From Dipteronia dyeriana (lineage: Eukaryota; Streptophyta; Magnoliopsida; Sapindales; Sapindaceae): 64,000 nucleotides of DNA. The translations under genes and the position numbers were made by a program. Below are positions 1 through 64,000 of the stretch, piece after piece. The stretch's first letter is position 1; each line of letters opens with the position of its first letter. The notes beneath the pieces were generated by a model. It was not told where the DNA came from. It was given only the letters and a program-made list of their open reading frames with translations, and made no database searches. The stretch lies in assembly GCA_032871835.1 (NCBI GenBank), contig CM065301.1:76664069-76728068 (forward strand), in the 5' to 3' direction.

Positions 1-677
1 CTTATGGAAGTGGTTCCAGAAGTAGAATGAACCTTTTGAAATTGAATGGCTCACTAGTACTTTTTGTGTTTTCGCCTCCATTCTTCTTCGTTTTCGCTCA
101 AACACCAACTCTAAGTTTTAATCCCAACACAAACTTATTAAACAAACAAAAAATATCGATTTAACTGGAGAAACAAAACGAAAAGATTCAGAAATACGGG
201 CCAAAATTACGTACAAAATGGCCATAACATGTGGCACCTTCACCAGTGATGGTGGCACCTAGGCATGTGGCGCCTGGCGAAGGCACCATCGGGGCAAACG
301 CTACCTAGGTGTGATGCCTCCTAGGTAATGCACATCTCATTTGGGAAGCGCATGACTGGGCAAAGCATGATGTTTTGGGAAACGTGCCCCTAGGCGTCAC
401 CACGCTTGGGTAGCGTGCTCTGCAGCTTTTAAGAGACAAATTAATTATTTTTTATCCCTTAACATGAAATTACCGAAACCTCCCTTTCTAGTGGGATGCT
501 TCATTAAAAAAATTATAAAAAAAATCGAAAATAAGGATTTTTAGGGAGGTTTTAGTAATTTTTTATTTTCTTTTAAAATAAGGTTTCACGTTTTTCACTA
601 AGAATTCATGTTTTTCACAAATTTTCCCTAAGTTTCACGTTTTTATCAACAAAAAATTAGTAATAATAAACCCTAAG
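1..677. other. Left flank, no gene seen
   Basis: I see no coding region here. Bases 220-420 are locally GC-rich and contain many loose repeats of GGCACCT, CCTAGG and TGGCGCC, which looks like decayed repetitive DNA. Bases 540-660 are AT-rich. The right end holds several copies of a TTTCACGTTTTT motif. It may be host intergenic DNA or an older element. Confidence 0.5.
581..645. repeat. TTTCACGTTTTT minisatellite, left part
   Basis: Copies of TTTCACGTTTTT and near variants, about 20-30 bp apart, end just before the Tat element. The same motif resumes directly after the element at 25904-26035. The Tat element therefore inserted inside this small tandem repeat and split it. Confidence 0.65.
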
Positions 678-1800
678 TGTTAATAGTAAAATTTGGCCAG
701 GGGTCTAAGAAAAAATTTTCACTTTCCCGCCACGAGTCGAAACCCATAATCGACGTTCATGAAGCCCGAATAGACCATAAAGCCACAAGCAGGAGCAGGA
801 AAGGCCGACTCGGCTTCACAACTAACAGAAAACAAGCTAAACGCGATCAGGACGAGCCCCCACAAGAATACTGGAGCCCGGGATTCTCTAGGCCACCTAT
901 CGGGGAACCCCGGCTTTGAGGTCGAGCTCCTCAACCGCCCCGTGTATACAAGGAGAAGTCTCCAAGCTCAAGAGACATTCGAGAGAAGCCCGCCAGCCTC
1001 TCTAGGAGCCCGATGTCCTTGCTAGACATAAAGGAAGAATCACGCCTAAATCTACACTACCACGGCTACCTCCCAGGAATATCTACAGGAACACCTCGAG
1101 CCCTAAGGGTCAGGGAAAATCCATCTCAAGCTTCTAAGAACAGAGTCGGAGCAGGGATCTACCTCGCTCTACGGGGCAACATGCAGCTAGCTGGGCGACC
1201 TCCATGAAAAACTATGCCGCGATAACATACAAGATCATATCTAGGACCATTATTAATCCCGTCTACGTGCGAGCTAAGAGTTTGATTCCAAAAAGGAAAC
1301 AAACTCATTCACGTTAATTCTTTCTGCTATTTACTCGGGGTCAATAAATTTTAAATAAAAGATCCCGCCTGATAAGGAGGAAACAAATTCAAAGGATCAT
1401 AACGGGATATCAGCAAATTCAAACCAATTTGGACCATATATAAATAGGGCCGGGCAGGATATAGAGAAAAGAGACAAAAAAACAGAGAGAAGAGAAAAAG
1501 AAAAGAAAAGGGGAAGGTCTAAATTCTGTATTCAGAACACGACAACCTTTGTTTCCACTATTTGACAGGCACAGAGTTGCCACCATCCTAGATCTTAGAG
1601 AGACTGCGAGCATATAAGAGAGTGATTTCTATTTTGAAGCAGGTATCAATAATAAAAGCTCTCATTTACTGTTACTACGATCCAGCCTACCTCTTAACAG
1701 GTCAGGTATCAACGGTACCGACCCCGGTCATCACTTTCGTGGTAGTGGTCTCGAGGGTGTTAGTAGAAATTTTTCATCCCGAGCAAATTTCATGTTAACA
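678..1800 (+). repeat. 5' LTR of Tat element
   Basis: This is a 1123-bp LTR with 6-bp inverted ends TGTTAA/TTAACA. Its last 750 bp (from about 1048) align with 25112-25898, which fixes both LTR identity and the end at 1800. Open frames inside it, for example 677-919 and 1013-1207, are chance frames. Confidence 0.9.
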
Positions 1801-1803
1801 CTT

Positions 1804-1825
1804 TCTGGGGCCTTTTGTGGGAAAC
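1804..1825 (+). other. Degenerate primer-binding region of Tat element
   Basis: The sequence after the LTR reads like a mutated form of the TGGCGCC..CTGTGGGAA leader common in plant Tat elements: TCTGGGGCC then TTTGTGGGAA. I infer it is the decayed tRNA primer site. The exact tRNA cannot be named. Confidence 0.45.
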
Positions 1826-1875
1826 TCTCACACCACCACCTTTACATTCGAAAAGTTTATTATTTCATAATAATC

Positions 1876-3830
1876 ATGAGGCTCCACTCCTCACAGGGGC
1901 AGCAGGGCATATCGGGACAACCTTCTACTATGTCGACACTAAAGGTCCCGAGAAAAGGGAGAAAATCTGGGCTCCAGAGCCAGGTTCCCACCCAGCCAGC
2001 CACTGTGCGGGCTCTAGATCCCCCTTTGGGAAGTCAGGTTGAGCTTGACCAACAAGCGGCGGCTTTCGTAGAAAATGTCCGCCTTCGACTACTCGTTGAG
2101 GGTATCGCTATCCAACAAGCTCGTCTCTGCAATCAGGGGGAGTCGAGCAGGCCTGGGGTTAGGCAACCCCCCTTCGATCGCCTGGGACCTGCCCCTCAGG
2201 AATCAGCTCGTAATAGAGCAGTGCTCTCAACCTCGATCCGATAAAGGCTAGGGCCCATGCCCCCCCCCCCCCTAGTCCCCAAAACGCTGCCACACTATCA
2301 ACCAAGACAAGTCAAATCCGCGACAGATATCCTTCCCCAGGAGCTAGGAAAGTTTCTCCACCCAACGACTTCAATGAGGGAAGCCCGGAATAGGGAAGAA
2401 GAAAGTCAGCAAAGCCTCCGAGCCGACCCCCTTGGAAGAAGGAACCAGGTAGAGGTCGCAAGTTCGTCAGAGGGATCCGATGATGAGAAATCTGAGATCA
2501 ACTCAAGGAAATCCAAAAGCAAACGTTTAAAGGACCAGTTGGCAGAACTTCAAAAGGAGGTCCAATTGATGAAGAATGGAAAATATAAGGAGGACAAGAA
2601 AGATCCTCTAAGTGAAATGAATGCCCACTTCACCAGAAGGGTCCGGGAGGCAGAGCTCCCGCCTAAGTTCAAAATGCCAACTGACAGGTTCTCTGGGACT
2701 GAAGATCTCCTGAGCCATTTAGGGAGCTTCGTTCAACAGATGGAGGTCCAGAACACAACCAGGGTAGCTATGTGTCGAATGTTCCCCACTACACTCACGG
2801 ATTACGGTAAAACCTTGTTTAGGAAACTAACTGCCGGTAGTGTGGATTCCTTCACCAAGTTATCAACCGATTTCTGCTCATAATTTCAAGGAGTTAAGCC
2901 CCGATTGAAGGACCCGATCCATCCACAATACGTGATCCAGGAGAGAGGGGAAACCCTCTGGGCTTATGTCGAGTGTTTCCATAATGAAGTCATCCAGATG
3001 GGGGTCTTCACCGAAAAAGAAACCCTCGCCAACTTCAGAAGAAACTTGTGGGAGGGAAAGCTTTTCCGGTCTTTCGCTAAGAGACCTCCTGGAACTTACC
3101 AAGAAGCTTATGATCAGGCTCTAGAGCAGATTGAGGTCGACGAACAGCTCAAGGTCAAGATGGAACATGATGACATGAAAGCATAAAGCGACAAAAGAAG
3201 GAAGCTCTCAGACCCAAGCAAGCTAATAAAAACAAGAACAAACCCCTTAATAAATCAACATATCGTTTCCCCCTCTTTCAACCCATATCAGAAAGGTATC
3301 CAGATAAGCAAGCTCCTCCTCAAGCTTCACCACCTCCTAGGACAGTGGCTCCTATAGCGCGCGATGAGAGAGGGTACTATCATTACACCCCCTTAAATGC
3401 ATCACGTGAAGCGGTCTATCTCGCCATTTGAGACAAGGGTTTGTTACAGAAGCCAGCTCGCATGAAAGCCCCGGACGATAAGAGAAATCGTTATAAATAT
3501 TGTGACTTTCACAATGACGTAGAGCATAACACTCTAGAATGCTACAACCTGCGGAACCAGATTGAAGCTTTGATAAGGAGAGGATGCTTGGTAGAAATCT
3601 TACAACAAGTCAGCGAGAACATTCAGACTAGAAGGGAGGTGCAGGCTGAGATCAGAGAGCATACCGAGAAAAATAAGGGGGAGCAGGCAGACCTGATGCA
3701 ACAGATTCAGATAATACATACTATCAGCAGGGGGTTCGCTCTGGCCGGCACCTCTAACAGTTCCAGGAAAAACCATGCGAGGAATGTCCCTCGTACGGAC
3801 AAGGGGGGGGATATCTTTAAGGTCGACTAG
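1876..3830 (+). pseudogene. Tat gag polyprotein, broken
   Basis: One frame runs from ATG 1876 to 3186 with stops at 2242-2244 and 2881-2883; the second (TAA before FQGVKP) looks like a C-to-T change in a Gln codon. A lysine/glutamate-rich coiled segment lies near 2500-2600, then the retrotransposon gag domain (about 2640-3180). A frameshift separates it from 3441-3830, which has the Tat-type knuckle: YCDFH, then H, E and C spacing (YKYCDFHNDVEHNTLECYNL), followed by an IRRG segment. Gag forms the cytoplasmic particle that packages the RNA. This copy cannot make an intact capsid. Confidence 0.8.
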
Positions 3831-4597
3831 AGACCGACCAACCCCTCCCAGCTGTCATAAATCATTTTCACCGAAGCAGATGTCTATAACACCATACAGT
3901 CTCATGATGACCCTATGGTCATCACGGTACAAATTGCCAACTTCATGGTGCACCGTGTGCTCATCAACATAGGTAGCAGCGTCGACGTCCTGTTCAAAGA
4001 TACCTTGGAAAAGATAAACTTGAAATAGTGGTGTTACAATAGTTGCACTACTCCATTATATGGGTTCACTGGGGACTCAATCACACATGTAGGATCAAAA
4101 ATCCTACTAGTGATCATTGAAGCCGCACCTCTCCAGCAAAATATCATGACCGACTACGTGGTGGTGGATACCCCATCGGCCTACAATGCAATATTAGGGA
4201 GGTCATTTCTATCATCCTTGAAAGGGGTCATTTCTATTTACCACAACGTCCTGAAGTTTCCAGTAGGAGACAAAGTGGGGGAAGTTCGGGGTGATCAACA
4301 AGTAGCTAGGAGATGCTACACAGTGTCGGCTAACCCAACAGCTCTAGCAAAACAACTCGCCCAGGTGACGACGATCCAAGGTAGGATAACCCCTGCACTA
4401 AACCTGAAAGACGCGGGTTCCACCGATTGCCCCAAAGAAGACCTCGTGGTTCCCGACATGGAAGAACAGAGAAGGGAATGGGCCACGGCCATCCAGTGGA
4501 TAAGTTAGAAGAGATTCCTGTATGAATAGGCGATCCCTTGAAGGTCGTCAAGATCTGAGCTACCCTTAAGCCAGGAATGAAAGAGAGTTTGATTAGG
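3831..4597 (+). pseudogene. Tat aspartic protease region, active site lost
   Basis: The flap and core of a retropepsin are recognisable: VLINIGSSVDVLF near 3957-3995, then a stop at 4026-4028, and the conserved ILGRSFL segment near 4192. The catalytic triplet is Asn-Ile-Gly (3966-3974) where the family has Asp-Thr-Gly. Both differences fit single transitions (GAC to AAC, ACA to ATA). The protease would normally cleave the polyprotein in the particle. It runs into the RT leader, which is cut by the solo LTR at 4603. Confidence 0.75.
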
Positions 4598-4602
4598 CTC
4601 CT

Positions 4603-6747
4603 TGATGGCGACACGTCGTTGCAGTGTCGTCAAATATGAACATTTAAGTTCGGCCTCGCAAGGGCGCAAGTCACAGAGACTAGCACAGCAGCAAGCAAGG
4701 GATCGATCCACAGGGAGGTGGGATTCACCGATCGTCTCTAGTTCTAGCTATTATTACAACACTCCAAGCGGACTCGTGTGTTGCGTGTACGGAAAAGTGA
4801 ATAATAATATAACTAAATAACTTATATAAATGATATATACAATGATAGATGGAATGGAGATATGCATGAAATGTGGTTACACTAGGGAAACGACTCAACC
4901 GTGACAATCCTCCTGATTACGCTCTAGACTCACCTAATCCTCAAATGTGCAAGTATATATAGGCTCGTATCCCCTTAATTAATCTCTAATCTCTCTCGAT
5001 GTCTTAGAGATAGTATCCATATATACCCGAAATCTCTCTCGAGCAATCCGGACAATATATATGAACCCATTAAGCACGTGGAATACAAATCGAACCCTAT
5101 ACGCTAGCCTAGTGATTCTAGCACTTTCTAGTCAAGTATTGTGAATGTTTATCTAAGCATTGTCAAATGTGTCTCCTCTCGGTACATAGCATCTAACCAT
5201 GGATCAATTACAAAGTGATCAATTAATCAAAGGCTTTAAGCACTCAAAACATCCATATAACAACACAAGCACAAGAAATATGTCGGTGGTCTTTACTTCT
5301 ATGTCAAAGTTTAGGTTTAGTCAACTCCCTATGATGGCTAAACATGGGAAACAAGTTTACCTAACAACTATATGCAACAATGTGATTGTTATATCATTAA
5401 GAACATTCAATTTAGGTTAAAGGTTCATCCTCTTGATTAGAGAATTTTCCCACAATCAATTCATCACCCAATCCTGTCACGTGGATGGATAATCGTGTCT
5501 TAATACAAAGACCCATTAAAAACACGGATATGAACCAAGGTCAATTTAGCAACTAAAAGCCTGAACTGAAACCCTTTCTACTCTTTGGGGCTAAAATCCA
5601 TATTACTCAAATTACTCAATACATGGAATTTCAAGTCATCCATCAATCAATCAACAATCATGAGTATCTAATTTCTACTCTAAATTACAACTACTCCTAA
5701 ACCCAATCATGGACGCATATTGATTTTTAACAATTCATACACATACATATCATATTATGAGCATAAAAACACATATATCAAAGAGCACAACAAAACCCAA
5801 ATGAATTTAAGAACAATCAATACATTTATTACACAAGTGTAGGTTTACAATATCCCCAAATTGGTGGAATACATCAAAGAATACAAGAAATACAAAGAAA
5901 TGAGTAAATAAGAGCAAACCCTTGAAGACAAGTCCTCCAAAGATGCACCTAGCCTCCCTAGCTCGGTTTTGGCTCCTAATTCCTTTGTAATCTACTCTAA
6001 GATGGATGGAGGAAGTGTATAATGGTGAGGTGGAGGTGTATGGTGAGCTCCCATGGAAGAAAAACCTCCATAGGAGCAAGAGGTGAAAGAAAATGGAAGA
6101 AGAAGAGAAGTGGCGTGAGAAGGGGAAAAGAGGGGAACAGATGTGAAGAGAGATCCCAAGAATGAGGAGAAAAGAGGGTATTTATAGTTTGGGAGGTTAG
6201 GGCAAGACTTTTGGGTGAAAATACATGAATACCCCTCTGAAAATAGCTAAAAAATGCATTTCTGTCAAGATGTGCGATACGATGTGCTGTACGCATCAAC
6301 ACCGCGAACCGCACATCACTTTTTGGAGGTTACTGCTCTTCTACGCGGTACAAAACGCGGTTTGCAAATTGGTCTCGCGCGGTACGCGTATCGCACCTCT
6401 GCGCACCATTACTAAAATGGTCATAACTTTCTCTACAAACCTCGGAATCTCAAAATGTAAATTGAGTTGGAAATAAAACCTCCGGTGCTTTCCGAAAAGT
6501 GGTTGTAGAAGATGTAGTTCGATTGGAGGAGAAAGTTATGACTTTCCGAAGTTGGGGTATCTGCACAATCTATTCCAAATTCTGCTCTTTAACCTTCAAA
6601 ACTCTTCAATTAAGCTCAAATACCTTCCGTAGGGAACATGTACCTACAAAATGCTCAAAAACACATCAAATACCAAAATATACTCGAAAACAAGAACAAA
6701 AGCGAGATAATGGGGACCTCAAATAGGTATATAAATCGTTCTGATCA
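4603..6747 (-). mobile_element. Solo LTR, probably Athila-type, in Tat pol
   Basis: This 2145-bp block begins TGATGG and ends CTGATCA and is flanked by perfect 5-bp repeats CTCCT (4598-4602 and 6748-6752). The Tat RT reading frame resumes directly after it. There is no internal region, so it is a solo LTR. Early in the block a run like GGATCGATCCACAGGGAGG resembles the segment at the same place in the Athila LTRs at 26480 and 46860, hence the minus orientation. Short open frames inside, such as 5807-6079 and 5997-6314, resemble nothing I know. Confidence 0.85.
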
Positions 6748-6752
6748 CTCCT

Positions 6753-7830
6753 CACAGAGTTCAACGACATTTTTGCTTGGAGTCATGTTGAGATGCCGGG
6801 GATCCCGATGACATTAGTTTCACATCGAATGGCGGTAGATCCAACCTTCAAACCCATTAAACAGAAAAGGCACCACTTCAACACCGAAGAAATATGCCGG
6901 TTCAGGAAGAGATGGATAAACTAACCCAGGCAGGCTTAATTCGAGAAGCCCGTTACCCCGAGTGGATCGCCAATGTGGTCATGGTCACAAAGGCAAATGG
7001 GAAATGGCGCATGTGTGTAGACTACACCGACCTCAACCGGGCATGCCCGAAGGACAATTTCCCTCTGCTAAAAATTGATCAGCTGGTCGATTCCACCTTT
7101 GGGAACAAACTCCTGAGCTTCATGGTCGAGTTTTCCGGCTACAATCAGATTATGATGCATCCCGCGGACCAGGAAAAGACTGGTTTCATCACCGTACAAG
7201 GCCTGTACTGCTACAAGGTGATGCCTTCCGGGCTCAAAAACGCTGGAGCTACTTACCAGCGATTAGTCAATCGGTTGTTCAAGCCCGAAATATGAAGGTC
7301 GATGGAGGTGTACATCGATGACATGATCACTAAATCTTCAACCTCAGGAGGCCACCTGGACGACCTTTGTAGGACCTTCATAATCCTAAGGGAAAATCAA
7401 ATGAGGTTGAACCCTTTCAAATGCGCATTTGAGGTAACTGCGGGGAAGTTTCTGGGCTTCATGGTCCATGAGAGAGGCATATAGGCTAACCCGGAAAAGA
7501 TCATGGCTATCCTGGATCTAGAATCCCCCATATCTCTTAAACAGGTTCAAGCCTTGATCGGGCAGGTAGCATCGCTCAATAGGTTCATCTCTCGGTCTAC
7601 CGATAAGTGCCTACCATTCTTTAAAGCTATCAAGCAGGGAAGAAACATGAAATGGGATCAGGAGAGCGAACAAGATTTTCAAGACTTGAAAAGATACCTA
7701 ACAAGCCCTCCACTACTGGTCAAGTAAAATCCTGAAGAAGAGCTCCAAATATACTTGGCCATTTTAGAAACAGCCGTGAGCGGGGCTTTGGTCAAGGAAT
7801 TTCGGGGATAGGATCCAACGACCTATTTAC
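6753..7830 (+). pseudogene. Tat reverse transcriptase domain, broken
   Basis: The frame from 6753 shows FNDIFAW then MPGI, followed by the RT fingers and palm: KWRMCVDYTDLN, the FSGYNQI motif, and the catalytic YIDD box at 7311-7322, which is intact. Breaks include a stop at 7292-7294 (the next frame starts at 7302), a stop at 7482-7484 and others at 7725-7730 and near 7810. The domain copies element RNA into DNA inside the particle. It continues into RNase H downstream. Confidence 0.85.
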
Positions 7831-7833
7831 TAT

Positions 7834-8630
7834 ATGAGTCACGCTCTAACCAAGCCCGAAAAGAACTATACTCTGTTGGAGAAGCTCGCTTATGCCTTGG
7901 TGACCTCGGCAAGGAAACTTCGTCCTTACTTCCATGCTCATTCAATAGCAGTGGTGACGGACCAACCCCTCCGTCAATTCTTACAAAGGTCGGATATTTT
8001 CGGAAGACTAGTTCTATGGGCCCTAGAGCTTACCCTGTTTGATTTAAAATATAAGCCTAGGACCGTGATAAAATCTCAGGCACTAGCGGACTTTATAGTA
8101 GAGCTCTCAATACCTTCAGGCCATGTAACCCCCACGGTAACAGATGTAACCCTTGAGAGGATTCCAGAATCTGACAACTGGCTGGAAGGCTGCGAGTCGT
8201 GGTCTCTCTACACTGACGGAGCTTCCGAGCAATCAGGGGGAGGAGCGGGCATAGTCCTCATCGACCCAGAAGAAACTGAGTGCTGTCACTGCTTCAGGTT
8301 TGAATTTAAAGCCATGAACAATGAGGCAGAGTACAAAGCCTTTCTAGCTGGAATAAAGACAGCCATAGAACTCAGGGTTGATTACCTGAATATCAAGAGT
8401 GACTCTTCACTCGTGGTCAACCAAGTCTTCGGAGATTATCAAGCAAAAGGGGATAATATGATCGCGTACTTGAAACTGGTTCAACAACTTAAGAGCAGAT
8501 TTAAAGGATTCATAATCGAGCAGATACCTCAACAACTGAATCATCGAGCTGACGTCCTCACCAAGATAGCTGCATATGGTGGCCAGGCCTTACCTCGTAG
8601 AGCCCCTCTTCAAGTAATCACCCTACCTAA
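7834..8630 (+). pseudogene. Tat RNase H plus second (archaeal-type) RNase H
   Basis: The first part (7834-8100) matches the retroelement RNase H that follows RT, with EKNYTLLEKLAYA and VVTDQPL. The second part (about 8200-8570) is a separate RNase HI-like domain with YTDGA, NNEAEYKA, KSDSSLV and HRADVLTKIA. These carry the expected Asp, Glu, Asp and Asp. An extra RNase H after the original one is a known trait of plant Tat elements. This is the longest unbroken frame in the element (429 codons, 7834-9123). Confidence 0.85.
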
Positions 8631-9913
8631 CATTATGACAGGTGAGGAAGCTTATACCTTGGACCGACAGCTATGCTGGATGGATCCAATAGTGGAGTAT
8701 CTACAGAACGGGAAACTCCCCAGGGAGCCAGACCAAGCTAGGAGAGTTAAAAGGCTCTCGGTCCGGTATTGTATGGTGGATGGACATTTATACCGAAGGG
8801 GAAAATCCCTTCCCCTACTCCGATGTCTACACCCTGAAGACGCCAAGTGGGCTTTGAGAGAGGTTCATTCCAGGGAATACGGGAACCATATTGGTGGAGA
8901 GGCTTTGGCATATCAGATTCTCCTCATGGGGTATTATTGGTCGACCTTCCACCAAGATGCAAAGAACTTAGTGCAAACCTGCGAGGCATGCCAGAAGGCC
9001 GTAAACTTGAGTCACCTCCCTCTGAAGCGCTTGTCGTCCCTTAGCTCGCCATACCCCTTTGCTATGTGGGGAGTCGATTTTGATTGGACCACTTCCTACA
9101 GCTCCGGGACAAGCCAAACATGATATCGTAACGATTGACTATTTCATAATATGGGTCGAAGCCAGACCACTCTCCCAGATATCAGAAGAAAACACAACAA
9201 GGTTCTTCAAGACTACTGTAGTGTGTAGGTTCGGAACCCCTCTTACCATCATAGTCAACCTCAGAAAACAGTTCGATAATGGCCGATTCAGAGATTTCTA
9301 CAAAGGCTTGGGAATCGACATTCGGTTTGCTTCGGTAGCCCACCCTCAGAACAATGGTCTGGTGGAATCCACAAACAAAACCATTAAGAAGTTGTTAAAG
9401 AAAAAGCTACAGCAGAAGAAAGGCAAATGGGCAGAGGAGTTTCCCGAGGCTCTCTAGGTTTACCATACTACAAGGAGAACAGCTACCGGGGAAACGCCCT
9501 ACTCGTTGGCCTTCGGGGTTGAAGCAATCCTACCTATCGAGCACAAGTTGACCTCCTTTAAAGTCCAACATTTCGAACCAGGGAGCAATGAAAGTAAGCT
9601 CCGAACTAGCTTGGACCTCCTGGAGGAAAAATAAGATCGAATAGCCGAGAAGGTAGCAATCTACCAAAATAGAATTGCCAAGTACTTCAATAGGAGGGTA
9701 AAAGCCCGAAACTTCAAAGAAGGAGACCTAGTTCTCAGGAAAGTAACGTTGAATACCAGAAAGAGGTCAGACAGGGTCCTAGGGCCCAACTAGGAAGGAC
9801 CATACCTAATAAAGATGGTGATCCGTGATAGGGCATACAAGCTCGAGGATATGAATGGCTGACTCATCGACCATGCTTGGAATGCAGATCACCTAAGGAA
9901 ATTCTACCCTTGA
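8631..9913 (+). pseudogene. Tat integrase, frameshifted
   Basis: The zinc-binding HHCC region is visible (VHSREYGNHIGGE, then CEACQ, 8860-8995). Next is the first catalytic Asp in WGVDF near 9067. One extra base just after it shifts the frame, and the core continues at about 9080 in another frame. The second catalytic Asp region reads IVNLRKQFDN, where the family has an Asp-Asn-Gly, so that residue is lost. The Glu in NNGLVEST is present. More stops follow at 9455-9457 and beyond. The C-terminal part can be followed to about 9913. Confidence 0.82.
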
Positions 9914-10118
9914 AGATGGGACTCAGGAGCAGGTGGCCTCCGACTAGTTTCTTTTTTTTCCTCATACAATAATGTACTCCATCCTTCATATTAATAAAGC
10001 CTGCTTTTCTTATTTACTCATTCTTCAACTATGTCCTACAATGATTTGGGTCTACATGGAAAATTCGACATTATCACCTCAAGACCGGGGGTAAGCCAGG
10101 GAAGCCCCCCAGCCACTC

Positions 10119-10880
10119 TTGATACCTCGGCCAGGCACTACCCTGGCCAAGAAAGGTCTGAGTATAAGAGCATAGTTGTCATCCAGATCTCGAGACTAGG
10201 AAATAGCTAGATAGCCCTCATGATGCCTTAGTCGGGCTACCACCCCCAAGAAGGGTCTGAGTATAAGAGCATAGTTGCCATCCAGATCTCGAGACTAGGA
10301 AATAGCTAAATAGCCCTCTTGATGCCTTGGTCAGGCTACCACCCCCAAGAAGGGTTTAAGTATAAGAGCATAGTTGCCATCCAGATCTTGAGACCAAGAA
10401 ATAGCTAGATAGCCCTTCTGATGCCTTAGTCGGGCTACTACCCCCTAAGAAGGATTTGAGTGTAAGAGCATAGTTGTCATCCAGATCTCGAGACCAGGAA
10501 ATAGCTAGATAGCCCTCCTGATGCCTTGGTCGGGCTACCACCCCCAATAAGGGTCTGAGTATAAGAACATAGTTACCATCCAGATCTCGAGACCAGGAAA
10601 TAACTAGATAGCCCTCCTGATGCCTTGGTCGGGCTACCACCCCCAATAAGGGTCTGAGTATAAGAACATAGTTACCATCCAGATCTCAAGACCAGGAAAT
10701 AACTAGATAGCCCTCCTGATGCCTTGGTCGGGCTACCACCCCCAAGAAGGGTCTAAGTATAAGAGCATAGTTGCCATCCAGATCGTGATACCAGAAAATA
10801 ACTAGATAGCCCTCATGATGCCTTGGTCGGCCTACCACCCCCAGGAAAGACTCGAATTTAAGAACACAGAAGCCTTCCCG
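10119..10880 (+). repeat. 99-bp tandem array in Tat 3' region
   Basis: About seven and a half units of 99 bp (the first spacing is about 102) are marked by TGATGCCTTGGTCGGGCTAC at 10221, 10320, 10419, 10519, 10618, 10717 and 10816. Units differ by a few substitutions. Because 99 is 3 x 33, open frames run through it on the minus strand (10356-10646) with a 33-residue period; I do not regard this as a gene. Plant Tat elements often carry such arrays between pol and the 3' LTR. Confidence 0.92.
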
Positions 10881-11400
10881 ATCCCTAGCTTAAAAAGGGG
10901 GACTAAACAGTTCCTTACTTAATGTCTCGCCTGGGCTTCAACCCCCTAAAAGGGTTCAGGGATAGAGGGCTCGATTTACTTAAGCTCTAAATATACCAGT
11001 TAGTTCTGGTTACTAGCCCTCATTGATACTTGGTTACTCACTATAACAGGCCTACAATCAAACAAGGGGACTATCGACTAAAAAAGTTGAGCTACAAGTT
11101 TCGATGGTCAGGAAGCCCGACGCTAACTGCACGTTTTCACGTTTAAACAGTTTTCTTATCCTATTATTCCCCCAAGATAGTTCGTTTCACTATAAATGCT
11201 GGACCTAGAGAGATCAAGTGAGTACATGCAAGTTAGAGTGAGAGCTAGATTTAAAATGAAGCTTTATTATTAAGTAGGGGAGCCTATTCCCCAACAAGGC
11301 TACAGCAAGCAGGGAGCCTAATCCCTGATTTTCTGCAATAAAAAAGAGAATAAAATGACAAAAGGTCAAACACGGTTAAAGATGGGATGCCCACCCCCTT
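10881..11400. other. Tat 3' untranslated spacer
   Basis: There is no coding signal. Near 11275-11330 a short duplicated phrase (GGGAGCCTA..CC) occurs twice. The segment joins the tandem array to the 3' end of the antisense ORF. Confidence 0.5.
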
Positions 11401-14004
11401 TTTCGGGCATTCAAAATGAATTACATGGGAGAGGACTCAAACTTCTTCGTTTTCCTAAGGACCTCCGGCCTCATCTTCTACAGAGTGAACCTCGCCCCCT
11501 GCTCCCCTCTCCGGTTCGTAGCTCTTCCTAGTCAGCTACATCTACCGCCTCCGCCATCTTCTCCTAGGGATCAGCCTCTTTCACGACTTCATTGATCATC
11601 GCCATAACTTCAGGCGGTATGGCTGCATCAAGAAGGCTGGCCACTGACTCAGGTATAATCCCGCCTTCTGTTGACTCCACTCCTGAGAGCATTATGGGGG
11701 GGGGGGGGGGATCTCTGGCTTCAGTAAGGCTTCCTTCTAGCTCCTCGGTTTAGACCCCCCTCAAGGATTCTCCAGAACCAGATGCTGGGAAGGTTGGAAC
11801 AGGAGGAGGCAGATCGGGCACCTCCAACCGCTTCCCAACTCCCTCCCCAGAATGACCAGCTCCATCATTTTTGGGGCGAGACATCTCTGCAGCCCGTGAC
11901 ATAACCTCTTCTCTATCCCAATCGGCGATGCTGAAGAGATCAAATAAGGGAAGAAGCTCTACTACAACCTAATAGGAGGCATAGAAGTACCCCTTATTAA
12001 AATAGGATTCCACCTCGGCCTGGAGCTGGGTAATTTGAACCTGCAAAGCTTGGTTCCCGACATCCAGAGTCTTCATTTCTCTCTTCCAGTCATCCCGCTG
12101 GCTAAATGGTCGCTTCGACCAGAGAGTTTCCTGATCAAAAGCCTATTTTAACCTCTCATGGTCGCACTGGAGCTCAGCTAGATGTGTTTCCATTCCTTGT
12201 TGGCTAGAGGTTATCTCCCGGACCAGGGCTTCAGCCCGCGCAAGCAACCCCATGGCTCGCTCAGCCTCAGCCTCAGCCTCAGCCTCAGCCTTGGCTGCCC
12301 GATCGCTGAGGGAGGCCACCTGATTTCCCATGGCAACCTGAAACTTGAAGGCCTGCAAAGGAAATTCATGTTAGAAAATGATAAATCAAACTGCTGAATG
12401 AGGAAGTAAAGCGATGATTACCTCCGCTAGAATGGCAGACCCTTTAGTAATCATGATATCCACGGGCATTGAAGTCATCCTATAAAGCCCGCTGCCTGGA
12501 CAGGATGCAACAAATTGCTTCAGGAACTCGTTCTGACCCGTCGAGCATAATTGATGGTTGGGGCGAGAAGGGTCGACCTCAGGAGTATCGGCTTCGGGCT
12601 CCCTAGAAACCTGGACTGCCCGAGATACAGTCGGATCAGTAGAAATGGATGATATGATTAGGGAAGCATCAGTTAAAGCAGCAGAAACTAGTGGTGATGG
12701 GACAAAGGCGGACGTGTCAAAGGCTTGGGAAGTTGGCCCTCCTCGGTTTAGAGCTTTCGCCACCCGAGACGTAAGGATAACCATCTTAGACTTCACCTGA
12801 GAAGGCGATGGAGCAGAAGTAAGCAAGGTCGCAACCTTAATTGTTGACCCTCCCCCCCCCCCCCCCCTCTTCTTCGAAGCGGTAGAGAGAGCTCCCGGGG
12901 ATGATCTGGAAGGTGGATGAGGGATCCTTGCTTGCCGGGCTTCATGAGAAGCTGGAGCAACAACAAACAATGTTAAGAAAGGGGTTAAGACCATCAAAAC
13001 TAAACCATCAAACAATCCAAAAGCGTGATAAAGCCAGATACTTACAAGGAGTAGCATCAGAGATTCGCAGGTACTTGTTCACCCTGTGGGTCCAAGGGGT
13101 CAGCAGTTGGAAACTTTAAATTAAGATAATTCCTGGCTAAGATGGTCTTCAATACCGCTTCAGACTCAGTGAGAAAGGAGTCTCGATCCCATGAGGGTTT
13201 TTCATTGAAAGCAGTGGGGACCACGAGCTCATGCCCGTCGACTAATACAGAGCTCCCCCAGTCTCCCCCTACCAATACCCACTCCTCTTTCCAGGCGTGG
13301 TCTTTCTTTGAAGCCCTGAGGATGATAAAATTAAACTTGTTCTTGGCCTTGGCATAGAATTGGCCTCGAGGAACCCCAGCCAGACTACCTATCTGGAAAA
13401 GGAAGGCGAGTTCCTCAGCCCCAGGCTCCCTAGTTACACTACTCATCTCGCATTGCTCCCTCCATAACACAAGGAAGCCGACTAGATGCCTCCAGAAGCC
13501 AGGCGTCAGTTGGAGCAGAGCCAGCTGAAGGGCATTAAGAGCTCACCGAAGAGTAGGGTGAAGAGGGAGCCTCACCCCGCTCTCAAAACTTGTGACGTGG
13601 ATAGGAAGTACTCCTTTGGGGGGGTAAAAACGTCATAATTCATGTGGGGGACAGTGAAGGAAATGGTGTTATGACTACCGTATTTGTCCCGAAGACGGAT
13701 AATCGACTAAGGGTCGACTGTAGAATCAGGGATGACCCTGGGTTCGAAAGGAGGGGGTCGTCCCTGAAAGAAGCTCCGCCACTGTAACCTGAACCTTCCC
13801 AACAACGTCGACTCTCTCCCCGACATCAGAATCCTCGTCAACTAGGTTTAGAGGGTTGTCATGCTGGTTCGAGAAGCCGGAGCCAATAGAGACGTTCCTG
13901 CTAGAAAACCGGCGCTGGCGGACCGGGGAAGATTCCTCATCGCTTAAAATTCCACGCACCCGTTTATGAGGAACTAGGTTAGGGCCTCTGGTGCCCTCAA
14001 CCAA
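11400..14004 (-). pseudogene. Tat antisense extra ORF (aORF), decayed
   Basis: Minus-strand frames 14004-13726, 13470-13057, 13057-12386, 12358-12143 and 11943-11761 together look like one former gene opposite to gag-pol. The N-terminal part is acidic and serine-rich. The middle part (GVPRGQFYAKAKNKFNFI..KKDHAWKEEWVLVG) resembles the plant 'putative gypsy-type transposase' domain family. The C-terminal part is a coiled coil with an Ala-Glu repeat (12260-12300). Extra antisense ORFs at this position are known in Tat/Retand elements; their role is unknown. Stops, frameshifts and homopolymer runs (C14 near 12855, G15 near 11697) break this copy. Confidence 0.7.
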
Positions 14005-14108
14005 GGTGTCAATATTGTCTGCGGAAGTCGAGATAAACGGGTAAGAAGAACTTGAAAATAAGGAGAAGACAGAGGGAAATCGACAGAAAAAAGCAGGAAA
14101 GAAGAAAT

Positions 14109-14821
14109 CAATGAGAAATTATTTTTGAGAGAATAATGAAAATCAATGATTCTCTTGTTAACTCTGAAAAATAATGGTTTACTATCTTTTATTGCTTGAA
14201 ATGTGTGATTGTGTGAGTCCCTTGTGAACAAGTTAACATGCTTATTAATATGTGGAGCATATGTTAAGGGGGAGCTTAGTTTGTTAAACTTAGTTCTCTA
14301 TACAACTTGTTTGCTCACTATCTCATGATTTCATTGTGCATCCCTTATACCCTTGTTGTCATTTTTAATTGGTATTTATCTCTCTCTAGGTTGTGTAATA
14401 CGTTTTTGTCTATTCCTTGTCAAAAAGGGGGAGAAAGTGTTTCCTCACCATGTTACATGCTTTTGTTATAAAGGGGAGACAATCCCTTAAGGGGGATAAA
14501 TTTTGTCTTAAGGGGGAGAAAGTAAGGGGGAGAAAATTTTTGTGTTTGCATGAGATAATAAGTGTTAAGGGATATTTTGTTTGGTATTTGTATATTGTTT
14601 GTTTATCTCACCTATCTTCTTTGTAGAAGATTTCTTTTGGTTGTTCTTGTCTCACAGGTGCTTTGAATGTGTGAAGATGTTCTTAAAGGCTCATGAAGAC
14701 ATTTTAGTCTAGGAATATCTCTTTGTAATGTGAGGATATGAGAATGCAATCAACATTGATTATGAGAGATCTTTGTATGGTGAGGTAGAGGTTTTGTCAT
14801 GCTATAGCCAAAGGGGGAGAT
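14109..14821 (+). repeat. Multi-PPT segment duplicated upstream of Sirevirus 5' LTR
   Basis: This segment matches 22215-22923 almost base for base. It holds at least six purine tracts (near 14265, 14422, 14469, 14488, 14509 and 14808), ending in CAAAGGGGGAGA directly before the LTR. It is the 3' end of an internal region that should lie only inside the element. The match stops at about 14109, where Tat antisense-ORF sequence begins. Confidence 0.85.
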
Positions 14822-15578
14822 TGTTAGGTTCTAGATTTGTGTTAGCTTGATTCGAAAACAAAACTTCATTTCTTTGTAATGCTTAGTTGCTTAAGTGGTT
14901 CGTGATGATAAGAGCTTCAAGGAAGAAAAGCAACTTCTCATGATGCAAAGTTCGTCTTCAAGAGGATTGGTACTATTCTTGGATGCTAAGAATTTTGAGA
15001 TCCTTCTTCCTCTTGCAAGGAGTAGGCGCACACACACATAATTCATTCATATGTCTCCCTGCTTAGTTGTGCATCATTATATGCGCAAACACACACAATT
15101 CATATATTTGTATCCCTACATCATAGTGCATCATTTGGTATAACACATTCACACACTTGAAGTTGAATGCTCATGCATTGGTATGAAAGTAGCATGTTTT
15201 GGAAAATGTATGATTGGAGACTATCTCTATGTAGTTTGCATTCTTGTGTGAAATATGTTTGTTTGTTTATATGTTTGTAAAACATGGACCTTGAACTTGA
15301 TTTTAGTCTTAGATTTTTCATGATTGAGATCCGGTCATTTCGGTTACTCATTCTATTGATTTCAAGTTCTAAGTCAAAAGAACTACACTTTCAACTCATG
15401 TTGCATACATTGTCTTCGTCTTCATATTTCTAGTCGAATTCTTATTTTTTGGGTTGAGTATCTTATATGTCCATGTCCGTGAGGGATTCTTGGTTTGTAA
15501 TCTTCAAACAGATTCAAATTCGGAGTTCGGAGACCAAAGAACGGTCGAAGAACGTGAGGAGAGGGCAAGGGGTAAGGT

Positions 15579-15654
15579 GTGATGGCTTAAGCCATCACCA
15601 TGCACCAACCCGAGATGGGGCGTGGCCATCTTGGCCACAAGAGTGCTCTGCCCC
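15579..15654. promoter_or_regulatory. Palindrome and hairpin in Sirevirus 5' LTR
   Basis: A perfect 20-bp palindrome (15579-15598, half-site GTGATGGCTT) is followed by a hairpin at 15617-15654. The hairpin has an outer stem GGGGC/GCCCC and an inner stem GTGGCCA/TGGCCAC with a TCT loop. Both are kept in the 3' LTR (23681-23700 and 23719-23756). Sirevirus LTRs are known to carry conserved palindromic motifs in a CpG-rich zone; a promoter or protein-binding role is inferred. Confidence 0.6.
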
Positions 15655-16488
15655 AAGACGCTCACATGCCATATTGGGGAGACACTAAGGAAGAAGGGCA
15701 AAAATGTCTTTTTGGCTTTTCATTCTTTAAAACCTCTCATTCCCTCTCATTTCATAAGATAAGAACAAGTTGAGAAATTGAAGAACAAGTGCAGAATTTT
15801 TCTCTCAACATTTTGATTTTTGTTTTTGTGATAACTTCTTCATTTCTACTCCGATTCACTTGATTAAAAAACCGATTTCGAGTGTCTTGAAGAGTTCTAC
15901 AAACCCCAAGCATTTCCAGAACCAAAGTATGTCTACATATTTCGTTGTGATCTGATCTTCAGTTCGTGATTGCATCCTTATTGGTAAAATCATCTTCTTC
16001 TTAGTTCTCTTCTTAGATCTTCTTATTGATTGATGTTATTTGATTAAGAAGCATGACTAGGATGATTTTGATATCATTTTATGGTTTGTTGATTTGATTT
16101 TTAAGTTTAGCTAGATTTGTGATATATTGAATGATTTATGCTAAACTTGATAAACATGGAATTGTTTCTAGAAATCCTTTGTTCTTATGCTTGATTGATT
16201 GTTTCTAGATCTAATTTCATTTTCTAATAACTAGGTTTTGTTTCAATTGATGTCTATTTCTTCATATCTATTTTCGTAGTTGATAACATGCTTAAGTTGT
16301 CTAGATGCATTTGTGATTGATCTTTGAAAGCATAATCTAGTCATCTAGTTGCATGTCCATAGAATTTGTTGATCATCATTTTCTATGTTGAGTGCTTGTC
16401 TGCGTTTTGCATTCATGATCACTTAGATGCCTTGTGAAGAGGTGGAAAGTCTCATATCTTAGAGTGATTCTTTGATTTGAGCATTTGT

Positions 16489-16705
16489 AAGTCTTAGCTA
16501 GAGTCGAGAGGACTTGGATAGCTAAGCAAGTGGAAGTCTCGACAAGAGGTGTGAGACCTCAGATTATTGAGCAAGAAAGTCTTGACAAGAGGTGTGAAAC
16601 CTCGGATTGTCGAGCAAGGAAGTCTTGACTAGAGTCGGGAGGACTCGGATAGTCAAGTAAGAAGTCTTGCCTAAGGTCGGGAGGATCCAAATAGGTGAGC
16701 AAGAA
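16489..16705. repeat. 43-45-bp tandem repeat in Sirevirus 5' LTR
   Basis: Units built on GAAGTCTTGACAAGAGGTG and CCTCGGATTGTCGAGCAAG repeat about five times. The 3' LTR (24589-24760) has one unit fewer, the missing one being a GACTAGAGTCGGGAGGACT-type unit. Confidence 0.8.
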
Positions 16706-17064
16706 ATTTTCCTAGAGACAGGGTGTCTTGGATAGGAAGTCGGTTTTGTAGATCACTAGGTTTAAGATATAGTGAGAGTGAGAGCTCATAGAGCATGTGT
16801 GATTTTTTGAATGTGTAACTCTATTTGAAATAGTGGATTTGCTTTTGCCGGTGGTTGTGGTATCAACCCGTGGATGTTTCCTCTTTGGAGCTTTTACCAC
16901 GTAAATATTGTGTGTCATTGTTTGCAATTTTCATTAAGCATTGTTAGAATTGCATTGTTTTTATAAGAAGATAAAAATTGGAACATATACCTATTCACCC
17001 CTCCCCCCCCCCCCCCCCCCCCCTCTAGGTATATTCACATTATAAATATCAAGGGAATTTCAAT

Positions 17065-17077
17065 TGGTATTAAAGCA
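17065..17077 (+). other. Sirevirus primer-binding site
   Basis: TGGTATTAAAGCA lies two bases after the LTR end. It differs by a few bases from the plant copia site TGGTATCAGAGCA, complementary to the initiator methionine tRNA. Confidence 0.7.
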
Positions 17078-17112
17078 TGTGTCTAGACGCACTTAGATAG
17101 ATCTTCTTTGTA

Positions 17113-18243
17113 GTGTTTGTTATCTTCTTTTGTTTCATCATGATTAAAGAAATGTACTCTTTTGTGACTTCTCTTGTTGAAAATGAGTCTATTGACTTAG
17201 ATGATCAAAAGATCAAAGATCTTATTCAAGAAAATGAAAGGATCTCTAAGATCAATAAGTCTCTCATTAAGAAGTTAGAAAATCATGATTGTAGCTCAAG
17301 ATGTGTTATTGATCTTAATGACAAAATTCTTAATCTTGAGAAAAACTTGATTGATAGCAATGATAGATTAAGTATTTTGAAGCATGAAATTGAGCAAAGA
17401 GATGAATCTCTTGATCGTGCTAAGAGAATTGAAAATATGCTTAGAGTAAAACTTAATGAGCATGAGAATCAAGAGAAAGTGCTTAATGACAAACTTAATG
17501 AGGCTAAAGAGATTATTAACAAGATGTTATCTAGCTCTAACAAAGTGAAAGCTCTCATTAAGGTTGGAAATTCTTCAAGTGACAAAAGAGGTTTAGGATA
17601 TGTTAATGAAAATTCAACTCTTTCATCTAACAAATCTACTTTTGTCAAAGCTTGTAGCAATTAAATGTAGGTACACTCTCTAACAGTAAAGCCATGAATG
17701 CTACCGGAGGTGCCTCAACATCAACAATGAAAATCAAGGAAAAGACTCAACAATGCTAAAGACAAGCTACATTATCATCAAATGCAAAAGGCAAGACATC
17801 TAGTGTTGCACGCCAAAGAGGTAAAAATGTGAGAAGGCAAAATGAGTTGAATGCTCAAGAAAATGGTAAACTTCTCAAATTCATACCTATTTGTCATTAT
17901 TGCAACATGGTAGGACACATAAGACCTAGATGTTATGAATACATTCGTAAATGTAGAATTGCCAATGATTTGCATGATATGTCTTTGAATGGTCCTAGGT
18001 AATCATCCATGTATGGATCTAGAATTAGACCTAAGAAGACCTTGGAAAAGCATGTTGAGAATAAATGTGTTGATTATTTGTTTGTTAAATCTTGTGTTGT
18101 GCCTCGTTCTACTATGCATAAGAAAGTTGATAATGCTTTGTTTGATTTGTTGGAAAATATAACTAATGGAGTCAATGTGCCTAAAAACAAGTCAAAGCAT
18201 GTTAATAAAAGTAGGAATGAGAAACTTGTCAAGAAAGTTTAGG
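17113..18243 (+). pseudogene. Sirevirus gag, N-terminal capsid part missing
   Basis: The frame from 17113 to 17664 is a heptad-rich coiled coil (about residues 20-150) followed by DKRGLGYVNE, a phrase typical of the C-terminal half of Sirevirus gag. A broken stretch then encodes a CCHC knuckle, CHYCNMVGHIRPRC (about 17893-17935). Another frame (18009-18242) holds the knuckle-to-protease linker with a small VKKVWVKKVWVKK triplication near 18230-18280. The capsid domain that normally precedes the coiled coil is absent, so this copy had lost gag function before or beside its stops. Confidence 0.75.
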
Positions 18244-18296
18244 TCAAGAAAGTTTGGGTCAAGAAAGTTTGGGTCAAGAAAAACACAACACAATGT

Positions 18297-19550
18297 TTGG
18301 TTGCACAATATGCTTTAAGAGCTAATTCATCCTATTGTTGGTACCTAGACAGCGGTTGCTCTAGGAATATGACCGGTAACAAGGAATTCTTTAAGAATCT
18401 TGTTATGAATGATGGTGGATGGGTTACATTTGGTGATGGCACCGAAAAGCAAGTTCTAGGCAAGGGAACAATTTGCATCCCCGGATTGCCTAAACTTCGT
18501 GACACCTTGTATGTAGATGGTCTACAAACTAATTTAATAAGCATCACTCACTTGTGTGAAATTTTTTAAGAAGTTAGCTTTAACAATGATATGTGCACGA
18601 TAATTGATAAAAGGAGCAAAATTGTTTTGAAAGTCAAAAGGTCTTCGGACAATTGCTATTGTTTAGAGGTTGATCCACTAACATGCAATATGGCACATGT
18701 GTGCAACAAGCTTGAATTATGGCATGAAAGATTGGGCCACATGAATTATAAAGATTTAAAGAAGCTTGAGAAATATAACATTGTTAGAGGTATTCCTAGT
18801 CTTGGTAAAAATCTTGATGGTGTTTGTGAACCTTGTCAATTAGGTAAACAAACAAAAGTGTCTCATAAAACGAACACTAATTTTGCTACCAAGAAGCCCT
18901 TAGAACTTGTGCATATGGACCTAATGGGACCAATTCAAACCGAAAGCATAAATGGCAAGAAATACATTTTTGTATGTGTTGATGATTTTTCTCGGTTTGC
19001 TTGGGTATATTTTCTTAGGGACAAGACTGAAACTCTTGGTTACTTTAAGAAATTTTGTAACCAAGTTCAAAATGAAAAAGATCTTGGAATTAAGAAAATA
19101 TGTCGCATTAGGAGTGATCATGGGAGCGAATTTGAAAATGCTAGATTTAGTGAGTTTTGTGATGATTATGGGATTTCACATGAGTTCTCGGCTCCTAGAA
19201 CTCCTCAACAAAATGGTATTGTTGAGAGGAAGAATCGTGTCTTGCAAGAGATAACAAGGGTCATGCTCAATAGCAATAAAGTCCCTAGAAATCTTTGGGC
19301 CGAAGTGGTCAATACCGCATGCTGTGTCACTAATAGAGTTTTTAGAAGGTCCGGCACAAAACAAACCTCCTATGAACTTTGGAAGGGCAAGAAGCCCAAT
19401 GTGAGTTACTTCCACACTTTTGGTAGTAAGTGTTTTATTTTGAATGATAGAGATCACTTAGGAAAGTTTGATGCTAAAAGTGATATTGGTCTCTTTCTTG
19501 GGTATGCTAATAATAGTCGTGCATATAGAGTGTTCAACTTGAAAACTTAG
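18297..19550 (+). pseudogene. Sirevirus protease and integrase, near intact
   Basis: The protease active site is in WYLDSGCS (18340-18363). One stop at 18567-18569 separates it from the integrase. The integrase keeps the HHCC zinc region (WHERLGH.., CEPCQLGK), the first Asp in CVDDFSRF, the second in RSDHGSEF, and the Glu in QNGIVERKNR. All three catalytic residues are present. Integrase joins element DNA to the chromosome. It ends at the stop at 19548-19550 and RT follows. Confidence 0.85.
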
Positions 19551-19556
19551 ACTATT

Positions 19557-21437
19557 ATGGAGTCTATTAGTGTGAAAATAGATGATCTTAGCATGCTTGA
19601 TTTGTGTGATAATAATGGTGTCAATGAATCTAAAGAACATTTGTTGAATGACACTAAAGCACCTATTGATGTGACTAGTTGTGATGAAAGTGAATCTAGT
19701 CATAATGATGAAAATGGTAGTGTTGCTAGAGAAGAAAGTCAAGAGTTAGAAAATGGTTTGAATGATGACCAACAAGATGTTGGAAATTTTAATTCTAGAC
19801 TTAGGAACATGCATTACCAACAAGACATCATAGCTGATTTGAATGAAGGGATTAGAACTAGAAGGCAACTAGCTAACCAAATTTCATATGCTTGCTACAC
19901 TTCTCAAATTGAGCCCAATAATATTAATGAAGCAATTATTGACGAATATTGGGTTAATGTCATGCAAGAAGAATTAAATCAATTTGAGAGGAATAAAGTA
20001 TGGTCATTGGTTCATAGACCAAAAGATATCAATGTGATTGGTACAAAATGGGTGTTTAGGAATAAGACCGATGAATGTGGCAAGATTGTGAGAAATAAAG
20101 CAAGACTAGTGGCTCAAGGGTACACTCAAGTTGAGGGTGTAGACTTTGATGAGACTTTTGTACCCCTTGCACGTCTTGAGTCCATTAGACTTTTGTTGTC
20201 CATTGCATGTCTTAAGAAATTCTAATTGTTTCAAATGGATGTCAAAAGTGCTTTTCTCAATGGATACCTTCAAGAAGAAGTGTAAGTTGAACAACCTAAG
20301 GGTTTTGTAGACCCACACTCTCCTAATCATGTGTTTAAGTTGAAAAAGGCTCTTTATGGCCTTAAGCAAGCCTTTAGAGCTTGGTATGATAGGTTGACTC
20401 AATATCTTATTGACAACCAATAAAGGAGAGGTGGTATTGATAGAACATTATTTGTCAAGCATTATAACAATGACATTTTTGTTGCAAAAATATATGTTGA
20501 TGATATAGTGTTTGGGTCTACATGTAAAACCAAGGTTGATGATTTTGTGAATGTGATGTCAAGAGAATTTGAAATGAGTACGGTAGGTGAACTTAATTAC
20601 TTTCTAGGCATGCAAGTGAAATAATCTAGCAATGGTATCATGTTGTCTCAATCTAAGTATACTAGAAATCTTGTTAAGAAATTTGGTCTTGAAAGTGGAA
20701 AAGAATTTGAAACACCTATGAGTACAACATTAAAACTTGACAAAGATGAAAAAGGAAAAAATGTTGATCAAAGTCTCTATAGGAGCATGATAGGTAGCCT
20801 TCTCTACCTAACGGCTAGTAGGCCGGATAATTGTTTTAGTGTAGGTTTGTGTGCTAGGTTTCAAGCTAATCCAAAAGAATCTCACTTGAAAGCCGTTAAA
20901 AGAATCATTAGGTATATAAAAGGAACACATAATCTTGGTTTATTCTATTCCTTTGATACTAATGATATTCTTGTTGGCTATTGTGATGCGGATTGGGCAG
21001 GAAACATTGATGATCGTAAAAGCACATCAGGCTGTTGCTTTTACTTTGGGAATAATTTGATTGATTGGCTAAGCAAGAAACAAAATTCTGTCTCTCTTTC
21101 ATAATTCGAAGCCGAGTACATTGTGGCCGGAAGTGCTTGCACACAACTTCTATGGATGAAACAAATTCTCAAGGATTATGAGATAAATCAAGGTAAAATG
21201 ACTCTCTATTGTGATAATATGAATGCCATTAATATCTCTAAAAATCTGGTTCAACACTCACGCATAGAGCATATAGATAGTAGGTATCATTTCATTAGAG
21301 AACTTGTTGAACATTCAATAGTAACTCTTAAACATATGCCTACTAAGAATCAACTTGCGGACTTGTTCACAAAGCTTTTGGACAAAGAGAAATTTGTATC
21401 TCTTAGAAGATCCATTGGCATGATTTGTGTTGATTAA
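19557..21437 (+). pseudogene. Sirevirus reverse transcriptase and RNase H, with stops
   Basis: The RT domain starts at GTKWVFRNK (about 20041) with ARLVAQGYTQ and FDETFVPLARLE. The catalytic YVDD box (20493-20504) is intact. In-frame stops fall at about 20223, 20281, 20420, 20622 and 21102. RNase H shows YCDADWAG, FEAEY and YCDN with the needed acids, then the HIDSRYHFIREL tail. Several stops fit single transitions. The 5' part (19557-20000) is the acidic linker between integrase and RT. Confidence 0.85.
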
Positions 21438-22214
21438 TGCTTGTGTGTGGTTATGAGTGGCTTGATAAGCAAAACTATATTGTATATCTATTTCTTTGAG
21501 ATCTACTCATGCGAGAAGTAATGATCTTGATGAAATAGCTTTTATTGCTTCTAGATCATGAACTTAAGTCTTTGTAAATCTTGTTTTTAAAAAATGCACA
21601 ATTGCTTCTCTTATATGTTTAAGTTTAACTAATTGAGTTTGAAAGCATGTAGATTATGGATGCATCTTAAAGTTCATTGTCTAGTACATGATAGATGACC
21701 TATGGTTAGTATTCATTTTGCTTCGGCATCTACATAGAACTCAACGAGCACCTTCATGGAAAGGGCTACACACCTTGGTTGTGAAGTCGCCCAATGTAGG
21801 AAAGGGCTCTACACCATTGTGATGAGTGAAAGCCATCATGAAGAGAATATGTTTATGTTAGAAAAAATCAAAGAAGTGTTGAAAAAGAATCAATAAAAGA
21901 AAGATCTTTGACTCAAAGCCTAAAAAGAAATGGAGGAAAACTTAAAATGGAGTATAGTTAAAAATTGTGATTGCTCGGGTTGAAAAACATAAATGGAATG
22001 ACAAACCACATGCACACACACGCTCACATGTTGAAATCAATTCTCTTTAAAGCAAAAAAAAAAACGGATGATAATCGGTTTGACCTTGATTGGAAAAGCT
22101 TTATATGGATAGATGTTGAAATAGTTTGCATGTTGATATCACAATAACTTATTTTATATATGCTTGAAGGATTTTTCACACACACATTTTTGCATAATGT
22201 GCTTGATTTATTAG
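21438..22214. other. Sirevirus 3' non-coding spacer
   Basis: There is no envelope-like ORF, though some Sireviruses have one here. A short direct repeat, GGAAAGGGCT.CACACC, occurs near 21760 and 21802. Otherwise I see nothing. Confidence 0.55.
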
Positions 22215-22923
22215 CAATGAGAGATTATTTTTTAGAGAATAATAAAAATCAATGATTCTCTTGTTAACTCTGAAAAATAATGGTTTACTATCTTTTATTG
22301 CTTGAAATGTGTGATTGTGTGAGTCCTATGTGAACAAGTTAACATGCTTATTAATATGTGGAACATATGTTAAGGGGGAGCTTAGTTTGTTAAACTTAGT
22401 TCTCTATACAACTTGTTTGCTCACTGCCTCATGATTTCATTGTGCATCTCTTATACCCTTGTTGGCATTTTTAATTGGCATTTATCTCTCTCTAGGTTGT
22501 GTATTATGTTTTATCTATTCCTTGTCAAAAGGGGGAGAAAGTGTTTCCTCACCATGTTACATGCTTTTGTTATAAAGGGGAGACAATCCCTTAAGGGGGA
22601 TAAATTTTGTCTTAAAGGGGAGAAAGTAAGGGGGAGAAAATTTGTGTTTGCATGAGATAATAAGTGTTAAGGGATATTTTGTTTGGTATTTGTATATTGT
22701 TTGTTTATCTCACCTATCTTCTTTGTAGAAGATTTCTTTTGGTTGTTCTTGTCTCACAGGTGCTTTGAATGTGTGAAGATGTTCTTAAAGGCTCATGAAG
22801 ACATTTTAGTCTAGGAATATCTCTTTGTAATGTGAGGATGTGAGAATGCAATCAACATTGATTATGAGAGATCTTTGTATGGTGAGGTAGAGGTTTTGTC
22901 ATGGTATAGCCAAAGGGGGAGAT
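22215..22923 (+). other. Multiple polypurine tracts before Sirevirus 3' LTR
   Basis: At least six AAGGGGGAG-like tracts (near 22371, 22528, 22577, 22592, 22612 and 22911) precede the 3' LTR; the last directly abuts it. Repeated polypurine tracts are a known Sirevirus trait and prime plus-strand synthesis. Confidence 0.8.
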
Positions 22924-25111
22924 TATTAGGTTCTAGATTTGTGTTAGCTTGATTCGATAACAAAACTTCATTTCTTTGTAATGCTTAGTTCCTTAAGTGG
23001 TTCGTGATGATAAGAGCTTCAAGGAAGAAAAGCAACTTCTCATGATGCAAAGTTCGTCTTCAAGAGGATTGGTACTATTCTTGGATGCTAAGGATTTTGA
23101 GATCCTTCTTCCTCTTGCAAGGAGTAGGTGCACACACACACAATTCATTCATATGTGTCCCTGCTTAGTTGTGCATCATTATATGCGCAAACACACACAA
23201 TTGATATATTTGTGTCCCTACATCATAGTGCATCATTTGGTATAACACATTCACACACTTGAAGTTGAATGCTCATGCATTGGTATGAAAGTAGCATGTT
23301 TTGGAAAATGTATGATTGGAGACTATCTCTATGTAGTTTGCATTCTAGTGTGAAATATGTTTGTTTGTTTATATGTTTGTATAACATGGACCTTGAACTT
23401 GATTTTAGTCTTCAATTTTTCATGATTGAGATCCGGTCATTTCGGTTACTCATTCTATTGATTTCAAGTTCTAAGTCAAAAGAACTACACTTTCAACTCA
23501 TGTTGCATACATTGTCTTCGTCTTCATATTTCTAGTCGAATTCTTATTTTTTGGGTTAAGTATCTTATATGTCCATGTCCGTGAGGGATTCTCAGTTTTT
23601 AATCTTCAAACGGATTCAAATTCGGAGTTCGGAGGCCAAAGAACGGTCGAAGAACGTGAGCAGAGGGCAAGGGGTAAGGTGTGATGGCTTAAGCCATCAC
23701 CATGCACCAACCCGAGATGGGGCGTGGCCATCTTGGCCACAAGAGTGCTCTGCCCCAAGATGCTCACATGCCAAATCGGGGAGACACTAAGGAAGAAGGG
23801 AAAAAATGTCTTTTTGGCTTTTCACTCTTTAAAACCTCTCATTCCCTCTCATTTCATAAGATAAGAACAAGTTGAGAAATTGAAGAACAAGTGCAGAATT
23901 TTTCTCTCAACATTTTGATTTTTGTTTTTGTGATAACTTCTTCATTTCTACTCCGAATCACTTGATTAAAAAACCGATTTCTAGTGTCTTAAAGATTTCT
24001 ACAAACCCCAAGCATTTCTAGAACCAAATTATGTCTACATATTTTGTTGTGATCTGATCTTCAGTTCGTGATTGCATCCTTGTTGGTAAAATCATCTTCT
24101 TCTTTGTTCTCTTCTTAGATCTTCTTATTGATTGATGTTATTTGATTAAGAAGCATGACTAGGATGATTTTGATATCATTTTATGGTTTGTTGATTTGAT
24201 TTTTAAGTTTAGCTAGATTTGTGATATATTGAATGATTTATGCTAAACTTGATAAACATGGAATTGTTTCTAGAAATCCTTTGTTCTTATGCTTGATTAA
24301 TTGTTTCTAGATCTAATTTCATTTTCTAAGAACTAGGTTTTGTTTCAATTGATGTCTATTTCTTCATATCTATTTTCGTAGTTGATAACATGCTTAAGTT
24401 GTCTAGATGCATTTGTGATTGATCTTTGAAAGCATAATCTAGTCATCTAGTTGCATGTCCATAGAATTTGTTGATCATCATTTTCTATGTTGAGTGCTTG
24501 TCTGCGTTTTGAATTCATGATCACTTAGATGCATTGTGAAGAGGTGGAAAATCTCATATCTTAGAGTGATTCTTTGATTTGAGCATTTGTAAGTCTTAGC
24601 TAGAGTCGAGAGGACTTGGATAGCTAAGCAAGTGGAAGTCTTGACAATAGGTGTGAGACCTCGGATTGTTGAGCAAGGAAGTCTTGACAAGAGGTGTGAA
24701 ACCTCGGATTGTCGAGCAAGGAAGTCTTGCTTAGGGTCGGGAGGATCCGGATAGGTGAGCAAGAAATTTTCCTAGAGACAGGGGGTCTTGGATAGGAAGT
24801 CGGCTTATTAGATCACTAGGTTCAAGATAAAGTGAGAGTGAGAGTTCGTAGAGCATGTGTGATTGCTTGAGTGTGTAACTCTATTTGAAATAGTGGATTT
24901 GCTTCTGCCGGTAGTTGTGGTATCAACCCGTGAATGTTTCCTCTTTGGAGGTTTTACCACGTAAATATTGTGTGTCATTGTTTGCAATTTTCATTAAGCA
25001 TTGTTAGAATTGCATTGTTTTTATAAGAAGATAAAAATTGGAACATATACCTATTCACCCCCCCCCCCCCCCTCTAGGTATATTCACACTATAAAGATCA
25101 AGGGAATTTCA
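22924..25111 (+). repeat. Sirevirus 3' LTR
   Basis: It is homologous to 14822-17062. The first dinucleotide is TA instead of TG (G-to-A). It ends AATTTCA at 25111, followed at once by Tat LTR sequence. Its C run (25061-25072) is shorter than that of the 5' LTR. Confidence 0.88.
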
Positions 25112-25898
25112 AAATCTACACTACCCCGGCTACCTCCCAGGAATTTCTACAGGAACACCTCGAGCCTCTAAGCGTCAGGGAAAATCCATCTCAAGCTTCT
25201 AAGAACATAGTCGAAGCAGAGATCTACCTTGCTCTACGGGGCAACAGGCAGCTAGATGGGCGACCTCCATGAAAAACCATGCCGAGATAACATACAAGAT
25301 CATATCTAGGAGATAACCACCATTAATCCCGTATACGTACGAGCCAAGAGTTTGATTCCAAAAAGGAAACAAACTCATTCACGTTAATTGTTTTCGCTAT
25401 TTACTCGGGGTGAACAACTTTTAAATAAAAGATCCCGCCCGATAAGGAGGAAACGGATTCAAAGGATCATGGCGAGATATCAGCAAATTCAAACCAACTT
25501 GGAACATATATAAATATGGCCAATCAGGATACAGAGAAAAGAGACAGAAAAAAAAAACATAGAGAGATAGAAACAGAGAGAAAAGAAAAAGAAAAGAAAA
25601 GGGGAAGGTCTAAATTCTGTATTCAGAACACGGCCACCTTTGTTTCCACTATTCGACAGGCACGGAGTTGCCACCATCCTAGATCTTAAAGAGATTGCGA
25701 GCATATAAGAGAGTGATTTGTATTTTAAAGCAGATATCAATAATAAAAGCTTCCATTTACTGTTACTACGATCTAGCCTTTCGTTTACCTCTTAACAGGT
25801 TAGGTATCAACGGTACCGACCCCGGCCACCACTTTCGTGGGAGTGGTCTCGAGTGTGTTAGTAGGAATTTCTCATCCCGAGCAAATTTCCCGTTAACA
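25112..25898 (+). repeat. Tat 3' LTR, 5'-truncated
   Basis: It aligns with 1048-1800 of the 5' LTR, including the closing GAGCAAATTT..GTTAACA. The first 370 bp of this LTR are missing at the Sirevirus junction. It is followed by the CCAAG target duplication. Confidence 0.9.
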
Positions 25899-25903
25899 CC
25901 AAG

Positions 25904-25915
25904 GTTCCACGTTTT

Positions 25916-25947
<32 letters not shown>

Positions 25948-26137
25948 GTATATATATTTCCATAAGTTTCACGTTTTTCTCCTAGGTTTCACGTTTTTCA
26001 TTTTTTTTTTCCAGCAGGTTCCACATTTTTCTCAAAAAAATAAAAAATAAAAAGAAGTTATTAGGGTATTTTCCTAATTTTGCCTACGGAGTGAAATAAA
26101 ACTTTAAAATGTAATTATTAACCGTTAACTTTTGTAT
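25904..26137. repeat. Right part of TTTCACGTTTTT repeat plus flank
   Basis: Four or more copies of (A)GGTTTCACGTTTTT follow the Tat element, interrupted by a (TA)14 microsatellite near 25917-25942. An AT-rich non-coding stretch then reaches the next element at 26138. Confidence 0.7.
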
Positions 26138-26442
26138 TGTTATAAATTGATTAAGAATAAACTAACAGATAAAAGAAAAACTTATAGAAGAAAAGAGATA
26201 AAAAAAAAACTAAAGAGAGAAGAATTTTATTCCTCGATTGTTATCATTACAAAGTGTATAAATGATGAGAGACCCTTGATATTGTCTTACAATCCCACAT
26301 TACATTAAGTATATATAATTTACATTATATTGAATAATAAAATTGATAATTATGATAGAGTTAGTGGGAATACAAAATGATGAAAGTCTCATCTACGGGT
26401 TGATGAATATTTATTCATATATAATTGTATAATATTTATAAC
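26138..26442 (-). repeat. Left LTR of LARD-like element, cut by Athila
   Basis: It aligns with 62321-62629 over its whole length. The Athila insertion follows at 26443, and TAATATGCA at 58341 appears to be its continuation. Confidence 0.7.
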
Positions 26443-29321
26443 TGACACCCAAGTATAAGAGTGTCATAGTAATAAATTAACCGGTAAGACTGGGTCGAAC
26501 CACAGGGAGGTTGTTCACTTGTCCTTGTAGAATTAATTACCTAGATTAATTACTAAGCTTGTTATAAAATATAAATCAATTAATATTAAAACTATGGCTA
26601 AGGGATCCACTGTTGGTAATTCAAATATGATCTAATTATTAATGTTTAGTCCAGATTAATGGGAGGGTATTCCACTCCACTGACCACTCTCTGATAGATA
26701 TGAGTAAAGTATCCAATGTGCCAAGTAATATTTGTCTGTCTACAGTGAGTCAAAAACTCCATAAAAATTGGAGGTTTTCAAAAATTGGATCATATTTTTC
26801 ATACCATTAGTATCACATTTGACCCCAATATATTAAATTAGCCATACATAATATTACTAGAAAATAACTATTTTACTCAAACTGAGAATTTGAGAACATT
26901 AGAGAGAGAATTTCACAAATCTAAGATCAGATTTGGATTCAGTATGCCCAAATTAGGGGGGTGGGGGAAGTCCCATATTTATATAAAATATGGATGAAAA
27001 TTGACGAATAAATTTAGAATGGAGCATCTAGATTTTACCACGTGGCGAGCTCAGATTGGGTCGACCAAAGAAAAGTAAGCAGTCTTCTAGAATGTGATTC
27101 CCGACAGTCGCGTGAATGGTGCACTCGCAATTCAGCCTAATAGAAATGGGCCACATCATCAGTCAACAATGTTCTAGAATGTCAACTGTGAACAATGCAC
27201 AAACTTCTAGAATGTGATTCTCTACAGTACGTGTATAGTGCACACGCAATGCGGCTCAATAGAAATGTGACACGTCATTAGTGAACAGTGAATAATTAAA
27301 ATTACAAAAATACCTTTCATGGTCTTCCTAAGGTTTTTAATGTTCTGAACTTGAAAATAAGGTTTGTTTTGTCATCTGACTTCTCCATAATTCTAAATTG
27401 ATCATATGACATCTGAAATACAAAGAAAAATAAATTGATTACTACACATTACAGTTATTTAATCGAACGAACGAAAATACGTCAAAATTAGGGAATTAAT
27501 CATATTGGAAGTGTAAAATAATGATATTATTGTTGGGATTATGCTCGAAAGCAAGAGTGTAATATTGTATTTGACAATATTTTCATATTAATAAAGTGAT
27601 TTCTAGTTTAACAAATCTTATAGCATTTATAGTTTAATTATTATAATTGTCAAAAGTAAATAATCATAAGGTCAAAAGACTATGAGAAAAGAAGAATTGT
27701 TCATACATCTAGATATGTATGAGATAGACACAATTCTTTAGTTATTCTTGAATAATATTCATAACTTAAGATGAAAGGTTAGGCGCTTTTATCTTGTTAA
27801 AGTTGTCGATTCTTTTGCTAGCATTTGAGTGGGATCAAATGTGTTATGATGAGTTTAAAATCATCAAAGTGTGGTGTCTTTGGGTAAAAGAATCTAGTGC
27901 ATTGAATAAGATCACAATGAAATACTTTATCTAGAACCGTCAATGGATAAAAGTTTTCATTTGAAGACAATCGGATAGTCTATCTCAATCTTGAGATAAA
28001 TGATGGACTTATGGTTGCAAGTATTATCATTTGAGCTATCAATGAGTACGATTATATAACATAGTCTATCCTTGATAGTTTGGTGGTATTCATTTGTTAA
28101 TCGATAGAGGACTTCATTTATAGATATGGACATCGTGGCTCCATTTATTAAATGAGAGTAGAATATCATCATATGATGTTTTGAGGTATTGGATATTAAA
28201 TCTTAACGTTAAGTTTTCAATAGTGTCTATTGAAACATGGTTTCTGGACAAGTCAAAATATCCAAGTTCAAAATGTGGTCATATGAGTAAATATGGTAAC
28301 TTAAAGAGCTATAGGCGGCTAAAAGCTCTTGGCGATTACTGGTATTCTTCACGATGATACATTTTCTCCAATAAGGTTGTCTAGGGTATGAATGAGTAAT
28401 TATCAACTTATTCTATCTTTATTTAAGAGTTTAATTTTAGTTCTTTAGTGGAATGAACTAAAATTAAATAGATCGGACATAATTGAATCATTTGTTGATT
28501 GTGATTGGGTTGGGTCTATTGGAGCTTAAATCTAGATAGCCCGCCAAGATCCTCAATCCACAGGAACTTGGATGGATCACTTGATATATTCTACTAGACC
28601 AATTTAGGGGTTCATCTAGAATTGTATTGAGGCATGTTGACTTGTTTTTTTTTGTAAGAATGGGTCTAGTTCACATGTGGATTTTTTTTTATATAAAAGT
28701 CAAATGGATTTAATAAAATAAGAAAATAATATATTGGCCTATATATATGAGTTGGGCGGTAAGGCTATTTAGAATAGCTTAATTATATTATTTTATTTTA
28801 TTATTTAATTATATGAAAATTAATTAATTTGGTGATTAATTAATTATTTAATTAAAAGTCAAAATCTTTTTCCTAGTAGGAGATGGTCTTCTAAAATTAT
28901 ACTATTGTTGGTAGTATAATTAATATTAAAGACTATATTTGATAAGTAGATAAATAAAAGTAAGTAGATAAATAAAAGGAATTATTTATCTAATCAAATT
29001 AGGAAGTCTTTAATATGGTTACAAATACACTATTGAGTTGGATTAGGAGTCTTGGTGTAGGATAGAATTCCTTTTTTAAAAGAATTCTTAACCACCAAGT
29101 AAATCCACCTAAGGAAATGATTTTTAACTACTAAGTAAATCCTTCTTAGGAAAAGATTAAGTCTCCTAATTGAATTCTATAGAAATTTCGGTCAGCCCAT
29201 ATATATATATATATAAGGATAGAATTCCTTTTAGATAATAATTCTTAACTACCAAATAAATACACCTAATGAAAGAATTCTTACCAACCAAGTAAATCCT
29301 TATTGGGAGAGGATTTAAGAT

Positions 29322-29373
<52 letters not shown>

Positions 29374-30040
29374 AGGAAATTCGGCCAACCCTAAGGTTTT
29401 CTATGAGAGGAATTTCGATCATGCTAAGCAATTTTCAAGAAGAGAATTTGGCCTAGCAAGAGAGAATTTTGAGGAAGAAAATTTTAGTTTTTGCTCTAGA
29501 CAAAATTTGATCAACTCATAGACATAGGGTGTAGAATTCGGCCAAGGAGAAGAGAGAAAAATAGAACGTTTTTGTTTTCGATAGTACACTATTATCCTTT
29601 ACATCAAAAGGGTTTTGCGTACAAAATCAAATTGGGTTCACGTAGGTTTCAATCAATTGGATTGATAATTCACAAGTGACCGGACGTTCTTTGATTCTTC
29701 TCTTGGAGGTTAATTGTAACTAACAAAGAAAACGATTTTGTTTGTTTCCATCCTCAGGTATACAATTAAAAGAGAGGGAGCCCACACTCCTAGATGATTC
29801 ATGTTCGAGATTGGATTGGAAGATCTTGCAGATTCAATTCGGCGCTTGTTCAATCGTCACGAGAAAAATGTACGACATTTTTTATATATACATCAATTAA
29901 TCTAGGGTTAAGGTTCTTGTTATTTAAAAGGGAAATTTTTTATTTATACGAAACCCTAATTTATATTAAATTTTCTCACGCTTCCGTTGCGCAGGTTTTA
30001 TTTTCCCTACAATTATCCCTTAGTAAACATACACTTTTCA
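26443..30040 (-). repeat. Athila 3' LTR (left copy) with nested solo LTR
   Basis: It matches 46791 onward, then 57569 onward, up to CTTTTCA. About 1.1 kb remains once the copia solo LTR at 27531-30011 is removed. A G-rich run near 26957 matches the longer G runs of the right copy. Confidence 0.85.
27531..30011 (+). mobile_element. Ty1/copia solo LTR in Athila LTR
   Basis: A 2481-bp block begins TGTTGGGATT and ends TTCCCTACA. It is flanked by perfect 5-bp repeats ATTAT (27526-27530 and 30012-30016). Athila LTR sequence continues on both sides. The end phrase CTTCCGTTGCGCAGG is typical just before the 3' end of long copia LTRs. Two (TA)n microsatellites lie near 29200 and 29322-29370. No coding sequence is present; small frames such as 29303-29521 follow the TA repeat. 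Confidence 0.88.
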
Positions 30041-30062
30041 AAGTTATCACACCCCCAACCAG
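30041..30062 (-). other. Athila polypurine tract
   Basis: On the minus strand GGTTGGGGGTGTGATAACTT directly precedes the 3' LTR. GGGGGTGTGATA-like tracts are usual at this point in Athila elements. Confidence 0.6.
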
Positions 30063-30404
30063 TGTATTGCTAATCCCTAGCACCTAAAGCGGAAATAGTA
30101 AAAACTCAAATTCAAATCTAAAAAAACTACCAAATAGACAAACTCTCCCAAACATATTTTCTCACCCTCTCACATTCAGTCATCAATCGAGATATCAATC
30201 AAACTTTCTTGTGCTCAATAAAGATCAACACAATAACTATGAGATTTAATTGAAATCAAGCAACATTTTCATTCCAAAATCTCATCAGGGCTTCTTTCTT
30301 AGGAAGCAGTTTTATTCTCTTCTTCTACTTCTTTTTTTTTCTCTTTTTTTTTTTAAACTAGAAAATATAACAAAATTGAAAACAAACATTCCATCTTTAA
30401 TCCA

Positions 30405-30622
30405 TGTTGCGAGTTTTAGGCTAATGACTCCCAAACCAGTTGGCTTTAGGGCATTAAGTGTTGAAACACTCCTACGGGCTTAATTACTCGGATTGCAGAT
30501 GTTTATTAGTATAATTTCCTTAAGCTTTCTCTTTAACCAGTGTTGCGAGCTTTGGGTCAATGGCTCCCAAACCAGTTGGTCTTAGGGCATTAGGTGTTGA
30601 AGCACCCCTCGAACTTAATTGC
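30405..30622 (-). repeat. Tandem duplication in Athila 3' UTR
   Basis: Two diverged copies, about 130 bp apart (30405-30485 and 30540-30620), share GTTGCGAG, GGCTCCCAAACCAGTTGG and TTAGGGCATTA.GTGTTGAA. They are non-coding. Microsatellites follow: (ATT)n at 30750-30787, a TA run, and (GT)n near 30905-30921. Confidence 0.7.
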
Positions 30623-30750
30623 TCGAGTTAAATATGCTATGAAACTGCACTTTATTCTTATCAAGACTCCACCGTTTTACGAGAACACTCTATACTTACT
30701 GAGACATGAGGCCCGACTACTAAGTAAGAGTTTTGGTCAAAACACACAAA

Positions 30751-30792
<42 letters not shown>

Positions 30793-31320
30793 GTATATAT
30801 ATATATATTAAAAAAAACCACTGCCTTCGGTTTTTACCCTCAAAGGATGTTTCAGAACTGAATATCGTAAAATCCCAACTTACTGCACATAATCAGGTGT
30901 CAAAGTGTGTGTGTGTGTGTGTCCAGAATAGTTCGAAAAAATCTATCAAGATGACTGAATGAACAAAAGGATTAGTCAATAATATCACAATGGAGAGTTC
31001 ATAAATTTGAATAGTCTGAAGAGAGGAAAAAATGCATCAGAACTACAAAGATGTGTCTCAGAAGTATCTAAAAGATCTCCTTACTCGACCATCTTTGCAC
31101 AAAAAAATGTTCAGAAGTTTGTTTTTTTTTTTTGAAAAACAAAAGTTATTAAATCAACTATCCCCTCCCCAAACCAGAACGAGACATTGTCCCCAATGTC
31201 TTTAGAAAGAGTTAAGGTTTAAAAGATATCACATGAACAACATGAAAGACAACAAAATCCTGCAAAACAATAAAAGTAATACAAAATAAAGGAAAATTTA
31301 ATGCATAAAAACCATTGGAT
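30623..31320 (-). other. Athila 3' UTR with hairpin
   Basis: There is no gene. A short inverted repeat at 31187-31206 (GACATTG, loop, CAATGTC) followed on the minus strand by TTTGGGGAGGGG matches a motif usual downstream of the last ORF of Athila elements. A T run at 31122-31133 reads as A12 on the minus strand but lies beyond this motif, so it is not a tail of the LOG-like copy. Confidence 0.5.
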
Positions 31321-31322
31321 AA

Positions 31323-31975
31323 TTACAAACTGAGATTCAAATCAATTCTACATTTCTTGTTGTCTTCATCAATGGACCAATCTATTTTGGAGGTTGAGGG
31401 ATCTGACTCATAATTAAAAGCTTGTAACTGGTCAATCAGCTCATGAGGACTTGAAGCAGACATAAATATTTTTCGAATTGAAGGTGGAATGTAATAATTT
31501 TTCTGAGCATGATCAAGAAATGAAATCAAACCATCATAAATTTATTAACATTCAACAAACCGATGAGTTTCTCATGGATGTGTAATTGCGCCCATTATGC
31601 CATTATAAAGATTTCTTCTAAGGTTCCAAAACCACCTTGCAAAACTATAAATGCATCAGCATGATGTACCATTGTAGTCGGTCTTTTAGGCATACCTGAA
31701 CCAACTAGCTCTTCGCCGTTTGTCTTTTCGATGATGTCTGCTGCGACCATAGGTTTTGGGACAATACCTAGAACTTAACTACCTCTGTCTCGTGCAGCTC
31801 GTGAAACACACCCTATTAATCCCAAGTTACCTCCTCTATACACTATTTGTATTTCCCGCTCAGCCAAAACCTTACCAAGATAAGTTGCAGCCTCAACAAA
31901 CTCTTTGTATTTCCTATAATTAGTGACACCAAACACACAAATGTTTGTGAATCGTTTAGTCGAAGGTGACGTCAT
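31323..31975 (-). pseudogene. LOG-like cytokinin phosphoribohydrolase copy inside Athila
   Basis: LOG enzymes release active cytokinin bases from their riboside monophosphates in the cytosol. From ATG 31973-31975 the frame shows ICVFGVTNYRKYKEF (first Rossmann strand), YRGGNLGLIG (family YGGGxxGLMG), LGIVPKPM, HADAFIVLQGGFGTLEE (family PGGxGTxxE, here Pro to Gln), WAQLHIHEK and GLLNV, then SFLDHAQ to a C-terminal IDLNLSL. Breaks are a TAA at 31775-31777, a TAA at 31595-31597 and a one-base deletion near 31547. Total length is about 218 codons, normal for plant LOGs. Plant LOG genes usually have several introns; none is seen. The Arg of the R-K-AEM region is present but its neighbours differ (KRPTTM). 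It is inactive now. Confidence 0.82.
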
Positions 31976-32047
31976 TAATGCACCCTCTGAATTTTTCTTT
32001 TGAATGGTTATGAGTGCTTTGAAGCAAAAAAGGAAAACAAATGCTTG

Positions 32048-32055
32048 TATTTATA
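32048..32055 (-). promoter_or_regulatory. TATA-box-like site upstream of LOG-like copy
   Basis: On the minus strand TCTATAAATACAAGC lies about 75 bases before the ATG of the LOG-like frame, with a short leader between. This is the spacing of a plant core promoter. It may have come with the captured gene. No transcript evidence exists here. Confidence 0.4.
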
Positions 32056-32339
32056 GATCCCGAAAAGGTAACACAATGATATAGCTATATGTATAGGGGG
32101 TGCAGTTGTCAATGATATTAGATCCAAATGGTTCAAAAATCATAAGTAAACAACAATAAATGTAAAAGACATTAAATGCAGAAGGAAAAAGATAATAAAA
32201 ACAAAAAAAATATTTACTGGTAGTTGTGATTGTGGCTCACATCTTTCTTTGGTTGTACGTCCAGTAACGGCTTCAACGCTCTCTATGGGTCGAGGATATA
32301 CTTCTCATCCAGTTTTCTTATAAATTGGCATCATGGTCT

Positions 32340-32830
32340 TTTAAAGTCAAATTTCTAAGACTATATTATGCATGTTCTTTTTGAAATTGTGGCCATAGTC
32401 GGTCAATTGTCATTTGCACATATCCACTAGGATGTGCATCAAGAGTCATTAGGATATTATCCAATGACTCCCTACGCAAACCATTCTTAATGAATAAACT
32501 TTTATCTTTCCGATTATTAGACATCATTCCTAAAGAACGACAACGTGTGTCGCGAGTTTTACGTGCACATTTGTGACAAGTAATGCCTAACTTCTTAGCT
32601 CTTCATTTTCTTGCAAGGTTACTTCTTCTAAAACCATACATGTAAGACATAAATGAATCAGCAGACTCACCTACTAGACGTACCTTAACTTCGATCAACC
32701 AGCGAATATCAGCAGGAATGTTGTACATTATCAGTAAGCGTAATCTTTCGGACCATGCTTTGTAAATATTTTTTAGAGCATTTTGGGGCAACGATGAAAA
32801 ATGTTGTCACAGGTTTGTGAAATTTTGTCC
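32340..32830 (-). pseudogene. Unrecognised ORF with CxxC motif, Athila env-like position
   Basis: A minus-strand frame begins near 32815, encodes ALKNIYKAWSERLRLL and DSFMSYMYGFRRSNLARK, meets a TGA at 32603-32605, then continues in frame through RAKKLGITCHKCARKTRDT, a basic stretch, and DRLWPQFQKEHA to a stop near 32363. It is rich in Lys and Arg, with a CHKC pair but no clear second zinc pair. It lies between integrase and the LOG-like copy. I do not recognise it. It could be a diverged envelope-position ORF or part of a second captured host gene. Confidence 0.45.
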
Positions 32831-33018
32831 ATGCCTTGTTTTGGAGAATCTGAATTAAACCGACTTGAATTGTCACGGAGTACCGTTATCCACCACTTAA
32901 CCGGGGTTATATAGCAAAACACACCAAGTAAAAAATTAAACCTAGAAATTAATCCTACAAAAATTCAAGACGTAAAAGCGAACAAAAACAAAAATAATAA
33001 TTGCAAACATAAATAAAG

Positions 33019-34253
33019 TCAAAAGTAAGAGATTTGTTTACTCACTGTTGTAACAAGGGTCAGAAAGGATGGCAGAGTCTTTTTAAAATCTATATTTTCT
33101 AAGAATGGTTTCACACGTTGTTCGTTTACTTTAAACACATTACCATTCCTACGATTCTCAATGTCAAGGGCACCATATGGATACACATGTTTCACAACTA
33201 ATGGACCACTCCACTTTGATTTCAATTTGTCAGGAAATAAATGAAGTTGAGAATTATAAAGCAAAACCTTTTGACCAACTTCAAATGATCTTCTTAAAAT
33301 TTGTTTGTCATGAAAGGTTTTAGATTTTTCTTTAAGAATTTTTGCATTTTCATATACATTATTTTTAATTCTTCAAGTTCCTTTATTTACAACTTGCACA
33401 ATTCACCAACATCATTTAGGTAGAATTAAAAGCTTTAATGGCCCAATATGCTTTTTTTTCTCAAGTTCAACAGGTAAGTGGCAAGGTTTTCTATAAACTA
33501 AACAATAAAGAGACAGACCGAAAGATGTTTTGAATGAAGTGCGGTAAGCCAAAGTGCATCATTTAGTCTAAGAGACCAATCTCTTTTATTAGGGTTAACC
33601 GTTTTTTGCAAGATCTGTTTTATCTCCCTATTCGCTAACTCAACTTGACCACTTGTTTGAGAGTGGTATGATATGGCAATTTTGTGTGTGACTCCATATT
33701 TCTTTATTGAAGACTCAAAGGGTATGTTACAAAAGTATTTGCCACCATCACTGACAATGGCTCGAGGGATACCAAATCGACTCAAAAGATTTTCCTTTTA
33801 AAACTTAATCATTGTTTTGTGATCATTATTTCGACAAGGAATTACCTCAACCCATTTTGACACATAATCAATGGCAACCAAAATGTACAAAAATCCAAAT
33901 GACGAAGGAAATGGACCCATAAAATCAATTCCCCAACAATCAAATATTTCAATGACAAGAATGAGATTTAAAGACATCATGTTTCGCTTGAAAATGGATC
34001 CTAATTCTTGACAATTTTCACAGGTTTTATAAAATGCATGTGCGTCTTTAAACAAGGTGGGACAATAAAATCCAGACTGTAAGATTTTTGCAGTCGTTTT
34101 CTTTAACAAAAAATGACCACCACATGATTTAGAATGATAAAATTTAATAACAATACTTACCTCATTGCCTGGAATACACCATCGAACGATTTGATCTGGA
34201 TAATCCTTGAATAAGTACAGGTCATCCCAGTAAAAACATTTTACCTCGGTCAA
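33019..34253 (-). pseudogene. Athila integrase
   Basis: On the minus strand the zinc region (FYHSKSCGGH.., CENCQ) is followed by the first Asp in WGIDFMGPF (near 33930), a stop at 33798-33800, the second Asp in IVSDGGKYF (near 33745) and the Glu in [12 protein letters not shown] (near 33640). All catalytic residues are present. Frame breaks at about 33795, 33495 and 33300 split it. The C-terminal DNA-binding part (GQKVLLYNSQLHLFPDKLKSKW reads across 33270-33190) ends near 33019. Confidence 0.85.
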
Positions 34254-34277
34254 AAATTTCTTCTTGTTCTGTGCATT

Positions 34278-34697
34278 TCAATCGAGTGACATCATTCTTG
34301 TTGCACGATAATTAACAATGTTAGCATACCAAGGCATAGTTGTGATAGAGAATAAAATATCATCAGGAAAATAATCATTGATGGGTGCTTTATCAAATGA
34401 TGACTCAGCGGTGAGTCGTGATAAATGGTTTGCAATGACATTTTCAACACCCTTTTTGTCCTTGATTGTGAGATTGAATTCTTGTAATGACAAAATCCAG
34501 CGAATCAGTCTTGGCTTTGCATCCTGTTTAGATATTAAATACTTCAAAGCAGCTTGATCAGTAAAAACAATGGATGAAGCGTCAATCAAGTATGACCGAA
34601 ATTTATCCAATGCAAATATCACAGCAAGTAATTCATTCTCAGTGGTGGTGTTATTCATTTGTGCACAATTCAAAATCTTACTTGCGTAATAAATCAC
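34278..34697 (-). pseudogene. Athila RNase H domain
   Basis: The frame shows YYASKILN, TTTENELLAVIFALDKFR and IVFTDQAALKYL, then VIANHLSRL, the usual gypsy RNase H signature lying between RT and integrase. The leading part (34700-34800) is in other frames. RNase H removes the RNA template during DNA synthesis. Confidence 0.82.
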
Positions 34698-35950
34698 AAA
34701 AGGCTTACCTTCTCTTTTTTATCCTAAAACAGCTCTAACAGCAAAATAACTCGCATCACACATCAATTCAAAGGAAAGGACCAATCAGGGGATTGTATAA
34801 TAGGAACACATGTTAAAAGGTCAATTATCTTTTTAAAAGACTCTTGACAAGCATTCAAATTTTACATCTTTTAATAAGAGGTTACAAAATGGTTTAGATA
34901 TGACACTGAAATCTTTAATAAACCTCCTATAAAATCTTGCATGTCCTAAAAATGACCGAACATCTTTGACTGATTGTGGTGGTAGTAACTTTGAAATGAC
35001 TTAAATTTTTGTCTTATCAACCTCGATTCCTTTTGATGACATAACATGACCCAAAACAATTCCAAACGTGGTCATATAATGACACTTTTCCTAGTTAAGT
35101 ACAAGTACTTTTTCTATGCAACATTTCAAGACTCTTTCCAAGTTATTAAGACAATCATCAAAAGAATTCCTAAACACAGTTAAATCATCCATGAAGACCT
35201 TTAATCAATGTTCAATCATGTCACTAAAAATGCTTAGCATGCATCGTTGAAATGTGGCTGAAGCATTACATAAACCAAATGGCATTCTTCTAAATGCAAA
35301 GGTTCCAAATGGACATGTGAAAGTGGTTTTTTCTTGGTCTTGTAATGCAATAAGAATTTGATAGTATCCTGAATACCTATCAAGAAAGCAGTAGTAAGGA
35401 TGTCCTGCTACACTTTCTAAAATCTGGTCAAGGAATGGAAGGGGAAAATGATCGTTTCTATTGGCATCATTTAATTTTCTATAATCAATGCACATGCGCC
35501 AACTAGATGAAACACGAGTTGGAATTAACTCACCCTTTTCATTTTTAACAACAGTGATTCCAGATTTTTTGACACAACTTGTGTAGGACTCACCCACTTA
35601 CTATCAGAGATATGGTATATAATTCTCACATCAAGTAATTTAAGGACTTCAGTCTTGACAACTTCTTTCATGTGTGAGTTAAGTTTTTTTTTGGGTTGTC
35701 GATATGTTTTAGCATTTTCCTCTAAATTTATTCGATATAAACAAATCAAAGGATTAATTCCTTTCAAATCTTTCGGAGTCCAACCAATTACATTCTTATT
35801 TTTATTTAAAACATGTAACAACTTACCTTCTTGTTCTTTTGTGAGGTTAGAAGAGATTATCACTGGGTAGGTCTGCTCGTCTCCAAGGTACGTATATTTG
35901 AGTCCTTTTGGTAATGGCTTCAAATCCAGTTAAGGTGCTTTTTCTTCTGG
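34698..35950 (-). pseudogene. Athila reverse transcriptase
   Basis: The minus-strand frame from 35923 (PLPKGLKYTYLGDEQTYPV) leads into the RT domain: WRMCIDYRKLNDANRNDHFPL near 35490, DRYSGYYQI, and RMPFGLCNASATFQRCM. A stop at 35205-35207 comes just before the catalytic FMDD box (35184-35195), which is itself intact. The thumb and connection continue to 34800 with further stops and shifts. FMDD rather than YVDD is normal for Athila. Confidence 0.85.
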
Positions 35951-36316
35951 CTCGTCATCTTTTTGTTCTAATTCTCCAAAATTGGGAGTATCTCTTTCTT
36001 CTTCAACAACTCGCAAACAATTATCAAGATGTGAATGCATGCTTGACTCAGGTGAATTGATCAAACAAACTTCAGATGAGTTAAAAGAATCCTTTTAAAC
36101 ATGATCTTCAACAATGGTTTTAATAATGTCTACATCTTTATCTTCATTTTCATCATCAAATGGTTCCTTAGACATGCTGAAAACATTAAACTTAATTTTC
36201 AAATTTCCAAAAGACCTATTCATTATTCCATTCCTGCAATTAATCAAGACATTAGCAGTGGCCAAAAATGGATTACCCAATATAACAGAAATTGATATGT
36301 GTTTATTAACAACATA

Positions 36317-37468
36317 TTATGTTTTCAAGATAATAAAATCTACTGGGAAGATAAATTTATCGACTTGTACTAACACATCTTCCACTATTCCTTTTGATAT
36401 TTTAACTGACCTATCAGCAAGATAAAGTGTGGTTGAAGTCGGTTTTAACTCACCAAGTTTAAGTTGCTGATAAACTGAGTATGGGAGCAAATTTACACGA
36501 GCACCTAGGTCAAGTAAAACATGATCAATTTTACAGTCACCAATTATACAGGAAATAGTGGGACAACCAGGATCTTTATATTTCAAAACATTTTTGTTGG
36601 AAAGAATGGAACTTACCAGTTCAACCATAAATGCCTTCTTTCTTACCTGATGCTTCCTTTTCACAGTGCACAGATCCTTCAAAAATTTGGCATAGGAAGG
36701 TACATGTTTGATCACGTCCAACAAAGGAATATTGATCTTTACCTGTTTGAAAATTTCAAAAATCTCTAGAGTATGTTTCAATTTCTGTGAATTTTTCAAA
36801 GCCTGAGGATATGAGAGTATATGTGGGGATTCAATTATTTCTTCGTCAACAGCGGTTTCATCAACCCCTTCCTTACCCTTGGAAAATGACTCATCATCAT
36901 TTTTATCAGATTCAAGAATAGGTTTTTTGATGACCGTACCACTACGAAGAGTGATAATTGATTTGACTTGGTCTGGGCATTGGTTATTATCATAGGAACT
37001 TGACTGACTCTTGGGATTTGGTTGTGGTTGAGATGGAAACTTACCTTTTTCGTATATGGTGAGTGTAGAAGCAATATTTGCCAAAGTATCTTTAACATTT
37101 GCCAAGGCTTGTATAGCTTGGTTGTTAATGGCTTCTTGTTTCTCAATGAATGAGTACAAAGTGTCTTCAAGGTTTTTCCTAGATGGTGGGACATAAGGTG
37201 CATAACCTTGAGGGTTTTGGAAATTCTGGTGTGGTTGTGAAGACTGGGCTTGATAATTGTTTCTCCAACTAAAGTTTGAGTGATTTCTCCAACCAGGATT
37301 GTAGGTTTGTGAGTACGGGGTTGGAGTTTGGCTTGTTGAAAGTGTGCAAAGCATTGACTTGTTCATAAAGGCAATCTTTTAAGGCTGGTAAGTTGGGCAA
37401 CTATGAGTGATATGATCATCAGAATCACATGCATAGCATGCAATTTCTTGTACAGATTTTACATGTTC
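36317..37468 (-). pseudogene. Athila gag C-terminus and protease
   Basis: The knuckle-like CYACDSDDHITHSC lies at about 37395-37440. After a stop near 37378 a 349-codon frame runs from 37366. It has an Asn/Gln/Pro-rich NPGWRNHSNFSW linker, a coiled stretch, INIPLLDVIKHVPSYAKFLKDL, and the protease core with DLG (36503-36511) in LLDLGARVNLLP. Athila proteases use DLG, so the catalytic Asp is kept. It ends at a stop at 36317-36319. The linker to RT (35950-36316) is broken. Confidence 0.82.
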
Positions 37469-37473
37469 ACTCT

Positions 37474-39496
37474 TGAAAGTTCCCTAAAAACGTGTGTGTA
37501 ATAACCTAGAGGGGGTGAATAGGTTTTAATCAAGTCAATTACCAATTTTTCTTGATTATTCAATATTCAAAATTCACCAATAAAACAAACATACAACATC
37601 AAGTGTAAAGTGCGGAAAATAAAATGAACACTTGATCTTTACGTGGAAACCCTCCCAATGGGAAAAACCACAGGCTGTTATGTGTGCCAGACATCCGATC
37701 CTCAAATCCACTATTGAATGAAAGTTTACAACCTAAGTTGACCTCCAGTCATACCCTCCAGTTACTAACCCTTTCACACTACCCAGAAGGCCTTAATATT
37801 GATTCTTGATCAACATGCTTGTGCACTAACCAATTAGTCACAAGACTTAACCTCAATGAAGAGTCACAAACAACCTAAGTGAATATGATGAAATATTCAA
37901 ACATGCAAGTAGTGCTAAGCTACACTAAATGCTTATTTAGAAATTCAAAGATCTCAATAAATTCAATTCCTAGATATTAATGTCTAAGTGCAAGTGCAAG
38001 AAAACCTAACCAGATATAGCTATGATAGACTAGTATCCAGTTAACAAATAAAAGCCAATCAACAAAAGTTGTCATGAACATGGCAAGGAACAATCAATGG
38101 AATTAAAAAATTAAATCAAATAGACCTAAACAATATCTAAATGCAAAGCATAAAGATTTAGTTAGAAGGGTAAAATCGTCTTAATTGGTAGCTATCACAA
38201 AACAATATTCTCAACCAACAACCAACATCACAAGCATGTCATAAGAGCTTTTAAACACAAGAGCATGCATTTAATTTGCAATAAAAGCTAAACCTAGACA
38301 TCCATGTCATAAGAATGAAAAGAAGCAATCTAGAACATGTAAAAGTTACCTAGTCAAGAAACATATAAAGACCCATGCTTAGAAGATGAAGAATGATGCT
38401 AGATGTGCATGAATGGGAGTTTGGTTGAGTAAAAAAGTGTTCTTGGAGCTCTCTCTCTCTCTCTAGGAGTCAACTTCTCTCTCTTGAGGATTTAATTTCA
38501 GAACCCTGGGTCTGATTTGGGAAGAAGAAGAAGATATATATAAGGTGTAAAAACGAGCTGCACAGGAAAAGACGTTTTTGCCCAAATCAGGTTTTTCGCT
38601 ACAGGTTTCGCACTAGAAGAGGGTGAAAAGTTTGTAAGCGAAAGTTGCTGTCAAGATTTTCAGGGCCATTTTCGCTCGAGGCTCGAGCGAATTCCACACT
38701 CAACACACCAACTTGAAATTCAAGCAGATCAAAACATGACCAAACAACTTTGAAACCTTTCGTATAATATACCGTTGGAAATGTATGGATGTCTACTTTC
38801 TATTTCAATTAAAAAAATGTGATTTAGATGAATATAGGAAAAGTTATGGTCAAATGAGTGACCAAAGGTAAAAAAATAGACGATAACAGAGATGCCCTAT
38901 TTTTATGGTCACTTTGGAGATTTCAAAACCAATCCAAACTGTCATGAAATATTACGAATAATATACCGTTGGAAAGGTATGAGTGTCTAGTTTATATAGA
39001 AATTTTCAAAACTCACTTTGAAGTAATGTATAAAATGTTATAGTAAAAAGACCGTACAAATATTAGTTTTGAAAAACACTTAAATCATTGAAAACCATTC
39101 TTCTGAAACTTGACACATTACTCACAATAACCAAACTAAATCTAACTCATTGCACACTACAAGTAATCATACGATTAAAAGCAATGCATGATCATGGAAA
39201 CATAAATGAAATCATAGAAATGCAATAACAAAAAAAAACATACATGAAGTGCAAGTGTGATTGTGAAGGAATGCACACATGAGCAACGAGAAACAAAGAA
39301 TAAATGCATGTCAATACAAATGCATGTAAGTGTGTGTGTACAACTAAATCTCTTCAAAGAGTTAAAGTCAAGTGAGTATACCTTTGAAGCTTGAGCTTGG
39401 TCACGAACAATGATCACCTAAACTACCCTTACATGATAATCCCCAAATGTGGTTTGTCATTCGAAATAAGCCAATCAAAAAACCAAGGAACTTACA
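37474..39496 (-). mobile_element. Sirevirus-like solo LTR in Athila gag
   Basis: A 2023-bp block reads, on the minus strand, from TGTAAGTTCC to GGGAACTTTCA, with near-inverted ends. It is flanked by perfect 5-bp repeats (ACTCT on + at 37469-37473 and 39497-39501). The phrase CCTAGAGGGGGTGAATAGG at 37504 is the reverse complement of the last part of Sirevirus LTRs, as at 17000-17030. There is no internal region. Athila gag continues in step on both sides. Confidence 0.87.
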
Positions 39497-39501
39497 ACTC
39501 T

Positions 39502-40248
39502 TTTTATTTTCTAACGATTCAACTTTCCTAGCTAGGGATGCAAATCTAGCTTGAAGGTCATGATCTTCCCTAAGATTGTAAATGCCTCCACTAGATGAAG
39601 ATGGTTGTGGTTTGCTCATGGACTCATAGGAACCAATGGTGTCTCAATTTTGAGCATTTTCAGCGATATGGTCAAGGTAGTCAAGTGCTTCTTTAGGATT
39701 TTTGTCCATGAACTCCCTATTACGCATCATCTCAATGACTTGTCTACTTTATGGTGTAAGTCCCTCGTAGAAATATGACACTATTCTTTATGTTTCAAAA
39801 CCATAATATGGACAAATATTTAACAACTCTTTGAACTTATCCAAATATTGGTAAAGTGCTTCCCTAGGTTTTTGGGTAAATGAAGTGATTTGCGTCTTAA
39901 GAGAGTTAGTTATATGAGGTGGGAAAAATTTCTTTAAGAATTGTTGTTGCATGTCATTCCAAGTTCGGATTGATCATGACCTAAGGTTTTGTAACGAAGT
40001 TTTAGCTTTATATTTTAAGGAAAAAAAGAAAAGCTTAAGCCTGATTATATCCATGTTAACATTTTGGTCAGTGCAAGTGTTACAGACTTCCTCGAACTCC
40101 CTAAGATGCAAATATGGGTTTTCAGATTCAAGACCGTGAAAATTGGGTAAAAGTTGAATGATTCCCGGTTTAAAATTAAAGTGTGATGCATTTGGTGGGA
40201 AAGCTATGCATGAAGGTGCTTCAGTGCGTGTGGGGTTCATGTAGTCAT
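39502..40248 (-). pseudogene. Athila gag capsid region
   Basis: On the minus strand FHGLESENPYLHLREFEEVCNT opens the retrotransposon gag domain, followed by LKLFFFSLKYKAKTSLQNLR, a stop at 39971-39973, QFLKKFFPPHITN and PREALYQYLDKFKELL. It has four in-frame stops. A predicted coiled coil (ARFASLARKVESLENKK) ends at the solo LTR. The first 47 or so codons lie beyond the DNA transposons at 46202-46343. Confidence 0.82.
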
Positions 40249-41171
40249 TAAGGGTGAGTTTGGTACGGACATGAGACAGGACAAGGTGGGACGGGATGGG
40301 TATTTTTGGGTTCGGGTTGGGTTGGGTTGAAAATTTTCCAACTCGATCATATTTTGGGTTCAAAAAAGTCAACCCAACCCAACCCAATATTTTTCGGGTT
40401 GAGTAGCATCGGGTTGATCGGGTTGATCGGGTTAAGACATATGTAAACAAAAATCAATTCCGTAAAAATTACATCACACGTCAACAGAAATATTATTTAT
40501 TACATCTATCAATTACACTAATTAACGTCAAATATTAAAATAAAAAATTAAAGAGTCCATCAATTTTTTATTTTTAATAGCACAAAGTATTAAAAGCCAC
40601 TAAAAGGCAAGTAGGAAACAACATCAAAAGAGGAGCCCACAAGATAGCAGCAGTGCAACGCCACTAACTCATTAAGAGCTTTGAAACACACAACAAGTCA
40701 ATAGTAATAATATTACATCTTTAAATATAATTCAAATATCTCTTATGCTTTAACATAAAATTAAACTTAAAATAAATTCAAATGTTTAATTTAATAACAC
40801 AAACAAGAAAAAACATGGACAAATAACACATAATTTCAAATTTCTTCTTGAGCTTGATCCAAGCATTTTTCTGTGAGCCTCATCCAAGCAATTTCTCATT
40901 AATTCCTATCGATAAAAAAAAAGCCAAAAAAAATACTCAAAAGTATCAAAACACTTTTCTTTCTTTTATTTACATCCAACATGTATGGTAAAAAAAAATC
41001 TATAAAGAAATGAAGTGAATAAAATAATTACCTTCTAAAATAGGATGTCAACCTACAACCATATCATCAGAGGAAGTAGTCATTCCAATCTCTATTTAAA
41101 TTGAAAAACTAGTATTATTAAAGAAAAAAAATTATACATTACACATAATTATATAAAAACAAATTAATAGT

Positions 41172-43219
41172 TTACCATTTTCAAGTGCTTCATAAAATTC
41201 CATCTCATCCGTGGATGGTGCAACACCAAAACATGTATTATAAGATTGCAGTCAATTTTGCAAACAATTCAATATCTCCACCATCTTTGGAGATAAGGAA
41301 CTCCTGAATGGATCAAGAACAAGGCCTCCAGTACTAACCGCGGACTCAGAAGCCACTGTAGACACGGGAATGGCAAAGATATCCTTTGCAATTCAAGATA
41401 GAATCTTGTACTTCGAACAATTAACTTTCCACCAATTCAAGAGGTCAAAGCTATCATTATCTATATTTTCATCGGACTCGATCAAATACCTCTCCACCTC
41501 ATTTTTTAAATCAACAAAATCTTTCTTCTCTTTCATTTTTTTAAACTTCTTAAGTCTTTCCAAGTGAAAATCCACATTTTCATTAACCTTTCCCATATCA
41601 CCCTCATTTTCCAAAGGAATTGACCTAGAAACTTGATCACTACTTGAAATGTTATCAACTTCATTGTAAAACTCGTAAAGTTTAATCAAAAGCTCCTTAA
41701 TATCATAAGTCATCTCATTTACCTTATTTTCATCAAACAAATCACCAAAATAAAATTTAACATAATCCAACTTGTATCTCGGATCAAGAACAAGTGCAAT
41801 TATCAACAATTTATTGACATCCTCAAATTTGCCCCAATAATTGTCAAACTTAGATTTCATAGCAACCGTCGTTTCACACAACAAAAAATCTCCACTGTTA
41901 GCCAATGTACTCAACTCAGTTGCAATGGAACACAACTCATGAAAAAACATATTGGAAGTAACAGATAAGGAAGCACTAAATTTTAATGTGATGTCATAAA
42001 AAACATGCAAAAATTGGACAAACACTTTAGCATTACCCCAATCATCATCCTTCGGTGGTCCTACTCTTTTCTTCCCACTGTCAAGTTCAGAAAAACATAA
42101 ACCATAACGTCCATCGTCCTCCAATAACCTATCAAATGCTTTTTGAAATTTTAAAGCAGTAGATAACATCAAGATTTTGGAATTCCATCTGGTTGGCACA
42201 TCTAAAACCACAATGCTTTGACTCTCAATTCTTTTATGCTCAATACAATTTCTAAATTTTTGAAGTCTTGAGGGTGAAGATCTTACATATTGTACTGCAT
42301 TGCGAATACGAATAATAGAATCATTCATATCTTTCAATCCCTCAGACACAATTAAATTAATTATATGAGCACAACATCTCACATGTAAAAAATTCCCACC
42401 TAACACAAGCTTAGATTCATTCCAATTTTTCATCTTCCTTTTAACATAATCTATAGCCACTTTATTGGCAGAGGCATTGTCAACCATTATTGTAAGCACT
42501 TTCTCAATCCCCCACTCAAGTAAACATGACTCGATGATTTTTCCAATGGTCTCCCCATTATGGTCTGGAATCATACCAAAACTCAATATTCTTTTATACA
42601 ACTTCCATTCACAATCAATAAAATGGGAAGTGATGACCATATAATTGATATTTTGAATGGAAGTCCACATGTCGGTGGTTAAGCAAACTCTTGGTGAATT
42701 TTTAATGAAATACTTTTTGAGTTTAAGTTTTTCATCCACATAAAGTTGATAAATATCCCTAGCCAATGTTCTTCTAGAGGGAGGAGTAAACCTTGGACAA
42801 GCAACTCTACAAAAATCTCTAAACCCATCTTTCTCAACAAAAGAAAAAGGCAATTCATCCACAATAATCATCCTAGTACAAGCCTATCTACATGCTTCCT
42901 TGTCAAAACCAATGGCCACAAGATTTGATTTAACAATTTTTATTTCATTACCACAATCTAAATTATTATTTGACGTCCCCATGGTTAAGACTTTTTGTTT
43001 TTTATCCTCCGATGCCATTACACATTTATACTTTGTACATTGACTCTCTATATGATTCCATAAAGAAGTAGTGCCGCAAGATTTACTAGAGCAAGCATAA
43101 TCTTTACCACAATAATTACACTTACATTTAGAGCCGTCACCATACTTGGTGAATAATAACCACACGTTTGATGGACCCTTTTTCGGTCTTCCTCTTTTCA
43201 CACCAATGTTTGAAGGCAA
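41172..43219 (-). pseudogene. hAT transposase, three premature stops
   Basis: A single minus-strand frame from ATG 43217-43219 holds a BED zinc finger (CKCNYCGKDY.. with H and C in LWNHIESQC), the RNase H-like core with catalytic Asp in CLTTDMWTS and in IMVDNASAN, then RCCAHIINLIV, WNSKILML, and the C-terminal dimerisation region (FDLLNWW.., IPVSTVASESAVSTGG). Stops occur at 42884-42886 (TAG), 41393-41395 (TGA, fits CGA to TGA) and near 41247 (TGA, fits TGG to TGA). Otherwise it is collinear with plant RICESLEEPER-type transposases (about 680 codons), so decay is recent. Confidence 0.85.
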
Positions 43220-44901
43220 TGTTTCATCATCCTTCTACAAATAAATAAATAAAACACACAATAAGTTATTAAGTGCCATATAGTGAACTCTTAAATAATT
43301 AATTCAATCATAATCTTCTTTAATGTACAACGCTTCTTATTGACTTCTTAAGCAAATAATTACTAAGAAAATGTCTAAAAGATCCTTGTCCAATGGCAAT
43401 TAATATCAATATGGTAGAATATTAATTAAATTAAATGTTATCCAAGAAAAATGTTATCATAGAAAGAAAGCTCCTGGTATAAAATAAGCATACCATAAAT
43501 CTTTGGAGTATTTGTGAACAGAAATGAACTGGAACAGAAATGAACTGCTATAAGAAATGAAGGGTAGTAAGGCAAAACATGGTTGAAATGCATATAGTGT
43601 ATAAGATGCAATGCAGCTCCTATATTAAGGACCAGAGAGAGCACCAACAATAAAGCAACATCCACAGCACCTAGAAGTTAGAACCCAAGCTACCAAAAAG
43701 ACAACACAAAGGGCGAACTAGCACCCAAACTAAAAACAGGGGAGAAATAGCACCCAACTTGGCTATCTAAGTGTAGTAATATTTCTCTATATATTAGCAA
43801 TTAGAAATTGATTTAGTTCAATATAAGGACAATTCAGAGAAATTATAAAAAAGAGAGATTTGGAGACAAATCGATAAACAAGACAAAAAAATTAACAAAC
43901 AAAAAAAAACACATCGCAAAGGCGATATCTGTTAAAATTTGCATCCAATTTTATCTCCTCGGATATAAAAACATTCACACGCATACATGCCTAAATTCTC
44001 AAGCAACACAAATATGTAAAAAAACTCATCATAAATTTGCTATGTATAAAAATTTCAAAGCTACTATAAGCTGATAGAATACATACAACACACAATCACA
44101 GCAAAAGTTAATCTCATTCTTTCTCTATTTTCTAAGTTAACTACTAAACGGACATCACTGAACTATTTTTTAATGATTATTTATCAACATTAATACAGTA
44201 GCCAATACATAGATACAATCTGTCAAAAGAAATCAGTAGTAATCGATTATAGTTTGTCCTCTTCCTTTTTTTTTACGAAACACGAAATACATAAATTTCA
44301 GATTCTTATAAGTTCTCAGCAACCAAAGACCCAGAGCATCTAAAATCTAAATAACAAAAATAGGTAGTAATAAATTATTAAATATAATAATTAAAAATCT
44401 CACCACTCACCAGTTGAGTGAGATACACAGAGAAGAAGAAGATTTCAGTTTGGGTTTTGGAAAAAAGCAAGCTGATGAAGAGAGACGGTGGCTGGATGAC
44501 AACGGCTTGGAAGAGAAGTACTGTCGTGGAGAGCAAAGATAGCCGCCGGCGTGAAACGATTTCGAAGAGAAGAAGCGAGAGTTACGGTCGTGACTCGTGG
44601 ATCGTGGTGGTCGAAGTAGAGAATAAGACTGAAGACTGACTCTATGGGAGTGTGAGACTGTGAGAGTTAGGGTTGAAAAGAAATGTTGAAATGGTATTGT
44701 GTGCGATAGCAGCGATACTGCGATGGATTTTTCGTTTTATACATAAAATATCGGGTCGGGTTTCGGGTTAACCAAACAAACCGACCCAACTCAACACAAT
44801 TTCGGGTTATTACTTTATGACCCGTAATGACTAATTTTATATAGTGAACCCGACCCAACCCGACATTTTCAGGCCGGTCGGGTGGAAAGTGCCCACCCCT
44901 A
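43220..44901 (-). other. hAT 5' region
   Basis: This is the upstream part of the hAT element on the minus strand. It is AT-rich, with a long leader and terminal repeats in 44700-44901. Small frames such as 43438-43665 and 44418-44639 show no family likeness. It probably holds the transposase promoter and leader; no clear TATA box can be chosen. Confidence 0.45.
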
Positions 44902-44909
44902 GATGGGAC

Positions 44910-46198
44910 AAGACATGACAGGACAGACTGTTCTATATTGTGTTTGATAGGCTTGGGACAGAACTGTTCACTGTACTGTTACGCGTTTGGTATGACTGTG
45001 ACAGAACGAGATAAGAGATTTAAATGACCAGAGTGCCCTTAATGTTCCGTCCAATATTTGTTACCACATAACAATGACATATGGGACATGACAAGTTAAT
45101 ATTTATTTTATTATATTAAATAAATATCTTTATATATCATATTATACCCTTCCAATATCAGGTTTTGATAATTATTATGCATTGATCATGTATAGTTTAA
45201 TTTATACTGCAACTAAATGATTAAACATGCATATTCAGATAAAACCTCAAACAACAAGACAATTTTTTTCAGGCAACAACGACAATGTCATCTGATAAAA
45301 TTACAAATTGTTCACCTTCCAACTCACACCAATTAGTTTCAGAGCAAAATTATTGAACTTGATATAGCATACATGATTTCCTACACCTCTTGTCCGTGAA
45401 TTGCATTGGCATGAATGATTTATCAACTGCTGCAAATTTCAATTACATCAACAACAAGGGTTTCACTAAAAAAACAAAAATAAAACGAAGTTAAAAAAGT
45501 GAGATTGTAGTGATTCTGGATTTTTGGATCTAGGGGTTGGAGAATTTGTGATCTTTTTAGGAAAGATTTTCTTCTCACTTTACTAATCTAATTCCACAAA
45601 TAAACTAAACAAATTCTGAAGAAAAAAAATGATGAAAGATTTGTGTTCAATCTGATGAAAAAAATTGGTGAAAAAATCAATTAACTTCCTTTCTCCAACA
45701 CCCAATCCAGTATCTAACACCAAACCATTACAATCATCAAACAACTAAAGCCCAATCGAAAACCCCCAAAACCGAAATCAACAACAGCCACCACCTCCAA
45801 AATCGAAAGAGATCGAACGCAGAGAGAGATACTGAGAGTGATATCTTTGCTCCTCGTTGGTGTCCAGGCAACAGTTGAAGGGAGAGAGACCGTTTATTGC
45901 TTGAGAGAAGGGAGAGAGAGAGAGGAAAAAAAAGTGACTATGATGAGGAAGGGAAATGGCTTTTGGGTTATATTTTATATTTGTAATTTTTGAAAGAATT
46001 AAGGGTAAAAAGGTCTTTTCCATACTTGTCCCAAGCATAGGACAAGTCTAGCATAGGATCTTGGGTGGGACAGTTTTTTATGATTTTTATCCAACGTCGA
46101 CCCGTTCCGTCTCGTCTCATGCTTAAAACACGCCAAACGTGGGACAAGAGAAAGTTGTTCCACGTTATCCCGTTCTGTCCCGCGTACCAAACGCACCC
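44910..46198. other. Right arm of Harbinger-like element
   Basis: It is non-coding. It contains GGGACAAGACATGACAGGACAG-type subterminal repeats on both sides and a GA-rich stretch (45895-45925). Small minus-strand frames at 45778-46038 and 45968-46282 are not recognisable. Confidence 0.5.
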
Positions 46199-46201
46199 TA
46201 A

Positions 46202-46343
46202 GAGTTCTATGTGGATTTGGATTAATGTGTTGGTCATGGTCAACATAAGGTAGATGGTTGTTATGTTGAGACATGTTGTCAAGGTTGTCTAAAAGGTTCT
46301 CTGCTTGGTTTCCTGAAGGATGTCTAAGTGGGATTTCAGTCAT
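46202..46343 (-). pseudogene. Athila gag N-terminus
   Basis: On the minus strand ATG 46341-46343 starts MTEIPLRHPSGN and runs to HINPNPHRT at the Harbinger-like insertion. The frame resumes at 40248. Its place between leader and capsid, rather than similarity, supports the call. Confidence 0.6.
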
Positions 46344-46790
46344 GTTATTGATGAATGTGAGTGATTATGATCTCCTAATTAATCTACCACTAGATGTTCG
46401 AGACCAGCGTCTCATGCAAGTTTAATGAGGGTTCATAGAGGTGAAATACACAAAATGAAGAAAATAAAAAAGTGATGAAAATAACTAGGATGCAAAATTC
46501 TAAGGGTGTAAATGCAAATATATACAAGTGTTGGGGTAAAAATACAAATACCTATAAATCTAGGGTCTAAAGTGAAATATGAGAGATAGGGGATTGATCT
46601 GCAAAAATAAAAAGTAAAATGACCTATATGGAAATACAAACTTGATCTACGCTAAAATGCAAAACTGAATACAAAATGAGAACAAAGAAGATTAAATAGA
46701 AAAAAGTAGTAAAACTAAAATAAAATTAAAAAGAAATTAACTCTACAAAAAAAACGTGGACTTACCTCTTCGGCAGTGGCGCCAAAAACT
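46344..46790 (-). other. Athila 5' leader and primer-binding site
   Basis: The leader is non-coding. On the minus strand TTTTTGGCGCCACTGCCG (46771-46788) sits just inside the LTR. It resembles the TGGCGCCGTTGCCGG primer site of Athila and Tat elements. Confidence 0.75.
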
Positions 46791-47824
46791 TGACACGCTT
46801 TAAAGAAGTATTCATACTCCCAAGTATAAGAGTGTTATAGTAATAAATTAACCGGTAAGACCAGATCGAACCTCAGGGAGGTTGTTCACTTGTCCTTGTA
46901 GAATTAATTATCTAGATTAATTATTAAGCTTGATATAAAATACAAATCAATTAATATTAAAACTAAGGTTAAGGTATCCACTATTGGTAATTCGAATATG
47001 ATCCAATTATTAATGTTTAGTCCAGATTAATGGGAGGTTATTCCACTCCACTGACCACTCTCTGATAGATATGGGTAAAGTACCCACTGTGCCAAATAAT
47101 ATCTGTCTATCTACAGTGGGTCAAAAACTCCATAAAAGTCAAAGGGTAGAAGACAAAAAAATAATAATAAATTTACCAAAATTGGATCATATTTTTCATA
47201 ACAATAGTATCACCTTTGACCCCAGCCATATTAAATTAGCCGGACATAATTTAACTAAAAAATAACTATTTTTATTTAAATTAAGAATTTGAGAACATTA
47301 GTGAGAGAATTTCACAAATCTAAAGTCAAATTTGAATTCAAGATGTCCAAATTCGTTGGGGGGGGGGGGGGGGGGGGGGGGGGGGAGGTCCCCTATTTAT
47401 ACAAAATACGGATGAAAATTAACTATCGAATTAATTTAGAATGGAGTTTCCAGATTTTACCACATGGCGTGCTCAGATTGGGTCGACCAAAGATAGGTAA
47501 GCAGTCTTCTAGAATATGATTTCCCGCAGTCGCGTGTACGGTGCACTCGCAATTCAACCCAAAAGAAATGTACCACGTCATTAGTGAACAGTCTTCTAGA
47601 ATGTAAACTGTAAAAAGTGCACCGACTTCTAGAATGTGATTCCCTACAGTACGTGTATAATGCACTCGCAATGTGGCCCAATAGAAATGTGCCACGTCAT
47701 CAGTGAACATTGAAAGTTAACTGTGAACAGTGAATAGTCAAAATTACAAAAATGTCTTTTATGGCATTCCTAGGGTTTTTTACGTTCTGAACTTGAAAAT
47801 GAGGTCTGTTTTACCATATAACTT

Positions 47825-49290
47825 TGTTGGAGTTTATGCCCTAAAGATGTAATTTGTAAATAGATTTATGAAATAAATAAAAAGAAAAGTTCAATTCATT
47901 CTTGTTATGTTATTTATTTATTTTATAAACTTATGCATATATCTTTAACATCAAAGATTGCCAGATGTAATCTCGAACTGTGTATATGAGTGTTATATAC
48001 TGATGGATACAGTAAGAGACGTGCAATCTAAAGAGTCCATAGATAGCAAATAAAGTTCGGTAATTTATTTATGGTTAATCTATAGTTGCGGTCCATTCCG
48101 TAATGTACGGTGATTCTATCCTGAATCATTCATATGGAGATATGAGAATGGAGGCACCTTGTATGATGTGATCATATAAGACTAGGCCATGATCTATATG
48201 AATCTCTCACCAAGATCTGTTTACCGATAATATTCATATATATCAACTAATGATGGCTATATGTGGGTGATCTTAATCGTGAGTGTCTTATCGACTCCTT
48301 CAGGTTAGATCGTAGTCTTTGATATACCATGGGTGAGGTCGGATGCAGTTCTTGATCAATATGCTCCGTATGTTTGGGATTACGGTTTGGCTTGTGGCTG
48401 GGAAGGTTTGTACACAATAGTGAAATCCACTCTTTCTTGTGAGAAGTAGATGGTAGTTCCTTTAAGGGTTGATTCGGGGCTTTGACAATGTGAGCGCTCT
48501 CCTAATTCCGTAAGGAAATAAGATGTATTGTTCATTATAGAATCAACAGTACTTAAATGATATATGTAATTAGAGGGGTAAAACAGACATTATGACCTAG
48601 CTCTAATTATGAACTACTGTGGAGGATCACACCATATGTAATAGCTATATTGCTGGACATCGAGTTATATCGGTCTGTGTAAAAGCGTCTACAGTTGAGA
48701 GAGTGCAGCTTCGGGTTTTTAGTGGAATAACACTGGAGTTAATAATCAAGGGAAATTAATTAAAGAGTTTAATTTATGATTCCGAGGATTATTGGAGCTC
48801 AAAATACTGTGGATCCATTAGGTCCCCTTGCTAGCCCGATTGATTTAGGTAATAAGGGTCACGGTTAATTAATTGGATTGTCCAATTAATTGTGTTACAA
48901 AAGTGACACGTATATATTCGGGAATTACTTGAATAATGAGATTATTTAATTAATGAATGTTAATAGTTAAATTAATTAAATAATTAGATTATTTAATTAT
49001 ATTGATAATTATGAATTATTAATTAACTATTAATTGGAGGGTGTTAGTTGATATATGGATTTAGGTGAAGATAAAATAATTTTACTAAATCATTTATCTA
49101 AGTATTTGAATTTAAGTTTAAATTTAAAATACTTATTATCACTTTTAATGTATTAGATATATTTGAAAAGGATAATTAAAATATATATATCAATTATAAC
49201 ATAAGAGATTGCACAGGATATAAATTGGTTTGTGCACATATATAAATGTTTGTATATGATACAAACAATAATATATGCAATATATAAAAG

Positions 49291-49322
<32 letters not shown>

Positions 49323-49942
49323 GGTTGCCTGATCATAGGCGTGAAATTTGGTTTATGAAAAAGTTGGTGCAGGCGATATAAATATATATTGTTGCCTAAT
49401 CAGAGGCGTTAAAAAGATATACATACATATTGGTAAAAAAATCAAAAAGTCAACACAACAATTGATGTTTGCATGAGATGCAAATCGATGGCGTGAGGCA
49501 TATATTAAAAAAACAAAAAAAAAGGTTTTTAGTTTTTTTTTTATTGCATGAGATGCAATTTATGTGTGCGTGAAATCAATACACTAAATTGAGAAGAAAG
49601 AGTTTCTTCAAGTATTTCTCTACATCCTTCATTCAAGTTCCTGAGACCGTGACGCTCACACACGCAGTTACCAGATCCGAGAGATAGCGAGGAAGATCGA
49701 GTGGTTCAGACAGTAGCACATGGTATTTCAGACAGGAGTATATCGTAAAGTGAAGGAGCCTCCCAATGTTGGTATGTTCTTCTGATTTTATCGATTACAA
49801 TTTCTTGTGTTTGCATATTGTATGTATTAGTTTCGAAAAATAATTACGACTCAAAGTTCACTGGTCCCAGATACAGATTATGATCTATATAAAAATTTTA
49901 AAACCTAGTTCCGCTGCGTGATCGGTCAACGGGGTTCCAACA
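47825..49942 (+). repeat. Copia 5' LTR
   Basis: It is 2118 bp and aligns with 55503-57563 with roughly 5 percent difference over the first 190 bp by eye, plus small indels (for example a longer TA run near 49300). It ends GGGGTTCCAACA. A primer site TGGTATCCAAGC follows at 49945-49956. Confidence 0.9.
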
Positions 49943-51503
49943 ATTGGTATCCAAGCCTATTTATTTTTTCAGAATAGGAAATTGTTTTCGATGCTCCTGT
50001 ATGTATGAATTGTGTAGGCACAATTTAAATTGATTGTATGATGTTTTTGTATGTATATTATTTTTTTTAATTTACAAAAACATGATTGATCGTTAATTAT
50101 ATGATACTGTGTATTTAGAGTTTATGTGTTGTATTATTATTAGTTTTTGTTTATATTTTTTTTTACTGTTATTGTATTGTAAAAAAAAATGTAACCTATA
50201 TTGAAGACCTGGAAAAATCGCGAAGAATGATTCATGAGATGAATCGGAGTGACCTGAAGAGATTGGAAGATATCTGAAGTTACTAGAAGACCAAGGAATG
50301 CCTTGGGAATTTTTTTGTAATTTTAGATTCCAATTTTTTAGGTTAAATAATCCACAATATTCGGTCAATTCATGTATGCTTTATATTATGTGATGATAAA
50401 AGCATTGTCATGTATACGTATGTCATTTAGATTGAATGTGCCTACACAAAATATATTTGATATGTCATACATGCATCATAGCCTGATATTTTATGTATTT
50501 TTTTTAATGTGATTAAAATGGGTAATATACATAATTGGCTATGAATAATGAGATTAGTTTTTAATGGTTAAAAAACTTGGTAATTCTCATTAATATTAAT
50601 TTAGTTATTACAGAGTTTAATAAGTTAGATTAATAGGTTCATTTATTGTAATTAGGATTAATATGATTAATTACCTAATAATAAATTATCCGAATAAAGT
50701 GTTAGAGTTTTAACAGTTAAAATTTAGTAAACACTAATAAAATAATCTAACCCTAGTAAATAGTTTACAAAGGCTTAGATTATTCACTAATAGATTAGAT
50801 TTTTAATTGTTAAAAATCATTAATAATTTATTAGTTAATGAGAGTTTGGTTCTAATTATTCAATGCGCTAGATAACTTGATTAAAGTTAGTTGTTTAATC
50901 CGGTAGTCTAGGTGCATTAACGGTTAAAAGAAAACCCTAATTTTAAAATAGTGAGTGGGAGAGGGATATATGACATATATATCCCGCAGTCTCCATCATT
51001 AGTTCAACACCGTGAGATCCGAGTGGGGTCTCGTGACGGCTTTGCTTTCGTCCTCCCTAAGGAGGGTTTCCACAAAGGTCAATACCAAGGTTGACTTCTT
51101 AACGGATAGGATTTCTGAAGGTATTTCGGGATTGACCGACCCTAAGGCGGCAATTCTCGAGTTAAGCTCGTGAGATCTGAAATGGTGGGTTACACTCACG
51201 AAGGTTTTGATTAGGTTTGTTAATTAAAAACCTGACTGAATGAACGATGGTTGAATGATATGGAATAAGAGTTATTCTAGAATATCATTTGATTGAGAAT
51301 GTCTCGGTCCAACATGCAAAGACTTGACCGACCCTAAGGCGGCACTTCTTTATGGTATGTTGGATTGTCGTGGTATAGCAACTAGTTTTAGGGTAGTTCT
51401 AGTTCGTTAAACATGTTCATGCATCATGTTTAAATTTATGCCAAAGCACTCGCACTTGTTTTAAATAAATGACTGAATGAATATTTTATTTATTTCAGCA
51501 ATA
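49943..51503 (+). other. Copia 5' leader
   Basis: There is no gene. It starts with the primer site. A 21-bp phrase (TTGACCGACCCTAAGGCGGC) occurs twice, at about 51132 and 51323. The rest is AT-rich. Confidence 0.6.
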
Positions 51504-52459
51504 ATGTCTTCTGCATTACTTAATATTCTCGCAAACGACAAATTAACTGGTGATAACTACACTAAGTGAAAACTTAACATTAATGCAATATTGGTCACCA
51601 AAGACCTCAAGTTTGTGCTTACGGAGGAATGTCCTCCAGCGCCTGCTGCCAATGCGCACGAACTCTTCGTGAGGCATACGAGCGATGGGTCTCATCTGAT
51701 GAGAAGGCCCGAACATATCTGTTGGCTTCTATGACAGACGTGCTTGTCACAAAGCATGAAGCAATAACTTCAGCATTCAAAATCATGGAGTCATTGCAAG
51801 CCATGTTCTGGCAGCCCTCCGAGCAAAAGCGACACGAAGCCATTCGTTCTGTTATGCTCGCTCGCATGAAGGAAGGAACGTCAGTTCAGGAACATGTCCT
51901 GAGCATGATGTCCTACTTCAACACGGCAGAAGTCAATGGCAGGGTCATTGACGAACCCAATCAAGTTAGCATCATACTAACAACTCTTCCGAAGAGTTTC
52001 GATCAGTTTAAGAGCAACTATGGGATGAACAAGTTAAAGTTTAGTCTTACACAGTTGCTCAATGAGCTTGCTACCTTTGAGTCTTTAATTAAGGACAATA
52101 AGGGAAAGACCGGTGAGGCAAATGTTGCTGAACCATCTTTCTCCTTAAATAATAAAAAGAGGAAGAGGTCTGCTGGGAAGGCAAAGGGTAAGCCCAAACC
52201 CAAGAAAGCCCAAAGCAAAAATAAGGGCACCTCCACCGACCAAGGCAAAGGAAAATGTTTCCATTGTGATAAGGTTGGGCACTGGAAGAGGAACTGTCCT
52301 CAATACCTGGAGGAGGTAGCCAAGAAGAAAAAGATGGAAGGTAAATATGATTTACTTGTTCCTGAATCTTGTTTAGTGGAAGATGATTCTTCATCCTGGA
52401 TAATTGATTCGGGAGCCACTAACCATGTTTGTTCTTCTTTACAGTGGACTGATTCTTGA
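51504..52459 (+). pseudogene. Copia gag
   Basis: ATG 51504 opens MSSALLNILANDKLTGDNYTK, then a TGA where copia gags have Trp (G-to-A). A frameshift near 51655 moves to the 51629-52459 frame, which carries LREAYERWVSSDEKARTYLLA, the gag helices, a Lys-rich linker (RKRSAGKAKGKPKPKKAQ) and an intact CCHC knuckle, CFHCDKVGHWKRNC (about 52255-52296). The same frame runs into the protease motif IIDSGATNHVC (about 52399). A stop at 52457-52459 ends it. Confidence 0.88.
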
Positions 52460-53960
52460 ACACAGCTAGAGGAGGGAGCCTTCTCAATGCATGTGGGGTC
52501 GGGGGATGTCGTGTCGGTAAAAGCAGTGGGAGCAATAAGATTGCAATTTTGTAATAATAATAGTTTTTTATTATTGAACAATGTTTTTTATATTCCTGGA
52601 TTTACACGGAATTTGATTTCCGTTTCTAAATTGTTAGAACAATCGTATTCTATTTCTTTTAATAATAAGTTTGTTATTATTAGAAAAAATGATCTGAATA
52701 TTTGTTCAGGAATTAATGAAAACAATTTGTATGTGTTAAGATCATTAATACATACTACACTGCTAAACACCGAAATGTTTAAGGTTGAAAAACCAAAAAC
52801 TAAACGACATAAGATTTCTCTAGATAATGACACGTATCCCTGGCATCTAAGGCTTGGTCATATCAACCTTGACCGGATAAACAGACTAGTAAAAAGTGGA
52901 CCTTTAAGTGAGTTAAAGGTTGGCACCTTACCTGTCTGCAAATCTTTTCTGGAAGGTAAGATGACTAAGATACCTTTTACTGGAAAAGGGCTAAGAGCTA
53001 AAGAACCGCTAGAGCTTATACATACAGACGTCTGCGGACCGATGAATGTTAAAGCGAGGGGTGGTTATGAGTATTATGTCACTTTTATATATGACTACTC
53101 AAGATACGGATACGTCTACCTGATGCAACGAAAGTCGGAAACATTTGAAAATTTCAAAGAATTTTGAGCTGAAGTTGAGAATCGATTAGGTAGGACTATC
53201 AAGTCACTACGATTGGATCGTGGAGGTGAGTACATTGACCAAGAGTTTGAAGACTTCATGGTTGAGCATGAGATAGTTTCCCAACTCACAGCCCCCGGTA
53301 CACCTCAGCAAAATGGTGTAGCGAAGAGGAGAAATAGAACCCTAATGGAAATGGTGAGATCTATGATTAGTTTCTCATTTTTACCAAATTCCTTCTAGGG
53401 ATATGCGTTACAAACAGCGGCATACATTTTGAATGTAGTGCCATCCAAATCTGTTCCTAAGACTCCCTAGAGTTGTGGAATTGTCATAAAGCTAGTTTGT
53501 GACATTTCCTCATATGGGGGTGTCCAGCACACGTGCTGAAGAATAGAACTGGAAAGCTAGACTCTAAATCTGTTGTCTGCCTATTTGTAGGATACTCCAA
53601 CGAGACCAGATGTGGACACTTCTATAGTCCTGAAGATAACAAATTATTTGTATCGATAAATACAACGTTTCTTAAGGACAATTACATTAGTGACCATAAA
53701 CCTCATTCAAAGATTGTATTAAATGAGTTGGAGCCTGGTGAGACTAGTGCTTCATCAACAAGAGTTGTTGTCCCATAAACATCTGAGAGTCAGATGGTTC
53801 CTGATCAGGATACACTACCACCTAGACGTAGTGAGAGGGTTGTGAGACAACCTGAATCCTATTTAGCTATAGGTGAGGGATAAGGTGTTGTCTCTGCTGA
53901 TAGTGTTGATGATCCATTGACATTTAAGAATGCAATGGAAGATCCTGATAAAAAGGAATG
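52460..53960 (+). pseudogene. Copia protease C-terminus and integrase, catalytic Glu lost
   Basis: The frame 52487-53167 continues the protease (NVFYIPGFTRNLISVSKL) and the pre-integrase zinc region (WHLRLGHIN.., CKSFLEGKM, where the second Cys of the usual CxxC is missing). The integrase core has Asp in HTDVCGP and in RLDRGGEY. The third catalytic residue is Lys (AAG, 53324-53326) in QNGVAKRRNR where the family has Glu, a G-to-A change. Stops lie at 53165, 53396 and 53468. A stretch to 53778 holds the C-terminal GKLDSKSVVCLFVGY motif. Confidence 0.85.
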
Positions 53961-55487
53961 GCTTAAAGCCATGAATCTCGAGATGGAGTCCATGTACTCT
54001 AACTCAGTCTGGGATCTTGTAGACTTACAGGATGAGGTAAAACCCATAGGGTGTAAGTGGATCTACAAGAGAAAGAGAGGAGTATACTGAAAGGTAGAGA
54101 CCTTCAAGGCAAGGCTAGTGGCCAAGGGTTATACCCAGAAAGAGGGGGTCGATTATGAAGAGACCTTCTCGCCAGTAGCCATGTTTAAGTCTATTAGGAT
54201 TCTATTATCCATTGCTGCCTATTTCGATTACGAAATTTGGCAAATGGATGTCAAGACTGCATTCTTGAATGGCAATCTTGATGAGAGCATCTATATGATG
54301 CAATCAGAGGGATTCGAGTCTCCAGATCAAGAGGAAAAGGTTTGCAAGCTGCAAAGGTCCATCTATAGGCTTAAGCAAGCATCTAGATCTTGGAACATCA
54401 AGTTTGATGATGTGATCAAAACCTATGGCTTCGAGCAGAATGTCGATGAGCCTTGTGTCTATAAGCGCATCATTGATAAGAAAGTAGTTTTCTTGGTCCT
54501 ATAAGTAGATGATATCCTACTCATTGGGAATGATATGGGAGTATTGTCTGATGTAAAGGGATGGCTGACTAGCCAATTCCAAATGAAAGATTTGGGAGAG
54601 ACGAGTTATATTCTTGGGATCCAGCTTATAAGGAATCGTAAGAACAAACTCATAGCACTGTCTCAGGCATCATATATCGATAAGATTCTTGTACGATTTT
54701 TGATGCAAAACTCCAAGAAAGGTAATTTACCTTCCAGGTATGGAGTTCACTTGTCTAAAGAACAGTGTCCTAAGACACCTCAAGAAGTTGAGGATATAAG
54801 ACATGTACCTTATGCAACGGCAGTAGGTAGTCTCATGTATGCTATGTTATGCACGAGATCGGACATCTGCTATGCAGTGGGAGTAGTCAACAGATACCAG
54901 TCCAACCCAGGATTGGATCATTGGGTTGTTGTCAAGACAATTCTCAAGTATCTTCGGAGAACGAGAGACTATATGCTAGTGTATTCCGGGCAGGATTTCA
55001 TCCTGTTAGGATACACGGATTCTGATTTTCAATCAGACAGGGATTCTAGGAAATCCACGTCTGGATCAGTATCCACCCTGGGTGGTGGAGCCATTGTGTG
55101 GAGAAGTATCAAGCAATCTTGCATTGTTTACTCCACCATGGAAGCTGAATATGTAGCCGCTTGTGAAGCTGCTAAATATGCTGTTTGGCTCCGTAAGTTC
55201 TTGAGTGATCTGGAAGTTGTTCCAGACCTGGATAAGCCCATCACACTTTATTGTGATAACCTTAGTGTTGTGGCTAATTCCAAAGAACCAAGAAGTCACA
55301 AAAGAGGGAAGCATATAGAGAGAAAGTATCATCTCATTAGAGAGATAATGTAGAGAGGAGATGTGATCGTCACAAAGATAGCCTCACAAGACAATCGTGC
55401 TAATCCATTTACAAAGACTTTACCGGCTAAAGTATTTTTGGGTCACCTAGATGGTTTAGGGTTACAAGACATGCCTCACATGCTTTA
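53961..55487 (+). pseudogene. Copia reverse transcriptase and RNase H
   Basis: RT begins near 54040 (GCKWIYKRKRG, then a TGA at 54088-54090), continues through [26 protein letters not shown] and [12 protein letters not shown], and reaches the catalytic box as stop-Val-Asp-Asp (54502-54513), where Tyr has become TAA. The 54535-55353 frame is open through the thumb and RNase H, with YTDSDFQSD, MEAEYVAACEA and LYCDNLSV. A stop at 55351-55353 interrupts the tail, which ends near 55487. Confidence 0.87.
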
Positions 55488-55502
55488 GTGCAAATGGGAG
55501 AT

Positions 55503-57563
55503 TGTTGGGGTTTATACCCTAAAGATGTAATTTGTAAATGGATTTATGAAATAAATAAAAAGAAAAGTTCAATTCATTCTTGTTATGTTATTTATTTATT
55601 TTATAAACTTGTGCAAATATCTTTAACATCCAAGATCGCCAGATGTAATCTCGAACTGTGTATATGAGTGTCATATACGGATGGATACAGTAAGAGACGT
55701 GCAATCTAAAGAGTCCATAGATAGCAAATAAAGCTGGGTACTTTATTTATGGTTAATCTATAGTTGCGGTCCATTCCGTAATGTACGGTGATTCTATCCT
55801 GAATCATTCATATGGAGATATGAGAATGGAGGCACCTTGTATGATGTGATCATATAGGACTGGGTCATGATCTATATGAATCTCTCACCAAGATCCGTTT
55901 ACCGATGAGATTCATATATTTCAACTAATGATGGCTATATGTGGGTGATCTTAATCGTGAGTGTCTTATCGACTCCTTCAGGTTAGATCGTGGTCTTTGA
56001 TATACCATGGGTGAGGTCGGATACAGTTCCCGATCAATATGCTCCGTACGTTAGGATTACGGTTTGGCTTGTGGTTGGGAAGGTTTGTACACAATAGTGA
56101 AATCCACTCCTTCTTGTGAGAAGTAGATGGTAGTTCCCTTAAGGGTTGATTTTAGACTTGGACAATATGAGAGATCTTCTAATTCCGTAAGGAAATAGGA
56201 TTTATTGTTCATTATAGAATCAACGGTACTTAAAGGATATATGTAATTAGAGGGGTATAACGGACATTATGACCTAGCTCGAATTATGAACTACTGTGGA
56301 GAATCACACCATATGTAATAGCTATATCGATGGACACTAAGTTGTATCGGTCTGTGTAAAAGCGTCTACAATTGAGAGAGTGCAGCTTCGGGTTTTTAGT
56401 GGAATAACACTGAAGTTAATAATCAAGGAATATTAAGTAAAGAGTTTAATTTATGATTCCGATGATTATTGGAGCTCAAAATACTGTGGGTCCATTAGGT
56501 CCCCTTGCTAGCCCGATCGATTTAGGTAACAAGGGTCACGGTTAATTAATTGGATTGTCCAATTAATTGTGTTATAAAAGTGACACGTATATATTTGGGA
56601 ATTAATTGAATAATGAGATTATTTAATTAATGAATGTTAATAGTTAAATTAATTAAATAATTAGATTATTTAATTATATTGATAATTATGAATTATTAAT
56701 TAATTATGAATTATTAATTAACTATTAATTGGAGGGTGTTAGTTGATATATGGATTTAGGTGAAGATAAAATAATATGATTATTTTATTTTACTAAATCA
56801 TTTATCTAAGCATTTGAATTTAAGTTTAAATTTAAAATACTTATTATCACTTTTAATATATTAGATATATTTAAAAAGGATAATGAAAATATATATCAAT
56901 TATAACATAAGAGATTGCATATTATGTAAATTGATGTGTGCACATATATAAGTGTTTGTATATGATACAAACAATAATATATGCAATATATAAAAGATAT
57001 AAATATATATATGGATGCCTGATCATAGGCGTGAAATTTGTTTTTTTGAAAAAGTTGGTGCAGGCGATATGAATATATATCGTTGCCTAATTAGAGGTGT
57101 GAAAAAGATATACATACATATTGGTAAAAAGAATCAAAAAGTCAACACAACAAAAAGAGGGTTTTTTGTTTTTTTTTGTTTTTTAATTGCATGAGATGCA
57201 ATTTATGTGTGTGTGAAATCAATACACTAAATTGAGAAGAAAGAGTTTCTTCAAGTATTTCTCTACATCTTCCATTCAAGTTCCTGAGACCGTGACGCTC
57301 CCACACGCAGTTATCAGATCCGGGAGATAGAGAGGAAGATCGAGTGGTTCAGACAGGAGCACATCGTAAAGTGAAGGAGCATCCAAATGTTGGTATGTTC
57401 TTCTGATTTTATCGATTACAATTTCTTGTGTTTACATATTGTATGTATTAGTTTCGAAAAATAATTACGACCCAAAGTTTACTGGTCCCAGATACAGATT
57501 ATGATCTGTATAAAAATTTTAAAACCTAGTTTCGCTGCGTGATCGGTGAACGGGGTTCCAACA
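55503..57563 (+). repeat. Copia 3' LTR
   Basis: It is 2061 bp, preceded by the purine tract AAATGGGAGA, starts TGTTGGGG and ends GGGGTTCCAACA. The AACTT duplication follows directly. Confidence 0.9.
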
Positions 57564-57737
57564 AACTTCTCCATAATTCTGAATTGATCATATGACCTCT
57601 GAAATATTAAGAAAAATACATTGATTACTATACAACACATTTATTTAAGCGAGCGAACAAAAATATGTCTAAATTGAGGAATTAATCATATTGGAAGTGT
57701 AAAATGATGATATTATCCTTTAGTAAACATACACTTG

Positions 57738-58340
57738 GGGGGGGGGGTGAGGTCCCCTATTTATACGAAATACAGATGAAAATTGACTATCGAATTGAGC
57801 GTCCAGATTTTACCACATGGAGCGCTCAGATTGGGTCGACCAAAGGTAAGTAAGCAGTCTTCTAGAATATGATTCCCCGCAGTCGCGTGTACGATGCATT
57901 GGCAATTCAACCAAATAGAAATGTACCACGTCATTAGTCATCAGTCTTCTAGAATGTAAACTGTGAACAGTACACCGACTTCTAGAATGTGATTCCCTAC
58001 AGCACGTGTATAGTGCAATCGCAATGCGGCCCAATAGAAATGTGTCACGTCACTAGTGAACATTGAAAGTCAAATGTGAACAGTGAATAGTTAAAATTAC
58101 AAATGTCTTTTGTGGTCTTTCTATGGTTTTTTTACGTTCTGAACTTGAAAATGAGGTCTGTTTTGCCATCTAACTTCTCCATAATTCTGAATTGATCATA
58201 TGATCTCTGAAATATTAAGAAAAATACATTGATTACTCCACAACACATTTATTTAAGCAAGCGGACAAAAATATGTCTAAATTGAGGAATTAATCATATT
58301 GGAAGTGTAAAATGATCCCTTAGTAAACATACACTTTTCA
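57738..58340 (-). repeat. Tandem duplicate of Athila LTR end, with empty copia site
   Basis: It repeats, without the copia insertion, the segment from the G run at 47359 to the LTR end. The junction is AAACATACACTT followed at once by ten G. It includes the uninterrupted sequence CATCTAACTTCTCCATAATTC, which is the copia target. Confidence 0.85.
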
Positions 58341-59772
58341 TAATATGCAGCGCAATATATGATCTCAATATCTATATTATAAATATAATTGATTTACATT
58401 TCGTAATCCGAATACCTCTTCAGAGGTTATTGAAATCTCTTTAATGTTCGGTATACATGCCTTTTTATACAAATATTCCTTCCGAATAAATATAATCTCT
58501 TTATTTCTGGTACATGTATATATTGGAGCATTTGAGATCTTTATATTTTCTATTTCAATATTCTCATATAGGGGATTAACATTTCTATATGTATCTTCAG
58601 GATTTTGTGTTTCACTTGTGAGACTAACTCTTTAAGAGACTTTAATGATGATGATTTTATTTTCACTAGGCTATTATTATAATATTTCAAATTCCGTATC
58701 TAAGGAATCTTATCATTTGAACTAAATTATTTTTCACTAGCAAATGATTTTTGCTGTCATTTCATAAATTGTTCTACGGGAACAACCACCCGTGTTTGTA
58801 TATTGGCGGAATGTAATTTTATTACTATCTTCGAATCATCTGAAAAATTATTTGCATTCTATTCACATCACAAAATGATATATGACATATAATTTCACAT
58901 CGTTTATCAATTTATGATAACCCTCCCCCTAACGACGAGAAAAATAATTTTTTATTCTTTGAGAAAATTTAATTTTTATTCTTTAAGAAAATCTTTTACA
59001 TCATCGTAATTTTTTACAAGATCTCGTTTATTCTATCATATTTTCTTTTAAGTACTTATTTATATCATCCTATATCCTTTAGGGATATTCAGTACCAAAA
59101 ATAATTTTCATTTACGAAATGAATATTAATATAAAATATTTCAATATTGCAATTCATCATTTTTTTTAATTGAATTTCTAGTTTATAACATTTCTAATAT
59201 TAAGCATATGATCTTATGACATAATAAACAATAAAAGAACACATGCTTTTGGCATGAGACACAAATAATGTAAAATAATTTTAAGATGTACCGTATGTAT
59301 ATAATCTTTGTCCTTATATTTAACATTTATAGCAGGCAAAAAAAAAAAATAATTCTCGAAAGGTATATTCAAAATCCTTTCAAATTTTATTGCTTTGTTT
59401 TGGTGGATTGAATTGAATTTCTCGTAGTGATCACCTTGTCTTCAATAATTATTTCAACTATCCACATTCACAATCGCAACCATGATATTTTAAAAAAACA
59501 TCATTCACTTCAAGGGAATGAAATTAATCCAATTGGGTGATGTTTTATGGTTGAAATAAGACATGATATCAATTCAAATATTCTCAAATTTTTAATCTCA
59601 ATATTGCTCATTCAAGAGAAAATTAGAGGAATGTAATTATCATAATATATATTGTTTCTTCAGGAACAAATACTTGAGTCACAAAGTGTAAGATATTTCA
59701 ATCATGTCTTTTCATTTGGTAATAAAATCATTTCTCTTATCGAATTAAAAGGACTATTAGATCTTTACCATG

Positions 59773-59818
<46 letters not shown>

Positions 59819-62320
59819 ATTCATCATAAATAAATAAAAAACAATGATATTATATAACAAATCAACATGATTTGGAATAACAATTTAAATGATAAAAATC
59901 TAAACACAAAATATTTCTAATCTTAATAAGAATGCTAGATATCATAATAATTATAAGTATGTAATATATTAACCAGTAAATATATTAATTGTTCATATGT
60001 ATCATGTAAATATATCAAAATGAACATATAACGGTAAAATTTATATTATGTAAAATTTGAAAATTCATATCTTTTATGAAAGTTTTCGTATCTTTCAGAC
60101 ATTAGTATGAGGAAGAATTATGGAAGAAACAACACTTTTTTTTAATAAAGTATTTTAATTAGATATGAGAAATTAAAGTAAAATATAATTCATAAAGAAT
60201 CCATATCAAGTATTAGATAAAAAAACTATGAAAACAACTTCATGTTATGATAATTCAAAGCTACTAACGCAATACAAAAACTTAATATTAAGACCATGTA
60301 AATACAAATTCACTTCATAATAAAGCCACCAATTTTAAAAATCACAAAATTTGAGGATCATAAAGCTGAAAAATCGCACATTGAATTCAAAGGTCATTGA
60401 ATGAATAATAGCGATGGTTTTTGACAAATGGATGTGCGAAATATGAAAATCCAGTCTTGTATATGAAAAATATAAACTCTTATACTTTACATACCTTGGT
60501 AAGAATGAGTAATCACATTGTTGAAGTCTTTTCATATGAAATATGAACAATGAATACGAGGTATGAGGATCATAATTTACAAGAAATTCAAGAGGCAATG
60601 CAAATTAATTTTGAACCTACTGATATCATACCTTTATGATTATGATATACAAATTCAAAACTTCATATTTTAAATAAAATTCACATTTGATTAAGAGTTC
60701 GAATTTCATCAAAACTTCAAGTTCATTTACAAATTTCATTTAAAATTTTTATGGATATAATTAAAAATGTGAATTTAGAACTTCAGGCTCCAAATAAGAA
60801 TCACATAAATTAAAATTAAAAATTTGAAGTTGTACTTGGATTTCAATTCAGAATTTCATATTTTGATTTTAATATAATGCATAATTATATTGAGCTTCTA
60901 GCTCTTCATGGTTAACATCAAATTGAGCTCTAACTCTTTGATTTTTCAATTTCACATTTGATTGTGTTGTATGCATTTTATACAGTTTTTAGATTACAAG
61001 ACGTTGACTACATTTTTGCAATCTTCGGGTTGCAATACATTTATCTAATTTTTTTTTTCATTTTTTCACAATTAAAAACCAAAATATTGTGAACAAAATA
61101 AAATAAAAAAAATAAAAATCATCTTTTAAGATAGAGAAAGAAATACTTTACATTTTGTTGAAACTTCTAGTCTTACCATGAGATTATGACATACTATTTC
61201 AAAAAGTTGGGTTCTTTATAAAATCATATTTCCTATTGAAACTTCTGGTTCGTCTTCAAATTTTGAACTTCAGGATCTCAATTTGATTCACATTCAGAAT
61301 TTTTAGTTCATGGTTGGATTTGAATACAAAACTTCTGGCTTCATATACATTGATCAATTATAATCAAATCATCGAAATAAAACAAAATATGTTTTCTGAT
61401 ATGGAATATCCAACATATAGTAGCAACCATAAAGCATACTTATAAAAATAGTTGTATAAATAAATTAAAATTAAACAACAATAAAGTAAATCATATTGAA
61501 ATAGTTGGATCGTGCTCAAAATTAGATAAAATATATTTTACCATTTTTTCAAATTTCAGACTTTATCTTATAGTCCATATCCTCTAAAATAAATCACAAA
61601 AATGATTGCACAATATCCATTAATAAATAGATATTTGGTTATGATTATAACACTAAGTTCATAATTTACCATTTCAAGAACTTCGAATCTATAATAAAAT
61701 TCATTTTAATAGAAGTTTAAAAATTCATTATGACTCCATGTGCGTATATAAACATAAAGTTTATACTTTAGAATATAGGATTTGGAACTTTGGATTCCAA
61801 AAATAATTATCACTTTAATTGGAATTCAGAACTTCAAGTTTTGATTATATGTAAATTCATTATTTCATAATTTGATTCGATTGCAATTCATAATTTTAAA
61901 TAAGAATATAATAAGCTTCAGACATTTTGATTTTTCAATCTTCAAAGACATCATACCAAGCTTCATGCTCTTTGGTTCCACAACTTTCAAATTACATCGA
62001 GCTTCAGGTTATTTGATTTTACAATTTTTGAATTTCTATTCATTCACTCTATTTTACAATCTTCAGGTTACAATACAATTTTATTTATTGACAACCAAAA
62101 TAAAATTTCTAAACAAAAACAAAAAGGAAGAACAATAGAAACCAATAATTAATAATAATAAACTATGAATACTTTACAATTTTTCCAAATGACTCGATCT
62201 CAATAAGAAATTGACTTTAATCACGTATCGAATATTGATCATATGACATATTGTCTCCTAGGCAAGAAACTTTCAAATATGAAACTACAAACAAATTGTT
62301 TGAGACCCGTGCTGATAACG
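58341..62320 (-). other. Internal region of LARD-like element, no gene found
   Basis: About 4 kb of strongly AT-rich DNA has no frame resembling gag or pol on either strand. From 60700 to 62050 a loose motif (GAACTTCAGG..TC plus AATTCACAT or TTTGATT) recurs many times, as in a decayed tandem repeat. A minus-strand polypurine tract, AGGGGGAGGG, is at 58921-58933, and a (TA)n microsatellite at 59774-59816. Frames 60335-60598 and 61872-62138 look like chance. Confidence 0.55.
62308..62320 (-). other. Primer-binding site of LARD-like element
   Basis: On the minus strand CGTTATCAGCACG follows the LTR end TTATAACA. TTATCAGCACG sites directly after the LTR are known in plant copia-type elements, so this suggests copia ancestry and a minus orientation. 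Confidence 0.6.
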
Positions 62321-62629
62321 TGTTATAAATGATTAAGAATAAACCAAAATATAAAACATAAACTTATAGGAGAAAAGAGATAAAGAATAACTAAAAAGAG
62401 AAGTATTTTATTTCTCAATTGTTCTCATCACAAAGTGTATAATATATAATGGTGAGATCTTTTATATAGCTTTACAATCCCATATTATATTAACTATATA
62501 TAAATTACATTATAATTAATAATAAAATTGATAATTATGATAGAGTTGGTGGAAATATAAAAGGATGAAAGTTCTTCCACGGATCGATGAGTATTTATTT
62601 ATATATAATTGTATAATATTTATAATATG
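62321..62629 (-). repeat. Right LTR of LARD-like element
   Basis: It aligns with 26138-26442: TGTTATAAAT..GATTAAGAATAAAC, a shared AAAGAGATAAA, and TAATAATAAAATTGATAATTATGATAGAGTT. It ends at TATAATATG just before TGTAT. The expected terminal CA is missing or mutated. Confidence 0.68.
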
Positions 62630-62634
62630 TGTAT

Positions 62635-63351
62635 TTAAAAACACATTTTATACATTTTTGATAGTTATTTTTGATAATTTTAACTACATATAAATGTGAA
62701 AACTCATCATTTGATTTGACAATTCATCATAAGTTTAAATTTTGCCCATTTCATATAAAGTGGAGGGTAAATGATATTTACGATTATTCCTCAATTATAT
62801 CATAAAGTTTAACTTGTTAATAAATCATTAAATTAGTGATTTTTTTAATCATGTGGCAGAATTAGAGAATAAATAATTACACAATATAACAAACCTCCAA
62901 GTCTCCCGCAACAATCAAATGTCCTTATATGTAAATAAAAATTATTTAGGGGGCCTATTATAAGTCAAAAACACATAGGTCAAAAAGGCAACAAAGAATC
63001 TCCGTAATTTCTCTGACTCCCGACCCCATAAAGCCACGACCGTGCGTGTATGCGGTATCTATCGAAAGACCGTATCTTTTTCATCTTATTATTATTGATT
63101 TTTTTTTTTTAAGAAAAAAATATTTGTTATTTCCATAAATACCCTTCAAAGGTGAAATCCTCTCCTCTTTTCTCTATGAATAGAAAGACACAGTAGACAA
63201 AATCAACCAGGGATCTTCCATGAAAAGGATTCCGTTTTGAGCCCGTAGTACACTCGATAGCTTTTGATTTAGCTCACATTTTTCTCTCATTTCTAGAGGG
63301 AGAGAGAGAAAAAACAATTATACATATAGATATATATATAGAGAGAGAGAG
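62635..63351 (+). promoter_or_regulatory. Upstream region and 5' leader of right-hand gene
   Basis: This is the first sequence outside the nests on the right. It is AT-rich to 62990, then more mixed. GA-rich repeats (63296-63311 and 63340-63352) directly before the ATG are typical of plant 5' leaders. I cannot pick a TATA box with confidence. Confidence 0.4.
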
Positions 63352-63456
63352 ATGTATGAACTGAAAGAAGGGTCCTGTTTTCCAGAAGTATTGGTGGGTG
63401 TGAATGTGGGTCTTGCTTGTGTTGATGGCATTATCGCTGTTCTTGCTGTTACTCAG
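63352..63456 (+). CDS. First exon of putative TOM1-like membrane protein gene (partial)
   Basis: ATG 63352 opens a 35-codon exon: MYELKEGSCFPEVLVG, then a hydrophobic stretch (VNVGLACVDGIIAVLAV) ending in Thr-Gln at CAG followed by GTTGTT, a fitting splice donor at 63457. The pattern (short N-terminus with GSC.P, one transmembrane helix with an Asp, then Gln at the exon end) resembles plant multi-pass TOM1-like (tobamovirus multiplication protein 1-like) proteins, where the next exon begins with an IRIH-type segment. That exon is outside the window, so the family is a tentative call. The gene body is presumably a host gene and appears intact as far as seen. Confidence 0.42.
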
Positions 63457-64000
63457 GTTGTTCTGCTTTCTCGATCAATTTTGTTGTTGATAATGGTTTT
63501 TATTTTGGCGTGGTTTAGTTGATTTTTATGGATTGTTTTGATTATTGGGATAAGAAATGTTGGCTTTGTTGAGTGGAAATTTAAGTTTGTCTATGTGGGT
63601 TTGGATGACTAGAATTTTTTTAAGTGAACATGTGTTTGTTGATTTGGTATCGTTAAGAGTTTGTTTTTTTTTTCGTTGATTCATGGAAAGTATACTTGAG
63701 ATTTGGTTTTTGCTATGTGAGTTGTTAGTTCACAGTTTCAGTTTTTGTTTTTTCGTGTTTTTTTTTCTATTGCCTTCCCTCATTTTAGAAAGAAAGAAAA
63801 TGTTTTCTTGATTGGGGTGGTGATTGGATTTAGTTTGACTATCTGTTATGTTTAATAGTTAAATTGTGTCTTGATAGTGATACAATTGACATTCAGTAAA
63901 GGAAGGATCTTTAAGGAAGTTTATGATCCTAATAATAAGACGTCCCTATTTTCATAACTGCTTGACATTTCGGACTAAAACATCTTAGTATCTGTAATTT
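63457..64000 (+). other. Probable first intron of right-hand gene (partial)
   Basis: The sequence is T-rich (many TTTTGT and TTGATTTT runs) and starts with GTTGTT after the exon, as plant introns do. The reading frame would otherwise continue only to a stop at 63520-63522. No acceptor and no second exon are identifiable within the window. Confidence 0.45.

Follow-up and report, generated by a model that had tools for sequence, protein, structure and literature searches.

The stretch of DNA analyzed here, 64,000 nucleotides from Dipteronia dyeriana (hereafter the window), contains a degraded member of an Athila-like Ty3/gypsy family that is abundant. Read along the minus strand, the internal order of the element is gag, protease, reverse transcriptase, RNase H, integrase, a cysteine-rich ORF (CRP), a LOG gene and the 3' LTR. 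The LOG copy (31323..31975, minus strand) begins at 31975 with MTSPSTKRFTNICVF..., is interrupted by stops at 31777-31775 and 31597-31595 and by a frame change near 31540, and closes with a terminal stop at 31325-31323. Translation bears out the earlier note, which had recognized an intron-free LOG sequence with two stops and one frameshift, lying in the sense of gag-pol and downstream of integrase. The motif PGGxGTxxE is replaced in this copy by QGGFGTLEE. The first unbroken piece of the frame (31775-32050) matches the Pfam LOG-fold family LDcluster4 weakly (E=1.8e-4, under the family cut-off); less broken relatives match the fold well, the Dipteronia protein P0003 aligning to the Arabidopsis LOG3 structure 2a33 with E=4e-47. 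The segment is a genuine LOG family member and not an unrelated fold. The window copy is the more worn, with a mean difference of 8.5% from 20 copies fetched from the genome, compared to 4.9% among those 20.

Upstream of the two accessory genes, and likewise on the minus strand, lie integrase (33019..34277, three open pieces; the H2C2 and rve core by Pfam, the C-terminal tail named by eye), and an RNase H domain (34278..34718) and a reverse transcriptase piece (RVT_1, 35205..35597), both located by domain scan. They are followed by the end of gag together with the protease region (36317..37378; the protease match is weak, E=0.2), which has a 42-residue stretch, 57% identical, in common with a Xanthoceras LOG gene model, and by a piece at 39974..40453 that we take to be gag from its motifs. 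The 3' LTR begins at about 30049 and its first part spans 30012..30049, with a polypurine tract just before it (about 30050-30060); the remainder (26450..27530) is set apart by some 2.5 kb of inserted sequence (27531-30011), as judged from an alignment gap. The 5' LTR consists of an inner part (46791..47824) and an outer part (57564..58340) severed by a copia insertion, and the primer-binding site (46760..46784), which resembles the end of tRNA-Asp, is followed by a splice-donor-like GAGGTAAGT; the LTR parts and the primer-binding site, too, are on the minus strand. In the Pfam scan RVT_1, RT_RNaseH, H2C2 and rve follow one another on the minus strand, which is the Ty3/gypsy order; the name Athila for the carrier is our assumption from motifs and the primer site. 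Neither a chromodomain nor an archaeal-type RNase H was found in the scanned window ORFs, which are broken and incomplete; the latter marks the Tat lineage, according to PMC6317226.

Several further elements occupy the window. A copia-like element (47825-57563, by eye, plus strand; ORFs at 51584-55353) sits inside the Athila 5' LTR, with end repeats that are 89% identical and AACTT at both flanks, and a hAT-like transposase ORF of 496 aa (41393-43234, minus strand, by eye) lies with a BED-like ORF in the 5' part of the element. Another copia-like element (14109-25112, by eye) is bounded by two repeats, each about 2.9 kb long, that are 95% identical. Positions 1048-1801 are similar to 25112-25899, and 10147-10847 is a tandem array (99-bp unit, 7.1 copies, 91% matches). 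A search against Rfam gave no matches at the gathering threshold.

The second accessory ORF, CRP, is related to Viral_NABP/Carla_C4 and lies at 32283..32847 on the minus strand, its ends being approximate and set by offset from other copies. In the window it is broken; a 78-aa open piece (32369-32602) has no Pfam match of its own. Elsewhere it runs between integrase and LOG (LOG-872 to LOG-308) and encodes about 182 aa, up to 188 aa; among 20 copies it is unbroken in two, L022 and L026, and is partly duplicated in L022. Athila4 and Calypso elements carry an envelope-like ORF between pol and the 3' LTR, and here too extra sense genes stand in that interval, but they are CRP and LOG: no other ORF of at least 75 aa recurs between pol and the 3' LTR in the copies, and the two fill the place. 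The earlier note had set LOG where an envelope-like ORF is expected; CRP, between integrase and LOG, had been overlooked.

Three Dipteronia CRP ORFs compared directly to the viral families score under the cut-off (E 0.0015-0.011), about equal to their scores against ScfRs (E 0.00088-0.035), an unrelated bacterial regulator family. The relationship emerges from their relatives. A protein search found 329; all 120 listed carry Carla_C4 (PF01623), many also Viral_NABP (PF05515), and the names among them include Xanthoceras, Acer, Populus, Rhamnella and Citrus. Of 12 that were scanned, all match PF01623 (E up to 0.1) and 10 match PF05515 (best 3.5e-8); P0130, picked up by a Dipteronia ORF with 72% identity, reaches 31.7 bits with PF05515, whose cut-off is 23. 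Through these relatives CRP is linked, at the level of sequence profiles, to the viral nucleic-acid-binding families PF05515 and PF01623. Carlavirus-type proteins of these families likewise have a Cys-rich motif after a basic stretch, and the relatives exceed the profile cut-off; CRP differs in its length of about 182 aa, in long N- and C-terminal parts outside the match and in being encoded by an LTR element. An AlphaFold model of CRP has a mean pLDDT of 65.8 and was not used for a fold search; the CRP profile met only one chance-level hit in the PDB (E=0.45). Scans of IMG/VR with the LOG protein and with CRP and LOG alignments found no relatives, and the open PMC literature on PF01623 and PF05515 gave no paper linking these families to transposons.

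A search of the 914-Mb genome of D. dyeriana (Sapindaceae) with the LOG segment yielded 967 first-look candidates. All 40 that were scored cover nearly the whole 653-base gene at 91-100% identity, which excludes a chance match and shows that the segment is not confined to the window copy with a target duplication of its own. Twenty matches were taken as 10-kb stretches (excluding the match of the window itself and the final 19 of the list), and between them these occupy every one of the nine large contigs, C1-C9. The alignment of LOG with its near flanks (-264 to +786) is colinear with a reference copy, L010, in 19/19 other fetched copies, and LOG-1014 and LOG+1836 align with L010 in 17 of the 19. 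The LTR of L010 starts at LOG+1866 and ends at about LOG+3132; across the copies examined LTR length is about 1.3-2.2 kb. The three inspected copies having two outer LTR ends (L014, L016 and L017) have LTRs of the form TG...CA and 5-bp target duplications (GTGTA, TCAGG and GTAGG, respectively), a trait of LTR elements generally. The genome thus holds a family of many copies sharing LOG and the element, as the earlier note had proposed to look for. Kimura divergence between paired LTRs is 0.083 in L017 and 0.059 in L014, which at assumed rates would represent about 2-6 million years.

A protein search with P0030, aimed at finding a second LOG family, gave 1,048 candidates. The best 150 were scored, and all are near full length, with identities of 57-63%; as far as can be told they belong to the same LOG family. 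LOG, travelling with the element, has reached at least 150 scored places. By hand count, 51 of these 150 best-scored matches are stop-free, and a further search found the full 261-residue open frame in 19 of 150 scored matches. The LOG frame is open from about codon 8 to the end in 8 of the 20 fetched copies, so that the suggestion that other copies might carry LOG intact holds over almost the full frame; six of these eight have an ATG start, one has GTG instead, and one has a frame change before codon 8.

The catalytic residues R99 and E122 are kept in all eight open Dipteronia copies, and the PGGxGTxxE motif has its second residue changed from Gly to Cys in one of them. Among 108 other listed relatives, one of which is a further Dipteronia model, R99 is kept in 103 and E122 in 105, figures that somewhat overstate conservation, the relatives having been length-filtered and taken in order of their similarity to an unbroken query. 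The prenyl-group pocket is formed by Met96, His97, Lys100, Glu125 and Trp129, as given in PMC4979012. M96 and W129 are kept in 8/8 open Dipteronia copies, and H97, K100 and E125 are changed in 8/8; among the 108 other listed hits K100 is retained in four, E125 in four and H97 in 15. All six Xanthoceras rows taken keep every active-site residue compared. The simplest reading of these residues is that the element LOG is a nucleotide phosphoribohydrolase, perhaps with an altered preference for cytokinin nucleotides. In the Citrus element LOGs E122 is replaced by Ala in 5/5 and R99 is changed in 3/5, and that protein may have been kept as a pseudoenzyme. PGDLAT(L/F)EA stands in place of PGGxGTxxE in the Citrus models P0122, P0124, P0127 and P0128.

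A search with integrase gave 1,065 candidates and 40 matches; the window and five matches already in the LOG list were dropped, and the first 20 of the remaining 34 were used. Four of the 20 stretches lack a readable LOG site, and the 16 readable ones comprise eight with full-length LOG, one truncated and seven deleted, in a sample biased against LOG by removal of the five. The seven fall under three deletions (-210/+507 in four, -156/+608 in two and -242/+716 in one), two of which leave the LOG tail standing; all three start downstream of the CRP end, and the fetched stretches stop short of CRP. None of the 16 readable stretches has an ancestral empty site. Copies devoid of LOG do exist, but all seven carry deletions; the earlier note had named empty sites in other full copies as a refutation. 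In L014, L017 and L027 most of gag-pol is gone and the CRP and LOG regions are kept, with stops; a gag piece is joined to the integrase tail in what looks like one shared junction, and the three are non-autonomous derivatives. Copies therefore amplify without LOG, presumably by using the proteins of other copies.

Similar arrangements are present in other plants. A search limited to long proteins gave nine hits, including gene models that fuse pol and LOG: reverse transcriptase, H2C2, rve and LOG in P0124 (Citrus sinensis); rve, Carla_C4 and LOG in P0125 (Primulina eburnea, Lamiales); reverse transcriptase, RNase H, CRP and LOG in P0128 (Citrus); and RNase H followed by LOG in P0127 (Citrus). 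CRP is joined directly to LOG in P0202 and P0206 (Citrus). The complete order integrase-CRP-LOG is thus found in one model, that of Primulina, and Citrus supplies overlapping parts. Identity to the window integrase is 64% (Citrus) and 53% (Primulina), and CRP identity to P0130 is 62% and 53%, respectively. Other models may be annotation joins: LOG stands ahead of gag in P0122, is joined to unrelated genes in P0121 and P0123 and to a copia piece in P0126 (Cuscuta), and P0129, a protein that lacks pol domains, matches at 33%. Metagenome contigs hold many intron-free LOGs of about 217 aa (one cluster has 205 members) as well as CRPs (one cluster of 566), some of the LOGs bearing the general family name TIGR00730; these contigs are probably plant DNA, and their LOG rows were read as proteins alone.

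The absence of introns bears on the origin of LOG. In twelve host-type LOG exon matches the alignment starts at query residues 12-15, the site of an intron, whereas element matches begin at residues 1-3 and read through it. The host genes L049-L053 have introns at five sites in the aligned part, and the element copies cross all five in one frame; the element LOG lacks introns at the five sites checked. A tree was built from 32 rows, a 33rd (a piece of P0001) having been removed beforehand; Primulina was not among them. The nine host-type rows (six Dipteronia genes, two from Arabidopsis and one bacterial, on a long branch) are split from the 23 element-type rows at 98/94, and this split favors a single old capture. 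AU tests of four host branches as the source of LOG gave p=0.062-0.189, none being rejected. Plant LOGs such as Arabidopsis LOG3 (PDB 2a33) and LOG8 (1ydh) belong to the same sequence family and have PGGxGTxxE and the catalytic Arg and Glu; the element LOG differs in being intron-free, in the changes at H97, K100 and E125 in Dipteronia and in grouping apart from the sampled host LOGs.

Shared variants by codon position number 38/28/31 for LOG (30 copies), 26/24/21 for CRP (20 copies) and 26/41/24 for integrase (15 copies), compared to 35/47/41 in a noncoding stretch (35 copies). By this test selection on LOG within this genome is not shown; the test has no power here, since integrase, necessarily once under selection, shows none either. 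Stop-free copies (34-40%) are rarer than the 47-64% predicted by a neutral-decay simulation before indels, and because their share is no higher than under neutral decay nothing here favors selection since insertion. The case for a LOG function would rest on the frames that stay open, and the catalytic residues that are retained, in plants distant from one another. With respect to expression, a TATA-like TCTATAAATA lies about 80 bases upstream of the LOG start in 11 of 12 copies examined, and in the three copies that show the pattern the primer-binding site is followed by the donor-like GAGGTAAGT, the site being mutated in L014; an own promoter and a spliced leader are both possible.

LOG might instead be a neutral passenger, a processed copy that a source element picked up a single time and has replicated since without use to it; the neutral-looking variation, the share of broken copies, the three different deletions (two of them in several copies each) and the loss of the catalytic Glu in Citrus speak for this. 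Yet open 217-aa frames with catalytic residues, at about 57-64% identity among Dipteronia, Populus and metagenome proteins, would be hard to retain unselected, and the similar gene order in Citrus and Primulina also argues against a passenger, which we consider unlikely. The notion that LOG and CRP together are a nested insertion or an assembly artefact of one copy draws on the several nested insertions that the window does contain, but it is rejected on the genome-wide matches and the colinear flanks on contigs C1-C9, and related gene models in other plants speak against it as well; its probability is negligible.

A further possibility is repeated capture of LOG, Xanthoceras, where the canonical pocket (H97, K100 and E125 in 6/6 rows) is retained, being one candidate for a separate event; an AU test leaves a grouping of Xanthoceras with host LOGs standing (p=0.14). 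The best tree nevertheless places the Xanthoceras rows among the other element LOGs (98/94), and the Xanthoceras LOG gene model holds a piece of the same polyprotein, so that repeated capture has perhaps one chance in a handful of being correct. LOG is most likely an old, optional accessory gene encoding a putative nucleotide phosphoribohydrolase. We suggest that a spliced plant LOG mRNA was taken up long ago by the element and would since have been passed down, as an accessory gene, within a lineage of elements now found in Sapindales, probably Malpighiales and Lamiales. While the element is expressed, the LOG protein would hydrolyze nucleoside 5'-monophosphates, either cytokinin nucleotides or, given the altered pocket, a different nucleotide; CRP would bind nucleic acid; and the two together might benefit the element in host cells that are dividing, much as viruses profit from their accessory genes. 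Single copies can amplify without LOG. Taken as a whole, and with the predicted roles of the proteins included, we hold this old capture of an accessory gene to be probable.

That LOG occurs in such LTR elements is already known, contrary to the earlier note, which knew of no Athila-type element with a LOG gene. The abstract of Steinbauerova et al. 2011 is said to describe two Athila-like elements similar to LOGL4. PMC9289625 reports that LTR-retrotransposon consensuses of Citrus sinensis, C. clementina and, with the filter off, Populus trichocarpa include a LOG (YgdH) domain, in agreement with a 2011 survey that it cites; the Populus carrier is known here from that report. Those elements are likewise Gypsy-type with a LOG-family extra domain; Dipteronia adds another genus, at least 150 scored copies, CRP, the pocket changes and the subfamilies, and the main-text section of PMC9289625 on LOG mentions no nucleic-acid-binding gene of the CRP kind. 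The same source describes Phalaenopsis Gypsy elements carrying an AlkB-type RNA demethylase with activity tested in vitro, likewise a host-type enzyme as accessory gene, although enzyme and lineage are unrelated. Beyond what is in print, CRP, the order pol-CRP-LOG, the pocket changes, the wide spread and the LOG-less and pol-less subfamilies look new: the CRP partner, gene order, pocket changes and derivative subfamilies were not found in the open PMC literature, nor in passages of PMC7264820, PMC6317226, PMC12596083 and PMC11593424, though this does not prove that they are undescribed.

In plant LTR retrotransposons it is rare for an accessory gene to have a recognizable function. A bolder proposal, which we advance tentatively and think somewhat less probable than its converse, is that an old and widespread eudicot LTR lineage carries a two-gene module, a virus-type nucleic-acid-binding protein and a LOG hydrolase with a reshaped pocket, that might have been kept for tens of millions of years for altering host defense and the hormone or nucleotide state to the advantage of the element. 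The idea lends itself to testing: the fold of the enzyme has been solved, assays are available and several plant genomes contain copies. A caution for annotators is that 'LOG' or 'LOGL10' models lacking introns may, in Populus, Citrus and Sapindaceae, be transposon genes. If true, the CRP and LOG module would form a connection between retrotransposons, plant RNA viruses and cytokinin biology.
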